Positions 1-64,000 of a stretch of DNA of 64,000 nt are shown piece by piece. The position numbers and the translations under genes were made by a program. The notes under the pieces are model-generated. The model worked only from the letters and a program-made list of their open reading frames with translations, made no database searches and had not been told where the DNA came from. Source of the stretch: Rhodoligotrophos appendicifer. GTDB taxonomy: Bacteria > Pseudomonadota > Alphaproteobacteria > Rhizobiales > Im1. The stretch is taken from contig NZ_VHKL01000006.1 of NCBI RefSeq assembly GCF_007474605.1, positions 124,001 through 188,000 of the forward strand, read 5' to 3'. Numbering within the stretch: position 1 is the first letter of the stretch; each line of letters begins with the position of its first letter.

Positions 1-1342
1 TATTCTCCCCCGCCCGAATGATGAGATCTTTCTTGCGTCCGGTGACGACGATGAACTCACCATCGACGATGCGGCCCAAATCACCCATGCGGAAGAAGCC
101 ATTCTCATCGAAGGCGTCTTTGTTATCGGCGGAATGGGCATAGCCCAGGAACATTTGCGGCGCCGTCGCGATGATCTCGCCCTCGTCACCCTCGGGAATG
201 GGCGCGCCCGTAGCCGCATCGACGATCCTTGCATCCGCGAGCCAGATCTGTCCGTCAGTCACGGCCCCCATCTCCTGCAGCGCCTTGGAATTCACACCGG
301 CGGTGATGCAGGGGACTTCCGTCGAGCCGTAGATGCGCGAGGCCACGCAATTTGGGAAGACGCGCGACGCCTCGCGGATGAGGTCCGGCGGAACCTGGGC
401 ACCGCCACAGAGGAAGAAACGCAGATCCGGCAGCCGCTCGCCCGTCTTCTTGGCCTCATCCACGAAGCCCTGAAGGAATATGGTCGCAGCGACGATGCCA
501 TTGACCTTCCACTTGGCCATCATCCCGAGGCCGAGGGCGGGTTCCCACACGTCCAGCATGACCGTCGTGACCCCGACCGTGAATGGCAGGCAGAGGGAAT
601 AGAGCGCGCCGGTGACATGAGTGACCGGAGACGGGTTGAACATCACATCTTGCGGAGTGAGCTTCAGGTGGGTGAGGCGGGCGCGGTTCTCCGCCTGCAG
701 GCTGTTGTGGCTGTGAAGCACGCCCTTGGCCCGTCCGGTTGTGCCGGACGTATACATGATCATCTTCACCGCATCCGGGTCCGCCCCCGGCAGGATGGTG
801 GTCGCCTCCGCTTCGCCGAGCAGGCTCTCATAATCGGCAAATTCGGCCGCCTCCGAGCGCACTACGACCACATCAACGGGGGTGTCGAGACTGGGCATCA
901 CCCGGCGCATCATCTCGCGATAGTCGAAATTGCGGAACGTGCCAGGGATGAAGATCAGCTTGCTGCGGCTGTCGCGCAGCATGAAGCTCACCTCCATATC
1001 GCGATAGATCGGCACCAGCGGATGAACGACCAGACCGGCCATGGCGGCAGCCAGATTGATGACCACCGCTTCGGACCAATTGGGCAGCTGAAAGGAGAGC
1101 GTGTCGCCGGGCCTGTAGCCACGCTGCACGAGAGCACGCGCAAGCCTTTCGGCCTGCGCGTGGAGCTCCCGCACCGTGAACGGACGATCGCGGTCGACGA
1201 CCAGCACCCGGTCGGGAGTGGCCGCCAGCATCTCGGCACAATAATCGGCGATGGTCTTGTCCGCCCAGGCGCCTTCCGCCTTCAGTCTGCGCGCGCGATC
1301 GTCATCCCAGCGCAGATGCCAACCGCTCACATCCTGACGCAT
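1..1342 (-). CDS. Acyl-CoA synthetase / AMP-dependent ligase, C-terminus cut by window edge
   Basis: Adenylate-forming enzyme that would activate a carboxylic acid to its CoA thioester. 447 residues are visible. They include the P-loop YTSGTTGRAKG near residue 200, the A5-type YGSTE motif, and A7/A8 motifs ending in GRKKDLIIRAGENI right at the window edge. The last roughly 90-100 residues with the catalytic lysine lie outside. The ATG at 1342 is 17 bases after the stop of the upstream binding-protein gene, so it reads as the last visible gene of a minus-strand operon. The substrate is unknown; the two SDRs upstream suggest a hydroxy- or keto-acid route. Confidence 0.9.
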   Translation of the reverse strand, partial: MRQDVSGWHLRWDDDRARRLKAEGAWADKTIADYCAEMLAATPDRVLVVDRDRPFTVRELHAQAERLARALVQRGYRPGDTLSFQLPNWSEAVVINLAAAMAGLVVHPLVPIYRDMEVSFMLRDSRSKLIFIPGTFRNFDYREMMRRVMPSLDTPVDVVVVRSEAAEFADYESLLGEAEATTILPGADPDAVKMIMYTSGTTGRAKGVLHSHNSLQAENRARLTHLKLTPQDVMFNPSPVTHVTGALYSLCLPFTVGVTTVMLDVWEPALGLGMMAKWKVNGIVAATIFLQGFVDEAKKTGERLPDLRFFLCGGAQVPPDLIREASRVFPNCVASRIYGSTEVPCITAGVNSKALQEMGAVTDGQIWLADARIVDAATGAPIPEGDEGEIIATAPQMFLGYAHSADNKDAFDENGFFRMGDLGRIVDGEFIVVTGRKKDLIIRAGEN

Positions 1343-1359
1343 CTTTCGAGCCCGTCCGC

Positions 1360-2625
1360 TTATTTGAACTTGAGCTGGATCGGCTGACCCGGAGAGGGGG
1401 GCTCGATCATCTCGGCGCCCGGATACTTCACGAATTCAGAGACCGTCCAGCCCTGTTCGGTCTCCTCCGGCTTGAAGGTGATGAAGTTGAGATCGAGGAT
1501 CGCCTGGTGATCCTCTTTGCGGAAGGTGCGCGTGCCCTTCGCCGTATCGAAGGTCATGCCCTCCAGCGCCTTGACCACCGCGGCACCGTCCGTCGAGCCG
1601 GCTTTGCCGATCGCCGCCGCATAGGCGTAAACCGCTGCATGACCCTGCTCCACATAGCCAATCGGGAATTTCTCGCCCGTCTTGGCGACATAGTCGTCAT
1701 AAAGCGCCTTGCCCATGGCGCTCTCCTGGTAGCCGCCATAATACCAGTGCATGGCGGTCCAGAAGTTGGGGATCATGCGCTTGCCCAGCGCTTTCGGAAC
1801 GTTGAACTCGTTGGCCCCGTCGGCGATCGCCTTGAATTTTCGCGCGACACCGAAATTCGCGCCCTGGGCGATCAGGGTGACGGCATCGGCGCCATTGGTG
1901 TTGTTGAAAAGCCCCTGGGCCGGCGAACGCATGAGTGTCGTGAGCTGCGGCTTGAAGTCGGTGGCGCCGAACTTGGTCAGCACCGGCTCGACGATCTCGA
2001 CCTGCTTCTTGGCGATGGAGGGGTAATATTCCTTGAGACCGTCGACAAAGGCAGCCCAGGACTGATGCCCGTAGGCGGCATCGGGAAAGATGCCGGTCCA
2101 ACTGGTGATGTCCGGATATTTCTCGGCCATCACCCGTGCCAGCGCCCGGTAGCGCATATAGGAATTGTCGCTGATCCGAAAGTAATTCGGATTGAAGCTC
2201 TCATGGGTCAAGCTGTCGGCAATCGCGGCGCAGGAAATGAGAACCGCATCCGAGGGCTGCAGCAAGGGCCCCACCGCAAGTGCCACGGAGGATTGGATCG
2301 CCCCGAAGATCAGCTTCACGCCTTCGCCGAACAATCCTTGCGCCTGCGTGACGGCCTCGGCGCCTGTCGCCTTGTCGTCCCGGGCGACGATTTCGATCTG
2401 GCGCCCAAGTACCCCCCCTTGGGCATTGATCTGGGCGGCGGCGATCTGGGCACCGGCGAGCATCGGTGCACCAAAGATCTCCTGCGCGCCGCTCATCGGG
2501 CCGAGAAAGCCAAGCTTGATCGGATCAGCAGCCTGGCCGAGTGCCGGCCACACGCCCAGTCCGGCCGCAAGGCTGAAACCCGCTGCCCCTGTCAGCAAAC
2601 CGCGTCGCGTCATCGACTTCTTCAT
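1360..2625 (-). CDS. Liv-type ABC transporter substrate-binding protein (TAT signal)
   Basis: Periplasmic binding protein of the branched-chain amino acid/amide family (Peripla_BP_6 type), 421 residues. I chose the ATG at 2625 because GGGGAG precedes it and the protein then opens MKKSMTRRGLLTGAAG, a twin-arginine signal ending near GQAADPI. An upstream in-frame start at 2664 would overlap the preceding SDR gene. It is clearly paralogous to the gene at 4247-5509; shared stretches include DSLTHESFN, HWYYG.YQ and FRKEDHQ. No permease or ATPase gene lies beside it in the window. Solutes other than amino acids, such as aromatic or aliphatic acids, are common for this family. Confidence 0.88.
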   Translation of the reverse strand: MKKSMTRRGLLTGAAGFSLAAGLGVWPALGQAADPIKLGFLGPMSGAQEIFGAPMLAGAQIAAAQINAQGGVLGRQIEIVARDDKATGAEAVTQAQGLFGEGVKLIFGAIQSSVALAVGPLLQPSDAVLISCAAIADSLTHESFNPNYFRISDNSYMRYRALARVMAEKYPDITSWTGIFPDAAYGHQSWAAFVDGLKEYYPSIAKKQVEIVEPVLTKFGATDFKPQLTTLMRSPAQGLFNNTNGADAVTLIAQGANFGVARKFKAIADGANEFNVPKALGKRMIPNFWTAMHWYYGGYQESAMGKALYDDYVAKTGEKFPIGYVEQGHAAVYAYAAAIGKAGSTDGAAVVKALEGMTFDTAKGTRTFRKEDHQAILDLNFITFKPEETEQGWTVSEFVKYPGAEMIEPPSPGQPIQLKFK

Positions 2626-2651
2626 GAATTTTCTCCCCTGATTTCTCTTGC

Positions 2652-3422
2652 TCAGCTCCACCACCGCCCACCATTGACGATCAGCGACTGGCCGGTGATG
2701 TAGCGGCTCTGATCGCTGGCGAAGAACACCACCACATTGGCGATGTCCTGTGGCTCGCCAGCGAAGGCCATGGGCGTTTCCTTGAGATACTGCGACCAGA
2801 TCGGCAGCCGGTCTGCCGCCGCGGTCCGGATCGGACCTGGGCAGATGGCATTGACGTTCACATGGAAGGGGGCAAGCTCGCGGGCAAGCGACCGGGTGAG
2901 CCCGATGACCCCTGCTTTCGCCGCGGCATAATCTGCAACCCCCTGCGATCCCATATAGGCCGCTTCGGAGGCGATCGACACGATTTTGCCGCGACCGCGT
3001 TCGCGCATGCCGGGGACGACTTGGCGGGAGCAGTAAAGCGTCGAATAAAGATTGAGCTTGAGGATGAAGTCCCAGGTCTCAGGCTCCGAGCACCAGAATT
3101 CGGAGGCGCGTTCGCGCGCACTTTGGCCGACATTGTTGAGCAGGATTTCGACCGGCGCGACATCCGCCTCGATCCGTGCGAAGGCCTCCTCGATGGCGAC
3201 CCGCTCATTGCAGTCCACCACCATGGGATGCGCCCTGCGCCCCTGCTGTCCGACCTCTTCGGCGACCGCGGCCAGGGCCTCTTCCTGGATGTCGATGAGC
3301 ACGACATCCGCGCCGTTGCGGGCGAGATGGATGGCGGACGCTCTGCCGATGCCGTTGGCAGCCCCCGTCACCACGGCGAGCTTGCCAGAAAGATCCGTTA
3401 CTGTCGCCGCTGGTGCCTGCAT
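2652..3422 (-). CDS. SDR family NAD(P)-dependent oxidoreductase
   Basis: Short-chain dehydrogenase/reductase of 256 residues, the usual length for classical SDRs. It shows the nucleotide-binding TGAANGIG near residue 20, NNVG in place of NNAG, catalytic Ser in SIASEAA, and YAAAK with catalytic Tyr and Lys near residue 160. It ends with the FG2-type segment ITGQSLIVNGG. A GGGAAGAGGG ribosome site precedes the ATG. It lies between a second SDR and a binding protein on the same strand, so it probably oxidises a hydroxy intermediate of the imported compound. The substrate cannot be read from sequence. Confidence 0.88.
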   Translation of the reverse strand: MQAPAATVTDLSGKLAVVTGAANGIGRASAIHLARNGADVVLIDIQEEALAAVAEEVGQQGRRAHPMVVDCNERVAIEEAFARIEADVAPVEILLNNVGQSARERASEFWCSEPETWDFILKLNLYSTLYCSRQVVPGMRERGRGKIVSIASEAAYMGSQGVADYAAAKAGVIGLTRSLARELAPFHVNVNAICPGPIRTAAADRLPIWSQYLKETPMAFAGEPQDIANVVVFFASDQSRYITGQSLIVNGGRWWS

Positions 3423-3437
3423 CGATCCCTCTTCCCT

Positions 3438-4193
3438 TTAGACCACCAGGCCGCCATCCACAGCGTAGACGCCGCCGGTGCAGTAGCTCGCATCATCCGA
3501 TAGGAGGAACGCCACCATGGCCGCGACCTCCGATGGCCGCCCCTCTCGCTCGATGGGCCGCGCCGCAGCCCCCCAGGCGCCCATGCCCGCCGTTTGGGCA
3601 AGCGATCGCACCATGGGGCTGTCGATGGCCCCCGGTGCCACGGCATTGACCCGGATCCCATACTGGCCGTTTTCGACCGCTGCTGACGCGGACAGCGCCA
3701 CCACGGCCCGTTTTGATGCACCGTACAGTGCCCGGTCGGCCCGGGCGCGCAGCGCCGCGACCGAGGCGAAATTCACGATCGCCCCGCCCTCTCCCTGAGC
3801 GATCATCTGGCGCAGGCAGTCCCGCATGGCGAGGAAGATGCCGCGCACATTGACGGCATAGACCAGATCGAAGTCCTCGGCCGACAACGCGGTGATCGGC
3901 CCGGACCTCCCCAGAATTCCCACTGCGTTGGCGAGCCTGTCGATCCGCCCGAAACGCTCTAGGGCACCGGCCACCATCTGCGCTGCGCCCGCTTCGGCCG
4001 ACAAATCCGCTGCGAGCGTCGCCAGATGCGGGCTTGCCTGCGCCCCATCCAGCCGCTCCAGCGCCGCCGGGTCGAGATCGACGGCCAGAACCCGGCAGCC
4101 ATGGTCGATCAGTTCCTTGACGATCGCGCTCCCGATCGCCCCTCCCCCGCCGGTGACGATCGCGACTTTGCCTTCAAGCCCTCGGAAACTCAT
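3438..4193 (-). CDS. SDR family oxidoreductase
   Basis: Second short-chain dehydrogenase of the operon, 251 residues. It has TGGGGAIG near residue 15, NAVG, catalytic Ser in NFASVAA, and the YGASK catalytic pair. It ends CTGGVYAVDGG. It sits 15 bases before the other SDR and 53 bases after the binding protein at 4247. The two SDRs are not close duplicates: their cofactor loops and C-termini differ, so they may act on successive steps or on two stereoisomers. Cytoplasmic, no signal peptide. Confidence 0.87.
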   Translation of the reverse strand: MSFRGLEGKVAIVTGGGGAIGSAIVKELIDHGCRVLAVDLDPAALERLDGAQASPHLATLAADLSAEAGAAQMVAGALERFGRIDRLANAVGILGRSGPITALSAEDFDLVYAVNVRGIFLAMRDCLRQMIAQGEGGAIVNFASVAALRARADRALYGASKRAVVALSASAAVENGQYGIRVNAVAPGAIDSPMVRSLAQTAGMGAWGAAARPIEREGRPSEVAAMVAFLLSDDASYCTGGVYAVDGGLVV

Positions 4194-4246
4194 GGGGTCT
4201 CACTCGACTATGCGACCGTCTCTTTTGCGACCGGAGGGGCGGGAGA

Positions 4247-5509
4247 CTATCCCCCGATCACCAGGGCCTTGCCCGGCGTGGCAGGCCCGAGGAGCTTCTC
4301 GCCGGGCACCTTCACGGCATCCGAGACCTTCCAGCCCAACTCGTCATCTGCGGGACCGAGCTTGATGTTGATGTCCGAGATGACCTGGTGGTCTTCCTTG
4401 CGGAAGGACAGCTCACCTTTGGCGCTCTCGAACTTCACACCTTCAAGGGCGCTGATCACGGCATCCGTTTCAGTGCTGCCGGCAGCCTTGATGGCATTGG
4501 CATAGGCGTACAGGGCCATATGGGCGGGCCCGATATAGCCCGTCGGGTATTTGTCCCCAGTGCGCTTCACATATTCATCGTAAAGTGCCTTGCCGGTCGG
4601 GATGTCCTGATAGGAGCCGTAATACCAGTGGCTGCCCGACCAGAAATTCTCCGGCAGGTTCTTCTTCAGGATCTTGGCAAAGATCAACTCGCCCGAGAGA
4701 TCCATGAACACCTTGATCTTCTTGGTGAGCCCGAAGGGCCGCGCCTGATTGATCATGGTGAGGAAGTCTTCCCCGGTGAGCGATTGGTAGACCGCCTCGA
4801 CCGGCTGCCGCATCAGGCTCGAGATCTGGTTCTTGAAATCGATGGAGCCCCACTTGAACAGGACCGGATCGCTGATCTCGGCCTGCGTCTTGGCAAGCTC
4901 GGGATAGAAGGTTTTGAGCCCCGAGCTGTAGGAACGCCACAGCGCGTGCCCGAACTCCACATCCGGAAGGATGCCGCTCCACTGGGTGACGTTGCCATAT
5001 TTTTCAGCTGCCAGATGGGCCTGGGCCTGGGCACGGCTGTAGGCGCTGTCGGTAATGCGGAAGAAATTGCGGTTGAAGCTCTCATGCGTGAGCGAATCCG
5101 CAACCGATCCGATGGTGATGAGGGTGCTCTTGGAGTCGGGCATGATGCCGACGATCGCCAGCGCCGACGGGGTGTTGAGGCCGCCGATGAAGAGGTTGAT
5201 CCCCTCACCCATCAATTCCTTAGCCGCAGCGATGGCGGCATTGGGATTGGCTTTGTCGTCCTTGAACACGATTTCGAGCTTGCGGCCGAGAATGCCGCCG
5301 GCGGCATTGATTTGATCTGCGGCGATTTCTGCGGAAAGCTTGCAGTCTGGTGCATAGCTCGCCTGCGTTCCGGTGAGCGGCAGCAGGATCCCGATGCGGA
5401 TCGGCTCGCTGCTTTGCGCGTGCACGCGGCGCGGCAACCCCGTCGCCAGCGCTCCTAGGGCTGCAGCCCCACCACCGAGAACGGCACGACGTGAAATGTC
5501 TAGGGTCAT
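4247..5509 (-). CDS. Liv-type ABC transporter substrate-binding protein (TAT signal), first gene of the operon
   Basis: Paralogue of the product at 1360-2625, 420 residues. The ATG at 5509 follows GGGAGGAGAC and gives MTLDISRRAVLGGGAAALG, a TAT-like signal peptide with cleavage near VHAQS. A longer reading to 5575 adds residues without signal-peptide character, so I rejected it. Having two related binding proteins in one operon without permeases suggests they feed a transporter encoded elsewhere, perhaps left of the window, and accept different but related ligands. Confidence 0.88.
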   Translation of the reverse strand: MTLDISRRAVLGGGAAALGALATGLPRRVHAQSSEPIRIGILLPLTGTQASYAPDCKLSAEIAADQINAAGGILGRKLEIVFKDDKANPNAAIAAAKELMGEGINLFIGGLNTPSALAIVGIMPDSKSTLITIGSVADSLTHESFNRNFFRITDSAYSRAQAQAHLAAEKYGNVTQWSGILPDVEFGHALWRSYSSGLKTFYPELAKTQAEISDPVLFKWGSIDFKNQISSLMRQPVEAVYQSLTGEDFLTMINQARPFGLTKKIKVFMDLSGELIFAKILKKNLPENFWSGSHWYYGSYQDIPTGKALYDEYVKRTGDKYPTGYIGPAHMALYAYANAIKAAGSTETDAVISALEGVKFESAKGELSFRKEDHQVISDINIKLGPADDELGWKVSDAVKVPGEKLLGPATPGKALVIGG

Positions 5510-5750
5510 GGGTCTCCTCCCGAAGACGAAGGCCGCGGGTATTCCCGCGGTCCAGCTCATTACGGCCGACATCAATCAGCCGTTGAGAGGACTTCATCAC
5601 AGTCCGAAAGACCCGTCAATAATTTTCGAAATCATATTCGAGTTCTAAAAAATTTCTTCTGTATTTCAGTATGTTGTCTCAATTTCTCCTTCGCAGAAAA
5701 AGACCCTCAAGTCTCGTCATGATCCAAATCGGCTCTGTGGCGTCCATCGT
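5510..5750. promoter_or_regulatory. AT-rich intergenic region with inverted repeat TCGAA-N6-TTCGA
   Basis: This 241-base gap between the 5509 start and the TetR stop must hold the promoter of the left operon. It is noticeably AT-richer than its surroundings around 5615-5700. A perfect inverted repeat TCGAA (5626-5630) / TTCGA (5637-5641) could be an operator for the adjacent TetR protein. I cannot place -35 and -10 boxes with confidence. Confidence 0.4.
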
Positions 5751-6419
5751 TCACCGAGTCTCATCCCAGGGCTTTCCAATTCCCTCAAACAGCAATATGG
5801 CCGCCTGGTCGGCGATCTGCTCGGGCGTCATCCGCCCTGGCTTGTACCACTCGATCGACCAGTTCATCATGCCTAGCAGCAGCAGCCGGACCACCGAGAG
5901 ATCGAGATCTTCGCGGATCTCCCCGGTGGCCTTCGCCTCCGCAAAGAGCTGGCGCCAGACCCCGGCATTTTCATCCAGGACCCTCAGGAAATGCTCGCGC
6001 AATTTGGGCGGAATCTGATCGAAGATGCGCATGTGGGCAGAAGTGTATTGATCCCCCGAGAGCACGATCTCGAAATGCCCCCGGATTGCCGCCTTGATCT
6101 TGTCGCGCACCTTGGTATCGGGCGGCATCTCCGCGATGGCCCCGAGAACGAAGGCGGACGTCTTCTCATTGGCGATGCGCAGCACTTCCGCCACGATCGC
6201 TTCGCGCGACTCGAAATAGTAATAGATGCTGCTCGTCTGCGTACGTGCCCGCTTGGCGATGTCGCTTAGCCGGGTGAGGGCATAGCCCTTATGGTAGAAG
6301 ATGTGGGCCGCTGCATCCAGGATCCTTGCCCGCGTAACCTCTGACTTCTTGGGCTGGCGCCGCGCCGGAGCGGTGCGCTTGGGTGGCCGAGACGGTTTCT
6401 CGACAGCAACCGAATTCAT
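5751..6419 (-). CDS. TetR/AcrR family transcriptional regulator
   Basis: One-component repressor of 222 residues. It has a basic N-terminal tail, then an HTH of TetR type (TRARILDAAAHIFYHKGY and LSDIAKRARTQTSSIYYYF, residues 29-70) and a helical ligand-binding domain. Its ATG overlaps the stop of the enoyl-CoA hydratase gene as ATGA (6416-6419), so it is translationally coupled to acyl-CoA genes. That context, and TetR regulators such as FadR/PsrA-like proteins that sense acyl-CoAs, suggest control of the flanking acyl-CoA operons. The ligand is inference. Confidence 0.88.
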   Translation of the reverse strand: MNSVAVEKPSRPPKRTAPARRQPKKSEVTRARILDAAAHIFYHKGYALTRLSDIAKRARTQTSSIYYYFESREAIVAEVLRIANEKTSAFVLGAIAEMPPDTKVRDKIKAAIRGHFEIVLSGDQYTSAHMRIFDQIPPKLREHFLRVLDENAGVWRQLFAEAKATGEIREDLDLSVVRLLLLGMMNWSIEWYKPGRMTPEQIADQAAILLFEGIGKPWDETR

Positions 6420-7213
6420 TTCAGCTCCCTGCCCTTGTCGATGGCTCCGGCGAGACCTTTGTCTCGGATGGACTTGAACGCCTCGCTCACATGGCTGAGT
6501 TGATGAGTGTCGAAATGCGCGGCGAGCGCAACTCCGAACCCCTGCGCTTCCAATGAACGATTGAGCGAACGCTTCAGCAGCTTAAGGGTGAAGGGCGGTG
6601 CTGCGGCGATACGGTTGGCGATCTCCAGGGTTTTGGCCTCCAGCTCGCTGCGCGGGACCACGTGATTGACCATGCCGGCTCGTTCTGCCTCGGCGGCGGA
6701 CAAACGACCCCCCGTATAGAGCAGTTCCCGCGCTTTGCGGTGTCCGAGAACCCAAGGGTGCACAAGGACTTCGACGGCGGCGGCCCCCAGGGAGTGCGCC
6801 ACGGGATCGGCAAAGAAGGCATCATCCGCTGCAATGATGATGTCGCACATATTGGCAAGCATGAAGCCGCCGGAGATGCAAGCGCCCTGGACCTGTGCGA
6901 TGACGGGCTTGGGCGCATTGAAAAGCTTTAGGCAATAGTCGAAATAGCGCTGTTCCTCATACGCCCACCGCTCTTCGACAGTGAACTGGGCCCGTTCCCG
7001 CTGCGCCTCCTTGAGGTCGTGGCCGGCTGAGAAATGATCGCCGGTGCCGGCCAACACGAGCACCCGCACCGCCTCCTCTGCAATGGCGGCGGTGACCGCA
7101 TCGTCAAGCTCATCGAGCAACTGGCGACTTTCGGCGTTGCGGAATTCCGGCCGGTCATGGCTGATCCGGCGCACCGGGCCCAGGTCTTCGACCGCAATCA
7201 TCTCATAGGTCAT
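6416..7213 (-). CDS. Enoyl-CoA hydratase/isomerase family protein
   Basis: Crotonase-fold protein, 265 residues. The fold's oxyanion-hole motifs are visible: FSAGHDLKE near residue 60 and QGACISGGFMLANMCD near residue 110. Glu residues of classical hydratases are not obvious at the usual places, where AFFADPVAHSLGAAAVE is seen, so isomerase or hydrolase chemistry is possible. The ATG at 7213 overlaps the thioesterase stop (ATGA). The longer reading to 7267 runs inside the neighbour and was rejected. It acts on acyl-CoA together with the thioesterase upstream. Confidence 0.87.
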   Translation of the reverse strand: MTYEMIAVEDLGPVRRISHDRPEFRNAESRQLLDELDDAVTAAIAEEAVRVLVLAGTGDHFSAGHDLKEAQRERAQFTVEERWAYEEQRYFDYCLKLFNAPKPVIAQVQGACISGGFMLANMCDIIIAADDAFFADPVAHSLGAAAVEVLVHPWVLGHRKARELLYTGGRLSAAEAERAGMVNHVVPRSELEAKTLEIANRIAAAPPFTLKLLKRSLNRSLEAQGFGVALAAHFDTHQLSHVSEAFKSIRDKGLAGAIDKGRELK

Positions 7214-7740
7214 GCCCGTGCTCCCCGCATGCTTCGCGCCAAGTCCAGCGTCTTGAGCTGCCTCCACCCCTCCGGCTCGGCCACCTGTCTATGCATGGCA
7301 TGGACCCCTTCGAGACTGCGCCGCAAATCTTCTGGCATGGCTGCGGTCTTGGGCGGCGGACCAAATCGGATATGGACGACGATAAACTGCGCCAGCGCAG
7401 CCAGATAGGCCTCTGTTTCATTGAAGATCTCGAACACCAGCCGCATGCGCCGATCATCCATCTCGGCAATGCGCGCGCTCACCAGCAGGTGGTCACCCAG
7501 CATCAGCTCGCGCAGATGCACCACTTGCGATTCGAGAACGAAATTTGTTTCACCAGTGCGCGCTCGAAAGGCGTCGGCATAGTCCCAGCTTTCATGGACG
7601 GCGATCGCCGCGTCCTTGACGGCGGCGAGATAGAAGCAGGCATTCATGTGGTTGTTGCCGTCGATCCAAGTGTCCGGGACTTGAAGTCGGAACTGCGGGA
7701 GCCGGGGATCTGCAATCATGATCTTGGCAGCCGCATCCAT
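7210..7740 (-). CDS. Hotdog-fold acyl-CoA thioesterase family protein
   Basis: 176-residue protein of the 4HBT_2/thioesterase-like class. It carries TWIDGNNHMNACFYL near residue 25, the usual position of the hotdog N/D-GHMN active-site segment, followed by the long central helix and SQVVHLRELMLGD. It would hydrolyse a short or medium acyl-CoA. It is first of three coupled minus-strand genes (thioesterase, crotonase, TetR). Related domains occur fused or adjacent to carnitine and betaine catabolic dehydrogenases, but nothing here fixes such a role. Confidence 0.8.
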   Translation of the reverse strand: MDAAAKIMIADPRLPQFRLQVPDTWIDGNNHMNACFYLAAVKDAAIAVHESWDYADAFRARTGETNFVLESQVVHLRELMLGDHLLVSARIAEMDDRRMRLVFEIFNETEAYLAALAQFIVVHIRFGPPPKTAAMPEDLRRSLEGVHAMHRQVAEPEGWRQLKTLDLARSMRGARA

Positions 7741-7930
7741 GGATTTTCGCTCCTCTATGGCCGCCTCGACGACACTGTTCTGCGTTTCGGCTAAGTTGAT
7801 TACCAGCCCTCGTCAACGTTTTAGAATTGAAATTCGATTTTCGCGCAATCGGAATCCCTTGTCCACTGTCGCCCGCCCGCGCTAGACCATTAGGAAAGTG
7901 GGGGCTCTGCACCATCACTGTCAGGAGCGC
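7741..7930. promoter_or_regulatory. Divergent promoter region between thioesterase operon and pxpBCA
   Basis: 190 bases between divergent start codons, so promoters for both operons must lie here. Two inverted repeats are visible: GTTGA (7795-7799) with TCAAC (7813-7817), and a near-palindrome GAAAT-TCG-ATTTTC (7829-7842). The second loosely resembles the repeat at 5626-5641, which would fit one TetR protein binding both regions. That is inference. AGGAGC at 7923-7928 is the ribosome site of pxpB. Confidence 0.35.
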
Positions 7931-8677
7931 ATGTCCGACGCCGCTTATCATCAGCCTCGCTTCCTTGATGCCGGCGACACAGGTTTGGTGGTCGAACTGG
8001 GCAACGAGATCTGCGAGATCACGAATGGGGATGTCATCAGCCTGGCCGAGGCCCTGGCCGCGCTCGACCTTCCCTCGATTCGCGATATCATTCCGACCTA
8101 TCGTTCCTTGCTGGTGAGCTTCGATCCATTGGTCCTTGACCGGCAGCGGCTGAAGGCATCCGTGCTCGATCTCTGGCCACCGGCCGCTGGAGTGGTTCGA
8201 CGGGCGACCCGTTGGCGCATCCCCGTCTGCTATGGCGGTGCGCACGGCGTCGACCTCAAAGCGGTTGCTGAGCAGCATCGGATCTCCGTCGAGCGCCTCA
8301 TCGAAGTGCATTCGCAGGCCGAGTACCGGGTCTACATGCTCGGCTTCAGCCCGGGTTTTGCTTACCTGGGCGGACTGCCCGACGCCATCCACACCAGCCG
8401 CCGTCATGAACCGCGCCAGGTGACGCCGCCGAGCAGCATTTCGATCGGCGGCAAGCAGGCGGCCGTCGCCCCGCCTATGGAAGCACCCAGCGGCTGGCAG
8501 TTGCTCGGGCAGACACCGGTTCGCTCTTACGATCCGCGTCGCACAGATCGCCCCTTTCTCTTCGAACCTGGCGATCTCGTTCATTTTGTCCCCATTTCCG
8601 AGGCGGAGTATGATGCCATGAGCGCCGCAGCGGAAGCGGGACGCGAGATAGCCCTGAGCGAGCCGGCGGATGCCTAG
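7931..8677 (+). CDS. pxpB: 5-oxoprolinase subunit PxpB (KipI / allophanate hydrolase subunit 1 family)
   Basis: Carboxyltransferase C/D-domain protein of 248 residues with the family signature GFSPGFAYLGGLP near residue 140 and PSSISIGGKQAAV. With PxpC and PxpA it forms the ATP-dependent prokaryotic 5-oxoprolinase that opens pyroglutamate to glutamate. The ATG at 7931 has AGGAGC in front; the longer frame to 7898 lacks a ribosome site. Its 3' end overlaps pxpC by 8 bases. The order pxpB-pxpC-pxpA on one strand is the standard operon. Older annotations call this family KipI or urea amidolyase-related. Confidence 0.93.
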   Translation: MSDAAYHQPRFLDAGDTGLVVELGNEICEITNGDVISLAEALAALDLPSIRDIIPTYRSLLVSFDPLVLDRQRLKASVLDLWPPAAGVVRRATRWRIPVCYGGAHGVDLKAVAEQHRISVERLIEVHSQAEYRVYMLGFSPGFAYLGGLPDAIHTSRRHEPRQVTPPSSISIGGKQAAVAPPMEAPSGWQLLGQTPVRSYDPRRTDRPFLFEPGDLVHFVPISEAEYDAMSAAAEAGREIALSEPADA

Positions 8678-9722
8678 CCATCTCCTGCTCACCCGCTCGG
8701 GTCTGTTGTCGACGCTTCAGGATCGCGGCCGCTTCGGCTTCCAGCGCTATGGCATCTCTGCCTCCGGAGCCATGGACATGGCCTCCCTCGCCCTTGCCAA
8801 TGCCCTGGTCGGCAACCCTCCTGAGATGGCGGCCATCGAGATGACCCTCATTGGCCTGGCTGCCACACTTGAAGCGGGCCGATGCCGTCTGGCAGTGGCC
8901 GGCGGCGAGGTTCAGGTGACGGTAAACGGCCGGGTTCAGCCCGGCCTCACAGCGCTGGATCTGGAGCCCGGCGACAAGCTCGACATTGGCCCACTCACGA
9001 CGGGGATGCGAGCCTATCTGGCCGTCTTCGGCGGCTTCGATATTGCTGCGACCCTTGGCAGCCTGTCGACCCACACCCGTTCCGGCATCGGCGGTTTCGA
9101 AGGCCGGGCCCTGGCGGCGGGCGATCGCCTGCCCTTGCGCGCGCCCCTCCCCTCTGGTCCGCGTCTCACCCAGCCATCCCCGTCCCTGCCTCTGACCAAG
9201 AGCACCATCCGCATCATTCTGGGTCCACAGGACGACATGTTCGCGCCAGCGGGAATCGACACACTCTTGTCGAGCGACTACCGGATGACTCAGAAGACCG
9301 ATCGTATGGGCTGTGTGCTTGACGGACCGGCCATCGAGCACCGCGACGGCTACAACATCATCTCCGATGGCATCATGAATGGCAGCATTCAGGTCCCCGG
9401 CCATGGGCGACCGGTCATCCTCCTGGCGGATCGCCAGACCACGGGCGGCTATCCGAAGATCGCCACCGTCATCGAGCCCGATCTGTCTCGGCTCGCCCAG
9501 TGCCGTCCCGGTGAAACTCTGCGTTTCGAGCGAGTGACGCCGGAAGAGGCCGTGGCGATCGCAGCCCGCTATCGGTCCAGCCTGGCCGCCCTTCCGCAGC
9601 GCCTGGCCCCGGTCGTCGAGGGGAGCCACGGCCTGACCACCGAGAGGCTTCTTTCCAGCAATCTCATCAGCGGTGTTCACCACGCTACGCAGCTGACACA
9701 TCCGGAGGGCCAGTCCTCATGA
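8670..9722 (+). CDS. pxpC: 5-oxoprolinase subunit PxpC (KipA / biotin-dependent carboxyltransferase family)
   Basis: Carboxyltransferase A/B-domain subunit of 350 residues, with the typical opening LSTLQDRGRFGFQRYG and SGAMDMASLALANALVGN. Later conserved segments are GPQDDMF and QVPGHGRPVILLADRQTTGGY. It works with PxpB in the cytoplasmic 5-oxoprolinase complex. The start overlaps the end of pxpB and the stop overlaps the pxpA ATG by four bases, which indicates translational coupling. A long open frame on the other strand across this gene is a GC-bias shadow. Confidence 0.93.
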   Translation: MPSHLLLTRSGLLSTLQDRGRFGFQRYGISASGAMDMASLALANALVGNPPEMAAIEMTLIGLAATLEAGRCRLAVAGGEVQVTVNGRVQPGLTALDLEPGDKLDIGPLTTGMRAYLAVFGGFDIAATLGSLSTHTRSGIGGFEGRALAAGDRLPLRAPLPSGPRLTQPSPSLPLTKSTIRIILGPQDDMFAPAGIDTLLSSDYRMTQKTDRMGCVLDGPAIEHRDGYNIISDGIMNGSIQVPGHGRPVILLADRQTTGGYPKIATVIEPDLSRLAQCRPGETLRFERVTPEEAVAIAARYRSSLAALPQRLAPVVEGSHGLTTERLLSSNLISGVHHATQLTHPEGQSS

Positions 9723-10489
9723 CCAAGATCGACCTGAATTGCGACATGGGAGAAGGCTTCGGCGTCTATGAGCTGGGCGATGACGAAGCCATGCTCGATG
9801 TTGTGACATCCGCCAACATCGCCTGCGGCTTCCACGCCGGCGATCCCCTGGTGATGGCGCGCACCCTCGCCGCTGCAAAGACGCGCAATGTGGGCGTCGG
9901 CGCTCATCCGAGTTTTCTCGATCTCTGGGGCTTCGGTCGGCGACCGATCCAGGGGGAGCGCCCCGCTGATGTCGAGAAGACGATCATCTATCAGATTGGC
10001 GCTTTGCAGGCCCTCGCTCATGCAGGGGGTCACGAGCTCACCCATGTGAAGACCCATGGATCGCTGGGCAACATGGCGAATGAGGATATCGAGCTTGCCC
10101 GCGCGGTTGCCCGGGCGATCAAGGCGGTGAATCCGAACTATATTTTCATCGTTATGCCGGGCCTGCCGACGGAAAGGGCCGGCGAAGAGCAGGGTCTGCG
10201 CATGGCGCGAGAGATCTATGCCGATCGCGCCTATGCCGAGAATGGCAACCTACTGTCGCGCAAACTGGAGGGGGCGGTGATCCACGATGCCGAGGCCGCC
10301 GCCGATCGCGTTTTGCGCATGGTGGAAACCCAGGAGGTGGTGACCGCAGGGGGCAAGCGCCTCCCCTTGCGCGTCGATACGATCTGCGTCCATGGCGACA
10401 CGCCAGGCGCCGTGGCCATGGCCCGCCGCGTCCGCGAGCGCCTGGAGGCCGCCGGCATCGACGTCGCCCCGATGGCCGGCTGGCTCTGA
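9719..10489 (+). CDS. pxpA: 5-oxoprolinase subunit PxpA (LamB/YcsF family)
   Basis: 256-residue LamB/YcsF family protein. It starts IDLNCDMGEGFG and continues SANIACGFHAGDP, GVGAHPSFLDLWGFGRR and THVKTHGSL, all hallmarks of this family; it ends RVDTICVHGDTPGAV. It supplies the third subunit of 5-oxoprolinase, salvaging the 5-oxoproline that forms spontaneously from glutamine and glutathione breakdown. It is coupled to pxpC by an ATGA overlap. A candidate terminator follows at 10593-10616. Confidence 0.93.
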   Translation: MTKIDLNCDMGEGFGVYELGDDEAMLDVVTSANIACGFHAGDPLVMARTLAAAKTRNVGVGAHPSFLDLWGFGRRPIQGERPADVEKTIIYQIGALQALAHAGGHELTHVKTHGSLGNMANEDIELARAVARAIKAVNPNYIFIVMPGLPTERAGEEQGLRMAREIYADRAYAENGNLLSRKLEGAVIHDAEAAADRVLRMVETQEVVTAGGKRLPLRVDTICVHGDTPGAVAMARRVRERLEAAGIDVAPMAGWL

Positions 10490-10592
10490 CGGCTGCCTAC
10501 TCTCCGGATACGGGGTGGAAGTCCGGCTTCATCCTTGCGATGTTTTGGAGCACTTTCTCGGCTCCCACCGTCGCGGCGGCGAAGTTTGAGGC

Positions 10593-10616
10593 GCTTGCCC
10601 GATCAGGCGAGCTTTT
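10593..10616 (+). terminator. Candidate Rho-independent terminator after pxpBCA
   Basis: GCTTGCC (10593-10599) pairs with GGCGAGC (10606-10612) through one G-U pair, with a six-base loop, and is followed by TTTT. It sits about 100 bases after the pxpA stop and overlaps the last codons of the convergent DUF1810 gene. Confidence 0.45.
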
Positions 10617-11028
10617 CGAGGGTTAGGGGGCAGGGTTCGCCCTTGAAGAACTTCGCGAGCGCGGCTCGAAACAAAGGCTCTTGCGGGGCGGCTTCGGTAA
10701 AGAGCGTCATGCAGGAGCGAAATTTCATATCGTCGGGAACACCGAGGATCTCCCGCGCCGTTCGCCCTTCGACGGCGCAGACGAGCTCCGTGCATCGGTG
10801 CAGCCGCGGCCCGAGGATCGGATCGGCGAGATAGGCGCAGGCCTCTGCGGCAGAGTGCAATGCATATTTTTCCGCCATCGCGCTCCTGCCCAGGCCGGCG
10901 ATCTGCGGAAACACGAACCACATCCAATGGCTCTGTTTGCGACCCTCAGCGAGTTCATCGAGGACGCGTCGGATGACGGGTTCCTGCGCCTCGCGAAACA
11001 GCGACAAGTCGTAAGGATCATCCATCAT
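10603..11028 (-). CDS. DUF1810 family protein
   Basis: Small cytoplasmic protein of 141 residues, matching the DUF1810 family length and signatures: SHWMWFVFPQIAGLG near residue 33, SAMAEKYAL, and DDMKFRSCMTLF. No enzymatic function is established to my knowledge. It is convergent with pxpA. Two adjacent ATGs (11028 and 11025) could start it. The gene stands alone apart from the small secreted-protein gene 24 bases upstream on the same strand. Confidence 0.85.
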   Translation of the reverse strand: MMDDPYDLSLFREAQEPVIRRVLDELAEGRKQSHWMWFVFPQIAGLGRSAMAEKYALHSAAEACAYLADPILGPRLHRCTELVCAVEGRTAREILGVPDDMKFRSCMTLFTEAAPQEPLFRAALAKFFKGEPCPLTLEKLA

Positions 11029-11052
11029 TCGGAGACAGTCCGACCGTGTTGA

Positions 11053-11343
11053 TCAGTTCGGCGCCTCGCCCTCGGTCCCCGTATCGTCGGCTTCGATGTT
11101 CTGGCGCTTGATCACAGAACCCGGTCCGTCTTCTACGTCCTTGACGAGGCCGGACGGGGCGTTGAGCTCGCTGGCGGCATTTTCATTGGCGTTTTCTTGC
11201 TGCGTGATTCCCGAACCTGGCGCCGGCATGACTTGTCCATCGTCATAGGTAACGCCGGGCGGCGTGGTCTGCGCCACAGCAGGCGTCATGCCGGCTGCGA
11301 CGAGAGCCATCGCGCAGCCCCCTAAAAGATATTGCACTCTCAT
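11053..11343 (-). CDS. Small secreted hypothetical protein
   Basis: 96-residue protein I do not recognise. From the ATG at 11343, preceded by GGTGGAG, it begins MRVQYLLGGCAMALVAAG, a clear Sec signal peptide with likely cleavage after AVAQ. The mature part is acidic, low in complexity and rich in Asn, Glu, Pro and Gly, with no cysteines and no predicted membrane segment; it is probably a disordered periplasmic protein. Earlier in-frame ATGs at 11358 and 11349 are possible starts. Confidence 0.7.
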   Translation of the reverse strand: MRVQYLLGGCAMALVAAGMTPAVAQTTPPGVTYDDGQVMPAPGSGITQQENANENAASELNAPSGLVKDVEDGPGSVIKRQNIEADDTGTEGEAPN

Positions 11344-11532
11344 CTGCATCTCCACCATGCGGAGCCCGTTACTACTTGCATAATGAACGGGATTCCGATG
11401 AAACAGTTACACCAATTTCCGAAGCGCGCTTTATGTTGGCTTAGTGCGATGATTAACAAGTGGTGACAGGCGCTTCGGCCCGAATGTGCGAGGATGACGG
11501 CAGGGTGATCCGCTGAGACTAGCCTCGACGAG

Positions 11533-11572
11533 TGTCGACAAGTATAATCCTTTTGCACCGCTCTAGTGCAAA
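11533..11572 (+). promoter_or_regulatory. Promoter/operator candidate upstream of the 11596 gene
   Basis: Three elements lie within 40 bases: the palindrome TGTCGACA (11533-11540), a consensus-like -10 TATAAT (11543-11548), and a perfect inverted repeat TTTGCAC / GTGCAAA (11552-11558 and 11566-11572) around the expected transcription start. The arrangement suggests a regulated promoter for the short gene beginning at 11596. No clear -35 box is visible. Confidence 0.45.
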
Positions 11573-11595
11573 TCTTCCGACAGAAAGTACAGTCA

Positions 11596-11925
11596 ATGGA
11601 AATTCGCGTCTCTCCCGCGCTCGCCGTCACCCTCGTGGCACCCGATGATCTCAAGCGCTTCAAGACGGTGGTGGAGTTTGGTTCTGACAGGCTCGAAGAT
11701 CTCAAGACCGCGCTGAAGACAGCGGGCGAGGTGGAATCCAAGGATGCGGTGTGGATCTCCGCCGACTGGCTGAAGTCAGAGAGTGGACTGGCCGACAACT
11801 CCGAATGGGCCAGCGGCTTCGAGGGGATGTTGAGCTACGCCGCAAAGCACGGCTGGGTCCGTGACGGCAGTCCTGTCATGATCCGCAGTCACGTGGAATG
11901 GCCAAACGAAGCAACGGCAGCCTGA
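11596..11925 (+). CDS. Conserved hypothetical protein
   Basis: 109-residue soluble protein I do not recognise. It starts MEIRVSPALAVTLVAPDD and has a mixed alpha/beta look, no signal peptide and no cysteines; it ends HVEWPNEATAA. The ATG at 11596 is preferred over the upstream in-frame GTG at 11566 because the latter falls inside the inverted repeat. The ribosome site is weak (AGAAAG). It is convergent with the BrkB-family gene, separated by 26 bases. Confidence 0.6.
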   Translation: MEIRVSPALAVTLVAPDDLKRFKTVVEFGSDRLEDLKTALKTAGEVESKDAVWISADWLKSESGLADNSEWASGFEGMLSYAAKHGWVRDGSPVMIRSHVEWPNEATAA

Positions 11926-11951
11926 GGACTGTCTCGCAGCCCGCGGTTACG

Positions 11952-12935
11952 TTATTGCGACGGCCCTATGGTGTCGGCCATCCGTGCCCCTCTCTCACCC
12001 ATGGGTAATGGCGCACCCGTGGTGCTGTCCACGGCGGTTTGATGTTCCAGTTCGGAATTGAGTTCGGCGCAGACGAGGACGATGATCGTCGAGATCCAGA
12101 TCCAGGTCAGGAAGCCAATGGCCGCGCCGAGTGATCCATAGGTCTCGTTATAGGACCCGAAGCTCGCCACATACCAGGAAAACAAGGCCGACACCCCGAG
12201 CCAGAGACCGGCGGCCAAGACGGCGCCGCCAGTGACCCACCGCCATTTGGCGCGACTGCGGCTGGGTCCATAGCGATAGATGACGGAAATCGCACCGATG
12301 AAGATCACAGCCAGGATCGGCCATCGGATGAGAGACAAAATGATCTCCGATCGAGATCCCAACCCCACGAATTGCAGGACGATCGGAATGGCCACGACGC
12401 CCGTGATCGTGACGATGCCCAGCACCAGCGCTCCAACTGTGAACAGGAGTGAAACGCCATTCAACATCAGGATGCTGCGCTTTTCCTTTTCGCCATAGAC
12501 GACGTTCAGCGCGTCGAACAGCGCCTTCATGCCCGCATTCGCACTCCACAGTGCGATCGCCAAACCGAAGAAGAAGCTCAGCCCTAAGGTGGTCTGTTCG
12601 CGCGAGGTGATCGCCGCCAGCTGGTCGGAGATGATGGTGATGGCCCCGTCGGGCAGGATCATCTGCATGAGATTGATCTGCTGCTGCACGGAGGCCGGAT
12701 CGGCGATCAGACCATAGAGCGAGATCAGCGCCGTCAGGGCTGGGAACAGGGCCAGCAACGCGTAGAATGTGACGCCCGCCGCCACAGCCAGGATCCGGTC
12801 ATTATCGATCTCCCAGAAGACCCGGATAAGGACGTCTTTCCACCCCTTGAGCGGCATGTCTTGGGGCGAGCGGGCGTCTCGGCCGCGGCCGGGCTCGAGG
12901 ATAGGGCCGATTTCTGCGCTCTCTTCCATCGTCAT
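11952..12935 (-). CDS. YihY/virulence factor BrkB family membrane protein
   Basis: Inner-membrane protein of 327 residues from the ATG at 12935. A short cytoplasmic N-terminus is followed by about six membrane helices. Family signatures are AAGVTFYALLALFPALTALISLYG near residue 55 (split helix), LWSANAGMKALFDALNVVYGE, and the closing YGSLGAAIGFLTWIW. The family was once called ribonuclease BN, but that activity belongs to another protein; its role is unclear. A stress-type promoter candidate lies 23 bases upstream (12958-12982). Confidence 0.85.
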   Translation of the reverse strand: MTMEESAEIGPILEPGRGRDARSPQDMPLKGWKDVLIRVFWEIDNDRILAVAAGVTFYALLALFPALTALISLYGLIADPASVQQQINLMQMILPDGAITIISDQLAAITSREQTTLGLSFFFGLAIALWSANAGMKALFDALNVVYGEKEKRSILMLNGVSLLFTVGALVLGIVTITGVVAIPIVLQFVGLGSRSEIILSLIRWPILAVIFIGAISVIYRYGPSRSRAKWRWVTGGAVLAAGLWLGVSALFSWYVASFGSYNETYGSLGAAIGFLTWIWISTIIVLVCAELNSELEHQTAVDSTTGAPLPMGERGARMADTIGPSQ

Positions 12936-12957
12936 CCCGCACCGCCTTTGCCACATA

Positions 12958-12982
12958 AATGACGCAAAAGAGCCGCGGTTCC
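12958..12982 (-). promoter_or_regulatory. Near-consensus EcfG-type promoter for the BrkB gene
   Basis: On the minus strand GGAAC (12982-12978) is followed after exactly 16 bases by CATT (12961-12958). The alphaproteobacterial general-stress sigma factor EcfG recognises GGAAC-N16/17-CGTT, so the -10 differs at one position. It is correctly placed for the ATG at 12935. Confidence 0.5.
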
Positions 12983-13053
12983 ATTGGGAAAAAGTGCGGA
13001 GCCTGCACAATTGCCAATCCGCGCTCACGATCCTGCGAGAATCCCCGCAGCAG

Positions 13054-13078
13054 GGAACGACTGGGGCGCGAAGTCGTT
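13054..13078 (+). promoter_or_regulatory. Consensus EcfG-type promoter for the BA14K gene
   Basis: GGAAC (13054-13058) and CGTT (13075-13078) are separated by exactly 16 bases, a perfect match to the EcfG general-stress promoter of alphaproteobacteria. The -10 ends 34 bases before the ATG at 13113, leaving a short leader with GGAG at 13101-13104. Confidence 0.7.
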
Positions 13079-13112
13079 GGCCCTTCAGTTAGTTCGCAAC
13101 GGAGATATCGCC

Positions 13113-13571
13113 ATGAACTTCAAAATTCCATTGGGCGCAGCGGCCCTGGGCTTTGGCCTTTTGGCAGGTGGCATGACGAGCCCCGCCTCCGCCAGCATGT
13201 CTGGCCTCACCGGCAGCGCGGTCGGTCAGGTGACCGGCACCAATTCCATGATCCACGAGGTTCAGAGCCGCAAGCATCGTTATAGCCGCAGCTATAATCG
13301 CGGCCACCATGGACCTCGCTATCGCCATAAGCGGCGCGGTTACAACTATTATCACGGCGGCTACTACTATTCGACGCCATGGTGGGTGGGCGCAGCCGCA
13401 GGGGCGGCGATCATTGGTGGCCTTGCCACCGCTGGTGCGGCAGCCAACGCGGCCGCCAACAGCGGCAATCATGTCGCCTGGTGTAATCAGCGCTACCGCT
13501 CCTACAATCCCGCGACTGACAGCTACATGGGCTATGACGGTCAGCGGCATCGCTGCTATAGCCCATACTGA
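13113..13571 (+). CDS. BA14K family secreted protein
   Basis: 152-residue exported protein. A signal peptide (MNFKIPLGAAALGFGLLAGG) ends near ASASM. A Tyr/His/Arg-rich middle and a glycine/alanine-rich hydrophobic helix (WWVGAAAGAAIIGG, possibly membrane-spanning) follow. The C-terminal BA14K signature is HVAWCNQRYRSYNP...SYMGYDGQRHRC, with two Cys. BA14K was described as a Brucella immunoreactive protein with lectin-like properties and is common in Hyphomicrobiales. Start chosen by GGAGATATCGCC before the ATG. The EcfG-type promoter upstream suggests induction in stress or stationary phase. Confidence 0.87.
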   Translation: MNFKIPLGAAALGFGLLAGGMTSPASASMSGLTGSAVGQVTGTNSMIHEVQSRKHRYSRSYNRGHHGPRYRHKRRGYNYYHGGYYYSTPWWVGAAAGAAIIGGLATAGAAANAAANSGNHVAWCNQRYRSYNPATDSYMGYDGQRHRCYSPY

Positions 13572-13617
13572 TCTTGAGCGGCTCCGAGCATCCACTGGCT
13601 CGTGATTCCAAAACTGA

Positions 13618-13647
13618 CACTAGGGCGCGCTTCGGCGCGCTCTAGTG
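13618..13647. terminator. Strong symmetric hairpin with TTCG loop after the BA14K gene
   Basis: CACTAG-G-GCGCGC (13618-13630) and GCGCGC-T-CTAGTG (13635-13647) form a 13-pair stem, with one G-U pair in RNA, closed by a TTCG tetraloop. There is no following T-run, so it may act as a transcript end stabiliser or a weak terminator between the BA14K gene and the kinase gene. Its right arm shares the 11-mer CGCTCTAGTGC with 11559-11569. Confidence 0.55.
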
Positions 13648-13753
13648 CGTACGAACTCCCCATAATCTAATCTTGCGCGTAGGGCTGATGGCTCTACTAG
13701 CAACGCCTTCTGGACGGCGATAATGTCCATCGTCGTTATTCAGTGAGCGCGAT

Positions 13754-15307
13754 GTGACGAAAACTTCTCCGTCGAGGGACGACAGCAGCACATTCTCGCT
13801 GAAGGCCGCGACGGGTCTCATCTTCTTCCTCTTCGGTCTCTTTCTGATCGTTCTTACTTTCTCCATCTTGAGAGAACAGGCGGAAACGCAGAAACGTACT
13901 GAAGATCGAGCGCTTGCGGCCTCCCAGGTCGTGGCAACCAATGCACGCTGGATCGTCGAGCTGTCGCGTCAGGCCCTTGGCCGTGTTGACGAGGCTCTTG
14001 GTCCCGACATCAATAGTCGAGCCGCGGAGACCGGGGCCTTGATCCGGGAGGCCATCGCGAGTCTTCCCGGTGATGCGAAGGCCACTGTCGTCTCCGCTGA
14101 AGGCCGCACCGTGTTCTCGACGGATCCGGGCGGTACGTTACTGGATCCAAGCCAGGGTGAATATTTCGCCTCCCTCGCCAGCGGAACGACTTGGTACGCC
14201 TCATCTTTGATGCTCGAAAATGACGGCGCGACGCAGATCTTCTCCTTCAGCAAACGCCTGGAGCGCAATGGAGAATTCGTCGGCGTGGCGGTGCTGTCTT
14301 TCGACGTCGGCCTGTTCAAAGAGATCTGGGAAGCAGTCGAGCTCGACGAAATATCCACCGTCAGTCTAGTTCGCAGCGATGGGCAACTCGTGGCCCGATA
14401 TCCCTTCGCCAAGGGTCCTGTCGACCTCAGCAATTATGTCCTGTTCACCGAGCACCTCAAGCGCGCCGAGACCGGGACGTATGAGGCTGCGCGATCACCC
14501 GTTGACGGCTACAGGCGCATCGTCGGTTACCGCCGGGTTCCCGCTACGGATTTCGTGGCACTGGCGTCGGTCAATAAGGACGCTGCCTTCGCCTCCTTCC
14601 GCCGCAATACGCTGCTCACTCTTGCGTTCGCCTTGCCGACCGCACTCGCTCTGCTGGGTGCGATTGTGTGGATCCTGCGTCTATTGCGCGACGATCAACG
14701 CCGGCGTCTGCAATTGGCGGAAGCCTTGGAGCTGAACCGGATGCTGGTCATGGACACCCATCATCGCGTGAAGAACAATCTTCAGTCGGTCGTGTCGCTG
14801 ATCCGGATGCACGCCCTCCCCGAACGTCTAAAGGCCGATCTTCAGACACGTATCTTCGCCATGGCGGCTGTGCATGAGCATCTTTATCGGCTCGATCAAT
14901 TCGCGGAAGTAGAGGCCAAGACGCTGATCCCCGCAATTGTCGAGCCTTTGAAGCAGGGTTTCGACAATCAAGTCACCATCGCCTATGACGTCGATCCCTT
15001 CATCCTGGATCGCGATCATGCGACGCCGCTTGCCTTGCTGGTCAACGAAGCCGTGACCAACGCCTTGAAATATGCATTTCCCGGATCCGGTGCCGGCCGC
15101 ATTGTCATAGCGCTCAAGCAAACCGGGTCGCGTGAGTTCATATTGTCCATCTCTGACGACGGCGTGGGCTTCGACCCTGCCGCGGATAGGCAGGGTCTGG
15201 GAACCAGACTGATGCGCGCGATGGTCGCCCAGCTTCACGGCACATGGGAATATGACTTCGACCACGGAACCCGGTTCGAAGCGAAGCTGAACCTCGGCAC
15301 CGCCTGA
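13754..15307 (+). CDS. Membrane sensor histidine kinase, HisKA_2 type
   Basis: 517-residue kinase with GTG start. TM1 spans about 18-38, an extracytoplasmic dCACHE-like sensor about 40-280, TM2 about 286-308. The HisKA_2 phosphoacceptor box is THHRVKNNLQSVVSL (His336/337), followed by an N-box NEAVTNALKYAF (431-442) and G-boxes DDGVGF and GLGTRLM. This kinase class in alphaproteobacteria often acts in the general stress response through PhyR-type regulators. No response regulator gene is adjacent, so the partner is unknown. The neighbouring EcfG-type promoters make a stress role plausible. Confidence 0.9.
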   Translation: MTKTSPSRDDSSTFSLKAATGLIFFLFGLFLIVLTFSILREQAETQKRTEDRALAASQVVATNARWIVELSRQALGRVDEALGPDINSRAAETGALIREAIASLPGDAKATVVSAEGRTVFSTDPGGTLLDPSQGEYFASLASGTTWYASSLMLENDGATQIFSFSKRLERNGEFVGVAVLSFDVGLFKEIWEAVELDEISTVSLVRSDGQLVARYPFAKGPVDLSNYVLFTEHLKRAETGTYEAARSPVDGYRRIVGYRRVPATDFVALASVNKDAAFASFRRNTLLTLAFALPTALALLGAIVWILRLLRDDQRRRLQLAEALELNRMLVMDTHHRVKNNLQSVVSLIRMHALPERLKADLQTRIFAMAAVHEHLYRLDQFAEVEAKTLIPAIVEPLKQGFDNQVTIAYDVDPFILDRDHATPLALLVNEAVTNALKYAFPGSGAGRIVIALKQTGSREFILSISDDGVGFDPAADRQGLGTRLMRAMVAQLHGTWEYDFDHGTRFEAKLNLGTA

Positions 15308-15326
15308 GGCGGCCGAGATTGATCAA

Positions 15327-15353
15327 CTGCCGGACGGCTATGCCATCCGGCAG
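15327..15353. terminator. Bidirectional hairpin between convergent kinase and catalase genes
   Basis: CTGCCGGA (15327-15334) pairs perfectly with TCCGGCAG (15346-15353), and an inner GGC/GCC pair extends the stem. It lies in the 56-base gap between the kinase stop (15307) and the catalase stop (15364), the right place for a shared terminator. No long T-run follows on either strand. Confidence 0.5.
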
Positions 15354-15363
15354 TCGAGCGTCG

Positions 15364-17088
15364 TTATTCCGCGGCCTGGTGGCTCCGCATCGACTGACCG
15401 TCGAGCTGCCCGCCGAGGATCTCTTCGGCCTTGGTTTGCCGGTTCTTGACCGATCCTGTCCACTGCCCCCAGACGGACGGATCGATCGTGTCACCGTTGC
15501 GGCCGAGAGTGCGCAACCGCTTCTGGTCTTCCTCGGTGAGCACCTGTTTCGGCAGGGGTGAAAGACGGCTCACGTCTTCGGCGCGAATCCCCAGCTTCTC
15601 ACCCACTCGACTGCCGTACTCGTCGTGAATGAGGAAGAAGTGCCAGAGCATCCGTTCCTGCACGTCCCGCTCGCACTGGCCCAACAGGTCGATCATGTTG
15701 TGGATGAGATCATCGCGCTCCCAATCCATCATGGTGCAGAAGCGTGCTCGCGCCTGAACATAGTCATTGCGCCTCTCGAGGACGCTTCGCGTCAGCCGCC
15801 CATGGATCTCTGGCGGATTGTTTGGCGCCTCGCGCTCACTCTCCTTCAAGCCGTGGTGGATGGACGGCTCATAATTGACATGCGGATTCTGCCCGGGCGC
15901 TAAATCCCGCTGGAAAGACATCTGACCGCCGCTGAGATTGGTGGCGACCTTGGCATTGTTGGCTTGGTTTACCGGCAGCTGCAGATAGTTGGTGCCGACC
16001 CGGTGCCGCTGTGTATCCGAGTACGAGAAAGTGCGGCCGACGAGCATCTTGTCGTCCGAGAAGTCCAGGCCGTCGACCAGGACACCGGTGCCCATGGCGA
16101 TCTGCTCGTTCTCGTTGAAATGGTCCCCGACGTTCCGGTTGAGCGTCATCACGCCGATTTTGCGCAGCGGGAAGTCTTTCTCCGGCCAGATCTTCGTGTC
16201 GTCCAAAGGATCCCAGTCGAGCTCCGGATGTTCGTTGTCATCCATGATTTGCACGAACATATCCCATTTCGGATGATCGCCGCGCTCGATCGCCTCGAAC
16301 AGATCTTTGGAGGCGGAGCCGAGGTCCTGCCCCTGCACCTTTGCCGCCTCCGCCGCGGTGAGGCTGGCGACGCCGCAATGTGGATGGAAGTGGTACTTCA
16401 CCAGCACGGTCTCGCCCGAGGCATTGACCATCTTGTAGGTGTTGACGCCAAAGCCTTCCATATGCCGATAACTGGCTGGAATTCCGCGCGGACTGAACAG
16501 ATGCGTCAGCATGTGCATCGATTCAGGAGTCTGGCCCATGAAATCGAAGATCCGATTGGGCTCCTGACGAAAGGTGATCGGGTCGGGCTTGAGTGAATGG
16601 ATCACGTCTGGAAACTTGATGGCGTCGCGGATGAAGAACACCGCAAGATTGTTGCCGACGAGATCCCAATTTCCGTCTTCTGTATAGAACTTGACGGCAA
16701 AGCCACGCGGATCCCGGGCGACCTCTGAGGAGTCGCGTCCACCGATGACGGTGGAAAAGCGGATGGCCAGCGGCGTCTTCTTTCCCGCCTGCTGGAAGAG
16801 CTTCGCTCGCGTATACTTTGAGGCTGGCTCGTCGCCGATCTTCCCTGTCGCTTCGAACTCTCCGTAACAGACGAATCCGCGCGCATGAACGACCCGCTCC
16901 GGGATCCGCTCACGATCGAAATGAGTAATCTTCTCGAGGAACTGATAGTTCTCCAACGTGGCGGGTCCTCGACTGCCAACAGTTCGTTGCGACTGGTTGT
17001 TGGTGATTTCGTGCCCTTGCCTGTTGGTCAGGATCTGGTCCTGCCCACCCTGTGGCGCCGCTCCTTTCGGAGTGTCCTCTTGGCTCAT
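15364..17088 (-). CDS. Monofunctional heme catalase
   Basis: 574-residue catalase that dismutates hydrogen peroxide. Catalytic His68 lies in ERVVHARG, Asn147 in [10 protein letters not shown], and the proximal heme Tyr356 in [12 protein letters not shown], followed by [10 protein letters not shown]. The C-terminal extension of some 70 residues makes it longer than the compact clade-3 enzymes but shorter than KatE-type large-subunit catalases. The ATG at 17088 follows GGAGGG; the frame stays open for another 213 residues upstream, but that stretch has low protein character and lies in the promoter region. An EcfG-like site is at 17147-17171. Confidence 0.95.
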
Positions 17089-17434
17089 TCTGATCCCTCC
17101 GGTGCTGAAAGTGGCCCATAGTGCGGCCAAAGCTCGTCTCAAGAGTAATGATGCCAGCGCATCACGGTTCCCGGCATCGCGAATAAACATCTCACATCCC
17201 GGCAGAACCGACCCCTGCGACATGCAAACGGAGTTCAAACCAGACCTTGCTGTTTCCCTCATCGCTGCACCAGCCTGTCGGCGGTGGACCTGGGAAGATA
17301 CGACGGCGGCTTCTCTTTTCGAGTTCACACGCACACGCACGCCGCGGCAGCCTCTGGGCTGGTCACAGTGCTGGGAATGTCCTAAACACGCCGATGCCTT
17401 CTCCCTGCCATTCTGCGTGAAGTTCCCGGCTGTC
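17089..17434. other. Intergenic region between divergent catalase and EamA genes
   Basis: 346 bases with no gene I can support. It holds the catalase ribosome site and, at 17147-17171, an EcfG-like promoter. Frames stay open on both strands, but the translations are rich in Arg, Ser and Cys and look non-coding. A short run alternating CAC/CGCAC occurs near 17330-17345. I see no clear promoter for the EamA gene. Confidence 0.6.
17147..17171 (-). promoter_or_regulatory. Near-consensus EcfG-type promoter for catalase
   Basis: On the minus strand GGAAC (17171-17167), then exactly 16 bases, then CATT (17150-17147). This is the same one-base departure from GGAAC-N16-CGTT as in front of the BrkB gene. 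The -10 lies about 59 bases before the catalase ATG, which leaves room for a leader. Confidence 0.45.
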
Positions 17435-18319
17435 ATGTTCTGGTCCCATCTGAGCCCGCGTTGGAAGGGCGTTGTGTGTCTCGCCGTCACGGGCCTTGGA
17501 TGGGGCATGAACTGGCCGGCGATCAAGGTGTTGCTGCTGGAAGCGCCCCCACTATTGAGCCGCGGGATCACGGGGATCGCGGCCGCCTTCATCCTGCTCG
17601 CCATTGCCCTGTTCCGCGGCGAGCGAGTCGTCGCCCCTTCACGGGCCCTGCCGGCGATCGGCGCGTCGGCCTTCACCAATGTCTTTGCCTGGATGGGTTT
17701 CTCCACCATTGCCATGCGGTGGCTCACCGTCGCCGAATGTGCGCTGCTGGTTTACACGATGCCGATCTGGACGACTCTGTTGGCCTGGCCGGTCCTCGGC
17801 ATGCGGCCGACAGTGCGCAGCACGCTTGCTCTGGTGATGGGCGTCGGCGGCATTACCCTGCTCCTCGGTGCCGAGAACGTCGTTCCGGAGCCCGACATGA
17901 TCTGGGGAATTCTCCTCGCTCTCGCGGCGGCGATCTGTTTTGCTCTCGGTTCTGTGCTGAACCGGAAGCCCATTCCGTTAACGCCGCTTGTGTCCGTAGC
18001 CTGGCAGGTTGGTCTTGGCTCCCTCGCTCTCGTCCTTGCGGGATTGCTCTATGAGAACCCCTCTTTGGCATCCCTCACGGCGCGGAGTTGGTGGATCATG
18101 GTCTACATGTCATTGGTGCCGATGGGCGTGTGTTATCTCGCCTGGTTCGCCGCCCTGCGGTATTTGCCGCCCGCCATGGCCTCGACCGGCATTCTGATGG
18201 TTCCGGTGACCGGAGTGGTCGCAGCGGCCTTCTTTCTCGGCGAGCCCTTTGGTTGGGTTCAGGTCGGAGCCCTGGCGCTCACCCTTGGCGGCGTAACCCT
18301 CTCGCTCCAGAAGAGTTGA
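17435..18319 (+). CDS. EamA/DMT family transporter
   Basis: Inner-membrane protein of 294 residues with about ten hydrophobic helices in two EamA repeats, the usual DMT architecture. The first repeat begins near [14 protein letters not shown] and the second near [37 protein letters not shown] near the end is characteristic. Family members export amino acids or other metabolites; the substrate here is unknown. The ATG at 17435 fits the first helix best; the frame extends upstream without helix-like content. The LysR gene follows on the same strand after 248 bases. Confidence 0.85.
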
Positions 18320-18392
18320 TCTCCGGACCGGCCAAGCGGGCCGGCCCGAAGTGCGGCGCAGAAGGAGGTGGTTCGCGGGACGACGAGGAGCG

Positions 18393-18563
18393 TATGCTAT
18401 CCTGTGCATCAAGGAGATCTGCCATGCTGCAGGATACCGGAAAGACCGGCGCGACATGAACCGCATGATGGCTCCTGCCAAAACCGCCCGCTTCAAAGCC
18501 TGTCCCCTATCAGGGGAGCGCACCGCCGAGCCCGCCGTCTCCTCAGCATTCGCGGGCGGGTAG
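18393..18563 (+). other. Possible short overlapping ORFs (leader peptides) before the LysR gene
   Basis: An ATG at 18393 after GAGGAGC opens a 21-codon frame. Inside it an AAGGAGAT ribosome site precedes an ATG at 18423 (11 codons). Its TGA overlaps, as ATGA, the ATG of a further 35-codon frame ending at 18563. A small hairpin CCCCT-ATC-AGGGG lies inside the last frame (18502-18514). The ribosome sites are good, but the peptides match nothing I know. Confidence 0.25.
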
Positions 18564-18567
18564 AATC

Positions 18568-19521
18568 ATGGTCGCCATGGACACCAACCTTCCGGATCTG
18601 CGGGCCTTCCGCGTCTTCGTGACGGTCGCCGAAATGGGAGGCATAAAGCCTGCCGCCGAGCGGCTTGGCCGTTCTCCCTCCGCGATCTCGATGGCGCTGA
18701 AGAACTTCGAGACGACGCTCGGAGCGCCGCTCTTCGAACAGGAGCGCAAGGCTCATCTCACCCCCTTTGGCCGGGTAGTGTTCGATCAGGCGCGTGAAGT
18801 CCTGCAACATTTTCTCAGCGCCTGTGCGACCATCGACACCTATGCCCGCAACCAGATCGGCCGCTGCGATGTCGGCAGCGTGACGTCCGTATCCATGGCT
18901 TTCCTGCCGCGAGCCATTCGCCTGGTGCAGCAGCGGATGCCGGAATTCGGTGTCGAGGTCCATCAGCTCGAATCCCCCCGCGCCCCGAACGCGGTGCTGG
19001 ATGGCGTCGTCGACATCGCCTTCGTCGCCCGCCTCTCGCTCTCCGACGAGCTTCAATTCGATCCTCTCTTCAAGGATGGCCTCGACCTCGTCTGCGCCAA
19101 TGCGGATCCCCTGGTGCAGGAGCAGGAGCCGGTCACGTGGTCCATGATCGCCAAGCGGGTCTTCATTCTGAACGACAGCTTCAATTCCATCGAGGCGCCT
19201 GAATTCCTCGACATCATCCGCCGCTCGACGCTTCGGGTCCGCAGTATTTCGGCCGTCTTGGCAGCCGTGCGTGAAGGTCTGGGAGTCAGCGTTCTCCCCC
19301 GCCTCTGCAGCGTCCATGGTGCAGAGGGCGTGACGTTTCTTCCCTTAGCCGATGGCAGCGCCCACCGGGTTGTGGGCATGTTGTCGAAGCGCGACCGTCG
19401 GCAGCTTCCGGGCACCGCAATCTTTGCCGCCGCAGTGCAGGAGGTGATCGAGGAGCGCGCCGCCGACCTGCGCTATGAATATCTCGGCACGCGCTCCACC
19501 GGCTCGAAGCGGCCGGCCTGA
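18568..19521 (+). CDS. LysR family transcriptional regulator
   Basis: LTTR of 317 residues. The winged HTH covers about residues 8-67 (LRAFRVFVTVAEMGGIKPAAERLGRS..AISMALKNFE), followed by the linker helix and a substrate-binding effector domain to residue 300. The second ATG at 18577 is an alternative start. The EamA gene upstream and the ALDH operon end downstream give no clear target; LysR proteins usually control a divergent neighbour, which is missing here. Convergent with the ALDH gene, 16 bases apart. Confidence 0.9.
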   Translation: MVAMDTNLPDLRAFRVFVTVAEMGGIKPAAERLGRSPSAISMALKNFETTLGAPLFEQERKAHLTPFGRVVFDQAREVLQHFLSACATIDTYARNQIGRCDVGSVTSVSMAFLPRAIRLVQQRMPEFGVEVHQLESPRAPNAVLDGVVDIAFVARLSLSDELQFDPLFKDGLDLVCANADPLVQEQEPVTWSMIAKRVFILNDSFNSIEAPEFLDIIRRSTLRVRSISAVLAAVREGLGVSVLPRLCSVHGAEGVTFLPLADGSAHRVVGMLSKRDRRQLPGTAIFAAAVQEVIEERAADLRYEYLGTRSTGSKRPA

Positions 19522-19537
19522 GGCTCCAGCCCAGTGA

Positions 19538-20965
19538 TCAGCCGGCGAGAGCGCCGACCACCGCCTTCATCTCCAGAAACTCCTCAAGCCCAAAGATCCC
19601 CTGCTCACGCCCATTGCCGGATTGGCCATAGCCGCCGAAGGGCGCTGTTCCGTCATAGGCGGGATAATTGATGAGAACCTGACCGGTCCTCAGGCGTGCG
19701 GCGACCTTCACCGCCGTTTCACGGTCGCCTTGGATATTGCCGGACAGCCCATAGACGGTGTCGTTGGCGATCGCGACCGCCTCGTCCAGATCCCGATAGG
19801 GCATGATTGTCAGCACCGGTCCGAAGATCTCGTCTCGGGCGATGACCATGTCCGGTGTGACGTTGGAGAACACCGTCGGCCGCACGTAATACCCGCGATT
19901 GAAGCCCTCGGGGCGACCGGGCCCGCCGGCGATCAGGGTCGCGCCCTCCTCGATCCCCACGGAGATATAGTGCTGGATCGTGTCGAACTGCGCCTTGCTC
20001 ACCGCCGGTCCGAGATCGGTCTCCTCCTGGGCGGGGTCTCCCACCTTCATTTGCAGAGCCGTGTCCCGGGCGATGGCTTCCACCTCAGCCAGCATGCTCG
20101 CCGGGACGAGCATCCGCCCCGGCGCGGTACAGGATTGTCCGGTGTTGCGGAAGCAATTCATGACGCCCCGCGGCACCGCGGAGGTGGGGTCGACGCCTTC
20201 CAGCAGGATATTGGCGCTTTTTCCACCCAGTTCCTGCGCCACCCGCTTCACGGTATCGGCTGCGGCTTTGGCAACCGCTCTGCCGGCTCGTGTCGAGCCC
20301 GTGATGGAAACCATGGCCACATCGGGATGCGAGGCAATGGCATGACCCACCGTCGGCCCATCGCCATTCACCAGGTTGAACACACCCTGCGGAACGCCGG
20401 CCTCATGCATGACGTCGGCAAAGATCATGGCTCCGAACGGCGCGATCTCGCTCGGCTTCAACACCATGCTGCAGCCCGCCGCCAGCGCCGGCGCGACTTT
20501 GAGCACCAGTTGGTTGATAGGCCAGTTCCAAGGCGTGATCAGCCCGACGACGCCGATGGGCTCGCGGACAATGAGGGTCGTGCCCTTCGCATGCTGAAAC
20601 TCGTAGGCCTCCAGCGTGGTGATCATGTGCTTCAGATGGTTGATACCGGTCTGCGCCTGGCCTTCGAGGGCAAAACGGATTGGCGCGCCCATCTCCTGGC
20701 TTAAGGCAGCCGCGACCTCCCTGCGGCGATCCTCGTAGCATTCCAAGATGCGGCCCAGCAGGCGGATACGCTCCGCCTTGCTCGTGGCGGCAAAGCTGGG
20801 GAAGGCGCGACTGGCGGCCGCGACTGCAGACTCAACATCCGCAGCCGTGCCGGCGGCAATCTCCCCGAACGCCTCCTCGGTCGACGGATCGATGACGGGA
20901 ATCCGGTCGGCGCTGAGGGGCTCGACCCACGCGCCATCGATATAGAACTTCGTTGCATGCTTCAC
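19538..20965 (-). CDS. NAD(P)-dependent aldehyde dehydrogenase
   Basis: 475-residue ALDH-superfamily enzyme with all catalytic residues: Asn147 in TPWNWP, Lys170 in LKPSE, Glu245 in QELGGKS and nucleophile Cys279 in NTGQSCTAPGR. It would oxidise an aldehyde to an acid. It uses a GTG start at 20965 with AGAGGTG upstream and is the last of ten minus-strand genes. With the FAD amine-oxidase-like gene at 28376 it mirrors the PuuB-PuuC logic (amine to aldehyde to acid), although the true substrate is unknown. Confidence 0.92.
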   Translation of the reverse strand: MKHATKFYIDGAWVEPLSADRIPVIDPSTEEAFGEIAAGTAADVESAVAAASRAFPSFAATSKAERIRLLGRILECYEDRRREVAAALSQEMGAPIRFALEGQAQTGINHLKHMITTLEAYEFQHAKGTTLIVREPIGVVGLITPWNWPINQLVLKVAPALAAGCSMVLKPSEIAPFGAMIFADVMHEAGVPQGVFNLVNGDGPTVGHAIASHPDVAMVSITGSTRAGRAVAKAAADTVKRVAQELGGKSANILLEGVDPTSAVPRGVMNCFRNTGQSCTAPGRMLVPASMLAEVEAIARDTALQMKVGDPAQEETDLGPAVSKAQFDTIQHYISVGIEEGATLIAGGPGRPEGFNRGYYVRPTVFSNVTPDMVIARDEIFGPVLTIMPYRDLDEAVAIANDTVYGLSGNIQGDRETAVKVAARLRTGQVLINYPAYDGTAPFGGYGQSGNGREQGIFGLEEFLEMKAVVGALAG

Positions 20966-20985
20966 GAAAACACCTCTGGAAGAAG

Positions 20986-21606
20986 CTAAAGGCTGGGCCG
21001 GGCGCCTGCGCCGCGCAGGCGCGATTTCTCGCTGTTCGGCACATAGGTCTTGTAGACCAGCAGGTCGAGCGCAGCATGGTCGTCGACTGCAATGCTCGAG
21101 CGGCTGGCTAAGAGGCCGATGAGCGGCCCGGCACGGACGTCTGCTTGCGGCAAGATCTTCAACTGCGCCGTCGGGAGTGCCCCTAGCTGCGAAAGCGCCG
21201 TGGTTGCTGAGACGGTATCGCCGCGGAAGGCGACCCGCTCCGCGGCCAAAGCCAGGTCGAACGCCATGCCGTCCGGTGTATTGACCGCCAGCATGGCAGT
21301 GGACCAGATCGGGCTCTCGATCTGGACAGGATCCAGGGTCCGCAAAGCAGCAAGATCATCGAGCTGATCGCAGAGTTCAGCCCCCACAAAAAACGGCGAA
21401 TGAACGCGGTCCAGCGCGATCTCCGGCTCCAACGCCCGCAACAGCCATGGAGCCCAGTCTCCGCCGCGCGCCGCCAGCCAGCGGGCCGACCGCCCGACAT
21501 CCTCGGCAATGCCCCAGGACAGTCCTGCCCCGCGTGCGGCCTTGTAGGCAATCATCTCGATTTCATTCATCGAGAGGTCGATCATCTCACCAGCCGATGC
21601 CGTCAT
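20986..21606 (-). CDS. DUF3726 family protein
   Basis: 206-residue cytoplasmic protein of a family known only as DUF3726; the N-terminal signature MNEIEMIAYKAARGAGLSWG with EDVGRSARWL is clear. No motif of a known enzyme is visible. The ATG at 21606 has an excellent AGGAGGAGG ribosome site lying inside the end of the upstream 560-codon gene, giving a 20-base overlap and likely translational coupling. The ALDH gene follows after 20 bases. The tight linkage suggests that the DUF3726 protein and the 560-residue protein work together. Confidence 0.8.
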   Translation of the reverse strand: MTASAGEMIDLSMNEIEMIAYKAARGAGLSWGIAEDVGRSARWLAARGGDWAPWLLRALEPEIALDRVHSPFFVGAELCDQLDDLAALRTLDPVQIESPIWSTAMLAVNTPDGMAFDLALAAERVAFRGDTVSATTALSQLGALPTAQLKILPQADVRAGPLIGLLASRSSIAVDDHAALDLLVYKTYVPNSEKSRLRGAGARPSL

Positions 21607-23269
21607 CGCCCTCCTCCTGCAATTCGTCAGCAAAGGGCGCCCCTTGAAACAACCGGATCCTGAGGCTCAGATCGGATCGGGGATCGAAGGCTTCGGCTCC
21701 GAAAAAGGCGAGTTTGCAGCGCATCAGGTCGATGGGCCGCATCGTCGATCCCAGCAGGTTGTCGTGGATCTCGCCATAGGGATGGTCCGCCACCACCTGC
21801 ACCCGGCGGATTGCATGGCGCAGCTCAGGATGTGCGATGGCCACCCGGCTCACCGGCGCATCCTCCGGCCAGTCTCTCAGAATGGCTGCGAGTCGCGAGA
21901 CATCCCGGGCGAAGCCGAGCGGCAGTTCCAGGGCATCCCCCTCGTCATCCCCGCGCCACCCCAGTCGGGGCTCGAGTTTCTCCTGGGAGGTATACCAGAA
22001 GCGCGCCATGGCATCGCTGTCGGTGAAGTCGAGCGCCAGCGCCCACTCATAATGCGCCTTGATATGCCCCATCAGCTTGCCGCAGCTCATCGAGCCGACC
22101 AACCGCTGCATCTCCTCGCCGGGGACGGCCATTGCGCTGCACAGCTCATCGACGAGCGCACCATGCGGCTCAAGCAGGATGGAGACGAGATATTCCTGAG
22201 CCTCGAGACTGAGGGTCGCCTCAGCTCGGCGATAAAGGAGGTCCCAGGGCTGGAACACCTGTGCCGTAAGGTCGGCGGCCCATTCCCGGACCTGGACGAG
22301 ATCTCCCTTCAGCGTCTCGATCCGTTCGCCCTGCAGGAAATCGACCGTCACCCATTGGCGGAGCTTGTCCTGGGCGCCATCCAGCAGGTCGACGATCACC
22401 CGCTGGACCGCGGGATCGAGGCTCTGGACCGCGCGAACCCGCGCCAATGCAACCTCGCGCGCATGGATCCAGCGGTGGATCAAGGCCGGATGACGGACCA
22501 GGAAGGGCGCCATCCCGAGCCCGGTCGAATTGCCGACGCCGACTTGCCGACGCAGATGGGGATCGAGGCGCACCGCCGTGTCGGGGGCCGCCATTTTCGC
22601 GCAATGCTCGACCAGATCCACGGTGAAATTGCGGATCAGCCAGACAGTCAGCATCTCGGCGACGAAGGAGCCGCTGAACTCCGGGCGCTGCGCCAGCACG
22701 GAGTAGTCGGCGATCCCGAATTTCCCGTTTCCGTAAACGGCACTGGTGCGCAGCAGGTAGCCGATCTCTTGGATCGCGGACTCTTCTGGCTGTTGCCCGG
22801 CCGCGAGCGCCGACTTCACCAGGTCGAACAATCGCTCGCTCTTGTTGGCTCTCGCCAGCACCAGTTCTCGTTCGCTATAGCGCCGCGCCTCCTGATAGGG
22901 CACGGCGGCGGCCAGCCGGTCGAGCTCCGCTTGGTCTGGGATACCATCATAGAGGACATAACAAGTGTCCCAAGCGACGGCGATCACCCGGTCGATGCGG
23001 TCTTCCGGCGCCAGATACTGCGAGAAGGCGACGAGACTGTAGTCTCGACCGCGGATCGAGACGGTGTAGACGGCGCGGCCAAAGCCGTTTTCATCGAGAT
23101 CGAACAAGTGGCGCCGCACGTTCCAGCGCTCCCGCCGCGCGGTGCGGATCAGGTTGCGCGTGAAGCTCAACCGCGAGAGATGCATGGAGCCCAGCCGGCG
23201 CAGGCGCATGACGTGCTCCGGCGGACGCAGGGCGATTTCTGTTGTGTTCTCGATCTCGGCCAGGCTCAT
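21587..23269 (-). CDS. Conserved protein of unknown function, 560 residues
   Basis: I do not recognise this protein. It has no signal peptide or membrane helix. It begins MSLAEIENTTEIALRPPEHV and shows aromatic and charged segments such as YGNGKFGIADYSV near 185, NSTGLGMAPFLVRHP near 255 and HPYGEIHDNLLGS near 505. It starts 10 bases after the ABC ATPase stop and overlaps DUF3726 by 20 bases. The opposite strand is also open for 560 codons, but with a His/Gln/Arg-rich, protein-unlike translation. Context points to a metabolic or substrate-processing role for the imported compound. Confidence 0.75.
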   Translation of the reverse strand: MSLAEIENTTEIALRPPEHVMRLRRLGSMHLSRLSFTRNLIRTARRERWNVRRHLFDLDENGFGRAVYTVSIRGRDYSLVAFSQYLAPEDRIDRVIAVAWDTCYVLYDGIPDQAELDRLAAAVPYQEARRYSERELVLARANKSERLFDLVKSALAAGQQPEESAIQEIGYLLRTSAVYGNGKFGIADYSVLAQRPEFSGSFVAEMLTVWLIRNFTVDLVEHCAKMAAPDTAVRLDPHLRRQVGVGNSTGLGMAPFLVRHPALIHRWIHAREVALARVRAVQSLDPAVQRVIVDLLDGAQDKLRQWVTVDFLQGERIETLKGDLVQVREWAADLTAQVFQPWDLLYRRAEATLSLEAQEYLVSILLEPHGALVDELCSAMAVPGEEMQRLVGSMSCGKLMGHIKAHYEWALALDFTDSDAMARFWYTSQEKLEPRLGWRGDDEGDALELPLGFARDVSRLAAILRDWPEDAPVSRVAIAHPELRHAIRRVQVVADHPYGEIHDNLLGSTMRPIDLMRCKLAFFGAEAFDPRSDLSLRIRLFQGAPFADELQEEGDDGIGW

Positions 23270-23279
23270 GGGGTGACGC

Positions 23280-24422
23280 TCATTCCTCGAACAGGACCAT
23301 GTCGTCGGCTTTCCAACCGAGCGTGACCGGCGCGCCTTCGGAGAGCCCTTCCGTATCCTCCCGATGCAGCCTCGCCTCAACCGATCCGGCATGCGTCTGC
23401 ACGGCGACGCGCATGGCTGAGCCAGGAAACTCGATCGACGTGACCGTTCCCTGGACCATCACCTCGGCGGCCTCACCCGGTTTCACGACCCGCATGTCTT
23501 CCGGCCGCACCATGGCGTGGCGCGCGCCGTGAGCTGCGGCCCCCTCCTCCACCGGTGTCATCCTGCCGTCAACGGGGCTCACCATGATGAAGTTGGAATC
23601 GCCCAGGAAGGAAGCCACGAACCTGTTCTTCGGCGCACGATAAATCCTCGTCGGCGTATCGATCTGCTGGATGCGGCCTTCGGACATGATGGCGATGCGA
23701 TCCGACATCAACAGCGCCTCCTCCTGGTCATGGGTGACCGAAATCACGGTGAGACCAAGCCGGAGCTGGATGCGCTTGACTTCGCGCTGCAACTGCTCGC
23801 GCAGACGGCGGTCAAGAGCGCCCATGGGCTCGTCCATGAGCAGCACCGGAGGCTCGAAGACGAGGGCCCGCGCCAAGGCCACCCGCTGCTGCTGGCCACC
23901 GGAAAGCTGGGAGATGCGAAAGTCTCGACGGCTGTCCAGTTCGACCAGTTCGAGGACCGACTTGACCTTCGCCTCGATCTTCTTTCGGTCCCACCCGCGC
24001 ATCTTCAGCGGAAAGGCGACATTGTCGAAGACGTTCATATGCGGGAACAGTGCATAATTCTGGAAGACGACGCCGAGATTGCGTTTCTCCGGCGGCAGCG
24101 AGGCGATGTCCTGACCCGCGATCTGGATGGTGCCGGAAGTCGGCTCCACGAATCCCGCGATCATCATCAGCGTCGTGGATTTGCCCGAGCCACTCGCACC
24201 CAGCAGCGTGAGGAACTCGCCTTCCCGGACGGTGAAGGACACATCATCGACGGCATAAGTCTCATTATAGATTTTGCTCAGGCCCTTGACCTGGATGCTC
24301 GAGCCGATATGCGCATTGTCGATTGTTGTCGCAGCTGCCATCCGTGAATGCCCCTCCTCGACGACGTGCCTTGCCCCGACTGCATCCCATGACGGCGCAA
24401 CTGTGGAGATGTCGCTGCTCAT
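23280..24422 (-). CDS. ABC transporter ATPase, polyamine/PotA type
   Basis: 380-residue ATPase of a spermidine/putrescine-like importer. Walker A GASGSGKST, Q-loop, signature LSGGQQQR, Walker B LLMDEP and the switch His in SVTHDQEEA are all present, followed by a C-terminal TOBE_2 domain. An unusual tail of about 40 residues precedes the ABC domain; an internal Met near residue 28 is an alternative start. The ATG at 24422 overlaps the permease stop as ATGA. It energises the two permeases at 24419-26049. Confidence 0.92.
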   Translation of the reverse strand: MSSDISTVAPSWDAVGARHVVEEGHSRMAAATTIDNAHIGSSIQVKGLSKIYNETYAVDDVSFTVREGEFLTLLGASGSGKSTTLMMIAGFVEPTSGTIQIAGQDIASLPPEKRNLGVVFQNYALFPHMNVFDNVAFPLKMRGWDRKKIEAKVKSVLELVELDSRRDFRISQLSGGQQQRVALARALVFEPPVLLMDEPMGALDRRLREQLQREVKRIQLRLGLTVISVTHDQEEALLMSDRIAIMSEGRIQQIDTPTRIYRAPKNRFVASFLGDSNFIMVSPVDGRMTPVEEGAAAHGARHAMVRPEDMRVVKPGEAAEVMVQGTVTSIEFPGSAMRVAVQTHAGSVEARLHREDTEGLSEGAPVTLGWKADDMVLFEE

Positions 24423-25213
24423 GCCGTCCTCTCTCCTTTGCGCCGCAACAGTCCGACGACCAGCAGCATCACGCAGGAGACGACCACGAACAGGGTCGAT
24501 GCCGCAGCCACCGTCGGATTGATTTCGAAGCGGATGCCGCTCCACATTTGCACAGGCAGGGTCGTCGTGGCCCCGCTTGTCAGAAACAGCGCCAGCACCA
24601 GTTCGCTGAACGAGGTCAGGAAGGCGAAGGCCGCTCCGGCGGCAATGCCCGGCCAGATGATCGGCAGAGTCACGTAATAGAACGCTTTCAGCGGCGATGC
24701 ACCAAGGCTGCGTGCGCCGTGCTCCAGGCGCATGTCCATCCGCTGCAGCGCCGCGACTACATTGATAATGACGAAGGGGGTGGCGATGATCGTATGGCCG
24801 AGAACGATGCCGAAGACGCCGCCCCGCAGGCCGGTACGCGCGAGGAGGCCGTAGAGAGCGACGCCGGTGATGATGGTGGGCACGATGGTGGGCAGCAGGA
24901 AGAAGCTCATCATCAACCCGCGCGACCGCTGCGACAGCCGCACCATGCCGAGCGCGGCCAGCGTCCCCACGATGGTCGCGGCGATCATCGAGCAGACCGC
25001 CACGATGAGGCTGTTCACCGTTGCGCTTTGCCAGGCAGGGGTCTCGAAGAACGTGTGATACCACTTTGTCGAGAACGAGCGTGGCGGAAAGATGATGTAG
25101 TCTTCCCCCCCGAACGATGCGGGCAGGATGATCACGTTCGGCAGGATCATCATCACCATCGCCAGGATGACGACGAGCGTGACGGCGTGATCCAGCTTTC
25201 GCGACGAGGTCAT
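24419..25213 (-). CDS. ABC transporter permease, PotC-like
   Basis: 264-residue inner-membrane permease with about six helices and the cytoplasmic EAA loop EHGARSLGASPLKAFYYVTLP near residue 165. The first helix is followed by a periplasmic stretch with FSTKWYHTFFETPAW, typical of PotC proteins. The ATG at 25213 overlaps the preceding permease stop (ATGA). The frame continues upstream inside that gene, but only as a shadow. Confidence 0.9.
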   Translation of the reverse strand: MTSSRKLDHAVTLVVILAMVMMILPNVIILPASFGGEDYIIFPPRSFSTKWYHTFFETPAWQSATVNSLIVAVCSMIAATIVGTLAALGMVRLSQRSRGLMMSFFLLPTIVPTIITGVALYGLLARTGLRGGVFGIVLGHTIIATPFVIINVVAALQRMDMRLEHGARSLGASPLKAFYYVTLPIIWPGIAAGAAFAFLTSFSELVLALFLTSGATTTLPVQMWSGIRFEINPTVAAASTLFVVVSCVMLLVVGLLRRKGERTA

Positions 25214-26049
25214 GCCTGCCCCCAGATCGAGCCGAGCCGAAACCACCGGACGCCGATGGCATAGAGGGCCAAGGTTGTCACCAAGACGATGGTCGACAGT
25301 GCCGCGGCGAACCCCCAGTTCAGCACCTTGTTGATATTCATCTCGATCAACTGCGCGATGAAGATATCCCGCGTACCTCCCAGAATGGCGGGGATGATGA
25401 AGAAGCCGATGCTCATGATGAAGACGAGCAGAGCGCCCGCCATCACACCAGGCAGGGTCATCGGGAGATAGGCCCGCAAGAACACCTGCAGCGGAGGAGC
25501 TCCAAGGCTTCTGGCCGCCTGCAGAACCCGATTGTCGATGCGCGCCATGTTCGCGGCGACCGGCAGAATGAGATAAGGCATCATCGTCTGCACCATGCCG
25601 ATCAGCACCGCGACAATGCCGCCGCTCAGTGGCAGCGGAGTATTGATGAGACCGATGTCGAGCAGCAACGTGTTCACCGCACCTTGCGGATTCAACACGA
25701 TGAGCCAGCCATAACAGAGCACCAGCAAATTGGTCCAGAACGGCACCAGGATGAGCGCGAGCAGGACGAGCCGGGTGCGGTTGGAGCCGGTGACCAGCCG
25801 ATAGGCGACGGGGTAGCCGATCAGCACGCACAGCACGGCAGTCGCCGCACTGGTGAGGAACGTCCGCTGCAACACCTGGACATAGACGGGCCGGTCGAAG
25901 ATGCGGCTGTAATGGGTCATTGCGCCGGCATCGCCCTCGAAGCTCAGCCCCACCAGCTGCAACGTCGGCAGGATGAAGAAGGCCGCGAGCAGCAAAATCG
26001 CCGGCAACAGCAGCAGAAACGATGCGTGGCGTCGGATCAGCACGGACAT
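25210..26049 (-). CDS. ABC transporter permease, PotB-like
   Basis: 279-residue inner-membrane permease with six predicted helices and the EAA loop LQAARSLGAPPLQVFLRAYLP near residue 185. It pairs with the PotC-like subunit downstream. The start at 26049 lies 56 bases after the binding-protein stop, and the gap contains a strong hairpin. Sequence type (MIPL-like polyamine/opine permeases) matches the binding protein and ATPase. Confidence 0.9.
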   Translation of the reverse strand: MSVLIRRHASFLLLLPAILLLAAFFILPTLQLVGLSFEGDAGAMTHYSRIFDRPVYVQVLQRTFLTSAATAVLCVLIGYPVAYRLVTGSNRTRLVLLALILVPFWTNLLVLCYGWLIVLNPQGAVNTLLLDIGLINTPLPLSGGIVAVLIGMVQTMMPYLILPVAANMARIDNRVLQAARSLGAPPLQVFLRAYLPMTLPGVMAGALLVFIMSIGFFIIPAILGGTRDIFIAQLIEMNINKVLNWGFAAALSTIVLVTTLALYAIGVRWFRLGSIWGQA

Positions 26050-26066
26050 GGATCACGATCTTTGCT

Positions 26067-26096
26067 GTCGGGAGGCAGCCGAAGCCCCCTCCCGAC
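26067..26096 (-). terminator. Intercistronic hairpin between binding-protein and permease genes
   Basis: GTCGGGAGG (26067-26075) and CCTCCCGAC (26088-26096) form a perfect nine-pair stem with a 12-base loop in the 56-base gap after the binding-protein stop. Such hairpins commonly protect the upstream mRNA or cause partial termination, so that binding protein is made in excess over permease. No T-run follows, so read-through is expected. Confidence 0.6.
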
Positions 26097-26105
26097 GGGT
26101 AAGCC

Positions 26106-27194
26106 TCAGCTCAAGCGCCACTCGGTGAGGCGCTCGGTCGCCTCTTCCAGGTTCTTAGCCCACCATTCCTCGTTCGCCATGATGAACTTGCCCTGCTGCT
26201 GTGGGCCGCCAGAAAGGATTTTCGCGCGTTCAGGCGAAATAAACTTGAAGGCGTCCGGAACCACGGGGCCGTAAGTGTACTCATTGGCGATCGCTGCCTG
26301 GGCTTCCGGGGTCATGGTATAGGCCAGGAACTTCATGGCATTGGCCTTGTTGGGCGCACCCTTCGGCACGACCATGGATGACCAGGTCATGATGCTCTGA
26401 TTATACTGGATGCCGACCGGAGATCCGTCCTTGATCGCCGCCATGGCGCGACCGTCGGGCATGATCGACAGCGAGGCCTGGCCATCGGAGATATATTGCT
26501 GGGCCTGGGCGTTGGTCTCATAGAAGGAGATGTGGTCCTTGATTTCGGTCCATTTCTCCAGCGCCTTGTCGATATCGAGCGGATAGAGCTTGTCCGGTGC
26601 AACGCCGGCGGCCAGGAGTGCGGCCTCGAAGGCCCCGGAATTCGGCTCGCTCTGGAACGCACGCTTGCCTGGGAAGCCCGCCACGTCGTTGAAGATCGCC
26701 GTATAATCCATCGGCACCTTGTCGCCCAGCGCCTTGGTATTATAAGCCATGAGCCTCGACCACAGCACCTGGGGCACCGAATATTCGGTGACGAAGCCCT
26801 CGCCTTTCATGATCTTGGACTTGTCGATCACACTGAAGTCGAGCGGCTCGAGCAGGCCTTTTTCGGCTCCGATATATTGGAAGTCCGGATTGGTCTCCAC
26901 GACGTCCCATTCGACGGAGCCGCTTTCGACCATTGACTGGAACTTGCCGTAGTTATTGTCTTGCGCGGTCACGACCTCGATGCCCGTCGCCTTCGTGAAG
27001 GGCTCGAACCAGGCCTTCTTGATGGCAGCTTCCCAGGAGCCGCCCCATGTCGCATAGATCACCTTGCCGGCGTTCTGTGCCTTTGCGCCGTGAACCGCGG
27101 GAAAGCCCAGGCTGAGCCCCAGACCTGCAACCGCACTTGTCGTCAGAAAGGTCCGGCGCGAAAGGCCGGTCGCAGGCTTCAACGTGTCGCTCAT
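26106..27194 (-). CDS. ABC transporter substrate-binding protein, polyamine/PotD type (TAT signal)
   Basis: Periplasmic binding protein of 362 residues. The ATG at 27194, after GGAGGGAGA, gives a twin-arginine signal (LSRRTFLTTSAVAGLG) with cleavage near GAKAQ. The mature protein opens KVIYATWGGSWE, typical of spermidine/putrescine-like binding proteins, and contains TAYN-like SRLMAYNTKAL and a C-terminal WW pair (NEEWWAKN). The ligand could be a polyamine, opine or related amine; PotD-type fold alone does not decide it. Confidence 0.9.
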   Translation of the reverse strand: MSDTLKPATGLSRRTFLTTSAVAGLGLSLGFPAVHGAKAQNAGKVIYATWGGSWEAAIKKAWFEPFTKATGIEVVTAQDNNYGKFQSMVESGSVEWDVVETNPDFQYIGAEKGLLEPLDFSVIDKSKIMKGEGFVTEYSVPQVLWSRLMAYNTKALGDKVPMDYTAIFNDVAGFPGKRAFQSEPNSGAFEAALLAAGVAPDKLYPLDIDKALEKWTEIKDHISFYETNAQAQQYISDGQASLSIMPDGRAMAAIKDGSPVGIQYNQSIMTWSSMVVPKGAPNKANAMKFLAYTMTPEAQAAIANEYTYGPVVPDAFKFISPERAKILSGGPQQQGKFIMANEEWWAKNLEEATERLTEWRLS

Positions 27195-27273
27195 GATGTC
27201 TCCCTCCAATTGTCGATCTAAGATCACTTCCCCTGTGAGACGCTCGGTCCCGCGCTTCTTCTTTTTATGGCCC

Positions 27274-28278
27274 TCAAGCAGCTTTCGCCGACGCCGGTGC
27301 AGCGAGCGCCGACTGGTCGAAGACCTGCTTGTAGAGCCGGATCCAGTTACCTCCCATGATGGCCTCGACATCGGCGGTGCTGAAGCCACGACGCTGAAGC
27401 GCGTCTGCGATGTTGCCGAAGCCGCGCATCGACTGCAGCCAGGCCGGCTCGGGCACTTTGCCGGGCCGGGCGGCATTGCCGGCACCGAAATTGGTCACCC
27501 GTGACCACCGGCCCATGCGCATCCATTCGAGCTCTGGCATGCCGATATTGCGGCCATGATCCGTCCCGATGGCAATGTGCTCGACGCTGATCACATCGGC
27601 GGCGAATGCCACGATCTCCGACCATTTCTCGGCCGTAGCCGTGTAGTCGCCGCAGATATTCGCATAAGTCGCAAGGCCGATGACCCCGCCCTTCGCCGCC
27701 AGTTCCGTCATCAGCGCATTCGACTTGTTGCGCACATGCGGGATGAGGGCGGACGGATTGGCATGGGTGACCGCTACCGGCTTCTCCGAGACGGCGATGA
27801 CGTCGCGGCTGGTGCGCTCGCCCACATGCGACAGGTCGATGAGGATCCCCACGCGGTTCATCTCGAGCACCAATTCGCGACCCGCCCGGCTGATCCCGCT
27901 GTCATTGGGCTCGTAGCAGCTGCCGCCATATTCGTTCTGATTGTTGTAGGTGAGCTGCATGACGCGTACGCCCATCTCGGCGAACATCTCTGCAAAGCGT
28001 AGGCGCCCGGCCAGCGCGTTCGTGTTCTGATAGCCCACGATCAATGCGCAGCGACCCGACGCGATGATGCTCTCCGCCTCCGCACCGGAACGCGCAATGG
28101 CCACGAGATCGGCATTGGCCTGAACGATGTCGCGGAACCGGCCCAGCGCATCCATCGACTCGAGCGTGTCTTCCCAGAAACCGAGGCACGTCGTGATGCA
28201 GCTCATGCCGCCATCGCGGAGCTCTTCGAAAACCTCACGGTCAAACCGGCTGCAATTCAAGCCGTCAACAAACAGCAT
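27274..28278 (-). CDS. M19 membrane-dipeptidase-like protein lacking part of the zinc site
   Basis: 334-residue homologue of renal-type dipeptidases. Two C-terminal-half metal/substrate His residues look retained (LIDLSHVGE and AVTHANPS), as do HVRNKSNAL and IGTDHG. The N-terminal HxD zinc pair is absent: DGLNCS replaces the canonical DGHNDL. The bridging Glu segment reads VGYQNTN instead of an EGG-type motif. It has no signal peptide, so despite the name it is cytoplasmic. It may hydrolyse a non-peptide amide or use a single metal. It sits between the FAD oxidase gene and the binding protein in the operon. Confidence 0.85.
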   Translation of the reverse strand: MLFVDGLNCSRFDREVFEELRDGGMSCITTCLGFWEDTLESMDALGRFRDIVQANADLVAIARSGAEAESIIASGRCALIVGYQNTNALAGRLRFAEMFAEMGVRVMQLTYNNQNEYGGSCYEPNDSGISRAGRELVLEMNRVGILIDLSHVGERTSRDVIAVSEKPVAVTHANPSALIPHVRNKSNALMTELAAKGGVIGLATYANICGDYTATAEKWSEIVAFAADVISVEHIAIGTDHGRNIGMPELEWMRMGRWSRVTNFGAGNAARPGKVPEPAWLQSMRGFGNIADALQRRGFSTADVEAIMGGNWIRLYKQVFDQSALAAPASAKAA

Positions 28279-28354
28279 CTCAGTCTCCCTGTGGTGAGGC
28301 CCAATGGTGTGGTCAGGCCGCCACTTAAATCAATCACGTAATTCTGACGTTTGT

Positions 28355-28369
28355 TTCAGTTTTCCTGAA
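28355..28369. promoter_or_regulatory. Inverted repeat TTCAG-N5-CTGAA in a 97-base operon gap
   Basis: TTCAG (28355-28359) and CTGAA (28365-28369) lie just after the FAD-oxidoreductase stop. The surrounding gap (28279-28375) is AT-rich for this genome, so an internal promoter or an mRNA processing hairpin is possible. Confidence 0.3.
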
Positions 28370-28375
28370 CTCGAT

Positions 28376-29665
28376 TTAGCGACCGAAGATGTCAAGTACG
28401 CGATTCCAGTGCATGGCGACATTGAGCAATGGCTCGCGGAACCGATGAAACGGGATGGGTCGGATCGGGCTGGGCGGGAGGGCCCCGCTGTCGTCCTCAC
28501 CGACCAGCTTATGCGCCATCCAGGCCCCTACCCGATGGCTCAGCGCCACGCCGCGGCCATTGAAGCCGAGCACCACATGCAGCCCGGGGGCCGGCTGATG
28601 ATAATGCGGAAGATGGTCAGCGGTGATGCATACGAGCCCAGTCCAGCGATGGGTGATCTTCTGCCCATCGAGCTGTGGGAAAATGCCGTTCAAGACACGC
28701 TCGAGCACGGAATAGTCCTCGCGCCCGCCGCCGATCCCCATGGCCGAGCTGAAAGATGCCCGTCCGCCCAGGATCACCCGGTTGTCTTGCGTCTTCCGGA
28801 AATAGAGAACCAGTCTCCGGCTGTCATAGACCGTGTTGCGTCCTGGGAGGATCGTCTCTGCCAGGTTACCGCTGAGCGGCGCTGTTGCGACCTGGAAGCT
28901 GTTGACCGGCAGCAGCGATGCGGCAAGCCCGGGGATCAGCCCGTCGGTATAGCCATTGGTGGCAACCACCACCTCGCGCGCAGCCACGCTGCCACCGGCC
29001 GCCGCGAGCATCCAGCCCCCGTTCTGCGGGCTCAGCGCCGACACACGGGTTCTGGTGAAGATGCGCACGCCGGCCGACATGCAGGCCCGCGCCATTTCCC
29101 GTGCGAGATCCAGGGGATGAACGCTGCCGCCGCGCGGGTCGACGAGGCCGCCGAGATAGCGCTCAGTGCCGGTCCGACGCGCCACCGCTGACGGAGTTTG
29201 GAGCCGCTCCACGGCGATCCCTGCCTTCTCCATGCTGTCCCCGGCGGCGTTCATCACCGTCAAGGCGCGGGCGTTATGGGCAAGCCGGATCAGCCCAGGC
29301 CGTTCGAACCCGCAATTCAGCTTGAGCCGGTCAACCAGGGCGGCGAGGAAATCCGGCGCCTCCTGGCCAAGCCGGTAGAATTTGGCTCCCTCCGGACCAA
29401 ATCGCGCCGTCAGCGCGGCTTCGTCATGCTTCAGACCGGGATTGACCTGCCCGCCATTGCGACCACTGGCTCCGAAGCCGATCTCCTCGGCCTCGAGCAC
29501 AACCACGTCTCGGCCGCCTTCCGCCAGGTGCAGCGCCGTGGAGAGACCGGTAAAGCCCCCGCCCACCACCGCCACATCTGCCTTCACTGTCCCGGATAAC
29601 GGTTCGCCGGCAAACGGAGCTGTCCGGCTCGACGCCATCCAGAGACTGTCGACCCCTTCGCTCAT
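28376..29665 (-). CDS. FAD-dependent oxidoreductase, DAO / PuuB type
   Basis: 429-residue flavoenzyme with the Rossmann motif VAVVGGGFTGLSTALHLAEGG near residue 32, an E-containing strand end (VVLEAEEIG), ASGRNGGQVNPG near residue 65 and a C-terminal FAD-contact segment GFNGRGVALSHRVGAW. The family includes D-amino acid dehydrogenases and gamma-glutamylputrescine oxidase (PuuB). It would oxidise an amine to an imine/aldehyde, and the ALDH at the end of the operon could take the aldehyde. ATG at 29665 preceded by GGGGG; longer frame rejected. Confidence 0.9.
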   Translation of the reverse strand: MSEGVDSLWMASSRTAPFAGEPLSGTVKADVAVVGGGFTGLSTALHLAEGGRDVVVLEAEEIGFGASGRNGGQVNPGLKHDEAALTARFGPEGAKFYRLGQEAPDFLAALVDRLKLNCGFERPGLIRLAHNARALTVMNAAGDSMEKAGIAVERLQTPSAVARRTGTERYLGGLVDPRGGSVHPLDLAREMARACMSAGVRIFTRTRVSALSPQNGGWMLAAAGGSVAAREVVVATNGYTDGLIPGLAASLLPVNSFQVATAPLSGNLAETILPGRNTVYDSRRLVLYFRKTQDNRVILGGRASFSSAMGIGGGREDYSVLERVLNGIFPQLDGQKITHRWTGLVCITADHLPHYHQPAPGLHVVLGFNGRGVALSHRVGAWMAHKLVGEDDSGALPPSPIRPIPFHRFREPLLNVAMHWNRVLDIFGR

Positions 29666-29676
29666 GCAGCCCCCAT

Positions 29677-29722
29677 AGGCCGGGACCAGGCGTCGCGGCC
29701 GAGACGGAGCCGTCCCTGGCCT
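29677..29722. terminator. Hairpin in the gap between M24 and FAD oxidoreductase genes
   Basis: AGGCC-GGGAC (29677-29686) pairs with GTCCC-T-GGCCT (29712-29722) with one bulged T. It lies in the 104-base gap before the FAD oxidase gene and may cause partial termination or mRNA processing. Confidence 0.3.
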
Positions 29723-29769
29723 GTCTCTTTGTCCATCGTCGCCTGCAGCCGGAGCGGACTCATCGCCTT

Positions 29770-30951
29770 CTACCAGAAGCGCTTCGTGGCGTCGGTGAGC
29801 ATTTCGATGCCGGTCTCGGTCACCAGGACCGTCTCTTCGAAGTCGCCGAGATAACCATCCTGTGTGACTGTCCGCTCGAAGCACAGGACCATGCCAGGAG
29901 TGATCGGCGTCGGCTCGCCGATGGAGAGCCAGGGCGAATCCCAGCCTAAGCCGATCCCGTGGCCCAGCGCCGGAAACACGCCCTCCAGCTTGAATCCAAG
30001 CTCTTCCTGCTTGCCGAGCCCCGCCTTTGCCAGATCGCCGGCAGTCGCCCCCGGACGGATCGCGCCGATGCCGGCCTCGATGCAGGAAATTGCGGCTTCG
30101 AACAGGGCGACCTGCCGGTTGCTGGCAGGCCCGACCGCCTTGGATCGCGACAGGTCGAACACATAGCCTCCGACGATGCCGGAGATGCCGAGCCGGATCC
30201 AGTCGCCGGAGTCGAGCCGCTCGGTTGCCCCCCAGGTGGGAAAGGCATGGCGCACAGCCTTCGGATTTTCCCCGCCGCGTCCGGATGCCATGAATGAATT
30301 GTAGAGAATGCCGCCCGCCGGGACCAGCGACTGCATGCCCGCGGCGACGATCTCCGCATGGCTGGCCCCGGGTTCCGCTGCCGCCATCATGGTTTCGATC
30401 ATTCGCGAGCCGATCTGCGAGGAATATCGCAGCATCTCGATCTCCGCGGCGGATTTCACCGATCGCAGTCGGGTGAGGATGTCGTCGGCGGGCAGCAGCA
30501 CCATCTCAGGCAGTGCCGTGACGATCTTCCGATGGAAACTCACCGGAAGCGTATCCTCTCCGACGATACCGATGCGGCCACGCTCCAGCCCGGCATCCTT
30601 GAGCGCCTGGATCGCCGCCTCGATGACGAAGTCCGTATAGATGATCTCGCCATCGTCGAGATGCACCGATCCGTTGTTCGGGATATCGATGACGAGGCGT
30701 GGCCGGCCTCCGGTTGGAAGCACCAGGAACGAATGGGCACGTCCGGACCAGGCACCCGCATGGTCGGGCGTATACGGAAATGACGTGTAGAAATTCGTGA
30801 GATACATGACGTCGGCAAAGCGATCCACGGTCCCGCCGCCGCGGGAGCACACCAGCAGCGCATCGAAGCCCCCAGCCTTCGCACCGGCCACCGCGCGGGC
30901 TCGTCGCTGGGCAAATTCCTCGGCCGGTATGCTGGGCCTTGTCACGACCAT
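29770..30951 (-). CDS. M24 (creatinase/aminopeptidase P-like) family protein with altered metal site
   Basis: 393-residue pita-bread-fold protein with an N-terminal creatinase domain and a C-terminal catalytic domain from about residue 170. Of the five canonical ligands, the first Asp is replaced by Gly255 (WIRLGISGIVGG); Asp266 (YVFDLSR), His331 (LGHGIGLGW), Glu359 (CFER) and Glu372 (FEETVLVTE) remain. Creatinase and some hydrolase relatives also lack full metal sites, so it may cleave a C-N bond without metal. It is first in the ten-gene operon, starting at ATG 30951 after GGAGAGG. A TTG three bases earlier is unlikely. Confidence 0.86.
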   Translation of the reverse strand: MVVTRPSIPAEEFAQRRARAVAGAKAGGFDALLVCSRGGGTVDRFADVMYLTNFYTSFPYTPDHAGAWSGRAHSFLVLPTGGRPRLVIDIPNNGSVHLDDGEIIYTDFVIEAAIQALKDAGLERGRIGIVGEDTLPVSFHRKIVTALPEMVLLPADDILTRLRSVKSAAEIEMLRYSSQIGSRMIETMMAAAEPGASHAEIVAAGMQSLVPAGGILYNSFMASGRGGENPKAVRHAFPTWGATERLDSGDWIRLGISGIVGGYVFDLSRSKAVGPASNRQVALFEAAISCIEAGIGAIRPGATAGDLAKAGLGKQEELGFKLEGVFPALGHGIGLGWDSPWLSIGEPTPITPGMVLCFERTVTQDGYLGDFEETVLVTETGIEMLTDATKRFW

Positions 30952-30983
30952 CAAGCCTCTCCTCTATGCCGAACTAGACCCTC

Positions 30984-31105
30984 TTGGTTCATACCATTCA
31001 AACCAATGTACGGGATCAGTGACTTTGTATTTGCCAATCGAAGCACGAGGCAACGGTTGAGTAAAGCAAGAATCTTAGGCAATACTGATGAGAATTGGTC
31101 CAATT
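30984..31105. promoter_or_regulatory. Divergent control region with GntR-type operator candidates
   Basis: The 166-base gap between the M24 operon and the gntR gene holds two TTGGT-type inverted repeats. TGGT-TCAT-ACCA is at 30985-30996, with a further ACCAA half-site at 31002-31006. The perfect palindrome AATTGG-T-CCAATT is at 31093-31105. Half-site AATTGG recurs at 31111-31116, just before the gntR ATG. PdhR, another FadR-subfamily regulator, binds ATTGGTNNNACCAAT, so this half-site is typical. Position over both promoters suggests autoregulation and operon control. Confidence 0.6.
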
Positions 31106-31117
31106 GGGTGAATTGGT

Positions 31118-31846
31118 ATGGCGACATCGGGGGAAAGCGTCGAATTGCGCGTCGTAAGACACGGCCTGCTCATGCCTGTGCGCATGCGCGCTGAGCTGAT
31201 GCAACAGCTGCGGTCGCTCTTGACCGACGGAGCCTTGAAGCCGGGGGATCGCCTTCCCAATGAGCGTCAGCTCTCCGAGGAGAGCGGCCTTTCGCGCACA
31301 ACGATCCGCGGCGTGCTGGCGGAGCTTGAGCGTGAGGGGTGGCTGTCCCGCCATGTAGGCCGCGGCACCTATGTCGCAGACGGGAATGGACCGGCAGCGA
31401 CGATTTCGTCAGACCCCGTCACTCCGGGTGAACTGATGGAATTTCGGGCAACCATCGAGCCTTCGATGATCGACCTGATCGTCATCAACGCCACCGATAC
31501 GCAATTGCGCGAGATCGTGGAGATCGCCCAGCGCGGGGCTGGAGTGACGACGTGGCAGCAAGCGGAGGCCGCCGACCGCCTCTTTCACGAGAAGCTCTAT
31601 CTTGCAACCGCCAATCGCGTCTTTCAGAACCTCGGCCGGACCGTGTCGACCATCCGCGGCAACGGCCCGTGGACGAAACTCAAGGAGAACGGATTTTCGA
31701 CTCAGCGCTGGAGCATCTACCAACAGGAGCACGAGGCGATCGCGCAAGCCTTGCTGCAGCGCGACGCCCGTTTGGCCCGGGACATCTTGGGCGATCACCT
31801 GCGCGGAGTTCGGCAGACTGCCAAGTCCATGATGGGCGATCTCTAG
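31118..31846 (+). CDS. GntR family (FadR/FCD-type) regulator, probable local regulator of the amine operon
   Basis: 242-residue regulator. The winged HTH spans about residues 20-88 (LMQQLRSLLTDGALKPGDRLP, NERQLSEESGLSRTTIRGVLAELE, GRGTYVADG); the helical FCD-type effector domain follows. The effector domain shows LMEFRATIEPSM and FHEKLYLATAN, near the metal-ligand motif common in FCD domains. It is divergent from the ten-gene operon and has operator-like repeats in the shared region, including over its own start. Effector unknown, presumably the imported compound or a catabolite. Confidence 0.9.
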   Translation: MATSGESVELRVVRHGLLMPVRMRAELMQQLRSLLTDGALKPGDRLPNERQLSEESGLSRTTIRGVLAELEREGWLSRHVGRGTYVADGNGPAATISSDPVTPGELMEFRATIEPSMIDLIVINATDTQLREIVEIAQRGAGVTTWQQAEAADRLFHEKLYLATANRVFQNLGRTVSTIRGNGPWTKLKENGFSTQRWSIYQQEHEAIAQALLQRDARLARDILGDHLRGVRQTAKSMMGDL

Positions 31847-31859
31847 CCTGTCTCGAGCG

Positions 31860-32468
31860 TCAGCTGACTGGCAAGCCCAGATGCGCTCGAAAGCGGTTCT
31901 TGAGGAACACCGCATCGCGCGCCGGCAGCGAGCGCGGCGGGTTCTCGGCCTTGATCTTCAAGACATAGAGCGCTGGCCCATTGGCCGGTCGCTTCAGCCT
32001 CTGGCCCAGGCTCGTCACGGCGTCGAGATCGCGCAGCACCCCGGTCTGAGTGAACCCGCAGACTTCCGCCATGGCCGCCAGATCGAGTCCGGCGCCCGTA
32101 TGACTGATCTGCATTCCGGTCTCGCCGTAATGGCCATTGTCGAGCACGGCGATGGTCAGGTTCGAAGGCTTGGCGACAGCGATGGTGGCAAGACCGCCGA
32201 GCCCCATCAATTGTTCGCCATCCCCGGTGATCACCAGCACCGACCGCTCGGGCTGCGCCTGAGCAAGCCCGAGACCCATGAGCGCGGCGCTGCCCATGGC
32301 GCCCCACAGATAGTAATTGGCCTCATGATCGCCTGCCGCATGCACGTCGTAGGTGGGCGAGCCGAGGCCGCTGACAACCAGCATCTCGCCGCGATCGGCC
32401 AGCAGTGCTGCGACGACTGCCCGCCGGTCCATCACCTGTCCTGGCGCCTGGAGAACGGGCCCTACCAT
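31860..32468 (-). CDS. TPP-dependent 2-oxoacid decarboxylase, C-terminal (TPP-binding) subunit
   Basis: 202-residue protein equal to the TPP-binding half of a decarboxylase. The ThDP motif runs from ITGDGEQLMGLGGLATIA to LDNGHYGETG near residues 80-115, the GDG...N(N/G) pattern. It resembles the beta subunit of sulfopyruvate/phosphonopyruvate decarboxylase. Its start overlaps the partner gene by 7 bases. Together they would decarboxylate a 2-oxo acid to an aldehyde. Sulfopyruvate is the best-known substrate for split enzymes, but the pair alone does not prove it. Confidence 0.85.
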   Translation of the reverse strand: MVGPVLQAPGQVMDRRAVVAALLADRGEMLVVSGLGSPTYDVHAAGDHEANYYLWGAMGSAALMGLGLAQAQPERSVLVITGDGEQLMGLGGLATIAVAKPSNLTIAVLDNGHYGETGMQISHTGAGLDLAAMAEVCGFTQTGVLRDLDAVTSLGQRLKRPANGPALYVLKIKAENPPRSLPARDAVFLKNRFRAHLGLPVS

Positions 32469-33031
32469 TTCTTGCCTCCCAACATCCGTTGCGAGAGCAG
32501 GACGGCCACCTGCTGATCTGCCTCGAGCGCGAAGGTCGCCGCCGATTCCACCATCTCGATCAGCATCTCCGGATCATCGGCCCGCATCACCTTGACGCCC
32601 ATAGCAGTCAGCGTCGCCTCGGTGGCGCGCGACATCGGCACTTGCCACGGATTGAATTCGCCCCATTCGCCGCGCATCGTCACCAGCATCAGCAGGGGAA
32701 ACCGTCCGATGGCCGAAAGCGAGGCCGTATTGATGCAGTTGCCAACGCCGCTCGACTGCATCAGCACGACGCTGCGCTTGCCTCCGAGCCAGGCACCGGC
32801 ACTGATCGCGAGCCCCTCCTCTTCCGTGGTGAGCACGGTGGCGGTGATCTCCGGATCATCCACCAGCAGCGTGATCAGCTCCGCATGTCCCGCATCCGGA
32901 ACATAGGAGGCCTGCGACACTCCGGAGCGCTTCAGAACCTCGTAGAGCCGGCGCGGCCAGCCACGGCCGGTTCCAGCATCCAGCCCCGGCTGCGCCCCGC
33001 CGCTCACAAGCCGGACATTACTTTCGCTCAT
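32462..33031 (-). CDS. TPP-dependent 2-oxoacid decarboxylase, N-terminal (PYR) subunit
   Basis: 189-residue PYR-domain protein. It carries the cofactor-activating Glu in VLTTEEEGLAISAGAWLGG near residue 70 and the segment LMQSSGVGNCINTASLSA, both typical of sulfopyruvate decarboxylase alpha-type subunits. A basic N-terminal stretch (GWPRRLYEVLKRSGV) begins the domain. It is coupled to the TPP-binding subunit. The MDR oxidoreductase gene lies 75 bases upstream on the same strand and might reduce the aldehyde produced; that is inference. Confidence 0.85.
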   Translation of the reverse strand: MSESNVRLVSGGAQPGLDAGTGRGWPRRLYEVLKRSGVSQASYVPDAGHAELITLLVDDPEITATVLTTEEEGLAISAGAWLGGKRSVVLMQSSGVGNCINTASLSAIGRFPLLMLVTMRGEWGEFNPWQVPMSRATEATLTAMGVKVMRADDPEMLIEMVESAATFALEADQQVAVLLSQRMLGGKKW

Positions 33032-33106
33032 TTCCAGAAAACCTCCTCGTGACCAGCCCGCTCCGGGACCGAAATGGCGTCACCAGACCGATGTCACCCT
33101 ATCACC

Positions 33107-34123
33107 TTAGACGAGCTTGACGAGCAGCTTCCCGAAATTCTTGCCCTTCAGCATGCCCATGAAGGCCTCGGGCGCAGCGGCAAGGCCCTCCACCACATCC
33201 TCTTTGTAACGGATCGATCCGTCCTGGACCGCGGGTACGACCTCCCTGAGGAAGGCCGGATAATAGGCGATCAGGTCGTAATTGATGAAGCCGCGCAGGG
33301 TGAGGCTCTTCCTGAGGATGGTCTGCATCAACTCCGGCACTGTGGCCGAACCGCTTGGCGTCTCACCGGAATAGAGCGAGACGACGCCGCAGACCGGGAC
33401 GCGGGCAAACTGGTTGAGCAGGGGGAAGACGGCATTCCACACCCTTCCCCCCACATTCTCGAAATAGATGTCGATCCCCTTTGGGCAGGCTTCGGCCAGG
33501 TTCGCTTCGAGGTCAGCATCATGATGGTCGATGCTCCTGTCGAAGCCGAACAGCTCGGTCAACGCCTTGCACTTTTCCGGTCCGCCGGCGATGCCGATGG
33601 TTGTCAGCTCCAGACGGCGCGCCAGCTGTCCCACCAAAGACCCGACGGGGCCGGAGGCTGCGGCGACCACCAGCGTCTCTCCCGCCTTCGGCTTGCCGAT
33701 CTCCATGAGCCCGCAATAGGCGGTGAAGCCGGGCATGCCCAGGACGCCGAGATACGTGCTTGCCGGTGCCGCCTCGACGTCGATTTTGCGCGCCGCCGTC
33801 CCCTTTACGGCTGCATGGCTGCGCCATCCCGTCCGCGCCGCCACCCAGTCGCCGACCTGAAAATCGGGATGCTGAGAAGCGAGGACCGTGCCGACGGTTT
33901 CTCCTGCCATCACGGTACCGAGTTCGACGGGGGGCGCATAGGATTTGGCGGCACTCATGCGACCGCGCATATAGGGATCGAGCGACAGATAGGCGGCTTC
34001 CACCAGGATCTGCCCCGGACCCGGCACCGGCATGTCCATGTCTTCGAGGCGGAAGTTTTCCGGCGTCGGCGGCCCCTCCGGCCTCGATACCAGCAGGATC
34101 TGCTGAGCTTTGCCGCTGGTCAT
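33107..34123 (-). CDS. MDR family NADP-dependent oxidoreductase
   Basis: Zinc-independent medium-chain dehydrogenase/reductase of 338 residues. N-terminal GroES-like domain with SLDPYMRGRM near residue 45, then a Rossmann domain with AAASGPVGSLVGQLARR near residue 152; IDIYFENVGGRVW and the C-terminal KNFGKLLVKL are typical of the prostaglandin/leukotriene B4 dehydrogenase-like (CurA/YncB) enoyl reductases. These reduce alpha,beta-unsaturated carbonyls with NADPH. ATG at 34123 follows GGGAGAG. Confidence 0.9.
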   Translation of the reverse strand: MTSGKAQQILLVSRPEGPPTPENFRLEDMDMPVPGPGQILVEAAYLSLDPYMRGRMSAAKSYAPPVELGTVMAGETVGTVLASQHPDFQVGDWVAARTGWRSHAAVKGTAARKIDVEAAPASTYLGVLGMPGFTAYCGLMEIGKPKAGETLVVAAASGPVGSLVGQLARRLELTTIGIAGGPEKCKALTELFGFDRSIDHHDADLEANLAEACPKGIDIYFENVGGRVWNAVFPLLNQFARVPVCGVVSLYSGETPSGSATVPELMQTILRKSLTLRGFINYDLIAYYPAFLREVVPAVQDGSIRYKEDVVEGLAAAPEAFMGMLKGKNFGKLLVKLV

Positions 34124-34145
34124 GCCTGTCTCTCCCGGTCTGTAA

Positions 34146-34155
34146 TGTCCGGACA
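34146..34155. promoter_or_regulatory. Palindrome TGTCCGGACA upstream of the MDR gene
   Basis: Perfect 10-base palindrome, 22 bases before the MDR ATG and in the 83-base gap after the PHP gene stop. TGTCCGGACA-type sites are typical regulator-binding sequences (for example of FadR/GntR or Xre proteins). No regulator gene is adjacent, so the binding protein is unknown. Confidence 0.35.
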
Positions 34156-34206
34156 CAGTCCTAGAATGCTCCTTCTCCGCAAGCAACCATCCGCAAGCGA
34201 CGTGGA

Positions 34207-35127
34207 TCAGTCGAGGCCGGCCACTTCGTCCTTCCAGATCGGGTTCGACCAGGCTCGTTTGCCGTCGGCACCAATGACGATGATGCGCAGCCATGGACTG
34301 GCCTTCAGCGGCTCCAATGGCAGGCTGACCCGCGTCAGACCCGTGCCGAAGCGGGTGCTCATAAGATAGCCCTGCCCCACTGCCACCACGCCCGAGGCCG
34401 GCGAGCATTGGATGTCGACAGTCTCTCCGCCCAGCGCGACGTCTTCGAGGCGCGGCCCCTGCGTCGAGTAGAACTGCCCGGCCTTGAGCGCCTCCAGTAT
34501 GGCCTCAGGCTCATTGTCCTCCGCCTTCAGCTCGATCCAACCGCCGCCGAAATCCGGTGCCTTGAAATGCGCGTCGTCGCAGGCATAGGTCGTCAGACGC
34601 ACGCCCTTGTCGAGCATGCCGTCCAGCAGATAGGCGCCATCGCCCTTGTCATGCATGAGCTGGCAGCCGTGATTATAGATCTCGACTGCGTGTGCGGCGT
34701 CGAGGGTCGCTGCATCCGTCAGCGACAGGCTGTACCAGGCCGGATGGGCGATGCCGATGAAGGCGCCGGCCTCTCGTGCCCGACGCGCCAGGGCCGGCCC
34801 ATCCTCCGCTTCCGTCGTTGGGGCAAAGTCCAACGGAAGGCCGACAGCCACGATATGCCAGATTTCGCTCATCTCGGTCCGGGGAGCATGGAGTTCCGCC
34901 CCGATCAGCGTCGTGAACCGCCCGTCACGGAAAGAGCGGGTATCCGTGACCGGCCATTTGTAGCGGTCCAGAAAATGATCCGTGATGGAGACGAAATCAT
35001 ATCCGGCATGGCGATAGGTTGCGATCACCGCGTCGAGGGCCATGGCCCCGTCTGAATGCGTCGAGTGCGTATGCAGATTGCCGCGCAGGAAGCGCCCGGG
35101 GCTGGCAAAGGGTGTGAGACTGCTCAT
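34207..35127 (-). CDS. PHP domain (CehA-like) metal-dependent phosphoesterase
   Basis: 306-residue protein with PHP metal-binding motifs: GNLHTHSTHSDGAM at the N-terminus (HxH...D), SITDHF near residue 47, GAELH near 75, GIAHPAW near 125 and DDAHF near 190. A beta-rich C-terminal segment follows. Such stand-alone PHP proteins hydrolyse phosphomono- or diesters. It is the last gene of the Ugp-like operon, behind an HAD phosphatase, so a role in releasing phosphate from an imported phosphorylated compound is plausible. Confidence 0.85.
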   Translation of the reverse strand: MSSLTPFASPGRFLRGNLHTHSTHSDGAMALDAVIATYRHAGYDFVSITDHFLDRYKWPVTDTRSFRDGRFTTLIGAELHAPRTEMSEIWHIVAVGLPLDFAPTTEAEDGPALARRAREAGAFIGIAHPAWYSLSLTDAATLDAAHAVEIYNHGCQLMHDKGDGAYLLDGMLDKGVRLTTYACDDAHFKAPDFGGGWIELKAEDNEPEAILEALKAGQFYSTQGPRLEDVALGGETVDIQCSPASGVVAVGQGYLMSTRFGTGLTRVSLPLEPLKASPWLRIIVIGADGKRAWSNPIWKDEVAGLD

Positions 35128-35154
35128 GAGCGTGTCCTGGAATCGGAGGGAGGT

Positions 35155-35892
35155 TCAGCCCGTCGCGCGGACGGGTTCGTGAGTAAGGTCTGCGAGGATC
35201 GCCGCAAGGCTTGCATGATCGCCGACGATCGCCTCCGCACCGAGGGCCCGCAACCGGCTCGCGTGGCCGGGTCGGATATGGCCGCCGCCGCAGAAGCCGA
35301 TGACCCGCATGCCCGCCGCTCGGGCAGCGGTGACGCCTGTCAGGCTGTCCTCGATGACGAGGCAACGACCGGGCGCGACGCCCATCGTCTGTGCGGCGTG
35401 GAAAAAGAGATCGGGTGCCGGTTTGCCGCGCGCGACGTCCTCCGCGCTGAACACGCGCCCCGCAACGAGAGGGCCGAGGCCCGCGCTGGCGAAGGTCTGT
35501 GCCAGGCGCTGATGCCCGCTGTTGGATGCCACGCAATAGGGAAACCGGAGATCGCCCAGCAGAGCGACGATGCCGGCCATGGGCTGCAGTTCTTCGCGGA
35601 AGGCAGCGGCCAGCCGGACATGCCCCCGATCGTCGAAATCCGCAGGCAAGGTAATGGCATGCTCGGTCTCGATCCGCCGGCGCGTCGCATCCGCATCGAG
35701 GCCGACCAAGCCCGTCAGGACGTCCTCCGGTGAGATCGGGAGGCCGAGATCGCCGAGCATGGTGGCCGTCACGCGTGCGGCGATGACTTCACTATCCACA
35801 AGCACGCCGTCGCAGTCGAATATGATGAGATCAATCAAGAGGTCACCTGTTTGGGGCGCCGTGCGGGGAAGACCGCGCACGGCGTAAGACAT
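35155..35892 (-). CDS. HAD family phosphatase (HAD-IA, beta-phosphoglucomutase/GPH-like)
   Basis: HAD hydrolase. Motif I FDCDGVLVDSE carries the nucleophile Asp; motif II VASNSG, motif III GKPAPDLFFHAAQ and motif IV VIEDSLTGVTAARAAGM are present. It would dephosphorylate a small sugar phosphate or related metabolite. The start at 35892, 9 bases after the binding-protein stop, adds 18 residues ahead of the conserved core; a TTG at 35838 after AGGTGA is an alternative. It is coupled in the Ugp-like operon. Confidence 0.87.
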   Translation of the reverse strand: MSYAVRGLPRTAPQTGDLLIDLIIFDCDGVLVDSEVIAARVTATMLGDLGLPISPEDVLTGLVGLDADATRRRIETEHAITLPADFDDRGHVRLAAAFREELQPMAGIVALLGDLRFPYCVASNSGHQRLAQTFASAGLGPLVAGRVFSAEDVARGKPAPDLFFHAAQTMGVAPGRCLVIEDSLTGVTAARAAGMRVIGFCGGGHIRPGHASRLRALGAEAIVGDHASLAAILADLTHEPVRATG

Positions 35893-35901
35893 CGGGCTGG
35901 C

Positions 35902-37182
35902 TCAATTGGTGACGAGACTGTCCGTGTCCTGCACCATCTTCGCCAGCGCAGCCTCGGGGGTCTCGTCGCCGCGCATCACCGTGCCGATGATGTCGCGCTG
36001 CATCCGCCAGATTTTCACCCCGTTATTTCCGGGATAGCCACCCCAGGGTCCGGCGCGGAACACCTGCTTGAGGCTCGTCTCCCAGTTCGGGTTCTTCTTG
36101 TAGAAATCGCCCAGCAGGTCAGGAGCCAGGGCCAACTTGTTCGTCGGCATGTAGCCCGAACCCAGCACGGCGATCGTCTGGCCCTCGGGCCCGGCGGCGA
36201 ATTTGATATACTCCCACGCCGCCTGCTGCTTGGCTTCATCCTTGGTGAGGATCATGCCGGCATTGCCGCCTGTCGGCACCGTACCCTTGTCCTTGTCTGC
36301 CACCGGGTAGACGGCCGACTTCAGCGGGAACTTGTCGCCCACGAGATCGGAGAAGGCGCGCGCGCCATTGGTGGAGGAGAACAGGATGCCGATCTTGCCG
36401 GCGGCGAATTGCTGGCGGGACTGCTCGAAGTCGCGCAGCTGCATGCCGCCATCGGTGACGAAGCGGCGGGCGAGCTTCAGCGCCTCGAGCCCGCTCTCTC
36501 CGCCGAAGGCCACGGTGAGGCCGTCTTGATTCATGACCGGCTTGCCCTGCTGCAGGATCAGCGCCCGCCACAGCCAGTCGTCGGGCCAAGCGTGCACGTC
36601 GTAGGCCATGCCGTCGACGCCGTCGCCGAGCTGCTTGATTTTGGCCCCGAGCGCGATGACCTCGGCCCATGAGGTCGGGAAATTCTCAGGATCGCCGCCG
36701 GCCTGCTTCACCAGATCGCCGTTGAAGAAGATTACCGGCGTGGATGCGTTGAAGGCCAATCCATATTGGCGTCCGTCCACCTGACCGAGCTTCAGCATGG
36801 CCGGCTCGTAGTTCTTGCTGGCCCAATCCGCACCCTCCTTCGCCATGAAGCCGTCGAGCTCTGCCACTTGGCCCCGCTTGCTCAGCGCCGCCACCACTTC
36901 CGGAAGCAGGTGATAGCCGGAGAAATAGATATCCGGCAGCTGGTTGGTGATCGCCCCACGCAGCAGCGCCTGGTGCGCTTCGTCATAGGTCGGCGGCGAG
37001 GAGCGGAACTTGATTTGGATGTCCGGATGCTGCTTCATGAAGGCGTCAGCCACCGCCTCGTGAAACTTGTTGTGCGCCGGCCAAGCATGCACCACGTCGA
37101 GCACGATGGTCTCGGCATGGGCGGCGAGCGCGCCGAGGGTCATGGCCGCACCCACCAGTGCGGCCCGCAACAGGGTCTTCAT
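35902..37182 (-). CDS. ABC transporter substrate-binding protein, Ugp-like (family 1)
   Basis: 426-residue periplasmic binding protein with Sec signal MKTLLRAALVGAAMTLGALAAHA. The mature part, with VVHAWPAHNKFHEAVADAF, YDEAHQALL and DIYFSGYHLLPEV, resembles the glycerol-3-phosphate/sugar binding proteins (UgpB-type). YKKNPNW near the end and the PGNNG motif fit this group. Neighbouring HAD and PHP genes support a phosphorylated ligand such as glycerol-3-phosphate or a glycerophosphodiester, but true ligand is not shown. Confidence 0.88.
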   Translation of the reverse strand: MKTLLRAALVGAAMTLGALAAHAETIVLDVVHAWPAHNKFHEAVADAFMKQHPDIQIKFRSSPPTYDEAHQALLRGAITNQLPDIYFSGYHLLPEVVAALSKRGQVAELDGFMAKEGADWASKNYEPAMLKLGQVDGRQYGLAFNASTPVIFFNGDLVKQAGGDPENFPTSWAEVIALGAKIKQLGDGVDGMAYDVHAWPDDWLWRALILQQGKPVMNQDGLTVAFGGESGLEALKLARRFVTDGGMQLRDFEQSRQQFAAGKIGILFSSTNGARAFSDLVGDKFPLKSAVYPVADKDKGTVPTGGNAGMILTKDEAKQQAAWEYIKFAAGPEGQTIAVLGSGYMPTNKLALAPDLLGDFYKKNPNWETSLKQVFRAGPWGGYPGNNGVKIWRMQRDIIGTVMRGDETPEAALAKMVQDTDSLVTN

Positions 37183-37216
37183 TCGTCAGCTCCCTTCGGT
37201 TGAACAGAAGTCGATT

Positions 37217-38068
37217 TCACTTCACGCCGGTCATGGTCACACCCCGGATGAAGTGGCGTTGGGCGAACAGGAAGGCGATCATCAGCGGTGCGGTCAGCAG
37301 CGTGGCCGCCGCCATCAGGGCGCCGAAATTTGCACCCGTCTCGTTGTCGGCGAAATACATCATCCCCAGCGGCGGCGGTGCGAGTTCCTTGCTCGTGACC
37401 ACGATCAGCGGCCAGTACAGATCGTTCCAATGCGCGGTCACCGAGAAGACTGCGAAGGCCGCGATGGCGGGTCCGGCGCTGGGCACCACGATCTGCCACA
37501 GGATCGCCATTTCGCTAAGACCGTCGAGCCTTGCCGCCTGGATGATCTCGTCGGGGAAGGATTTGAACACCTGCCGGAACAGGAAAATGGCGAAGACCGA
37601 GAGGAAGAACGGCACCATGAGCGCGAAATAGCTGTCGAGCGTGCCGGTATAGGCGAGGGTCACGTAGAGCGGCAGCGCCGGCACCTGGATCGGCACGCAA
37701 AGCGCAAACAGGGTCATGGCGAAGAGCAGCTCGCGTCCCCGGAACTCGAACTTCGCCAACGCATAGGCGCAGGGAATGGCGGTCAGCAGTTGCACCACCA
37801 GGATGCCGCTGCAGATGATCACGCCGTTCAGCATGAACCGCAACAGTGGAGCCTGCGCCAGGGCAGCGGCAAAATTATCAAGACCCACAAAGGCTTGCGG
37901 TAGCCAGGTAAAGCCTGCTGAGAAGACTTCCTGAGCCGGTCTGACCGATGTCAGGATCATCCAGTAGAAGGGAAAGAGCGTGACGAAGACCCCTGTCAGC
38001 AGGATCGCATGAAGAACCATCTCACGCGGCGTGATCCCCAGGCGTTGCAGAAGCGGATGGGCCAGCAT
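37217..38068 (-). CDS. ABC transporter permease, UgpE/MalG-like
   Basis: 283-residue inner-membrane permease with six helices and the EAA loop IIQAARLDGLSEMAILWQIVVP near residue 195. The Ugp/carbohydrate family opening FPFYWMILTSVRPAQEV is clear. The ATG at 38068 shares its A with the stop of the upstream permease (TGATG). A longer frame upstream is a shadow of that gene. Confidence 0.92.
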   Translation of the reverse strand: MLAHPLLQRLGITPREMVLHAILLTGVFVTLFPFYWMILTSVRPAQEVFSAGFTWLPQAFVGLDNFAAALAQAPLLRFMLNGVIICSGILVVQLLTAIPCAYALAKFEFRGRELLFAMTLFALCVPIQVPALPLYVTLAYTGTLDSYFALMVPFFLSVFAIFLFRQVFKSFPDEIIQAARLDGLSEMAILWQIVVPSAGPAIAAFAVFSVTAHWNDLYWPLIVVTSKELAPPPLGMMYFADNETGANFGALMAAATLLTAPLMIAFLFAQRHFIRGVTMTGVK

Positions 38069-38994
38069 CAGTAATGCACCTTCCGCTCGAGGATCCGGGT
38101 CTGCAGCAGTGAGAGCACCATGATGATAGCCAGGAAGACCACCGTCATGGCAGCGGCAGGGCCGATGCGCAGATACTGGAAGCCCTCGAGATAGGTCGTA
38201 TAAAGCAAGACGTCGCTTGCCCCTTGCGGCGCGCCATGAGTGAGCACCGCCACCGTGTCGAAGACCTTGAAGGCCGTGATCGAGGAGGTGACGACCACGA
38301 ACAGGGTGGTCGGGCCGAGCAGCGGCAGGGTGACCGTCAGGAAGCGCTCCCAGGGCCTGTCGATCCCATCGACTGCAGCAGCCTCGTAGAGATCGGCCGG
38401 AATGGCGGTGAGGCCTGCGATGAACAGCACCATGTTGAAGCCCATGAGCTGCCAGACGCCGATGATCGCCAGCGCCGGCATGATCAGGGTCGGATCGCCG
38501 AAGAATTCCATCCTCGGCAGGCCGACGGCTGCGAACAGATGGTTCACCGGTCCGATTGTCCCGTGCAGCAGATATTTCCAGACGGTCGCCATGGCGATGA
38601 GGGTCGAGGTCACCGGCAGGAAGAAGGCGATCTGGTAGAACCATCGGCCCCGCGACAGATCGCAGATGACAACGGCGAGAGCGAGCGCGATGAGAACCGA
38701 GCCGGGGACGACCAGGACCGTGTAATAGGCCGTGTTCTTCAGGCTGCGCCAGAAGGTCGGGTCCTTTGCCAGCTCCGCGTAATTGTCGAAACCGAGGAAG
38801 GACAGGCCGAGGGCGCCGAGCTCGTAATCGGTGAAGCTCAGCCCGATCACGACGACGATCGGCACCAGCAATGTCGCGATCAGCAGCAGGACGGAAGGGG
38901 CAGCGAACCAATAGGCAATGCCGGGCGCCACTGTGGCACCGAGTCGGCGCATGCCCGTAGCAGTTCCGGTCTCCGGAAGAGTGACGGCGGTCAT
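38068..38994 (-). CDS. ABC transporter permease, UgpA/MalF-like
   Basis: 308-residue permease with six helices; the first helix is near 28-50 and the EAA loop DLYEAAAVDGIDRPWERFLTV near 205. SFTDYELG and FWRSLKNTAYYT are typical of carbohydrate and glycerol-phosphate permeases. The start overlaps the ATPase stop by four bases (ATGA). It pairs with the permease downstream. Confidence 0.92.
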   Translation of the reverse strand: MTAVTLPETGTATGMRRLGATVAPGIAYWFAAPSVLLLIATLLVPIVVVIGLSFTDYELGALGLSFLGFDNYAELAKDPTFWRSLKNTAYYTVLVVPGSVLIALALAVVICDLSRGRWFYQIAFFLPVTSTLIAMATVWKYLLHGTIGPVNHLFAAVGLPRMEFFGDPTLIMPALAIIGVWQLMGFNMVLFIAGLTAIPADLYEAAAVDGIDRPWERFLTVTLPLLGPTTLFVVVTSSITAFKVFDTVAVLTHGAPQGASDVLLYTTYLEGFQYLRIGPAAAMTVVFLAIIMVLSLLQTRILERKVHY

Positions 38995-40178
38995 CCGGCT
39001 TTCCGCAGCACAGGGGCTGCAGCCTCGAAGTCATGACTGCGCGCGGTGACGCGCCGCCCATCGGCATCGAAGACCAGAAGGTCTGCGGCGCGGGCACCCA
39101 GAAGCATCGTGCCGTCAAAGCCAGGGACTTGCCGCCTGCGCTCCATCTCGGCCGCACCGATGCGGAACACCGCCCGGCCGTCTCCCCCTAAATCATGAGC
39201 GAGATGCACGAGGACGTCATGGCCCAGCGTTTCGATGCGCTGGAGCCGGCCCTCGATGGCGACTTCGTCCTGACCTTGGGCGAAATGCAAGGCTTCCGCC
39301 CGGAGCCCGAGAGTGACGGGTCCTGAGGCCGCGGCGATCAGGGCCGTGAGCCGGCCGCGCAGCGAAATGCGGCCACTCGTGCTGGCTTGTCCGGGAAACA
39401 GATTGATCTCCGGACTGCCGATGAAACGCGCAACACGCACATCCACGGGGTCCTGGTACAGCCGGTGCGGTGCTGCGACCTGGACGATCTCTCCGTCCAT
39501 CATCACGGCGACGCGGCTCGACATGGTCATCGCCTCGACCTGGTCGTGGGTCACATAGATGAAGGTGGCACCGAGCCGTCGGTGCAGCTCCGACAGCTCG
39601 CCGCGCATATGGACGCGCAACCGGGCATCGAGATTGGAGAGCGGTTCGTCCATCAGGAAGACCCGAGGCTGCCGCACCATGGCGCGTGCCAGGGCGACCC
39701 GCTGGCGCTGCCCGCCGGAAAGCTGCGCCGGCCGTCGTGCCAGCAGAGGCTCGATTTCGACCTGGGAGGCGACCTGGTGTACGGCTTCGGTGACGGCGCG
39801 ACGTCGGGGACTGCTCTTCCGCATCAAGGATCCCAGAACCGGCAGCCGCGCCCAGATCGGGAGATGCCGCACCCGCAGCGGCGTCGCGATGTTGTCGAAC
39901 ACCGTCATATGCGGATAGAGCGCGTAGTTCTGAAACACCATGGCAACGTCGCGCGACTTGGGCGGCAGATGGTCGACCGGCGCGCCGCTAATGGCGATCT
40001 GCCCTCCATCCTGCGCCACGAGCCCGGCGATGATCCGCAGGAGAGTCGACTTTCCGCATCCGGAAGGCCCGACCAGGGTGAGAAACTCTCCCGCGGCGAC
40101 GTCCAACGAAACACCCTTCAGGGTTCGTGTCCCGCCATAATGCTTCTCGATCCTGGAGATGGATACCGTTGCTGTCAT
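38991..40178 (-). CDS. ABC transporter ATPase, UgpC/MalK-like
   Basis: 395-residue ATPase that is first in the operon. Walker A GPSGCGKST, signature LSGGQRQR, Walker B FLMDEP, H-loop YVTHDQVEA and a C-terminal MalK/TOBE regulatory region are visible. An insertion of roughly 25 residues follows the VRHLPIWARLPVL segment between Q-loop and signature, longer than in standard UgpC. ATG at 40178 follows GGGCGGGG. It energises the UgpA/E-like permeases. Confidence 0.92.
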   Translation of the reverse strand: MTATVSISRIEKHYGGTRTLKGVSLDVAAGEFLTLVGPSGCGKSTLLRIIAGLVAQDGGQIAISGAPVDHLPPKSRDVAMVFQNYALYPHMTVFDNIATPLRVRHLPIWARLPVLGSLMRKSSPRRRAVTEAVHQVASQVEIEPLLARRPAQLSGGQRQRVALARAMVRQPRVFLMDEPLSNLDARLRVHMRGELSELHRRLGATFIYVTHDQVEAMTMSSRVAVMMDGEIVQVAAPHRLYQDPVDVRVARFIGSPEINLFPGQASTSGRISLRGRLTALIAAASGPVTLGLRAEALHFAQGQDEVAIEGRLQRIETLGHDVLVHLAHDLGGDGRAVFRIGAAEMERRRQVPGFDGTMLLGARAADLLVFDADGRRVTARSHDFEAAAPVLRKAG

Positions 40179-40206
40179 GCCCCGCCCTTTCGTCACCGAC
40201 GGGACC

Positions 40207-40255
40207 ATGAAGGAGTTTTATTTCATCGCCATGACAATCAATGGAGCTAAGCTCC
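40207..40255. promoter_or_regulatory. Promoter region of the Ugp-like operon with two inverted repeats
   Basis: The 88-base gap between the rpiR stop and the operon start contains ATGAA-N10-TTCAT (40207-40211 and 40222-40226) and GGAGC-TAA-GCTCC (40243-40255). The first is a plausible operator for the adjacent RpiR-type protein, whose relatives bind TGAA/TTCA-type repeats. The second could be an operator or a weak rpiR terminator. Confidence 0.4.
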
Positions 40256-40266
40256 GCATTTTCACG

Positions 40267-41088
40267 TCATAACTTTGCGATGGCCACAGCCAGGGCTTCG
40301 ATGACCAGCATTTTGGCCGGTGCCGCCACCGTTTCTCCGCCGATCGGGGGCGGATCGACCGGGCTGGCTTCCAATACGCAATCGGCCGAGCGTGCGAGAG
40401 GACTCTTCGGTCGGCCGGTCAAGGCCACCGTGTAGGCACCCTGCGCCTTGGCTCGGGTGAGAAAGCGCAGCGTATCAGGGCTGAGACCGGTCTCCGAGAT
40501 CGCCAAAGCGATGCAGGACGGATCGAGGCCGTTCATGACTTCATGCACCAGGGTTGCATCCTGGAACGCCTGCGCGACCAGCCCCACCCGCATCAGTCGA
40601 TAGGCTGCAAATCCGGCGACGAGGCCGGATACGCCGGCGCCGAAGATGTCGATTCGGCGGCTGGCCTTGCAGCGTTTCGCCAGTGCCCGTAACGGCCGGT
40701 CCTGCAGGTTCCGCGCGGTCTCGTGCAAAGCATCAGCCAGGCGCGTCGCCGTCATTTCGATGTTTCGACGATCGCCGCCAGAACTCTCCGGCCGCGATTG
40801 CAAAGTGGCGATTTCAGCCGCCAACGCGATCTTGAACTCCCGAAAGCCGCCATAACCCAGTTGCTGGCAAAAGCGAACGATGCTGGCCTCGCCGCTCTGC
40901 GCCAGGAGAGCGAGTTCCCCCAGCGAGGCGCGGATGATCTTCTCCGGATTGTCCAGCACATATTTGCCGATTCGCGATTGGCCGTCCGGCATGTGGTCGA
41001 TTGCGCGTCGGATGCGGGGCAGCGTCGGGGTGCCGAAGGGTTCGTCGCGCGGCCGAACCTTCGGGCGTGTCGACAGATCTGTGGGCAT
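40267..41088 (-). CDS. MurR/RpiR family transcriptional regulator
   Basis: 273-residue regulator. The HTH_6 domain lies near residues 20-100 (ALLAQSGEASIVRFCQQLGYGGFREFKIAL). The SIS sugar-phosphate-binding domain follows (IDIFGAGVSGLVAGFAAYRL near 145; SETGLSPDTLRFLTRAKAQGA). The ATG at 41088 has AGGAAGG six bases away and is preferred over upstream Mets. It is divergent from zwf and lies ahead of the Ugp-like operon on the same strand, so either could be a target; RpiR proteins usually sense phosphorylated sugars. Confidence 0.88.
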   Translation of the reverse strand: MPTDLSTRPKVRPRDEPFGTPTLPRIRRAIDHMPDGQSRIGKYVLDNPEKIIRASLGELALLAQSGEASIVRFCQQLGYGGFREFKIALAAEIATLQSRPESSGGDRRNIEMTATRLADALHETARNLQDRPLRALAKRCKASRRIDIFGAGVSGLVAGFAAYRLMRVGLVAQAFQDATLVHEVMNGLDPSCIALAISETGLSPDTLRFLTRAKAQGAYTVALTGRPKSPLARSADCVLEASPVDPPPIGGETVAAPAKMLVIEALAVAIAKL

Positions 41089-41273
41089 CGGCATCCTTCC
41101 TGGCGTCGTCATCCTGTTCACGTGAAGATCGGCCATCATGAGGCAAATGTCAGCAACCGATCCGGCATCAGCCGCGGGTGGCGCTGCCAAAGCCTTAGGC
41201 ATGAGCATGATTTGCGCTTGACCGAGGCCGGCGGCAGCCTCCAGATCCTGGGAACGCGATAAGAGGGGACGCA

Positions 41274-42740
41274 ATGGCGCGCAAGATCATACCCGGAGTT
41301 GGCCCGCAGCATCCGCAGGTGATCGTCCTTTTCGGCGCCACCGGCGACCTGTCGCGCCGCAAGCTGCTGCCGGGCCTCTTTCATCTCGTGAGTTTTGGTT
41401 TCATTCCGGGCTGCCGCATCATTGGCGTCTCCCTGGACGACATGGATGCCGAAGGTTTCCGGGCCTTTGCCCGCCAGGCCCTGAAGGAATTCTCGAGCCG
41501 CAAGGTGAACGAGGAGGTCTGGGCCGAGTTCTCGGCGATGTTGAACTATGTGTCGCTTTCAGCGGGTGCTGCAGCGCTCCGAGCGGCGGTCCTGACCGCC
41601 GGGGAAGAGCTGGGCACGGAGAGCCGTCGCCTCCATTATCTCAGCGTGCCACCCAGTGCCGCCCTGCCCGCCGTGCACATGCTCGCCGAGGCCGGTTTGG
41701 TCGAGGGCTCCCACATCGTCATGGAGAAGCCCTTCGGCACGGATCTCAAAAGCGCCAGGAGCCTGAACGCGCGTCTCCACGAAGTCTTCGACGAGCGGCA
41801 GATCTTCCGCATCGACCACTTCCTGGGCAAGGAGCCGGCCCAGAACATTCTGGCGTTCCGGTTTGCCAACGGCCTGTTCGAGCCGATCTGGAATCGCAAC
41901 TTCATCGACCACGTCCAAATCGATGTTCCCGAGACCCTGGAACTCGGCAAGCGCGCCGGCTTCTACGAGCAGACCGGCGCCTTTCGCGACATGGTGGTCA
42001 CTCACCTCTTCCAGATCCTCGGTTTCATGGCCATGGAGCCGCCCACGTCTCTGGAGCCCGCCCCCATCAGCGAGGAGAAGAACAAGGTCTTCCGCAGCAT
42101 GCTTCCGATTGACCCCCGCAATGTCGTGCGGGGCCAATATGCCGGCTACCGCTCCGAAGCGGGCGTGGACCCCGAGTCGGATACCGAGACCTTCATCGCT
42201 CTGAAGTGCCTGATCGACAACTGGCGCTGGGCAGGCGTGCCCTTCTACCTGCGCACGGGTAAGCGTCTCGCCGAGGGGCAGCGCATCATCTCCATTGCCT
42301 TTCGCGAGCCACCCAAGAGCATGTTTCCGGCGGGGTCCGGAGTGAGCTCGCAAGGACCGGACCACCTGACCTTCGACCTTGCCGATGCCTCGAAGATGTC
42401 GCTTTCCTTTTACGGCAAGCGGCCCGGTCCCGGCATGCGTCTCGATAAGCTGAGCCTGCAATTCGCCATGACGGACACCGGCCTCGTGGGTGACGTTCTC
42501 GAAGCCTATGAGCGGCTCATCCTGGATGCCATGCGCGGTGACCACACCCTCTTCACGACGGCCGAGGGCATTGAGCGGCTCTGGGAGGTCTCGACGCCGC
42601 TCCTGGAGAATCCCCCGCCTGTGCGCATCTATCAGCCGGGTGATTGGGGTCCGCGATCGATCCACCAGCTGATCGCACCCCATGTTTGGCGCCTGCCCTT
42701 CGAGCGGGTCTGGCGCGATGCCGCCCCTGCCCCGGCCTGA
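41274..42740 (+). CDS. zwf: Glucose-6-phosphate 1-dehydrogenase
   Basis: 488-residue G6PD, the entry enzyme of the oxidative pentose-phosphate and Entner-Doudoroff routes. The NADP-binding motif GATGDLSRRKLLPGL is near residue 20, and YLSVPP and MEKPFG are present. The active-site RIDHFLGKE is near residue 180 and NFIDHVQI follows. The start has AAGAGGGG 5 bases upstream. The usual zwf-pgl-edd partners are not next to it. Divergent from the RpiR gene, with a 185-base shared promoter region. Confidence 0.95.
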   Translation: MARKIIPGVGPQHPQVIVLFGATGDLSRRKLLPGLFHLVSFGFIPGCRIIGVSLDDMDAEGFRAFARQALKEFSSRKVNEEVWAEFSAMLNYVSLSAGAAALRAAVLTAGEELGTESRRLHYLSVPPSAALPAVHMLAEAGLVEGSHIVMEKPFGTDLKSARSLNARLHEVFDERQIFRIDHFLGKEPAQNILAFRFANGLFEPIWNRNFIDHVQIDVPETLELGKRAGFYEQTGAFRDMVVTHLFQILGFMAMEPPTSLEPAPISEEKNKVFRSMLPIDPRNVVRGQYAGYRSEAGVDPESDTETFIALKCLIDNWRWAGVPFYLRTGKRLAEGQRIISIAFREPPKSMFPAGSGVSSQGPDHLTFDLADASKMSLSFYGKRPGPGMRLDKLSLQFAMTDTGLVGDVLEAYERLILDAMRGDHTLFTTAEGIERLWEVSTPLLENPPPVRIYQPGDWGPRSIHQLIAPHVWRLPFERVWRDAAPAPA

Positions 42741-42829
42741 CCTGCTTTCAGATTCCCTAAGCGTGAGCGCTCCATCCGCGAGTGTCGTTCCGGCCGTCAT
42801 GGCGGAGGTACAAGAATTCTATCAACCCT

Positions 42830-43804
42830 CTAGACCGTCGGGGCTTCGAACTGAGCGGTCCAGCGGCGCAGGATCTCGCAGTCCGCAGGAGATTCATATC
42901 TCAGTTGGCGCAGCGTACAGCGCAATGTCGCACGCGCGTGGCGGCCCTTTACGGATCCGAGATATTCAGGCCCGGCCCCGCTCCATACCAGTTCCTCGAT
43001 TTCGGTTTTGAGCGCGACGAGCGATGGATCTCCATAGGCGCGCAGGATGTCCTGAAAGGCCTCATGCGCTCTCGCATCGAACGGTGTGCCGCCGCCCGTC
43101 AAATCCTTCAAAGGATGTGGTGGGTAGAGATGAGCACACGGAACAAAGCCTTCGGGAACGGGGTCGTTCGCGCTGTGAGTGCGTCCTTGCTTCAGAAGCT
43201 GCGGCAGGACATGGGTATGGGGCCCTTCAGGGCTCCGCTCATGAGTGTCCGGCACGGCTTGCATGACCTCCGCTCGGCCTGCTCGGGTGATGAACACGCG
43301 GGCCGGCGACAAGGCTGGCATATCGCGCATCAGCGTGCTTTCAGCTCCGAAGATTGACCGACCTTGCTCAGCGCGCAGCCTCGCTTGAACGGACGGATCC
43401 GCGGACCGGACACAGACATCGACTGTCGCTGTACCCAGGCCGATATCGAACAAGACGGCGTCCTGATCCTCGGCTCGGATGGCTTGGCGGTCGACGCCGA
43501 GTTCGGTGACGACCTGCCGCCCGTTCATGAGCGCGCGATCCTGCGGCACGCACAGTGCTACGGCGTGGTTCCAGCCGGCTGGGTCCTTGGCAGGCAGCTC
43601 ATAGGCAAAGAGCTTGAGCCCGGCCGTCCGATCGATACGGATCGCTCCCCGGGCTGTGGCCACTGAGTCCCCCTGGGGCCCGATTTCCACCGCCTCCGCT
43701 TCATCGCGGATGAACTCCGCGATCGCACCGAACGTGCCCATGCTCCATCCCGTCCGCGGGTTCGAGAGCATGATCTGAAGAAAATGCGCATCGCTGTCAG
43801 TCAT
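42830..43804 (-). CDS. Conserved protein of unknown function at the end of the cobalamin operon
   Basis: 324-residue protein I do not recognise with certainty; no signal peptide and no membrane helix. Segments include TGWSMGTFGAIAEF near residue 20, GPHTHVLPQLLKQGRTH near 215 and FVPCAHLYPPHPLKD near 240; the last two are His-rich and could bind a ligand or metal. ATG at 43804 after GAGGAGC; a longer frame to 43840 is unlikely. It starts 11 bases after the btuD stop, so it is very probably co-transcribed under the cobalamin riboswitch. Confidence 0.75.
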   Translation of the reverse strand: MTDSDAHFLQIMLSNPRTGWSMGTFGAIAEFIRDEAEAVEIGPQGDSVATARGAIRIDRTAGLKLFAYELPAKDPAGWNHAVALCVPQDRALMNGRQVVTELGVDRQAIRAEDQDAVLFDIGLGTATVDVCVRSADPSVQARLRAEQGRSIFGAESTLMRDMPALSPARVFITRAGRAEVMQAVPDTHERSPEGPHTHVLPQLLKQGRTHSANDPVPEGFVPCAHLYPPHPLKDLTGGGTPFDARAHEAFQDILRAYGDPSLVALKTEIEELVWSGAGPEYLGSVKGRHARATLRCTLRQLRYESPADCEILRRWTAQFEAPTV

Positions 43805-43815
43805 GGGAAGCTCCT

Positions 43816-44598
43816 CTAAGGTCTTGTGCTTCGTCGCCACGGCACGACGAAGCGCTCGTTATGCGCGTGTCCGATGAGCGGAATGACCGAATAAACCTGA
43901 CGCAAACTGGCTTCCGTGAGGACCTCGTCAGGCGGGCCGTCGGCCACCAGCCGCCCTTCTTGCATGAGCAGAATCCTTCTGCAGAAGCGTGCCGCGAGCG
44001 TCAGGTCGTGAAGCACCACGAGGACACCGGCACCGCGTTTGGCCGTGTCCTCCAGAAGCTCCATGACCTGCAGCTGGTGATAGGGATCGAGCCCCGCGGT
44101 CGGCTCGTCGGCCAGCACCACCTCGCCCTCGACGGCAAGGGCGCGCGCCAGCAGCACCCGCATCCGTTCCCCGCCGGACAGGCTGCGCAGCGGACGCGTC
44201 GAAAGCGCCGTGACCTCCGTTATCGCCAGGGCCGAGGTGATTGCTGCTGCGTCCCTCGTGGCATCAAGGGGGCCGAGCAGCCCGCGATGGGGCAGGCGTC
44301 CCAGGGCAACGACTTGGCGTACGCTCAAGGCCCATTCGACAGGTGCCGATTGTGCAAGATAGGCGAGGCGCCGCGACAATTCTTGCCGTCCTTGCACCGA
44401 CCTTGTGCGGCCATCATAGGTCACAGTCCCCTTCTCAGGCGAGCGGAGCCCGGCCAGGACCGAGAGAAGGCTCGATTTTCCAGCCCCATTGGGGCCGATT
44501 AGGCCGATCATTTCCCCCGGTCCCATGGACAGGTTGATCCCGTCCAACACGCGCCTGCCCTTGAGCGTGAGGCTCAAATCATTGGCCTGTAGTCTCAT
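43816..44598 (-). CDS. btuD: Cobalamin/iron-siderophore ABC transporter ATPase, BtuD-like
   Basis: 260-residue ATPase of the FecCD/BtuCD class. Walker A GPNGAGKSS, signature LSGGERMR, Walker B VVLADEP and H-loop VVLHDLTLAARF are present. The ATG at 44598 overlaps the permease stop (ATGA). It energises the BtuC-like permease. B12 is preferred to iron as substrate because the operon is led by a cobalamin riboswitch. Confidence 0.9.
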   Translation of the reverse strand: MRLQANDLSLTLKGRRVLDGINLSMGPGEMIGLIGPNGAGKSSLLSVLAGLRSPEKGTVTYDGRTRSVQGRQELSRRLAYLAQSAPVEWALSVRQVVALGRLPHRGLLGPLDATRDAAAITSALAITEVTALSTRPLRSLSGGERMRVLLARALAVEGEVVLADEPTAGLDPYHQLQVMELLEDTAKRGAGVLVVLHDLTLAARFCRRILLMQEGRLVADGPPDEVLTEASLRQVYSVIPLIGHAHNERFVVPWRRSTRP

Positions 44599-45617
44599 GG
44601 GTGCTCCCCGCGCAGCCGCCAGATGAGCGCAAACAGGAACGGCGCGCCGACGAGGGCCGTCACCACTCCCAGCTTTAGCTCCGGCTGGCTTGGCACCAGT
44701 CGCACAACGATATCGGCCAGGCTCGTCAGGATCGCCCCGGCCAGACCGCTCGCCAGCAACAGTCGCCGCGACTCGTGGCCGACCCAGGGCCGCATGAGAT
44801 GCGGCACGACCAGCCCGATGAAGCCGATTGCTCCGCTGACCGCCACGGCGCTCCCGACGCAGAGTGCCGTGCCGCCGACCACCGCGGCCCGCAGCCAGGG
44901 CAGATGAAAGCCGAGACTTGTCGCTGTGTCCTCGCCGAGGCTGAGCGCATCGAGCCCCCTGCCGGTCCAGAACAGCAGCGCCCATCCCACCAGCATGAAC
45001 GGCAAGGCGAGCGCGACATGCTCGAGGCTCCGGTCGGCGAGCGAGCCCATCAGCCAGAACATGATTTCCATGGCCGCATAAGGGCTGGGGGACAGATTGA
45101 GCGCCAGAGCGATCAACGCGCCCCCAAGGCTGTTGATGGCAATGCCCGCCAGGATGAGTGTCGTGGTGCCCGCTCCCCGTCCTGCGAGCGCAAACAGCAT
45201 GGCGCCTGCAGCGAGTGCCGTGAGGATCCCGCCCACGGGAACCATCAGCGACAGATTGGCGGCAAAGCCGAAATAGAAGATGATCACGGCACCGAGAGCG
45301 GCTGCTCCCGAAACCCCGATGATGCCCGGCTCCGCGAGAGGATTGCGCAGGAATCCCTGCATTACGGCACCCGCGAGGCCAAGCGTGAAGCCGACCAGGA
45401 GACCCAGCACTGCGCGTGGCAGCCGCAGTTCCACAAGCACGATGGCAGTGAGGCTGTTTCGATTGGCACTCCAATCCTCCACAGCTTGAGCCACGTCCAA
45501 CGGGGCATAACCGACTTCGAGCGACAGGCAGAACACGGCGAATGCGCCCAGTGCGAGCCCACCGATCACCAGCGCATAAGGCAGCTCCCGGCGCCGTTGC
45601 GTCATGGCCGCCATCAT
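44595..45617 (-). CDS. btuC: ABC permease, BtuC/FecCD family
   Basis: 340-residue permease with about ten membrane helices. FecCD signatures ELRLPRAVLGLLVGFTLGLAG near residue 62, NPLAEPGIIGVSGAAALGA near 90 and the closing VPHLMRPWVGHESRRL and ALVGAPFLFALI are clear. ATG at 45617 overlaps the btuF stop (ATGA). It forms the inner-membrane channel for cobalamin together with BtuD. Confidence 0.92.
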   Translation of the reverse strand: MMAAMTQRRRELPYALVIGGLALGAFAVFCLSLEVGYAPLDVAQAVEDWSANRNSLTAIVLVELRLPRAVLGLLVGFTLGLAGAVMQGFLRNPLAEPGIIGVSGAAALGAVIIFYFGFAANLSLMVPVGGILTALAAGAMLFALAGRGAGTTTLILAGIAINSLGGALIALALNLSPSPYAAMEIMFWLMGSLADRSLEHVALALPFMLVGWALLFWTGRGLDALSLGEDTATSLGFHLPWLRAAVVGGTALCVGSAVAVSGAIGFIGLVVPHLMRPWVGHESRRLLLASGLAGAILTSLADIVVRLVPSQPELKLGVVTALVGAPFLFALIWRLRGEHP

Positions 45618-46453
45618 CGCCGGCGGTCTGACTGAACCTGCCGGGCGGCAGTGGCCAGCAGGGTCACCGCCTCTACCATTTCCGGTCCTGCGCAAGTCCA
45701 CAGCCTTGTGGGTATGTTCACGACCCGCAACGTGGGTGCAGCCTTCAGAACCGGATGACGCAGGATCTCCAATGCAAGGGCCGGGTCGTGAGCCTCTGCA
45801 TTCATGATCAAAATATCCGGTTGCATGGAAACGATTTTTTCGAGCGGCACGGCGCCGTACTGCTCGAGATTGTGTTCGGCGGCCAGATTTCGTAGCCCGG
45901 CCCTCGCCAGCAGCGCATCGATGAGCGAGCCCTTGCCGGCTGCAAATCCATTGGGCTGATAGACGATGGCGGTAGGCCCGCTCTCCGCGGGGGGTTTGAG
46001 GGCATTGAGGCGATCAGTCATTTGGGCGATCACCTGCTCCGCTCGCGCGCCCTGCCCCAAAACATGACCAAGCCTTCGGATCTGAGCTTCCGTTTCGGCA
46101 AAACTGCTTGGTACGTCGAGCTCCATCACAGCGATACCGCTCCGGTGAAGCTGGGCAACAGTCGTGCGGGTCGTATATCTCCCCGCGACCACGAGATCGG
46201 GCCTGAGGGCGATGACCTCTTCTGCCAGCCCCCGATTGGCAGGAAAGAGCGCCGCCGGCGCCGCCAGATTGGCACTGGCCGGATCCTGAGCCAGGCTGGT
46301 CACGGAGACGATCTGCCGGGGGTCCGCGATCCGCAGCACCAGTTCGTCAGCACACATGTTCATTGAGACGACCCGTTGCGGAGCCGCAGCGGCGCTCGAT
46401 GCAAGGCAGATAAGAGCAAGCCCCGCCAACAGCTTTTGAATTGATGTTCCCAT
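45614..46453 (-). CDS. btuF: Cobalamin-type ABC transporter substrate-binding protein, BtuF-like
   Basis: 279-residue periplasmic binding protein of the helical-backbone class. A signal peptide (IQKLLAGLALICLASSAAA) ends near AAAPQ; the mature start is RVVSMNMCADEL, and RPDLVVAGRYT follows. The ATG at 46453 shares its A with the btuB stop (TGATG). Sequence type overlaps with heme/siderophore binding proteins, but the riboswitch argues for cobalamin or another corrinoid. Confidence 0.88.
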   Translation of the reverse strand: MGTSIQKLLAGLALICLASSAAAAPQRVVSMNMCADELVLRIADPRQIVSVTSLAQDPASANLAAPAALFPANRGLAEEVIALRPDLVVAGRYTTRTTVAQLHRSGIAVMELDVPSSFAETEAQIRRLGHVLGQGARAEQVIAQMTDRLNALKPPAESGPTAIVYQPNGFAAGKGSLIDALLARAGLRNLAAEHNLEQYGAVPLEKIVSMQPDILIMNAEAHDPALALEILRHPVLKAAPTLRVVNIPTRLWTCAGPEMVEAVTLLATAARQVQSDRRR

Positions 46454-48468
46454 CAGAAGGTAAGCCTGACGCCGGCATATCCGCCAAAACCCAACGTGCC
46501 GTAACCCCAAACCTCATAGTATTTCTGGTCGAGAATATTCTCGAGACGGCCATAGAACTGCAGATTGTCGTTGATTTTGTAGGAACCCGCGATATTTACT
46601 AATGTATAATCCTTGAGATTTATGGTGTAACGCTCGCTGTAGTCAGCGTTATAGACCCAATCCTTCTGTTCACCATTGTAGTCAACGCCAATATTAAGCT
46701 GCGCCTTGTTGTCCAGGAACACATAATTGACGTCGAGACTGGCGATGTTTTTTGGCCGCCGCACCAATGTGTCGCCATTGGCATCCTCACCATCCGTATA
46801 GGTGTAAGACGCCCGCACCGTGAGGTTTGCCATCGGCGTGACACTGACTCCGAGCTCGACGCCATCAATCTTCGACGTGCCCGGCAGATTGATGGAGGTC
46901 TGGCCGGATCCCGTAATCAGGTCAGTGATCCGCTGGTTGAAATAGGTGAAGTCGAGTGTCCCCCAGCCGAACAGAGGCTGATCGAAGCCGGCATCCCATC
47001 CCTCGGCGGCCTCCGGCTTCAGGTCCGGATTACCGCGGTAATTGTTGGTGAACCCGTAGAGTTCGAACAGGGTCGGATTCTTGACGCCCGTTCCATACGA
47101 GCCTCGGAGCTTCGTGCCTGATGGTGCGATGACATAGGCTGCCGTCGCTCGATACGTCGTCGCATCCTTGAAGACGTCATTGTCGTCATGCCGGACACTG
47201 CCGGTAATCGACAGATCCTTGAAGAAACGCGCTTGATACTGTCCCACGAAGCCGGTTGTACCGATCGTCTCGTCGAAACTCGACCAGATGCTTTTGGAGA
47301 TCGCTCTGTCCTCGTCACGCTCGACGGCAAACGTCAGCGTATGGCTCGCATCCAGGAGTGAAGGCGTGGTGAAGAAGAGGTTGGACTGGTAATCGAGCCG
47401 GCTGCGCTCGCCGTCATAGCTGCTGGTCACCATCCGCGGATCAAGATCGCGATAGGCCCGGTTCTGATCCGTATAGGCGAACCCGGCGATCTGTTCCCAA
47501 TGACCGTCGAGGAGTACAAGTCGCGCCTGGGCGCGCGTGAAGAATTGCTCGCCCTTCACGTCCTGGAGCGAATCGACCGGTCCCGTATGGCCGTATTTTG
47601 GATAGAACATCTCCGAATCGAGATCGGTCCTGTTGGCCGTATAGCGGACCACGGCGGAGAGATCCAAAGTGTCGGTTAAACTGTAGCCGCCCTTGGCGAA
47701 GACAGTAGCGTTGCTGTAGCTGTCCTTCTCCGTGTTGCCGAGCCGAGTGCTCGCCGCGGAAATGCCCTCGGTCTGAAATCCTGATGCACTGGCGATGAAC
47801 CTGTATCGGTCGGTGCCGCCGCTCACCGAGGCGTTGCCGTCGATGGTGCCGAACGCGCCGCCTTCGACCCGCGCCGCTGTCCGCACCTGACCCTCGCCAC
47901 GCCGGATGATGATGTTGATGACGCCGCCCACGGCGTCCGAGCCATAAAGCGCACTTTGCGGCCCGCGCAGCACTTCGATGCGCTCGATGTCGTCGGCGAG
48001 CAGCTGCGCGAAGTCGAATTCGGATCCGGCTGCGGGGTCGTTCACCTCGACACCGTCGATGAAGACCTTGGTCTGGTTGCCCTCCGAGCCTCTGATCCGC
48101 ACCTGGGTGAACTGCCCCACCGGCCCGGTCCGATTGACGGCGACCCCTGGGACTTGCCGCAATGCTTCGGACACGAATTTGATCTGCTGCTCGCGAATCT
48201 CCTCACCGGTGATGATGGTGACGGCGCTCCCGACCTGTGAAAGGGGCGTCTCCACGAGATTGGCTGTCACCGAGATCTCGGGCAGGTCGACATTGCCTCC
48301 AGAGGTGAGATCGGCATCCTGCGCCTTGGCGCTGGCGATCCCGGCGAGCAACGCGGTGAGCACCACGCACACGGAGGTCCGGATGGGGACGACAGTGTTG
48401 GGTATGGGGCAGGAAGGAGTTGAAAGGCACTCCGGTGCGGAGTCCTTGCGGACGATGAGCAGGAACAT
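46453..48468 (-). CDS. btuB: TonB-dependent cobalamin receptor, BtuB-like
   Basis: 671-residue outer-membrane receptor with signal peptide (CVVLTALLAGIASAKA). A TonB-box-like EISVTA near residue 65 is followed by a plug domain (VTIITGEEIREQQ, SEALRQVPGVAVN, IRGSEGNQTKVFIDGVEVND, IEVLRGPQSALYGSDAVGGVINI). The barrel ends YAGVRLTF with terminal Phe. It imports cobalamin with TonB energy. The N-region before the signal core is unusually long (about 30 residues); a later start is possible. The cobalamin riboswitch lies upstream at 48592-48771. Confidence 0.93.
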   Translation of the reverse strand: MFLLIVRKDSAPECLSTPSCPIPNTVVPIRTSVCVVLTALLAGIASAKAQDADLTSGGNVDLPEISVTANLVETPLSQVGSAVTIITGEEIREQQIKFVSEALRQVPGVAVNRTGPVGQFTQVRIRGSEGNQTKVFIDGVEVNDPAAGSEFDFAQLLADDIERIEVLRGPQSALYGSDAVGGVINIIIRRGEGQVRTAARVEGGAFGTIDGNASVSGGTDRYRFIASASGFQTEGISAASTRLGNTEKDSYSNATVFAKGGYSLTDTLDLSAVVRYTANRTDLDSEMFYPKYGHTGPVDSLQDVKGEQFFTRAQARLVLLDGHWEQIAGFAYTDQNRAYRDLDPRMVTSSYDGERSRLDYQSNLFFTTPSLLDASHTLTFAVERDEDRAISKSIWSSFDETIGTTGFVGQYQARFFKDLSITGSVRHDDNDVFKDATTYRATAAYVIAPSGTKLRGSYGTGVKNPTLFELYGFTNNYRGNPDLKPEAAEGWDAGFDQPLFGWGTLDFTYFNQRITDLITGSGQTSINLPGTSKIDGVELGVSVTPMANLTVRASYTYTDGEDANGDTLVRRPKNIASLDVNYVFLDNKAQLNIGVDYNGEQKDWVYNADYSERYTINLKDYTLVNIAGSYKINDNLQFYGRLENILDQKYYEVWGYGTLGFGGYAGVRLTF

Positions 48469-48591
48469 GAAACCTCGAGCGGCACGCGGCCTTGTGGCAC
48501 GTCACCGCGATCGAGATATCGCCGCTTCCGGATGGAGAACGGCAGACCTACCCACCGAGACACCCCGCCCGATGTGATCGCGTGTGACCAC

Positions 48592-48771
48592 GGTTGACGG
48601 CAGGTCTCCTGACTTGCGGGTCGTTGTCGTTCCGTCGCCTTCCCAGAGCTTTTGGCTCCAGTGGCCTATGACGGACAACTCGCCGCTTACAGTTGCGGGG
48701 GCAGTCCCGGCGTTGGGGCAAGCCCCGCACCGTGTTCCCTATTGAGCCTCAAAGAGGCACCGTCACAGGCG
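48592..48771 (-). ncRNA. Cobalamin (AdoCbl-class) riboswitch
   Basis: Read on the minus strand, the 5'-3' order of conserved blocks fits the cobalamin aptamer. These are GGTGCCTC, the core CCGCAACTGTAAGCGG (48698-48683), the B12-box GGCCACTG (48666-48659), GGGAAGGC (48645-48638 region), and the closing GACCCGCAAGTCAGGAGACC (near 48623-48603). The btuB start lies about 125 bases downstream, leaving room for an expression platform. It would turn off btuBFCD and the fifth gene when cobalamin is plentiful. Confidence 0.92.
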
Positions 48772-48802
48772 ACAATGTTCGGCCGCTCTCGCTGAGTCAA
48801 TC

Positions 48803-49756
48803 CTAGATCTTCATGAGGTTGAACAAGGCGCGGCTGACCTGGGTGTCGGGTCTGTCGAGCTGCCTGGGTTCGGTGAAGTGGTTGGCGGTAAAGACTTCCG
48901 TTCGGCTCTCCAGCCGCCCCATGCCCTCAAGCGCACTCGCAAACGTCATCGATTGCCGGCGAAATTCGGGGCTCTCCGAGACGGCCCATGTCACCGCAAC
49001 GGGACAGGCGATTCGATCGAGATGACGCATGGCACTTGCGGCCGCCTGCTCGGCCGGGGTGATGTTGACATATCGGCCGCGCGACGACAGCATAGCGGGA
49101 TAGAGATCATACATCCCGCTCATCACCAGAGCGCCTTTGACCGTATCCGCAGGCAGCCCGCGCTTTTCCCAGTCAGTGATCAGCACGCAGCTGGTGAGAT
49201 GCGCACCCGATGAGTGGCCCGCAATATAGATACGATCAGGGTCGCCGCCGAAGCTCCCGGCATTGCGAGCGGTCCAGGCGACCGCTTCCCGGCACTGTTC
49301 GATCATTACCGGCAACCGGACGTCTTTCACCGTGTTGAAGTCCGGCGCCAAAAAGGCCGCCCCGCGTCCGACCACGGTGGGGGCGGGAAAGGACGCATCG
49401 AGCCGCGAGTTGAACAGCCACGCGCCCCCGTGGAAATAGACGAGTATCGGCGCGCCCTTCGCGGTGGCGGGTGTGAAGATGTCGATCAACTCGATCTCGG
49501 CGGGACCATAATGCTCGGTGCGCGGCGGCATCCGCGAGCGCACCTCCGCACTGACCCGTCGGTCGTCAAGCTGCAGCTCGTTGAGCGTCGGCGCCCAATA
49601 AGACTGGTCATAGGCCTCATCCAGCTGTGTCTGGTCGTAATCCAGGAAGACGGTGGACCGCTGAGCGAATGCCGACGGAGCCCCGCCGAAGCTTACCGCT
49701 CCACTCAACGCGGCAACGCCGGAGAGAAATTGCCGGCGATGCATCACCACCGTCAT
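48803..49756 (-). CDS. Alpha/beta hydrolase, kynurenine-formamidase/esterase-like (TAT signal)
   Basis: 317-residue hydrolase with a TAT-like signal (HRRQFLSGVAALSGAV, cleavage near AFAQ). The oxyanion HGGAW is near residue 110 and the nucleophile Ser lies in GHSSGAH near residue 181; C-terminal SESPEFRRQ and the His in TANHFTE fit the triad. Family members hydrolyse esters or N-formylkynurenine; periplasmic export makes an esterase role likelier. It starts at the GlcG-like stop (ATGA overlap) and is probably co-transcribed. Confidence 0.87.
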   Translation of the reverse strand: MTVVMHRRQFLSGVAALSGAVSFGGAPSAFAQRSTVFLDYDQTQLDEAYDQSYWAPTLNELQLDDRRVSAEVRSRMPPRTEHYGPAEIELIDIFTPATAKGAPILVYFHGGAWLFNSRLDASFPAPTVVGRGAAFLAPDFNTVKDVRLPVMIEQCREAVAWTARNAGSFGGDPDRIYIAGHSSGAHLTSCVLITDWEKRGLPADTVKGALVMSGMYDLYPAMLSSRGRYVNITPAEQAAASAMRHLDRIACPVAVTWAVSESPEFRRQSMTFASALEGMGRLESRTEVFTANHFTEPRQLDRPDTQVSRALFNLMKI

Positions 49757-50271
49757 TTCAACAGCTCCGCGGCTTTGTCGAGGCCAGCCTGCGCGCAGGC
49801 TTCATCCTTCTCCCCGCCCGGCGAGCCGGAGACGGCAACGCCGCCGATCGTATCGCCATCGACGAGGATGGGCAGCCCGCCTTGTGCCGGCATGATGTGC
49901 TCGAGCAACACCAGCTTGTCGCCGGGATCTGCCCGCACCCGCTTCTCCACGCTGCCGGAGGCTTGCCGGTAGGTGACCGAGGTAAAGGCTCGACGGTAGC
50001 TGTTTTCCATGGAATGCGGCGGCGAGCCGTCCCCACGCAGATGCACGAGAAGCTGAGCCTCTCGCCCGACGACCGCCACCGACACCTTGTAGCCTTGTGA
50101 TTTGCAGTGTTCGCTCGCAGCGGTCGCGATGGCCAGCGCTGCCGACAGCGACAGATCCCGATGGGTGATCAGCTGCGCGCCTGCCGGTGCGGACATCGTG
50201 ACAAGGCACCCCGTTGCAAGGCACCACATACCAATCCCGAGGGCTGCATGAAGGCGGCGGTTGTAAACCAT
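49753..50271 (-). CDS. GlcG/HbpS family heme-binding-like protein
   Basis: 172-residue exported protein with the DUF336/GlcG-HbpS fold. Signal ends near APAGA; family motifs VSVAVVGREAQLLVHLRGDGS, SYRRAFTSVTYR, and QGGLPILVDGDTIGGVAVSGSPGG are present. Members bind heme or act as sensors; function is weakly known. ATG at 50271 after GGGAGAA. Its partner is the secreted alpha/beta hydrolase downstream, an unusual pairing. Confidence 0.87.
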   Translation of the reverse strand: MVYNRRLHAALGIGMWCLATGCLVTMSAPAGAQLITHRDLSLSAALAIATAASEHCKSQGYKVSVAVVGREAQLLVHLRGDGSPPHSMENSYRRAFTSVTYRQASGSVEKRVRADPGDKLVLLEHIMPAQGGLPILVDGDTIGGVAVSGSPGGEKDEACAQAGLDKAAELLK

Positions 50272-50367
50272 GAAAATATTCTCCCTGCGGCAGCTATACT
50301 GCAACCCATGCTAGTTGTTCAGACGGTTTCGAATATTCCTTAAGAAATTGCCCGAAGGAGCCGAGTC

Positions 50368-51321
50368 ATGCGTCTGTTCGCCTTGCTGGCACTCTGTGCC
50401 GCCTGCTTGGTCCTCTCGGCACCGGCTCGCAGCGAGAACTATGAAGACTGGATCACCGGCCTCCCTCGCCGCGACCTCCATGTTCAATCATGGCCGGAGC
50501 AGAAGAAGGTTGCTGTCAGCTTCGTGCTCTATGTGGAAGTCTGGGGCCATGATCAAGGGCCGAACTTCCGCTCGGATATGGGGGGCCGCAAACCCGACAT
50601 TGTAGATGAGGCCTTCCGCCAATACGCCATCAATTGGGGTTTGCCTCGGACGGCTCGACTGTTCCAGGACATGGGCGTTCCTCTGAGCCTGGCGCTCAAC
50701 GCCCAGTTTCCCCTGCAACAGCCGGGCGTTTGGAAGAAACTGCGCTCCGCCGTGCCCCACGCGCCGATCGTCGCCCACGGCATGAACAACTCGACCGACT
50801 TGCTCCCTTTGTCACAGGGTCCGGAGGCCCAGCGCGCCTATATCAGACAGACCCTCGACCTCATCGAGATGGAGACAGGCATCCGCAGCATCGGCTGGTC
50901 CAGTCCGAGCGTCTATCCCAATGCGGAGACTTTCGCCGCAACCGCAGCCGAAGGGATCCGCTATTCGCTCGATGGAATGGACTCCGATATTCTCTCGACG
51001 CTGGAAACGAAGCCCACGTCTCTCTTGCTGATCCCCTACCCGCCCACCGTGGTGGATATGGGCCAGTATCTCTCCCGTTTTAAGGAGGCCGCCGATCTGG
51101 AGCGCTTGTGGATCGATTATGTCGGCGAATTGGTCCGCGAGGCCAAGGCCGATCCCACCCGCGAGGCGACCGTCGTAGCGATCGGCATCCATCCTTTCGT
51201 GGTGGGCACCCCGGCAGGTGCAGCGGCCCTGCGCCGTGTCCTGCAGGCCTTCCAGAAGGAGGATCTGGTTTGGCTCACCGATGTGGAAGCCATCCTGCGG
51301 GCATCCCCGTCCCAGCCATGA
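50368..51321 (+). CDS. Secreted polysaccharide deacetylase-family protein (NodB-like)
   Basis: 317-residue protein with signal peptide MRLFALLALCAACLVLSAPA. The NodB/PuuE-like segment VAVSFVLYVEVWGHDQGP and RLFQDMGVPLSLALNAQFP follows, with HGMNNS near residue 137. The usual catalytic Asp-Asp motif after the first strand is replaced by YVEVWG, as in allantoinase-like/PuuE relatives. It could be an amidohydrolase rather than a sugar deacetylase. It is divergent from the GlcG-like gene, about 96 bases apart. Confidence 0.82.
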   Translation: MRLFALLALCAACLVLSAPARSENYEDWITGLPRRDLHVQSWPEQKKVAVSFVLYVEVWGHDQGPNFRSDMGGRKPDIVDEAFRQYAINWGLPRTARLFQDMGVPLSLALNAQFPLQQPGVWKKLRSAVPHAPIVAHGMNNSTDLLPLSQGPEAQRAYIRQTLDLIEMETGIRSIGWSSPSVYPNAETFAATAAEGIRYSLDGMDSDILSTLETKPTSLLLIPYPPTVVDMGQYLSRFKEAADLERLWIDYVGELVREAKADPTREATVVAIGIHPFVVGTPAGAAALRRVLQAFQKEDLVWLTDVEAILRASPSQP

Positions 51322-51503
51322 TCGTGCGGACTGGCAAAGGTGATCCCTGACCCAATCGTTCGCCGCCTGGAGCTGACGGGCGCATAAGCCAAAATTAAGC
51401 TCAGGTCGAAACACCCCTTTGTACAATCGACTGTTGTGATATCGGCATGCCGGCGCTGCTTTGGCAGCGTCGGATCAAGGGCTGGCAGGGGGCAAGCAAC
51501 GAC

Positions 51504-52247
51504 ATGGTCAATATCCACATTCATCATTTTACCGCCAGCGGTGCAGTCGTCGATGCCGAAGCGATGGAAGTGTTTCAGGCGCAATGGACGATCTATCAGA
51601 AGCTTGTCGATAGCGACGTCCTCAGTCACCGCGCTGTCGGCCGCATTTTGCACGATCATTTGGTCGAGCGATTTTCGGCGCCCTTCTCCTTTCTCGATAT
51701 CGCCTGTGGCGACGCGAGCCTCACGAAGGCGGCGCTGTCCGGCACCCGGGTCAGCCACTATCACGGCATCGACCTCGCGGCACCGGCGATCGATCTTGCA
51801 GCGGCCAATCTTGCAAACGAGCCCTATGAGGTCGATCTCGACCATCGGGACTTCGTCGAAGCCATGGCCGATCGCCCCGCCCATGCCGATGCTGCGTGGT
51901 GCGGTCTTTCACTTCATCACTTGGTGACCGAGCAAAAGCTCGACCTCCTGCGCGAGATCCGCACTGCGATCGGCGACGGAGGTCTGTTCATGATCTATGA
52001 ACCCACTCTCGCCTCGGGCGAGACGCGCGAGGACTATCTGGCCCGGACGTATCAGATCATCAATCGCAGATGGGATGGATTGTCGTCCTCTGAACTCCAG
52101 CAGATCTGGCAGCATATTCAATCGAACGACCTGCCGGAATCACCCGAATCTTGGCTTCGCCTGGGTCGAGAGGCGGGGTTCTCGAACGCGTCCGAACTGT
52201 TTACCGATCCAACCGATCTCTACCGGATGTTCCGCTACGAGGCGTGA
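51504..52247 (+). CDS. Class I SAM-dependent methyltransferase
   Basis: 247-residue Rossmann methyltransferase with motif I FLDIACGDASLTKAAL near residue 63, an acidic post-I strand (GIDLAAPAI), and post-II AWCGLSLHHL near 133. Substrate unknown. The ATG at 51504 fits the family; a longer frame to 51447 exists, and the ribosome site AGGGGG is 12 bases away. It is convergent with the thiolase-like gene and stands alone. Confidence 0.82.
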   Translation: MVNIHIHHFTASGAVVDAEAMEVFQAQWTIYQKLVDSDVLSHRAVGRILHDHLVERFSAPFSFLDIACGDASLTKAALSGTRVSHYHGIDLAAPAIDLAAANLANEPYEVDLDHRDFVEAMADRPAHADAAWCGLSLHHLVTEQKLDLLREIRTAIGDGGLFMIYEPTLASGETREDYLARTYQIINRRWDGLSSSELQQIWQHIQSNDLPESPESWLRLGREAGFSNASELFTDPTDLYRMFRYEA

Positions 52248-52330
52248 CGCGCTCTCCGCGACCGGACTTCTCTGCCGCTGCCGAATGGCTCTAAGGCAAG
52301 GAATTATCCGGCGTTTTATCGGGGGGACTG

Positions 52331-53482
52331 TCAGGAGACCGTGGCCGCGGTTCCGAAGATCGTGGTTGCTTGATGGGAGAAATATCCGCCATTCCCGTGC
52401 GCCAGGGCAATTTCCGGTGTCCCCGGCACTTGGCGCGCACCGCCTTGTCCTCTGAGCTGAACGCAGGCTTCCAATATGGCAAAGAGGCCGAACATCCCCG
52501 GATGCACGAAGGAGAGGCCGCCGCCACCGGTGTTGACGGGCAGCCGGCCCCCGGGGCCGATTGCGCCATCGGCGACGAAAGGCCCGCCCTCGCCCTTCTC
52601 GCAGAAGCCGAGATCCTCCAGGAAGAGGATCGGCAAGATGGTGAAGGCGTCATAGAGCTCGGCAACATCGACATCCGAAGGCGAAAGGCCGGCCATCTCG
52701 AAGGCACGAGCACCGCTTTCCACAGCTCCCGTCCGCGTCAATTCCGCCATCTGCGAGATGTCCCGGTGGCTGTGGGCCATTCCTGCACCGAGCAGATAGA
52801 CGGGTGGCTGCTTCAGGTCGCGGGCACGGGCTGCCGAGGTCATCACCAGCGCGCCGCCCCCATCGGAGACGAGACAGCAATCGAGCCGCGACAGGGGATC
52901 GCTGACCATCGGCGAAGCGAGCACATCGGCAATGGTGAGGGGATCGCGTAGGGCGGCATCCGGGTTCCCCTGAGCCCACCGGCGCGCGGCGACCGCCACC
53001 TCCGCCATCTGGGATCGTGTCGTGCCATAGAGATGCATATGGCGCGCAGCCGCCATCGCATAGGCGCTCACCGGCATCGACGGCGCATAGAGAGCCTGCA
53101 GCGGATGCAGGTCGATCAATCCGTAGATGTCCCGTGAGCTGCGGGCATTGCTGCCATAGAGGATGAGAACCGTCTCGCACAGCCCGGCATCGATCGCCAA
53201 GGCCGACTGCAGCACATGCGACAAGAATGTCGATCCTCCCACCATGTCGGCATTCGACCATTTGGGGCTGATCCGCAACTGCTCGGCCATGGAGAGGGTG
53301 GGAAAGAAGTGATAGAAGGTGCTGGCGCACAGCCCGTCCACATCCTTCAGCGCAAGGCCTGCATCGGCCAAGGCGCGCTCGGCTGCCATGGCCGCAAGTT
53401 CGATCGGCGACCAGCCGGGAGAGGAGCCAAGCCCGGCATAGCCCAGGCCGACGATGGCTGTCTTGCCACGCAACGATGTCAT
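52331..53482 (-). CDS. Thiolase-fold protein without the nucleophilic cysteine (SCP2/Ltp2-like aldolase or thiolase)
   Basis: 383-residue member of the SCP-x thiolase group. The catalytic-His region GLSFVHPGMFG near residue 330 is present. The segment that holds the nucleophilic Cys in true thiolases reads MVGGSTFLSH (Ser84). The C-terminal Cys motif is replaced by GNGGYFSHQ. The Ltp2-type proteins that lack this Cys act as retro-aldolases with a DUF35 partner in steroid side-chain degradation. A DUF35 gene is directly upstream. I therefore favour a carbon-carbon cleaving aldolase, not a thiolase. Confidence 0.82.
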   Translation of the reverse strand: MTSLRGKTAIVGLGYAGLGSSPGWSPIELAAMAAERALADAGLALKDVDGLCASTFYHFFPTLSMAEQLRISPKWSNADMVGGSTFLSHVLQSALAIDAGLCETVLILYGSNARSSRDIYGLIDLHPLQALYAPSMPVSAYAMAAARHMHLYGTTRSQMAEVAVAARRWAQGNPDAALRDPLTIADVLASPMVSDPLSRLDCCLVSDGGGALVMTSAARARDLKQPPVYLLGAGMAHSHRDISQMAELTRTGAVESGARAFEMAGLSPSDVDVAELYDAFTILPILFLEDLGFCEKGEGGPFVADGAIGPGGRLPVNTGGGGLSFVHPGMFGLFAILEACVQLRGQGGARQVPGTPEIALAHGNGGYFSHQATTIFGTAATVS

Positions 53483-53492
53483 CAGCACATTC

Positions 53493-53894
53493 TCATGTCG
53501 GTTCGGGATAGAAGACGACGAGGGGTTGGTTTGTCTCGGGTGCCCATGATGGCGTCTCGATCCGGGCAACCACCGCCATGCCGATCGTGACCGCCTCTGG
53601 CGCGATCCCCAGCACCCGCGTCAGCAGTCTCGGGCCCTCCTCCAGCTCTACGATGGCGGTGTTGAAGTCCCCGCCATGTTTCGCAGGCCTGCGGACGGTG
53701 GTCGTCGCATAGACCGTGCCACGGCCGGTGACCTCGCTCCATTCCAGGTCATCGCTGGCAATCCCTTCAGTAAAGGCGCGCGGGTAATAGAGATATTCAC
53801 CCGAGCGCTTCGACCGCTGCAGCTTGAACTGGCCATTCGCAAGATGTTTGAGATAGTGATCGACCGGCCCCGGTTGATCGAAGGGGTGGTTCAT
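53493..53894 (-). CDS. DUF35 OB-fold protein lacking the zinc-ribbon cysteines
   Basis: 133-residue OB-fold DUF35 protein, partner of thiolase-like enzymes. The OB-fold part (WSEVTGRGTVYATTTV, IVELEEGPRLLTRV) is clear. The N-terminal rubredoxin-like ribbon, normally with CxxC pairs, reads LQRSKRSGEYLYYP: Cys are Ser/absent. ATG at 53894 after GAGGG. The gene is 10 bases from the thiolase-like gene and 31 from the ligase gene, so the pair forms a likely complex. Confidence 0.85.
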   Translation of the reverse strand: MNHPFDQPGPVDHYLKHLANGQFKLQRSKRSGEYLYYPRAFTEGIASDDLEWSEVTGRGTVYATTTVRRPAKHGGDFNTAIVELEEGPRLLTRVLGIAPEAVTIGMAVVARIETPSWAPETNQPLVVFYPEPT

Positions 53895-53925
53895 CGAAGG
53901 GCCCTCACTGCAGTTTTTTGGAGCA

Positions 53926-55500
53926 TTATCCCGGCTCCTCCTCGGCACCGGCGGCCTCGGTCCGAGCGGTCATCGTCTCGATGATGGCGCGCTTCAGGAT
54001 CTTGCCTGTGGCACCTTTCGGAAGGTCCGCCCAGATCTCGATGTTCTTCGGGATCTTGAAGTTGGCGATCTTGTCCTTGCAGAAGGCTTTGAGGTCCTCG
54101 GGATCCACCGACTGCTGAGGCTTGAGCGAGACGACGGCCTCGATGCGATCGCCCCAGACCGGGTCGGGCACGCCGAACACCGACACTTCGTGCACGGCCG
54201 CATGCTCCGCCAGCACGTTCTCGATCTCGGTTGGGAACACGTTATATCCGCCCGACTTCATCCTGAACTTGGCGCGATCGGAAAGGTAGACATACCCCTC
54301 CTCATCGGCACGGGCCAGATCGCCGGTCCGCATCCAGTCTCCGAGGAACATTTCGGCAGTCTTCTCCGGCGCGTTCCAATAACCCGGAAACGCCACGTCG
54401 CTGCGAACGATCAATTCGCCGATCTCGCCCGGCGCGACATCCTGATCATCCTCGTCCACGATGCGCGTATCGACATAGGAGAGCGGCCGCCCGATCGATG
54501 CCAGCAGCTCTGGACGGCTCGTCAGGCCCCGCTGATGGTCCGAGGGAAACAACATATTCGTCATGCCCAGCAGCTCTGTCGTTCCATACATCTGTAGGAA
54601 CGGGCAGCCGAAGGTGCGCATGGCCTCCCTGATGGTGGCCGGTGGCAGGGGTGAGGCGCCGTAGCCGAGCAGCTTCATCGACGAGACATCCGCCTTGCCG
54701 ATATTGTCGACGGTGAGCAGGGCCGCGAGCATCGTCGGCACCAGCACGCAATTCGTCGCCCGCTCGCGAGTGATCAGCGTGAGCGCCCGCTCGGCGTTCC
54801 ATGGGCCGACGATGACGCATGTGGCGGCCAGGAAGATGTTGCGCAGCATGTGCATCATCGGCACGCCGGCAGCCGGCATGGCCTGCAGCCAGACGGTGTC
54901 GTGCACCAGCCCCTCATTCATCGCGGTATAGAGAATGGTGCGCAGGAACTTGTCATGGGGATAGATCGCGCCTTTCGGCAGGCCCGTCGATCCCGAGGTA
55001 TAGGCGATCATGACGGTAGCGGCGGGGCTCTGCTCCAGCCTCCCCGTCTTGGGGAAGCGCGCGATCAGATCGTCGTAATCATGCGAGGCAGAATGATTGG
55101 CTGCAAAGCCGATCAGCGTGGGCGAGAGCGGCAGCCTGTCTAGATCGGGTTGGATCAGGCTGACGACCCTCTGGTGCTCGCCTGCATAGATCAGAATGCG
55201 GGGCTGGCAATCCTTGATGATCGAGGCGATTTCCGCAGCCGCCAGCCTGGCATTGACGCCCACCCGGATCGCGCCGATCTTGGCGCAAGCCAGGAACGTC
55301 TCGGCAACCTCGATGCAGTCATTCGACAGGACGGCGACGCGGTCGCCGCTCTGGACTCCGAGCGCACGGAGACCATGGCCGATGGCATCAGTGCGCCGGT
55401 CGACCTCTCCCCAAGTCACCCGCCGATCCAGTTCGACGAACGCATCCTTGTTCGGCCAGTGCGCCCCATTGCGGCGCACCAAATCCCCAAACGTCATCAT
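53926..55500 (-). CDS. Acyl-CoA synthetase / AMP-dependent ligase
   Basis: 524-residue adenylate-forming ligase that would activate an acid to a CoA thioester. P-loop YTSGSTGLPKGA near residue 170, MYGTTE near 305, DWMRTGDLA and SGGYNVFPTEIENVL near 400-430, and the C-terminal catalytic Lys in KGATGKILKR near 505 are present. A second ATG at 55497 is equally good. It sits between the luciferase-like and DUF35 genes on the same strand; the product is presumably cleaved by the thiolase-like enzyme. Confidence 0.92.
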   Translation of the reverse strand: MMTFGDLVRRNGAHWPNKDAFVELDRRVTWGEVDRRTDAIGHGLRALGVQSGDRVAVLSNDCIEVAETFLACAKIGAIRVGVNARLAAAEIASIIKDCQPRILIYAGEHQRVVSLIQPDLDRLPLSPTLIGFAANHSASHDYDDLIARFPKTGRLEQSPAATVMIAYTSGSTGLPKGAIYPHDKFLRTILYTAMNEGLVHDTVWLQAMPAAGVPMMHMLRNIFLAATCVIVGPWNAERALTLITRERATNCVLVPTMLAALLTVDNIGKADVSSMKLLGYGASPLPPATIREAMRTFGCPFLQMYGTTELLGMTNMLFPSDHQRGLTSRPELLASIGRPLSYVDTRIVDEDDQDVAPGEIGELIVRSDVAFPGYWNAPEKTAEMFLGDWMRTGDLARADEEGYVYLSDRAKFRMKSGGYNVFPTEIENVLAEHAAVHEVSVFGVPDPVWGDRIEAVVSLKPQQSVDPEDLKAFCKDKIANFKIPKNIEIWADLPKGATGKILKRAIIETMTARTEAAGAEEEPG

Positions 55501-55527
55501 CCCGGCTGCCCCTCGGACTCAAGCGCT

Positions 55528-56646
55528 CTAAAGCTTCATCGCCGCATCTGCGAATTCCCGTAGCATTGCCATCTCGACCTCCTGGGGGAAATAGCCGACA
55601 TGGTGCCAGAGGAAGAATTCATCCACATTGTAGAGCTCTTTCATCCGCCCGATATCGTCCTGCACCGCCTGCTTGCTGCCCCCCCAAAGGCGCCCCACCG
55701 GAACATTGTAAGGCGGTGCATTATAGGCGTAGTTGAACAGCTCCATGAAGCCCTGCTCGATGTCCTTGGTCTCGGCAGGGTTGCGTCCGAGGGTGAGATG
55801 GCCGCCGATCGCCAGCGCGTCATTATTTGTTGACTGACGCCCGACGCGCCCCGCCTCTTTGGCGTATTCCTCCAGCACGATGGGCATGAAGCGCTCGTTC
55901 TCGTTCGAGACGAAGGACACCATCTTGCCGCCTTCCCGCGCCCAGAACCGTACCGTCTCCATGCTGTTGCTGAAGGGTGCATAGACCGGCGGATGCGGAT
56001 CCTGGAATGGCCGTGGCACGATGCCGACCTCCATCAACGTTTTGTCTTCGGCGATCGCATGCGCGCCGAAATCTTCCGTCGGCGCGAAGCGCCACTCGGT
56101 GGGGTATGGCACCTTCCAGAACTCGCCGTCGATGCGGGTCGTCGGCTGCGTCCAAAGCTGCTTCACGATCTTCCAGTTTTCATAGAACACCGCGCGATTG
56201 CGGGCGTCCGCAGCGGACCGATCGGAATGGGTCGATGTCACGTTGATGTGCTGGCCGAACGTCGCGGTCCATCGGGGCGTGTTGCCGCGCGAAAACCCTG
56301 CAAAGACGCGGCCGTCGGTGAAGTGGTCGAGCAAGGCGATGTCTTCGGCGAGCTGGATCGGATTGACCACCGTCAGGTTCATTCCGAGTTGGCCGACGCG
56401 CATCTTCTTGGTGTGCTGGGCAACGAAATAATCCCAGAACAAAGGGTTCGTCGTGGGCTCGATGCCTTCGACCTGCATGTGCTGCTCGGTCATGCAGAAC
56501 CCATCATAGCCGAGCGACTCCGCGTACTGCATCTGCTCGCGAAGCTGGTTCATGAAAATGCGAAACCGCCCCTTGTCCGAGCCGGCCAGTTGCACCCGCT
56601 CGCCGCGGCCGATGAGGTAGGGAATGACGAGAATAACGAAGCGCAT
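55528..56646 (-). CDS. LLM-class flavin-dependent oxidoreductase (luciferase-like monooxygenase)
   Basis: 372-residue TIM-barrel flavoprotein. Family motifs are AESLGYDGFCMTEQHM near residue 43, GMNLTVVNPIQLAEDIALLDHFTDGRVFAGFSRG near 88-120, and TRIDGEFWKVP. It would use reduced FMN from a separate reductase to oxygenate a substrate. Paired with a RidA gene and an amidase it recalls the Rut pyrimidine pathway (RutA, RutC), but RutB, RutD and RutF relatives are not evident, so a different N-heterocycle or amide is likely. Confidence 0.9.
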   Translation of the reverse strand: MRFVILVIPYLIGRGERVQLAGSDKGRFRIFMNQLREQMQYAESLGYDGFCMTEQHMQVEGIEPTTNPLFWDYFVAQHTKKMRVGQLGMNLTVVNPIQLAEDIALLDHFTDGRVFAGFSRGNTPRWTATFGQHINVTSTHSDRSAADARNRAVFYENWKIVKQLWTQPTTRIDGEFWKVPYPTEWRFAPTEDFGAHAIAEDKTLMEVGIVPRPFQDPHPPVYAPFSNSMETVRFWAREGGKMVSFVSNENERFMPIVLEEYAKEAGRVGRQSTNNDALAIGGHLTLGRNPAETKDIEQGFMELFNYAYNAPPYNVPVGRLWGGSKQAVQDDIGRMKELYNVDEFFLWHHVGYFPQEVEMAMLREFADAAMKL

Positions 56647-56660
56647 GGGAAAAACCTCAG

Positions 56661-57068
56661 CTACTGAACCACTGCGAAAGCATCGATTTCGACGAGGGCA
56701 TTGGGATCAAACAGCATTTGCACCTGCAGCATCGTCATGGGGGGATAGTGCTTTCCCAAAATCTTGAGCCACGCCTCGCGAATGGCAGGCCCGCCCTCTT
56801 TGAAGGCCTGCATGTCGCGGACATAGGCACGCATCATGGCGATATCTTCCGGCTGTCCCCCGGCTGCTGCAACGACCGTGGCGACGTTCTTGAGACAGAG
56901 TTCAAACTGCTCGGTGAAGGACAGGCCGGGCTCCACCTCGATGCTGCCGCCCACCGTCGCAAGCTGGCCCGCCACGGTGACGAGCCTGCCCTGTGATGCT
57001 GACATGCCCCAAGAGAATCCAGGGGGGCGCTTCCAGCCTTCCGGCTGAATCACGCGAAGATGCGACAT
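56661..57068 (-). CDS. RidA (YjgF/YER057c/UK114) family protein
   Basis: 135-residue RidA-fold trimer-forming protein. Strand and loop patterns GRLVTVAGQLAT, FTEQFELCLKNVATVVAAAG, MMRAYVRDM and MTMLQVQMLFDPNALVEIDAFAV are typical. Known members deaminate reactive imines or enamines or hydrolyse aminoacrylates (RutC). The canonical Arg near the active site reads FDPNALVEI, so activity may differ. ATG at 57068 after GGGAGGG. It is 14 bases from the LLM gene. Confidence 0.9.
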   Translation of the reverse strand: MSHLRVIQPEGWKRPPGFSWGMSASQGRLVTVAGQLATVGGSIEVEPGLSFTEQFELCLKNVATVVAAAGGQPEDIAMMRAYVRDMQAFKEGGPAIREAWLKILGKHYPPMTMLQVQMLFDPNALVEIDAFAVVQ

Positions 57069-57179
57069 TGCGGCCCTCCCTGGCGCCACTTCCGAGGCTC
57101 ACCAATTATTTGTTGGACGTTCAGCAATTTACACGGCATGGCGCGGAATGCAATCGTCCCTTTCCTTCGATGGGCCAGC

Positions 57180-57845
57180 TCAGCCTTTGGGCTTTGACAG
57201 GGATGAGGGAGATCCGAGAAGGAGGTCGAGCATGCCATGGCAGGCCTTCTCGGCGTTTTCCTTGCTGACGGCGACCGGGTCGGCCACCCACCCGATCCAG
57301 AACCCTTCGATCATTTGCGAGAACAGCATCGCAGCCAGATCCGCATCGATCTCCAGGTTTCTGTCGGCAGCTGCCCGCGTCATCAACCCGGCGATGCCGG
57401 ACCGGTAGCTTCGCCACAATTCACGATAGAGGGCGGCGAGAGGCGGCGACCATTTGGCGCTTCCGGCAAGCGCGGTCCAGACGGCGGCCTTGTCGGGCGT
57501 GAAACCGGGCGGCGAGAAACTGGATCTGACGACGGCGTGGAGCCGATCATAGGGATCCCGACCTGCTGCTCGCACGGCTTGTCGCGTTGCCTCCGCGAGC
57601 TCGGATGTGAAGACGGAGATGGCCTCCAGGACCAGATCGTCCTTTCCTTTGAAGTAGTGACCGATCAGGCCTCGTGAAAATCCCGCCTCATCGCAGATCA
57701 TTGCGACGGTCACGGCGGCGTATCCCTTCTCCGCGATCGATCGGATCGCGGCCTCCTGCAACTCGCGGCGCCGTTCGATGGCGATGGCTGAAGGCTTCTC
57801 CCGCTGCCTGGGCCGCCTGCGCGTTTCGCTCGGAACGGATGTCAT
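57180..57845 (-). CDS. TetR/AcrR family regulator, BetI-like
   Basis: 221-residue repressor. The HTH near residues 26-72 (ELQEAAIRSIAEKGYAAVTV, MICDEAGFSRGLIGHYFKGKDDLV) is followed by a BetI-type C-terminal domain with WSPPLAALYRELWRSYRSG and GFWIGWVADPVAVSKENA. BetI relatives sense small osmolyte-like ligands; here it probably controls the import and degradation genes on either side, since it sits inside their array. ATG at 57845 after GGGGAGA. A 111-base gap downstream, with CCAA-N7-TTGG, may be its operator. Confidence 0.9.
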   Translation of the reverse strand: MTSVPSETRRRPRQREKPSAIAIERRRELQEAAIRSIAEKGYAAVTVAMICDEAGFSRGLIGHYFKGKDDLVLEAISVFTSELAEATRQAVRAAGRDPYDRLHAVVRSSFSPPGFTPDKAAVWTALAGSAKWSPPLAALYRELWRSYRSGIAGLMTRAAADRNLEIDADLAAMLFSQMIEGFWIGWVADPVAVSKENAEKACHGMLDLLLGSPSSLSKPKG

Positions 57846-57870
57846 CCGCTGTCTCCCCTTTGGCACCTTG

Positions 57871-59274
57871 TCAGATCTGTCCGGCAGGAATGTCCGGTGG
57901 ACTCGCAAACGCTCCCGTGAGCCTCTCATAGGCCCTCGACAGCTGCAGCACACCCACATCATCAAAACGGCGCCCGACGATCTGCATTCCGACGGGAGAG
58001 CCGCCAGGCGTGAATCCGCACGGGACCGAACTCGCCGGCTGTTCCGTCAGATTGAACAGAAAACAATTCGCCCATGGCTCGAACAGCGCCTGTGGATCAG
58101 GCGCGGGACTGTCGGCTGAATAGGACGGGCGGTGCACGGTGGGCAGGACGAGGAAATCGATATCGTCGAACAGCCGCATCGTCAGTTCACGCATTCTCCG
58201 CATAGCAACCATGGCGGTGAACAGCGCGGCGGCACTTTCGCCGGAAATGGTGGCCGTCCACTGGTCGATGACGCTCGCCGCCTTGCGTCGATCATCGGGA
58301 AACGTCGAAAACTCGCTATAGCATCGTGTCTTGTAATAGAGCTCGGCCTGAGCAAGATCATCGGCGGTGAATGCGAGCTCCACGGGAACCAGATCGCAGC
58401 CGAGCGCCGTGAAACGCTCCGCCGCCGCCAGCGTGAGGGCGACGACGTCTGCATCCGGCTTCAATCCGAAATCAAATCCCGTCAACACCCCGATCCGTTT
58501 GGCTCCGACCGGCGCATCGAGCTCTGCGCAGTAATCGATGGGGCTGAACGCGAGGGCGGTGAAGTCGCGCGGATCCGGCCGCGTCACGACATTCATGAGA
58601 AGCGCGGCATCCTCGACGCTTCGTGTCAGCGGGCCAGCCGCCAAAGCGGGATCATTGGGCGGATAATAGGGCACCCGACCCTGGCTGGGCTTCAGCCCGA
58701 ACAGCCCGCAAAACGACGCTGGCAGGCGGATGGAGCCGACGATGTCCGTACCGATGGCCACGGTGTTCAGGCCCGCCGCAACCGCCACCGCGGCTCCTGA
58801 ACTCGATCCTCCGGGATTGAGGCTCAGTCTCCAGGGATTGCGGGTGATGCCATGCTTCGAGCTGTAACCGGAGGCGAGAATTCCGAAGTCCGGCATGGTC
58901 GTCTTTCCCAGCAGGACAACCCCCGCCTCCCGCAGATGCGCGATGGCAGGGGCATCGCTGTCCCATCGTCCCGTTTCGGCCGAATGCGCCAGGGAACCTC
59001 GATAGGCGGGCCACCCGATCGCGGGGAGTGCATCCTTGACCGAAGTTGCAACACCATCCAGGGGACTGAGCGGCTGCCCTTCCCGCCAGCGCTGCTCCGA
59101 CAGCCGCGCCTGACGTAATGCCCCTTCGTGATCGACCAGATAAAACGCGTTGAGAGCGGGATTGAGCGCCTCGATCCGCTGAAGCATGGCGCCGATCACC
59201 TCGACGGGCGACAGCGCTCCGCTGGCATAGGCGCGGCCGAGCGCGGCAATGCCCATGGCGTGTACAGCTTGCAT
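57871..59274 (-). CDS. Amidase signature family amidohydrolase
   Basis: 467-residue amidase-signature enzyme. Catalytic triad Ser-cisSer-Lys is visible: Lys in TSVKDAL near residue 80, the Ser stretch NPGGSSSGAAV near 154-160 and the nucleophile in TDIVGSIRLPASFCG near 180. It would hydrolyse an aliphatic or cyclic amide. Start is 3 bases from the GST-like gene stop. It fits a pathway where an N-containing ring is opened and deaminated; substrate unknown. Confidence 0.92.
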   Translation of the reverse strand: MQAVHAMGIAALGRAYASGALSPVEVIGAMLQRIEALNPALNAFYLVDHEGALRQARLSEQRWREGQPLSPLDGVATSVKDALPAIGWPAYRGSLAHSAETGRWDSDAPAIAHLREAGVVLLGKTTMPDFGILASGYSSKHGITRNPWRLSLNPGGSSSGAAVAVAAGLNTVAIGTDIVGSIRLPASFCGLFGLKPSQGRVPYYPPNDPALAAGPLTRSVEDAALLMNVVTRPDPRDFTALAFSPIDYCAELDAPVGAKRIGVLTGFDFGLKPDADVVALTLAAAERFTALGCDLVPVELAFTADDLAQAELYYKTRCYSEFSTFPDDRRKAASVIDQWTATISGESAAALFTAMVAMRRMRELTMRLFDDIDFLVLPTVHRPSYSADSPAPDPQALFEPWANCFLFNLTEQPASSVPCGFTPGGSPVGMQIVGRRFDDVGVLQLSRAYERLTGAFASPPDIPAGQI

Positions 59275-59277
59275 TTC

Positions 59278-59892
59278 CTAGCCACTCGTCGCCGGAGCAG
59301 TCCGGGTCGGTGCCGTGGCAACGACGCTTGGCCTCTCGGCATACGCGGCCGACCAGGCCGCCGCCTTGGGATACTGCTCCCGCCACTCCGTCCCATACCG
59401 AAAGTCGACATAGCCCATCGCACAGATGGCTGCGATATCATCGGCCAAGAGTGTGGAGTCCTGCGGATCCCTCTCGGCAAGCAGATGGTCGAGCGCTGCC
59501 AGCGCATGATCGATGCGGCTTTCGAGCTTGGCGATAAAAGCCGGGCTCTGCTCGTTCTGTGGCCGCCGCACCTCCATCACCCGCAGCAGCACCGATTCCA
59601 TCAATCCGTCACAGAGCGAGACCCGCGTCATGACTGACCATTTGCGATCATCCGGGAAAAGCGCGGCCCCCTGATGTTGGGTGTCGAGATAGGTCATGAT
59701 TGTCATGCTGTCGAACAGCGCGGACCCGTCGTCCAGGACCAGGACGGGGATTTGCCGCAGCGGATTGGCCTTCGCCAAAGCCTCCGAACTCGCCAGGACG
59801 ACGAACTCCTCGCTCAGAGGAATCGACCGCTCGATGGCCGCCATCATCACCTTGCGCCCAAAGGGCGACGTCGCATCGTTCAGCAGGCGCAT
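59278..59892 (-). CDS. Glutathione S-transferase-like protein
   Basis: 204-residue GST: thioredoxin-like N-terminus with TSPFGRKVMMAAIE and the glutathione-binding NPLRQIPVLVLDDGSALFDSMTIM near residues 42-66, then an all-alpha C-terminal half. The active-site position carries Ser/Pro-Phe rather than a Cys or Tyr. Maleylacetoacetate-isomerase-type or dehalogenase activity is possible. It lies between livF and the amidase gene, an unusual insert in a Liv-type operon, suggesting a catabolic isomerase or lyase role. Confidence 0.88.
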   Translation of the reverse strand: MRLLNDATSPFGRKVMMAAIERSIPLSEEFVVLASSEALAKANPLRQIPVLVLDDGSALFDSMTIMTYLDTQHQGAALFPDDRKWSVMTRVSLCDGLMESVLLRVMEVRRPQNEQSPAFIAKLESRIDHALAALDHLLAERDPQDSTLLADDIAAICAMGYVDFRYGTEWREQYPKAAAWSAAYAERPSVVATAPTRTAPATSG

Positions 59893-59925
59893 GTTTTACT
59901 ACCCTTCATTTCGCATCCCTGGCAC

Positions 59926-60699
59926 CTAGCGCGGGGACCGCGCTGCGACCGCCTCGGCATCGTTTGCCTCGCCGCCCTCAATCGATGCGCCGAGATAGGC
60001 TTCTTCCACAAGAGGGTTGCACAGCAGATCGCGGCTCGGCCCCGAGAGGACGATATCCCCGGTTTCAAGCACATATCCGAAATCCGACGCATGCAATGCG
60101 GCGCGCGCATTCTGCTCCACGAGCAGAATCGATACGCCGGATTGGCGCAGAGTCGCAATGATGCGGAACACTTCCGCCACGATGAGAGGGGCGAGCCCGA
60201 GGCTCGGCTCGTCCAGCATCAGCAGCCGCGGCCGCGACATCAGCGCCCGGCCGATCGCCAGCATCTGCCGTTCGCCTCCCGAAAGCGTTCCCGCCTCCTG
60301 ACTGCGACGCTCCTTCAATCTTGGAAACTGTGCATAGACCTTCTCGATGTCCTCCCGCGCCTGTGAGCGGCCGTGCCGGCGCTGCACATAGGCGCCGAGG
60401 AGGAGGTTGTCTTCGACCGACATCGTACCGAACAGCTCGCGGCCCTCGGCCACGAGGCACATGCCACGCTCGAGGCGTTCCTCGACCGATAGCTGGTCCA
60501 CCCTCCTGCCTTCGAAGGTGATTGCTCCTCGGCTGGGATGCAGGCCCATCAGACTGTTGAGCAATGTGCTTTTGCCGGCGCCGTTCGGCCCGATCACGGT
60601 CACGACCCCACCCTCTGCGATGGTCAGGTCGATATCCCGGACGGCGGAAATCTTTCCATAGCTGCCCGTCAGCCCGGCGACGGTGAACAACTCACTCAT
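59926..60699 (-). CDS. livF: Branched-chain amino acid/amide-type ABC ATPase, LivF-like
   Basis: 257-residue ATPase with Walker A GPNGAGKST, signature LSGGERQM, Walker B LLMLDEP and LLVEQNARAAL near residue 190, the LivF mark. It starts with an ATGA overlap with the LivM-LivG fusion gene. Together with it, LivH and the binding protein it forms a Liv-type importer for an amide, amino acid or aromatic. Confidence 0.92.
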   Translation of the reverse strand: MSELFTVAGLTGSYGKISAVRDIDLTIAEGGVVTVIGPNGAGKSTLLNSLMGLHPSRGAITFEGRRVDQLSVEERLERGMCLVAEGRELFGTMSVEDNLLLGAYVQRRHGRSQAREDIEKVYAQFPRLKERRSQEAGTLSGGERQMLAIGRALMSRPRLLMLDEPSLGLAPLIVAEVFRIIATLRQSGVSILLVEQNARAALHASDFGYVLETGDIVLSGPSRDLLCNPLVEEAYLGASIEGGEANDAEAVAARSPR

Positions 60700-62471
60700 G
60701 GGGCGCTCACCCCCAGATAGGCTTCGAGCACTTTCGGGTCGCGCCGGATCTGCTGCGGTGCGCCCTGTGCCAGCTTGTTTCCGAAGTTGAGGACGACGAC
60801 ATCGTCGGCGATTTCCATGACGAAGCGCATGTCGTGTTCGACCAGCAGGATGCTCATGCCTCCCGCGCGGAGCTGCTTGAGCAAACTGGCCAGATCGTTC
60901 TTCTCATTATGCCTGAGCCCGGCGGCCGGCTCGTCCAGCAGCAGCAGGTCCGGGGCGGCGCACAGGGCCCGTGCGATCTCGACGAGCCGCTGCTGACCAA
61001 GGGCGAGATTGCCGGCCGGCTCATCGATCATCGCCGCAAGGCCCACACGGCCGATCTGCCGTTCGGCCTCCTTGCGCAGCGCATCCTCCACCGCTTGCCT
61101 GATCCCGAAGGCCGCGGCGAGCGGCCCCCTGCGGCTCCGCCCATGCGCACCGAACATCACATTCTCGAGCACCGAGCGGTCCGGCACCAGCCGCACATGC
61201 TGGTAGCTCCTGGAGAGCCCCCGATGGACGAGTTCATGTGCCGGCAATTGGTCGACCCGTTCGCCCCGCAGCCAGACTTCGCCGCCATCTGTAGCCAGGC
61301 ACCGGGTGAGCACGTTGAACAATGTGCTCTTCCCCGCACCATTGGGCCCAATCACGGCGACGATCTGGCCTGGACCGACCTCGAAGGACACATCATTGAC
61401 GGCCACGAGACCGCCGAACCGCTTGCCCACCCCCTTCACCGCCAGCAACGTTCCGCTGGTCATGGCGGGGCGCACGATGGGCTCCAGCGATGCGTCCTCG
61501 GCAGCGGCGGGCTTGCGAAACCGAGGCAGGCGTTCCAGCAGGACCCCGAATCCCTTGTCTCTGTTGAGCTGGAGCAGAAGGATGATGAGCGCTCCGAAGG
61601 CGATGATCTCGAAATTGCCGCTGCGCCCGAGGATCGCCGGCAGGACGTCCTGCAGGCTTTCGCGCAGGATCACGATCACGGCGCTGCCGAGAACCGCTCC
61701 CCACACATAACCCGCGCCGCCGACGACGGCCATGAACAGGTATTCGATGCTCATGGTGATACCGAAAGGCGCTGGATTGACGAAGCGCAGCAGATGGGCA
61801 TAGAGCCAACCGGAGATCGATGCCAGAAGCGCTGCATAGACGAACACGGCCAACTTGACCCGGCTGCCGTTGACGCCGAAATTCTCGGCCATCTCGGCAT
61901 CTTTTTTGAGCGCCCGCATCGCCCGCCCCGGCCGTGAATCCAGGAGGTTTTGGGTCAATAGCAGGGCGACGAGCACGACGAACCAGATCAGGTAGAACAT
62001 GCTGCGGCCGGAATCGAGAACGGTCCCGAACACGGAGATTGCCGGAATGCCGGTCATGCCGGTCTGACCACCGAGTTCGGCCATGTTCCCGAACACGTAA
62101 TAGAGGCTCATGCTCCAGCAGATCGTGCCCAAAGGCAGATAATGGCCGGAGAGCCTGAGCGTGATGCCGCCGAGCACCAGGGCGGCGAGCAGATTGACCA
62201 CGAGGCCGGCCCCGAGGCCAACCCAGGGCGAGAGCCCGAAATTCACCGTGAGGACGGCGGTCGTATAGGCCCCGATGCCCACGAAGGCGGCTTGCCCGAA
62301 GGAGGTAATGCCTGACACGCCGGTGAGCAGCACTAGCCCCAGGGCCACCAGGGCATAGAGACCGATATAGTTCAGCAGGGTGATGTAAAATTCCGAGAAG
62401 ACTTGCCCGCCCAGAAGGCAGGCAAGCAAAATGGCGGCCCACAGCAGGATACGGCCCGAACGCCCACTCAT
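60696..62471 (-). CDS. LivM-LivG fusion: permease joined to ABC ATPase
   Basis: 591-residue two-domain protein. Residues 1-320 form a LivM permease with nine to ten helices (GVSGITSFGQAAFVGIGAY near 50, the EAA-like LDSRPGRAMRALKKDAEMAENFGV near 180). After a linker with KPAAAEDAS, residues 345-591 are a LivG ATPase with Walker A GPNGAGKST near 375, LALGQQRLVEIARAL as signature and LLLDEP. Fusions of LivM and LivG occur in several proteobacteria. The stop overlaps livF; the start overlaps LivH. Confidence 0.93.
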   Translation of the reverse strand: MSGRSGRILLWAAILLACLLGGQVFSEFYITLLNYIGLYALVALGLVLLTGVSGITSFGQAAFVGIGAYTTAVLTVNFGLSPWVGLGAGLVVNLLAALVLGGITLRLSGHYLPLGTICWSMSLYYVFGNMAELGGQTGMTGIPAISVFGTVLDSGRSMFYLIWFVVLVALLLTQNLLDSRPGRAMRALKKDAEMAENFGVNGSRVKLAVFVYAALLASISGWLYAHLLRFVNPAPFGITMSIEYLFMAVVGGAGYVWGAVLGSAVIVILRESLQDVLPAILGRSGNFEIIAFGALIILLLQLNRDKGFGVLLERLPRFRKPAAAEDASLEPIVRPAMTSGTLLAVKGVGKRFGGLVAVNDVSFEVGPGQIVAVIGPNGAGKSTLFNVLTRCLATDGGEVWLRGERVDQLPAHELVHRGLSRSYQHVRLVPDRSVLENVMFGAHGRSRRGPLAAAFGIRQAVEDALRKEAERQIGRVGLAAMIDEPAGNLALGQQRLVEIARALCAAPDLLLLDEPAAGLRHNEKNDLASLLKQLRAGGMSILLVEHDMRFVMEIADDVVVLNFGNKLAQGAPQQIRRDPKVLEAYLGVSAP

Positions 62472-63505
62472 TCGGCTTCACCCCTGGACGGATGCGTCAC
62501 CGACAGGACCAGCAGGATCGGCAGGATCAGGCCGAACAGCAGCGCTTCCTTGAACGCGCTCGCCCAGAAGGAGGAGAAGGCCTCGATCAGGCCGACCAGG
62601 ATCGCACCGAGAGCACCGACCGGATAGCTCACAAGCGCACCGATGATCGCGCCGATGAAGCCTTTGAGGGCGATGAGCAGGCCGGTATCGTAATAGATGG
62701 TGGTGATGGACGAGATCAGGATGCCCGAGATCGCGCCCACCAGTGCGGCGAGAGTGAAGCAGAGGGTACCGGCAACCTCTGGCCTGATGCCCACCAGACG
62801 TGCACCGACGCTGTTGACGGCGGTGGCGCGCAGGGCCTTGCCGCGGAGCGTGAAGGTAAATCCCCAGAAAAGAACGGCGATGAGCACGATGCTGGCCGCT
62901 ATGGCGGTCAGGCTCTGTCCTGTGATCATCATCGTGCCGAAGGTGAAGGTCGCATCGATCAGCGGCTGCGTGCGGGCACCCTCCGGTCCGAAGGCGAGCA
63001 GCCCGACGCCCATGAGCAGCAGGTGCAGCGCGACTGCGGCAATCATCAGCACCAGCACGCTGGCATTGGCCATGGGCTGGAACACGATGCGATAGAGGAT
63101 GGCGCCGAAGGGCACGACGATTGCAAGCGTGACCACGACCTGCATCCACACGGCGTCTGGTGCGCCCGTCACCCAGAACAGGATGGCGGCGAGGCAACTC
63201 GGATAGAGAGCGAACAGGGCGGCGGTCGTCATCGCGCGGCGGCGGTGCGGTGTCCGGATCCCGGTCCAGAGCTCGATGGCCGCGGCCATCCATCCCGTGA
63301 TCACCAGGAAGGTGACCACCCCCGGCACAGCCCCCTGCTGGAGGGCGGCCATGGTGAGTGCGCCATAGGTCACGAACTCTCCCTGCGGCACGAACACGAC
63401 CCGGGTGACGGTGAAAACCAGGATCAGGGCAAGGGCGAGCAGCGCATAGATGGCCCCGTTGACGAGGCCATCCTGCGCGAGGAGCAAGGCGATTTCCGTA
63501 GTCAA
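62468..63505 (-). CDS. livH: Liv-type ABC permease, LivH-like
   Basis: 345-residue permease with about eight to nine helices: DGLVNGAIYALLALALILVF near residue 12, GEFVTYGALTMAAL near 42, and the EAA-like TLRGKALRATAVNSVGARLVGI near 215. It is longer than typical LivH (about 300), with an extra region near residues 75-130 that includes WTGIRTPHRRRAM and adds a hydrophobic pair. Starts with TTG (63505). The stop overlaps the LivM-LivG start. Confidence 0.9.
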   Translation of the reverse strand: MTTEIALLLAQDGLVNGAIYALLALALILVFTVTRVVFVPQGEFVTYGALTMAALQQGAVPGVVTFLVITGWMAAAIELWTGIRTPHRRRAMTTAALFALYPSCLAAILFWVTGAPDAVWMQVVVTLAIVVPFGAILYRIVFQPMANASVLVLMIAAVALHLLLMGVGLLAFGPEGARTQPLIDATFTFGTMMITGQSLTAIAASIVLIAVLFWGFTFTLRGKALRATAVNSVGARLVGIRPEVAGTLCFTLAALVGAISGILISSITTIYYDTGLLIALKGFIGAIIGALVSYPVGALGAILVGLIEAFSSFWASAFKEALLFGLILPILLVLSVTHPSRGEAE

Positions 63506-63557
63506 GGCACGACTGTCCCCGTTTCAGCCTTGGGCTGCATGATCGCCAGGTCTCGAC

Positions 63558-64000
63558 TCAGTTGGGAAGATAGGTCCACTTCCCGTCTTTGACCTGGATC
63601 AGGACCAACGACTCCGGAGTGAAGCCCGTATGGTCCTTCGGTGTCAAAGTCACCGGTCCGGAAGTCGTGACGACCGCCTTGCTGTTCTGCAGGGCATCGT
63701 TGAGGGCGGCACGGAACTCCGGCGTCCCCGGCTTCGCCTTCTCCAGGGCGACGGGTATGGCCGCCTGAGCGAGGAGGAAACCGTCCCAGGCGAAACCCGG
63801 AAAGGCCGAGATGCTGTTGGCGCCATTGGCGTCGTTATAGGCTTTTGCGAATTCGGTCGCCGCAGCCTTTGCAATGTTTGACTCCGGCAGCTGGTCGGCG
63901 ACGATCAGCGGTCCGGTGGCAATGATGGCGCCTTCCACGGCCTTACCGCCGACACGCAGGAAGTCGTTGGTCGTCACGCCCGTGGTCTGGTAGATCGCAC
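63558..64000 (-). CDS. Liv-type ABC substrate-binding protein, C-terminal part (cut by window edge)
   Basis: Only the last about 147 residues are in the window. The visible end has FAWDGFLLAQAAIPVALEKAKPGTPEFRAALNDALQ and closes VLIQVKDGKWTYLPN, typical of branched-chain/amide binding proteins. The frame stays open to the right edge, so the apparent GTG at 63977 is not the real start. It leads the importer operon, followed by livH after 52 bases. Confidence 0.9.
   Translation of the reverse strand, partial: AIYQTTGVTTNDFLRVGGKAVEGAIIATGPLIVADQLPESNIAKAAATEFAKAYNDANGANSISAFPGFAWDGFLLAQAAIPVALEKAKPGTPEFRAALNDALQNSKAVVTTSGPVTLTPKDHTGFTPESLVLIQVKDGKWTYLPN

Follow-up and report, generated by a model that had tools for sequence, protein, structure and literature searches.

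The dipeptidases of family M19, such as human DPEP1 and the bacterial enzymes Sco3058 (3id7) and GliJ (5lwz), belong to the same fold family as the M19-like protein described here and share with it the beta-site histidine pair, the catalytic aspartate and the substrate arginine, but differ from it at the HxD motif, the bridging glutamate and the His152/Trp position, which are all replaced in this protein. The best PDB match is 2i5g, an 'amidohydrolase' of Pseudomonas aeruginosa (M19/COG2355), aligned over residues 2-320 with 206 bits; the two proteins are alike at DGL, GFQN, CYN and RNKSD and at both histidines. This structure is that of PA5396, and among the papers searched for 2i5g and PA5396/PA5397 there was none on function.

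Prolidase and aminopeptidase P (M24B; 1pv9, 3q6d, 1a16) have the pita-bread fold and the residues equivalent to Asp266, His331, Glu359 and Glu372 in common with the M24 protein of the locus which, unlike them, carries Gly for the first Asp ligand, Asp370 for an Arg and Thr for the active-site His. Creatinase (1chm) and the ectoine hydrolase DoeA (6twk) resemble it in fold, in their flavin-oxidase context and, by analogy, probably in the hydrolysis of a C-N bond in a small amine, whereas the four metal ligands of the M24 protein set it apart from both; its score with the NCBIfam equivalog for DoeA is 57.1, against a cut-off of 613. The DMSP lyase DddP (4b28, 4rzy; Z 31) is a precedent for an M24 fold with another chemistry on a small zwitterion; its equivalog, for which the cut-off is 600, gives the M24 protein 33.5 bits.

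In Vibrio natriegens and P. aeruginosa, dgcAB, encoding dimethylglycine demethylase, is reported to be preceded by a dipeptidase gene, 'pepD', and by one for a hypothetical protein (PMC12093977). The window, i.e. the whole stretch of 64,000 nucleotides of Rhodoligotrophos appendicifer that was analysed, resembles this operon, in which a dipeptidase-annotated and a hypothetical gene adjoin amine demethylation genes, but carries DAO, M24 and PotABCD genes in place of DgcAB.

Organization of the locus

The genes of the locus are the following.

19538-20965, minus strand: NAD(P)-dependent aldehyde dehydrogenase, from profile matches
20986-21633, minus strand: DUF3726-like protein, 215 aa, assigned via its homologue in locus L074
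21587-23275, minus strand: uncharacterised 562-aa protein (H601), without Pfam or NCBIfam family
23280-24422, minus strand: PotA-like ABC ATPase, from profile matches and related loci
24419-25216 (start approximate), minus strand: PotC-like second ABC permease, from the open reading frame 24419-26056, gene order conserved in related loci
25210-26049, minus strand: PotB-like ABC permease, from an open reading frame that related loci match with the same neighbours
26106-27191, minus strand: PotD-like solute-binding protein of an ABC importer, from profile matches
27274-28278, minus strand: M19-fold protein, 334 aa, with residue changes and motifs like those of 2i5g
28376-29665, minus strand: FAD-dependent amine/amino-acid oxidoreductase (DAO family), nearest models L-pipecolate oxidase and aminophosphonate oxidoreductase
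29770-30951, minus strand: M24-fold (pita-bread) hydrolase, 393 aa, with Gly255 at the first Asp ligand and the clade-specific residues Ser257, Arg360, Asp370 and Thr239
31118-31846, plus strand: divergent GntR/FCD-family regulator, in the same divergent position in L004-L006, L055, L056 and L060

The operon genes are co-directional, with gaps of about 80-105 bp, and the regulator likely controls them. The DAO flavoprotein and the aldehyde dehydrogenase score under every NCBIfam equivalog cut-off, so that neither names the substrate of the pathway. We give an even chance to the reading that this is a catabolic operon under GntR control, serving the breakdown of an amine taken up from outside, in which both hydrolases are remodelled and not dead.

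The M24 protein has lost the first aspartate ligand

The M24 reading frame is intact and the protein reaches 86.1 bits with Pfam PF00557, for a gathering cut-off of 23. Ligands were mapped by HMMER alignments to 1pv9 and 3q6d for the M24 protein and to 2i5g for the M19 protein. Gly255 aligns with D209 and Asp266 with D220 of the Pyrococcus furiosus prolidase 1pv9, and Asp266, His331, Glu359 and Glu372 are retained, exactly as the first-pass annotation had read this site, with Gly255 in place of the first ligand Asp and the other four present. The set D, D, H, E, E of a dinuclear M24 enzyme is thus broken at its first position only. As judged from the alignment, the tight metal site is complete (D266, H331, E359, E372) and the lost Asp would be private to the second metal.

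Gly255 is present in 15 of 15 relatives (49-100% identical), accompanied in all of them by Asp370 at the canonical Arg position, Arg360, Ser257 and Thr239, and the clade has a support of 0.985. The six nearest sisters all have Asp255, with Ala or Cys at 360 and Asn or Lys at 370. The active-site His and the Arg that precedes the last Glu by two residues, typical of prolidase and aminopeptidase P, are therefore replaced by Thr239 and Asp370 throughout the clade. Alternative residues filling the metal sites, which the first-pass annotation had named as an argument against its own proposal, have one candidate in the M24 protein, Asp370, which may be a replacement carboxylate. As to metal stoichiometry, we infer that the enzyme would carry a single metal, or else that its second site has moved.

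The AF2 model of the protein (pLDDT 82.6) matches Xaa-Pro dipeptidases (Z up to 37.6), DoeA (Z 36.2) and creatinase (Z 34.9). The closeness of the last two, the position of the gene beside a DAO flavoprotein, reminiscent of creatinase with sarcosine oxidase, and a ligand-less DoeA-related M24 protein in a second cluster of the same genome (L069), which has E, T, Y, H and Q at the five ligand columns, would fit a metal-free C-N hydrolysis of the creatinase/DoeA kind, an analogy with creatinase already drawn in the first-pass annotation. However, all 15 relatives keep the same four ligands out of five, unlike the L069 protein, and the loop with Thr239, which we take to be the counterpart of the region of the creatinase catalytic His232, contains no conserved His. 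As the M24 protein has thus lost the usual active-site His too, the creatinase mechanism is not supported, and we regard it as improbable.

The M19 protein belongs to a subfamily devoid of the dinuclear site

The M19 reading frame is intact as well, and the protein scores 217.7 bits with Pfam PF01244 (gathering cut-off 26). Taking human DPEP1 as reference, H20 is replaced by Leu7 and D22 by Cys9, the sequence being VDGLNC where the canonical one is DGHND, and E125 is replaced by Gln84 in the segment VGYQNTN. The losses at the HxD pair and at the Glu segment announced by the first-pass annotation are therefore borne out, together with the two later histidines that it found kept, and Tyr111 at the position of DPEP1 H152 is a further oddity. 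The catalytic M19 signature is split: the strand-1 HxD and the bridging Glu are absent, while DPEP1 H198, H219, R230 and D288 are retained as His151, His172, Arg183 and Asp240. Alignment thus predicts a protein deprived of the alpha-metal pair and the bridging Glu, with the beta-site His pair, the catalytic Asp and the substrate-binding Arg in place. We expect it to bind one metal or none, Gln84 and Tyr111 shaping a new site.

Both Gln84 and Tyr111 are found in 46 of 46 relatives, and His151, His172, Arg183 and Asp240 are invariant in the same set, whereas the ordinary M19 proteins of the same order have the HxD and the Glu in 30 of 30 cases, and His or Trp at position 111. The subfamily separates from canonical M19 as a clade with a support of 0.946; the protein has its DGL, QN and YN motifs and falls within it in the tree, while 2i5g was assigned to it by alignment. 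The dinuclear metal site of the renal-type dipeptidase is absent from every member of the subfamily checked, yet many of these genes are annotated 'dipeptidase' or 'membrane dipeptidase'. Matches to the M19 protein occur in 361 plasmid records, a part of which were checked for the motif.

In 32 of the 46 cases the M19 gene has a 562-aa protein homologue no more than 8 kb away, and in 19 of these the distance is within 200 bp. The pSymB locus of Sinorhizobium meliloti 1021 (L012) is one that carries this cassette. In the other 14, a few of them on fragmented contigs, no such homologue is found within 8 kb, so that the partnership is not obligatory. The 562-aa family is conserved in Alpha-, Beta- and Gammaproteobacteria and has an archaeal homologue, and 81 columns are invariant across 11 homologues of 30-68% identity. 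Searches of Pfam, NCBIfam and PADLOC gave no match to this protein, a profile search of the family against the PDB gave nothing convincing (best E 0.26), and its single-sequence AF2 model (pLDDT 41) is unusable; for DUF3726, there was no paper among those searched.

The loss of the alpha-site ligands and of the bridging Glu throughout the M19 subfamily, and its association with an uncharacterised partner, could also mean that one or both hydrolases are pseudo-enzymes with a binding, chaperone or regulatory role, the M19 protein for instance partnering the 562-aa protein. This is unlikely, considering that a scaffold has no need of the invariant His pair, catalytic Asp and Arg of the M19 protein, and that four M24 ligands are kept in the whole clade.

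M19 and M24 as parts of two separable modules

The M24 protein, the flavin oxidase and the PotABCD importer constitute one module, and the M19 protein, the 562-aa protein, the DUF3726 protein and the aldehyde dehydrogenase a second one; the two are joined in the genus Rhodoligotrophos. The first module with its divergent GntR gene occurs without M19 in L004-L006 and L060 and, in part, in L108-L111, M19 is likewise found without M24, and in the majority of either clade the other protein is absent from the neighbourhood. In named records, the M19 cassette adjoins betaine transporters (BCCT or ProXWV), sarcosine oxidase and purU, and in L063, L065, L071, L091-L093 and L096 it adjoins BCCT or ProX. 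A TPP enzyme in L063 had suggested a sulfonate/taurine-betaine route, which was dropped, this enzyme being nearest to ubiquinone-dependent pyruvate dehydrogenase and not to Xsc. The second cluster of the genome, L069, combines an M19 protein of the same subfamily with the DoeA-like M24 protein, a DAO flavoprotein and PotABCD.

The co-occurrence of both losses in one operon, put forward at first as a sign of neofunctionalisation, does not serve as evidence, since the losses predate the operon and each is clade-wide; for the same reason a double loss as a single event within the operon is rejected. Neofunctionalisation itself holds on other grounds, the substitutions being invariant over large clades together with the rest of each site. 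The losses go beyond chance, because they are fixed in 15/15 and 46/46 relatives when the six M24 sisters have Asp and the 30 ordinary M19 proteins Glu, and they indicate remodelling rather than decay, because each is ancient and has become fixed throughout its subfamily. Random decay is rejected, the reading frames being intact and the sites conserved.

Both proteins could still be ordinary peptidases with relaxed sites, hydrolysing dipeptides with one metal in an operon that scavenges peptides or opines, and their scores well over the Pfam cut-offs, the tight metal site of the M24 protein and the Xaa-Pro dipeptidases among its closest folds are in line with this. We give it a low probability, as the metal-bridging Glu is Gln in every M19 relative and the alpha-site pair is gone, the prolidase Arg and His are replaced in every M24 relative, the import system resembles PotABCD, and betaine transporters repeatedly adjoin the M19 cassette.

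Proposed pathway

In the catabolic operon with two remodelled hydrolases that we favor, we infer the following order of steps and a substrate that is probably a cationic, N-methylated or polyamine-like amine. PotABCD would import the amine compound, the M24 protein would cleave a C-N bond (amide, amidine or lactam) and the DAO flavoprotein would oxidise the freed amine; the M19-like protein, with the 562-aa and DUF3726 proteins, may carry out the next hydrolysis or a ring opening, and the aldehyde dehydrogenase would convert the aldehyde to the acid.

More tentatively, and with somewhat less than even confidence, the two sites can be viewed as independently remodelled metallohydrolase sites of undescribed amine/betaine modules, one an M24 class with G255/D370 and the other an M19 class (L, C/Y and Gln in place of HxD and Glu) with the 562-aa family. 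The M19 class would, in that reading, work with this widespread enzyme-like family, to which neither a fold nor a function is assigned. The 562-aa family offers enzyme discovery a concrete target, and correcting the 'dipeptidase' labels of the M19 subfamily would redirect the annotation of betaine and amine catabolism. Within the M24 class, the first Asp has become Gly and a carboxylate is gained at the Arg position, and this clade is a natural experiment of ligand relocation (first Asp to Gly, Arg to Asp) within a fold that is well understood.

Gene organisation around the altered M24 and M19 proteins

The genes for the two altered metallohydrolase-fold proteins lie in a minus-strand run divergent from a GntR/FCD regulator gene.

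Genes around the M24 and M19 proteins, with window positions
31118-31846, plus strand: GntR/FCD regulator, divergent from the minus-strand gene run
30951-29770, minus strand: M24 protein (393 aa), first gene downstream of the regulator
29665-28376, minus strand: flavoprotein of the FAD-dependent amine/amino-acid oxidoreductase (DAO) family
28278-27274, minus strand: M19 protein (334 aa)
next, minus strand, in order: PotD-like binding protein, two permeases, PotA-like ATPase
next, minus strand, in order: uncharacterised 562-aa protein, DUF3726-like protein, aldehyde dehydrogenase

As the gaps between genes around M24, DAO and M19 are only about 80-105 bp, it is plausible that the minus-strand genes form one operon. 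At 31860-33031 on the minus strand, in convergent orientation to the GntR gene, lie the genes of two small TPP-enzyme subunits; they resemble the alpha and beta subunits of sulfopyruvate decarboxylase, with scores below the cut-offs.

Metal ligands of the M24 protein

In the HMMER alignment, Gly255 of the M24 protein pairs with D209 of P. furiosus prolidase and Asp266 with D220. Glycine occupies the first-Asp column in all 15 members of the window clade, which share 49-100% identity and come from several alphaproteobacterial families; the six nearest sister sequences (33-39% identity) have Asp there. The glycine is accompanied in the clade by other fixed changes, namely Ser257, Arg360 adjoining the ligand Glu359, and Asp370, which stands two residues ahead of the ligand Glu372 at a position where the peptidases have Arg. 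In E. coli aminopeptidase P the Arg at that position (R404) is in contact with the first Asp ligand (D260). The loss of the first Asp and the reversal of charge at the Arg position therefore look like a coupled rebuild of the site.

The tight metal site is intact (D266, H331, E359 and E372), and the active-site loop carries no His, Thr239 being likewise fixed in the clade. The creatinase analogy drawn in the first-pass annotation is, with these features, not supported as a ground for neofunctionalisation. The AF2 model (pLDDT 82.6) matched Xaa-Pro dipeptidases, the ectoine hydrolase DoeA and creatinase about equally, with Z scores of 35-38. A distant M24 relative at locus L107 (G913:C194) presents Trp at the first Asp column, a further ligand loss in the wider group.

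Metal ligands of the M19 protein

Our M19 alignment set 46 window-type sequences, the window protein included, against 30 ordinary members of the family from the same order; positions are named after human DPEP1. The ligand columns separated the two types cleanly. The ordinary proteins have His, Asp and Glu, then His, His, Arg and Asp, in 30/30. The window type has Leu at the first His column in 42 of the 45 readable sequences, never Asp at the first Asp column (Tyr or Cys in most), and, in all 46, Gln at the Glu column and Tyr at that of human His152; it also retains both later His along with the Arg and the catalytic Asp (46/46). The window-type group is monophyletic with a support of 0.946, and the P. 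aeruginosa 'amidohydrolase' structure 2i5g exhibits the same motifs. Since the columns split so cleanly, the group is monophyletic and 2i5g shares its motifs, the ligand change is an old, fixed property of the subfamily, whose members are usually annotated as membrane dipeptidases.

The absence of canonical ligands from both proteins, noted at first pass, is therefore confirmed (Gly255 in 15/15, M19 Gln in 46/46), and with ligand changes fixed across the clades it is likely, as judged from these alignments, that both hydrolases are neofunctionalised.

Two separable modules

The M24 clade occurs with the ABC importer PotABCD, DAO and GntR at compared loci that have no M19 (L004-L006, L060), and with parts of this set, again without M19, at L108-L111. 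In 32 of 46 cases a member of the M19 subfamily lies no more than 8 kb from the gene of the 562-aa protein, and a window-type M24 is mostly absent from these loci. In Shinella and Ruegeria the order is ALDH, M19, [BCCT], 562-aa, DUF3726 and Ldh, adjoining sarcosine oxidase and with betaine transporters present; the Shinella locus also holds purU. In Sinorhizobium meliloti and Aminobacter the order is IclR, 562-aa homologue, hypothetical gene, M19, PotABCD and RidA, with an aminotransferase and SSADH in addition in S. meliloti. In Vibrio and Pseudomonas, 'pepD' and a hypothetical gene are reported to precede dgcAB (PMC12093977). The two sets are united in the genus of the window (the window, L055 and L056).

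M24 and M19 are thus best read as two modules rather than as one joint event. The shared operon, from which neofunctionalisation had initially been argued, was the wrong ground for it, because the modules occur apart (L004-L006, L060 and most M19 loci).

At L074 (7901-16602) an ArgE-like deacetylase, NnrS and DUF1989 come after a cassette of M19, 562-aa and DUF3726; these neighbours suggest an acylated amine as the substrate there.

Proposed pathway

Several features suggest that the substrate is a cationic or N-methylated amine: the type of importer, the presence of a flavin amine oxidase and an aldehyde dehydrogenase, and the betaine and sarcosine neighbourhoods in which the relatives occur. 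In the scheme that we infer, in its step order and substrate identity as in its metal content, the M24 protein would hydrolyse a C-N bond with a single metal at the tight site, the DAO flavoprotein would oxidise the amine, and a later hydrolytic step would fall to the M19 protein and its partner.

Further clusters in the same genome

The combination of altered M19, DAO and PotABCD, at times with an altered M24, recurs in two further clusters of this genome. The second cluster (L069, contig C8, 9055-16625) contains an altered-type M19, PotABCD, DAO and a DoeA-related M24 in which the metal ligands are lost. In the third cluster (L070, contig C4, 1451-11464) a third altered M19, about 31% identical to that of the window, neighbours an SSADH-like gene, PotABCD and DAO.

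The 562-aa protein

The 562-aa protein is the least known element of the cluster. No family match was found in Pfam or NCBIfam; 81 columns are invariant among 11 sequences, and the motifs GNSTGLGMAPF and FWYxSEEKLEPRLG look enzyme-like. It is conserved in Alpha-, Beta- and Gammaproteobacteria, and a Natrinema plasmid carries a homologue. Two more homologues are encoded in the same genome (L094 and L095, contigs C9 and C10) with no adjacent M19, and an aldehyde dehydrogenase adjoins one of the two.

Follow-up and report, generated by a model that had tools for sequence, protein, structure and literature searches.

Background

In the Rut pyrimidine pathway, RutA is a luciferase-like (LLM) monooxygenase, RutC a Rid-family protein and RutB a hydrolase, and the opening of pyridine and trigonelline rings uses a two-component LLM, amide hydrolysis and a semialdehyde dehydrogenase. 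We know of no pyridine or trigonelline pathway that comes with a Liv importer, a CoA ligase or a thiolase-DUF35 pair. Some thiolase relatives that pair with a DUF35 protein can act as aldolases, as PMC12329534 describes for Ltp2 (motif YDHF plus Tyr344) and Sal (motif YDCY, with an essential Cys304). Here we compare with such systems a gene cluster of Rhodoligotrophos appendicifer (GCF_007474605.1), found from position 52,331 onward in a stretch of 64,000 nucleotides (NZ_VHKL01000006.1, 124,001-188,000) that we call the window.

Gene content of the cluster

The initial annotation had claimed twelve closely set minus-strand genes with an internal TetR gene, and this is what the window holds, with a largest intergenic gap of 111 bp (TetR-RidA) when the likely starts are used and with the TetR gene and a partial LivK counted among the twelve; Pfam and NCBIfam confirmed every gene type that it had named. 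Read from low to high coordinates, these minus-strand genes encode a thiolase-like protein of the PRK06158 subfamily (52331..53482; the ORF reaches 53569 from a TTG, with the likely ATG at 53482), its DUF35 (OB_ChsH2_C) partner (53493..53894; ORF 53493-53948, likely start 53894), an AMP-forming acyl-CoA ligase (53926..55500), the LLM monooxygenase (55528..56646), a RidA-like (Ribonuc_L-PSP) protein (56661..57068; ORF to 57089, likely ATG 57068), a TetR-family regulator with a TetR_C_6, BetI-type C-terminal domain (57180..57845; ORF to 57965, likely ATG 57845), an amidase-signature hydrolase (PF01425, PRK07042; 57871..59274), a YibF-like GST (59278..59892), a LivF-type ATPase (59926..60699), a LivM permease fused to a LivG ATPase (60696..62471), a LivH-type permease (62468..63505) and a LivK-type solute-binding protein. 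The window holds the C-terminal part of LivK (63558..64000); the rest of the gene lies in L071, the continuation of the contig, with the likely ATG at window coordinate 64712. Past the window, an alpha/beta hydrolase (64862-65701) and a 4HBT thioesterase (65698-66126) lie on the plus strand, divergent to LivK. A consensus scan returned neither a terminator-like site on the minus strand nor a promoter-like site, which is weak evidence because its totals for such sites were 2 and 0 where shuffled sequence averaged 6.6 and 2.0.

Conservation of the cluster in other genomes

The genome neighbourhood comparison that the initial annotation had proposed showed grouping beyond chance. With the GST as the one exception, the genes (eleven of twelve) are found again in unchanged order in a metagenome-assembled genome (MAG; locus L009), and the same eleven are rearranged but still together on pAA04, a predicted-conjugative plasmid of the soil type strain Aminobacter aminovorans KCTC 2477, where they adjoin a flavin reductase, an NTF2-like gene and a succinate-semialdehyde dehydrogenase (SSADH). 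A five-gene core of LLM, amidase, CoA ligase, DUF35 and thiolase is found in Pseudohalocynthiibacter (L037), accompanied by RibB, a flavin reductase and an NTF2-like gene, with a TRAP transporter where the window has Liv. Four further genomes of the order of L037 have the LLM adjoining RibB, an NTF2-like gene and a related amidase. In all, LLM and related amidase stand together in 8 clusters with three gene orders. Judged from this comparative evidence, the twelve-gene set is a conserved unit that is partly plasmid-borne. Searches of open-licence literature yielded no description of such a cluster and no published function for the pAA04 or L009 cluster, and neither pAA04 nor luciferase is mentioned in the accessible part of PMC8235418.

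Among the 32 LLM loci compared, some of them short, the core occurs only in L009 and L037, 5 have only LLM and CoA ligase (L010, L011, L012, L035 and L039, without the remainder within the available flanking DNA) and 25 have neither arrangement. The LLM follows a Rieske oxygenase in 12 of the 32, so LLM chemistry may be broader. Further copies of the LLM were sought in the taxonomic groups that follow. The two same-genus genomes among the 101 genomes of the window's relatives have LLM matches of just 31-32%, and across 397 genomes of its order the only match at 1e-60 is in the window's own genome. In its class, 8 of 385 genomes have an LLM match at 1e-50; apart from the window's genome itself, identity passes 45% only in G111 and in G167, the latter having an LLM-CoA ligase pair. 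The family of G780 has matches in G780 and G781 only (2/150), and the order of the L009 genome in that genome only (1/18). The LLM branch was also seen in MAGs of Acidimicrobiia and Acidobacteriota.

A predicted TetR regulon

One predicted TetR operator lies in the gap between TetR and RidA (57109..57128; ATTGCTGAACGTCCAACAAA on the minus strand), 40 bp before the RidA start, and a second lies beyond the window (64801-64820), between LivK and the divergent genes. The near-palindrome TTTGTTGNNNGTNCAACAAA precedes LivK and RidA in both the window genome and L009, and on pAA04 it precedes RidA and the flavin-reductase/NTF2 genes, the second pAA04 site adjoining the SSADH/flavin reductase side of the cluster. 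Each of these three thus has two sites, the operator-RidA distance being 39-40 bp in three genomes, and L011 has one; in L010, L012 and L035, which are LLM-CoA ligase pair loci, the 400 bp before the LLM showed no operator. L011 also carries a TetR remnant. Scanning the 5,593,515 bases of the genome with up to two mismatches returned three sites (reversed-pattern control, 0), and because two of the three belong to this cluster, its segments look like one predicted TetR regulon, which would include the divergent hydrolase and thioesterase past the window. Against this reading, the third site (G000:C18:40361) precedes an ABC solute-binding gene. In L009, a 4HBT thioesterase 52% identical to that of the window is likewise divergent to LivK across the operator; the alpha/beta hydrolase has no match in L009, pAA04, L037 or L011. 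An assignment of the TetR protein as the choline regulator BetI was rejected, its score of 102.8 bits against the model (NCBIfam TIGR03384) falling below the cut-off of 201.3.

The monooxygenase, amidase, RidA-like protein and GST

The structural model of the LLM is nearest in fold to RslO1 and luciferase (Z about 30), followed by 3,6-diketocamphane monooxygenase (DKCMO; Z 27.3), with RutA below all of these at Z 23.7 and 12% identity; the RutA entry is absent among the 12 NCBIfam matches of the protein. The LLM is probably FMNH2-dependent. The window cluster is without a flavin reductase gene, there are 11 flavin reductase candidates elsewhere in the genome, and the L037 and pAA04 clusters include a flavin reductase. 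Distant LLM relatives (30-33% identity) lie near ribB in each of three annotated regions inspected, in two of them directly before a lactonase/MBL-type gene, and we read RibB next to LLM genes more simply as flavin supply.

The amidase scores 463.8 bits against PRK07042 (NCBIfam NF005450), above the cut-off of 458, and that of L108 falls just below it at 447.3. All 8 cluster amidases have the GTDIVGSIR loop and keep what we take to be the Lys-Ser-Ser residues of the motif. A tree left the branching between these amidases and the genome paralogue G000_C4 unresolved and was not used. The rows of two more paralogues, G000_C2 and G000_C10, were translated from the wrong strand and were left out. 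Set against RutC (TIGR03610; cut-off 169.1), the RidA-like protein reaches only 24.1 bits, and its score for the general Rid family is 40.3 bits, where 106.25 would be needed. It has Met where 2dyy, 1xrg and 6l8p have the canonical Arg, as do its counterparts in L009 and pAA04, and its best two PDB matches, 5v4f and 3i7t, also lack the Arg. RidA was found in 3 of the 8 clusters; because no match to it turned up in L037 and the four additional loci from the same order, an enamine step would not be universal.

The initial annotation had singled out the combination with a GST and a DUF35/thiolase pair; the pair does belong to the unit. Because no counterpart of the GST passed the reporting level of the comparisons with L009, L037 and pAA04, the GST is probably accessory. 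Its candidacy as a core member was dropped: a GST gene does lie some 4 kb from the pAA04 cluster, but it is unlike that of the window and matches it over only 54 residues (E 0.024).

A thiolase-like protein without its nucleophilic Cys

The claim of a Cys-less thiolase with a DUF35 partner held up on alignment. The thiolase-like protein scores 562.5 bits against PRK06158 (NCBIfam NF004811), above the cut-off of 421, and when aligned with 6ok1 its GGS, YDAF and HPG motifs are invariant in 8 of 8 sequences; GGS stands in place of the nucleophilic Cys in every one, and the Tyr of YDxF is kept as in Ltp2. The four-Cys zinc ribbon is kept in none of the 8 DUF35 rows, the ribbon segment holding no Cys in six and one Cys each in L096 and L097. 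The thiolase-like protein is likely a C-C lyase, putatively of retro-aldol type. Aldolase activity is not assured, because YDAF differs from both Ltp2 (YDHF with Tyr344) and Sal (YDCY).

Proposed pathway and rival explanations

We see roughly even chances that the cluster is an inducible catabolic regulon for import, LLM oxygenation, amide hydrolysis, CoA activation and retro-aldol-type cleavage, in an order of steps that we infer. The TetR repressor encoded in the cluster would bind the two copies of TTTGTTGNNNGTNCAACAAA, as predicted from DNA, and control the Liv importer-GST-amidase-TetR and RidA-LLM-CoA ligase-DUF35-thiolase segments together with the divergent hydrolase and thioesterase. 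The Liv importer would take up a small carboxylate or amide that is cyclic or aromatic, and the LLM would oxygenate it using FMNH2 from a reductase encoded elsewhere in the genome. Hydrolysis of this oxygenated compound by the amidase would follow, the RidA-like protein may act on an enamine or imine, and the CoA ligase would activate the resulting acid. Finally, the Cys-less thiolase and the zinc-ribbon-less DUF35 protein would cleave a C-C bond, most likely by retro-aldol cleavage of a beta-hydroxyacyl-CoA into an acyl-CoA and a carbonyl compound. The cluster appears to import and dismantle one compound, possibly nitrogen-containing, under coordinate control, and the opening of an N-heterocyclic ring is possible.

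Evaluating candidate chemistries, we hold tentatively, and with some doubt, the idea that the substrate is an N-heteroaromatic or pyridinium acid, whose ring the LLM would open to an N-acyl or N-formyl enamide; the amidase would free the enamine and the RidA-like protein ammonia, before CoA ligation and cleavage. This logic resembles the pyridine, trigonelline and Rut pathways, and is consistent with the joint occurrence of LLM and related amidase in three gene orders, with the presence of RidA in 3 of those 8 clusters, with the SSADH and flavin reductase beside the pAA04 copy near its second operator, and with the hydantoinase-like genes that stand divergently beside the LLM operon of L107, L108 and L110. 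The nearest PDB entries of LivK, 3sg0 and 4dqd, are presumably aromatic-acid binders of Rhodopseudomonas (we found no paper for codes 3SG0, 4DQD, 3UKJ and 4JB2 in the open-licence literature). Kynurenine formamidase 4e11 is the third PDB match of the divergent alpha/beta hydrolase (E 4e-23), but the best is a putative esterase (2pbl, E 3e-45), RutA is just one of many LLM fold matches, and RidA lacks its Arg and is absent from 5 of the 8 clusters. That esterase likeness suits instead a type II Baeyer-Villiger monooxygenase with a cyclic ketone or keto acid as its substrate, which we regard as possible while leaning against it; here the amidase or the divergent hydrolase would open the ester or lactone, or the substrate would be amide-conjugated. 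The fold likeness to DKCMO and the ribB and lactonase/MBL-type neighbours point the same way, but these contexts belong to distant LLM relatives, the hydrolase kept with the LLM in 8 of 8 clusters is an amidase that retains its putative Lys-Ser-Ser residues, and 3 of these clusters include a RidA-like protein. An LLM that performs Baeyer-Villiger oxidation of progesterone is described in PMC12239570.

It is very improbable that two or three unrelated operons (importer-GST-amidase and RidA-LLM-CoA ligase-DUF35-thiolase) merely adjoin, as the five loci with LLM and CoA ligase alone and the TRAP transporter of L037 could suggest, given that pAA04 keeps the reordered segments together and both segments bear the same operator-like site. 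Returning to the regulon with coordinate import and cleavage, a mobile TetR-controlled form of it, in which the FMN-dependent LLM opens an N-ring, an amidase of a distinct subgroup (GTDIVGSIR) and Arg-less Rid remove nitrogen, and the CoA-activated product is split by a new lyase type (thiolase fold with YDAF and HPG, its DUF35 partner devoid of the zinc ribbon), strikes us as rather unlikely, both the ring opening and the nitrogen content of the substrate being what we infer; if true, both the degradation route and the C-C lyase would be new to the literature. Were the proposed pathway correct, a gene set that is conserved and in part carried on a plasmid would gain a function, and the C-C lyases with a thiolase fold and a zinc-ribbon-less DUF35 partner would form a branch so far unexplored. 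The predicted operator and the solute-binding protein offer two handles for a substrate search, through inducer and ligand screens.

Comparison with known systems

Of the interpretation offered by the initial annotation, one catabolic unit with LLM, amide hydrolase, CoA ligase and thiolase/DUF35 stands, and the specific Rut analogy is weakened. Like Rut, the locus groups an LLM with a Rid-family protein and an enzyme that cleaves amides, but it adds a CoA ligase and the thiolase-DUF35 pair, and its LLM does not appear specifically RutA-like. Rut membership was discarded on the Met in place of the Rid Arg, a RutC score far below its cut-off and the lack of a RutB-type hydrolase among the twelve genes by Pfam, the amidase being PF01425. 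Two further pathways were set aside: riboflavin catabolism, considered for the RibB and lumazine-binding-like genes that adjoin LLM genes, for which the accessible part of PMC12746152 gives no CoA or thiolase match, and the auxin iad pathway, which in the accessible part of PMC12633357 has a Rieske-type enzyme and no thiolase, DUF35 or CoA ligase. With the LLM pathways for pyridine and trigonelline, the shared features would be a two-component LLM, then amide hydrolysis and a semialdehyde dehydrogenase.

The steroid side-chain aldolases Ltp2-ChsH2 and Sal-Shy share with the window pair a thiolase fold without nucleophilic Cys, the YDxF Tyr and a DUF35 partner. Compared with Ltp2, the window protein has Ala in place of the YDHF His and the HPG His in place of Tyr344, and compared with Sal, Ala replaces the essential Cys of YDCY in 8 of 8; unlike those of both systems, the DUF35 protein is short and free-standing and lacks a zinc ribbon (Cys4 or Cys3His), and the cluster has no MaoC hydratase. 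The benzoylsuccinyl-CoA thiolase BbsAB also pairs thiolase with DUF35, and its aligned HDAF and HPxG resemble YDAF and HPG, but the first His of HDAF is Tyr in the window, the DUF35 protein lacks the zinc Cys, and identity with BbsB (NCBIfam NF053628) was rejected at 135.7 bits against a cut-off of 750. Compared with the window, the pAA04 cluster has another order and an extra flavin reductase, NTF2-like gene and SSADH, and neither it nor L009 has the GST of the window; these two clusters are homologous to it, with eleven shared genes and a shared predicted operator.

Gene content and conservation of the cluster

Pfam and NCBIfam scans recovered the twelve minus-strand genes of the initial annotation, extending from 52331 past the end of the window and ordered in the direction of transcription as LivK, LivH, a LivM-LivG fusion, LivF, GST, amidase, TetR, RidA-like protein, luciferase-like monooxygenase (LLM), CoA ligase, DUF35 protein and thiolase-like protein. 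LivK (63558 to about 64712, minus strand) starts outside the window and is divergent to an alpha/beta hydrolase gene (plus strand, probably starting with a TTG codon at 64862 in window coordinates), which overlaps a 4HBT-type thioesterase gene (65698-66126, plus strand) by four bases. These two genes lie at 1862-3126 of the contig continuation L071 (window coordinates 64862-66126, plus strand) and are followed by a TctC-type receptor gene. At the thiolase-like end, the cluster is followed by a convergent methyltransferase gene (51447-52247, plus strand), and its base composition showed no distinction from the surroundings. Farther along, a cobalamin riboswitch (48582-48779, minus strand; Rfam RF00174, 135 bits) has a TonB-dependent receptor gene just downstream (46453-48468, minus strand).

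A single search of the genome collection, using the LLM as query, returned 32 loci, two of which possessed a five-gene core of LLM, amidase, CoA ligase, DUF35 and thiolase-like genes. The MAG locus L009 carries 11 of the 12 cluster genes in identical order, lacking only GST, and the locus L037 of Pseudohalocynthiibacter aestuariivivens reads LLM, RibB, flavin reductase, NTF2-like, amidase, CoA ligase, DUF35 and thiolase, then a TRAP transporter. A plasmid search with the amidase revealed the same eleven genes as in L009, differently ordered, on the Aminobacter aminovorans plasmid pAA04, which is predicted to be conjugative; there they adjoin flavin reductase, NTF2-like and succinate-semialdehyde dehydrogenase genes. 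Judged by these comparisons, the cluster is a conserved unit.

A related CoA ligase (53-75% identity) occurs in all seven LLM loci with alphaproteobacterial titles and, at a reporting level of >60 bits within the DNA stretches compared, in 0 of the remaining 25. Of 292 genomes from the order to which L037's genome belongs, five contain the LLM at E ≤ 1e-120; all four besides L037's own carry a TetR gene, LLM, RibB, NTF2-like gene, related amidase, beta-oxidation genes and a CoA ligase of another kind (29% identity), and two have DUF35-thiolase within the stretch fetched (families scanned on L108 and L109 and transferred to the remaining loci by similarity). Beside the LLM-amidase operon of L107, L108 and L110 lie divergent hydantoinase A/B-like, aminotransferase and Amdase/racemase-like genes (assigned by Pfam on L108 and by similarity in the other two), which hints that these operons act on a cyclic amide. 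Two Acetobacteraceae MAGs (G780, G781) have an LLM-CoA ligase pair, with a DUF35-thiolase pair elsewhere in the genome. A Rieske-type oxygenase gene directly precedes an LLM of the same subfamily in 12 of the 32 loci (L013, L024-L031, L033, L036, L038; Rieske match ending 3-27 bp before the LLM), hosted mostly by Acidobacteriota-type MAGs and by one gammaproteobacterial MAG.

Presence is patchy, since the best LLM match in the window's own genus is 31-32% (two genomes) and 397 genomes drawn from its order gave no match at E 1e-60 except the own genome; together with the plasmid copy, this fits horizontal transfer.

A shared operator-like palindrome

Comparison of upstream regions revealed a near-palindrome with consensus TTTGTTGNNNGTNCAACAAA, which the tool output counts on both strands. 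The window genome has one copy without mismatch at 64801-64820, in the region that separates LivK from the divergent hydrolase gene, and one with two mismatches in the TetR-RidA gap (57109-57128). L009 has counterparts of both sites, and across its LivK-side site, too, a 4HBT thioesterase gene stands divergent to LivK (52% identity over 128 residues to the thioesterase beyond the window). On pAA04 one site precedes RidA and the other sits where the flavin reductase and NTF2-like genes diverge. The distance to RidA is 40, 39 and 39 bp in the window genome, L009 and pAA04, respectively. In the LLM-CoA ligase locus L011 a single copy is kept, some 260 bp upstream of the LLM; the homologue of the cluster TetR there (9376-9960, tblastn) has in-frame stops and a gap, either a decayed gene or a MAG assembly error.

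Dinucleotide shuffles reached the observed match number in 0/100 cases each for the window, L009 and L072 and in 1/200 for L071, and the own genome (5,593,515 bases) holds three sites at ≤2 mismatches against zero for the reversed pattern. The third (contig C18, 40361-40380; L126 6362-6381) precedes an ABC solute-binding gene in a neighbourhood that includes enoyl-CoA hydratase genes; it may be coincidental or mark another regulon member. Among 13 loci inspected over the 400 bp before the LLM, and apart from L011, eight (L010, L012, L013, L014, L018, L027, L034, L035) gave best operator matches of 6 to 8 mismatches and no relative of the cluster TetR at the comparison level used, and L037 and L106-L108, with another TetR type, gave 4 to 7 mismatches and have a palindrome of their own.

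We read the cluster segments and their shared sites as one predicted TetR regulon, of which the divergent hydrolase and thioesterase across the LivK operator are possible further members. That the segments are unrelated operons, the alternative named in the initial annotation, is spoken against at the DNA level by the shared sites.

Enzyme features and proposed pathway

The LLM was aligned with 23 relatives at 57-88% identity to the window protein. Its AlphaFold2 model (mean pLDDT 77.6; <50 at 55-66, 122-142, 187-198 and 202-208) is closest to RslO1 (Z 30.5), luciferase (29.5) and 3,6-diketocamphane monooxygenase (27.3), with RutA at 23.7. Three annotated plasmid regions with LLM relatives at 30-33% (L119, L120, L121; a fourth is unannotated and uncounted) all have ribB within about 5 kb, which supports FMN use. 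In two of the three, a lactonase/MBL-type hydrolase gene directly follows the LLM, which keeps open a rival reading of the LLM as a Baeyer-Villiger monooxygenase. The constant hydrolase partner here is instead an amidase, suggesting that the LLM product is an amide. This amidase is 46-62% identical to those of seven other clusters, with GTDIVGSIR common to 8/8, where its correctly translated genome paralogue has GSDMGGSVR. The divergent alpha/beta hydrolase could fit either reading, as its PDB matches include a putative esterase (2pbl, best, E 3e-45) and kynurenine formamidase (4e11, third, E 4e-23) and its lipase-family score (241.9) is below the cut-off of 320.

The RidA-like protein has Met, as in L009 and pAA04, at the place aligned to Arg of 2dyy, 1xrg and 6l8p; this Arg is likewise absent from its two best PDB matches. 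In the thiolase-like protein, GGS replaces the nucleophilic Cys, and GGS, YDAF and HPG are invariant in 8/8. None of the eight DUF35 partners keeps the four zinc Cys, the ribbon segment having no Cys in six and one each in L096 and L097. The structures nearest to LivK are 3sg0 and 4dqd, which we take to be aromatic-acid binders.

In the proposed pathway, the Liv importer would take up an acid or amide of cyclic or aromatic structure, which the LLM would oxygenate; amide hydrolysis, CoA activation and retro-aldol-type cleavage of the activated product would follow, with aldehyde oxidation as a probable further step on pAA04.

Comparison with known systems

Alongside the directly observed gene content, conservation, motif changes and shared operator-like sites, we predict an undescribed catabolic regulon of known enzyme families; the literature searches, made in an open-licence library, yielded no published description of such a cluster. 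The cluster does not count as a Rut system, given Met for Arg in the RidA-like protein; the likeness is at most that an LLM works together with an amide-cleaving hydrolase and a member of the Rid family. The unusual part of the regulon is the thiolase-DUF35 pair. According to PMC12329534, Ltp2 has YDHF and Tyr344 and Sal has YDCY, whereas the cluster protein has YDAF and HPG; a DUF35 partner is common to all.
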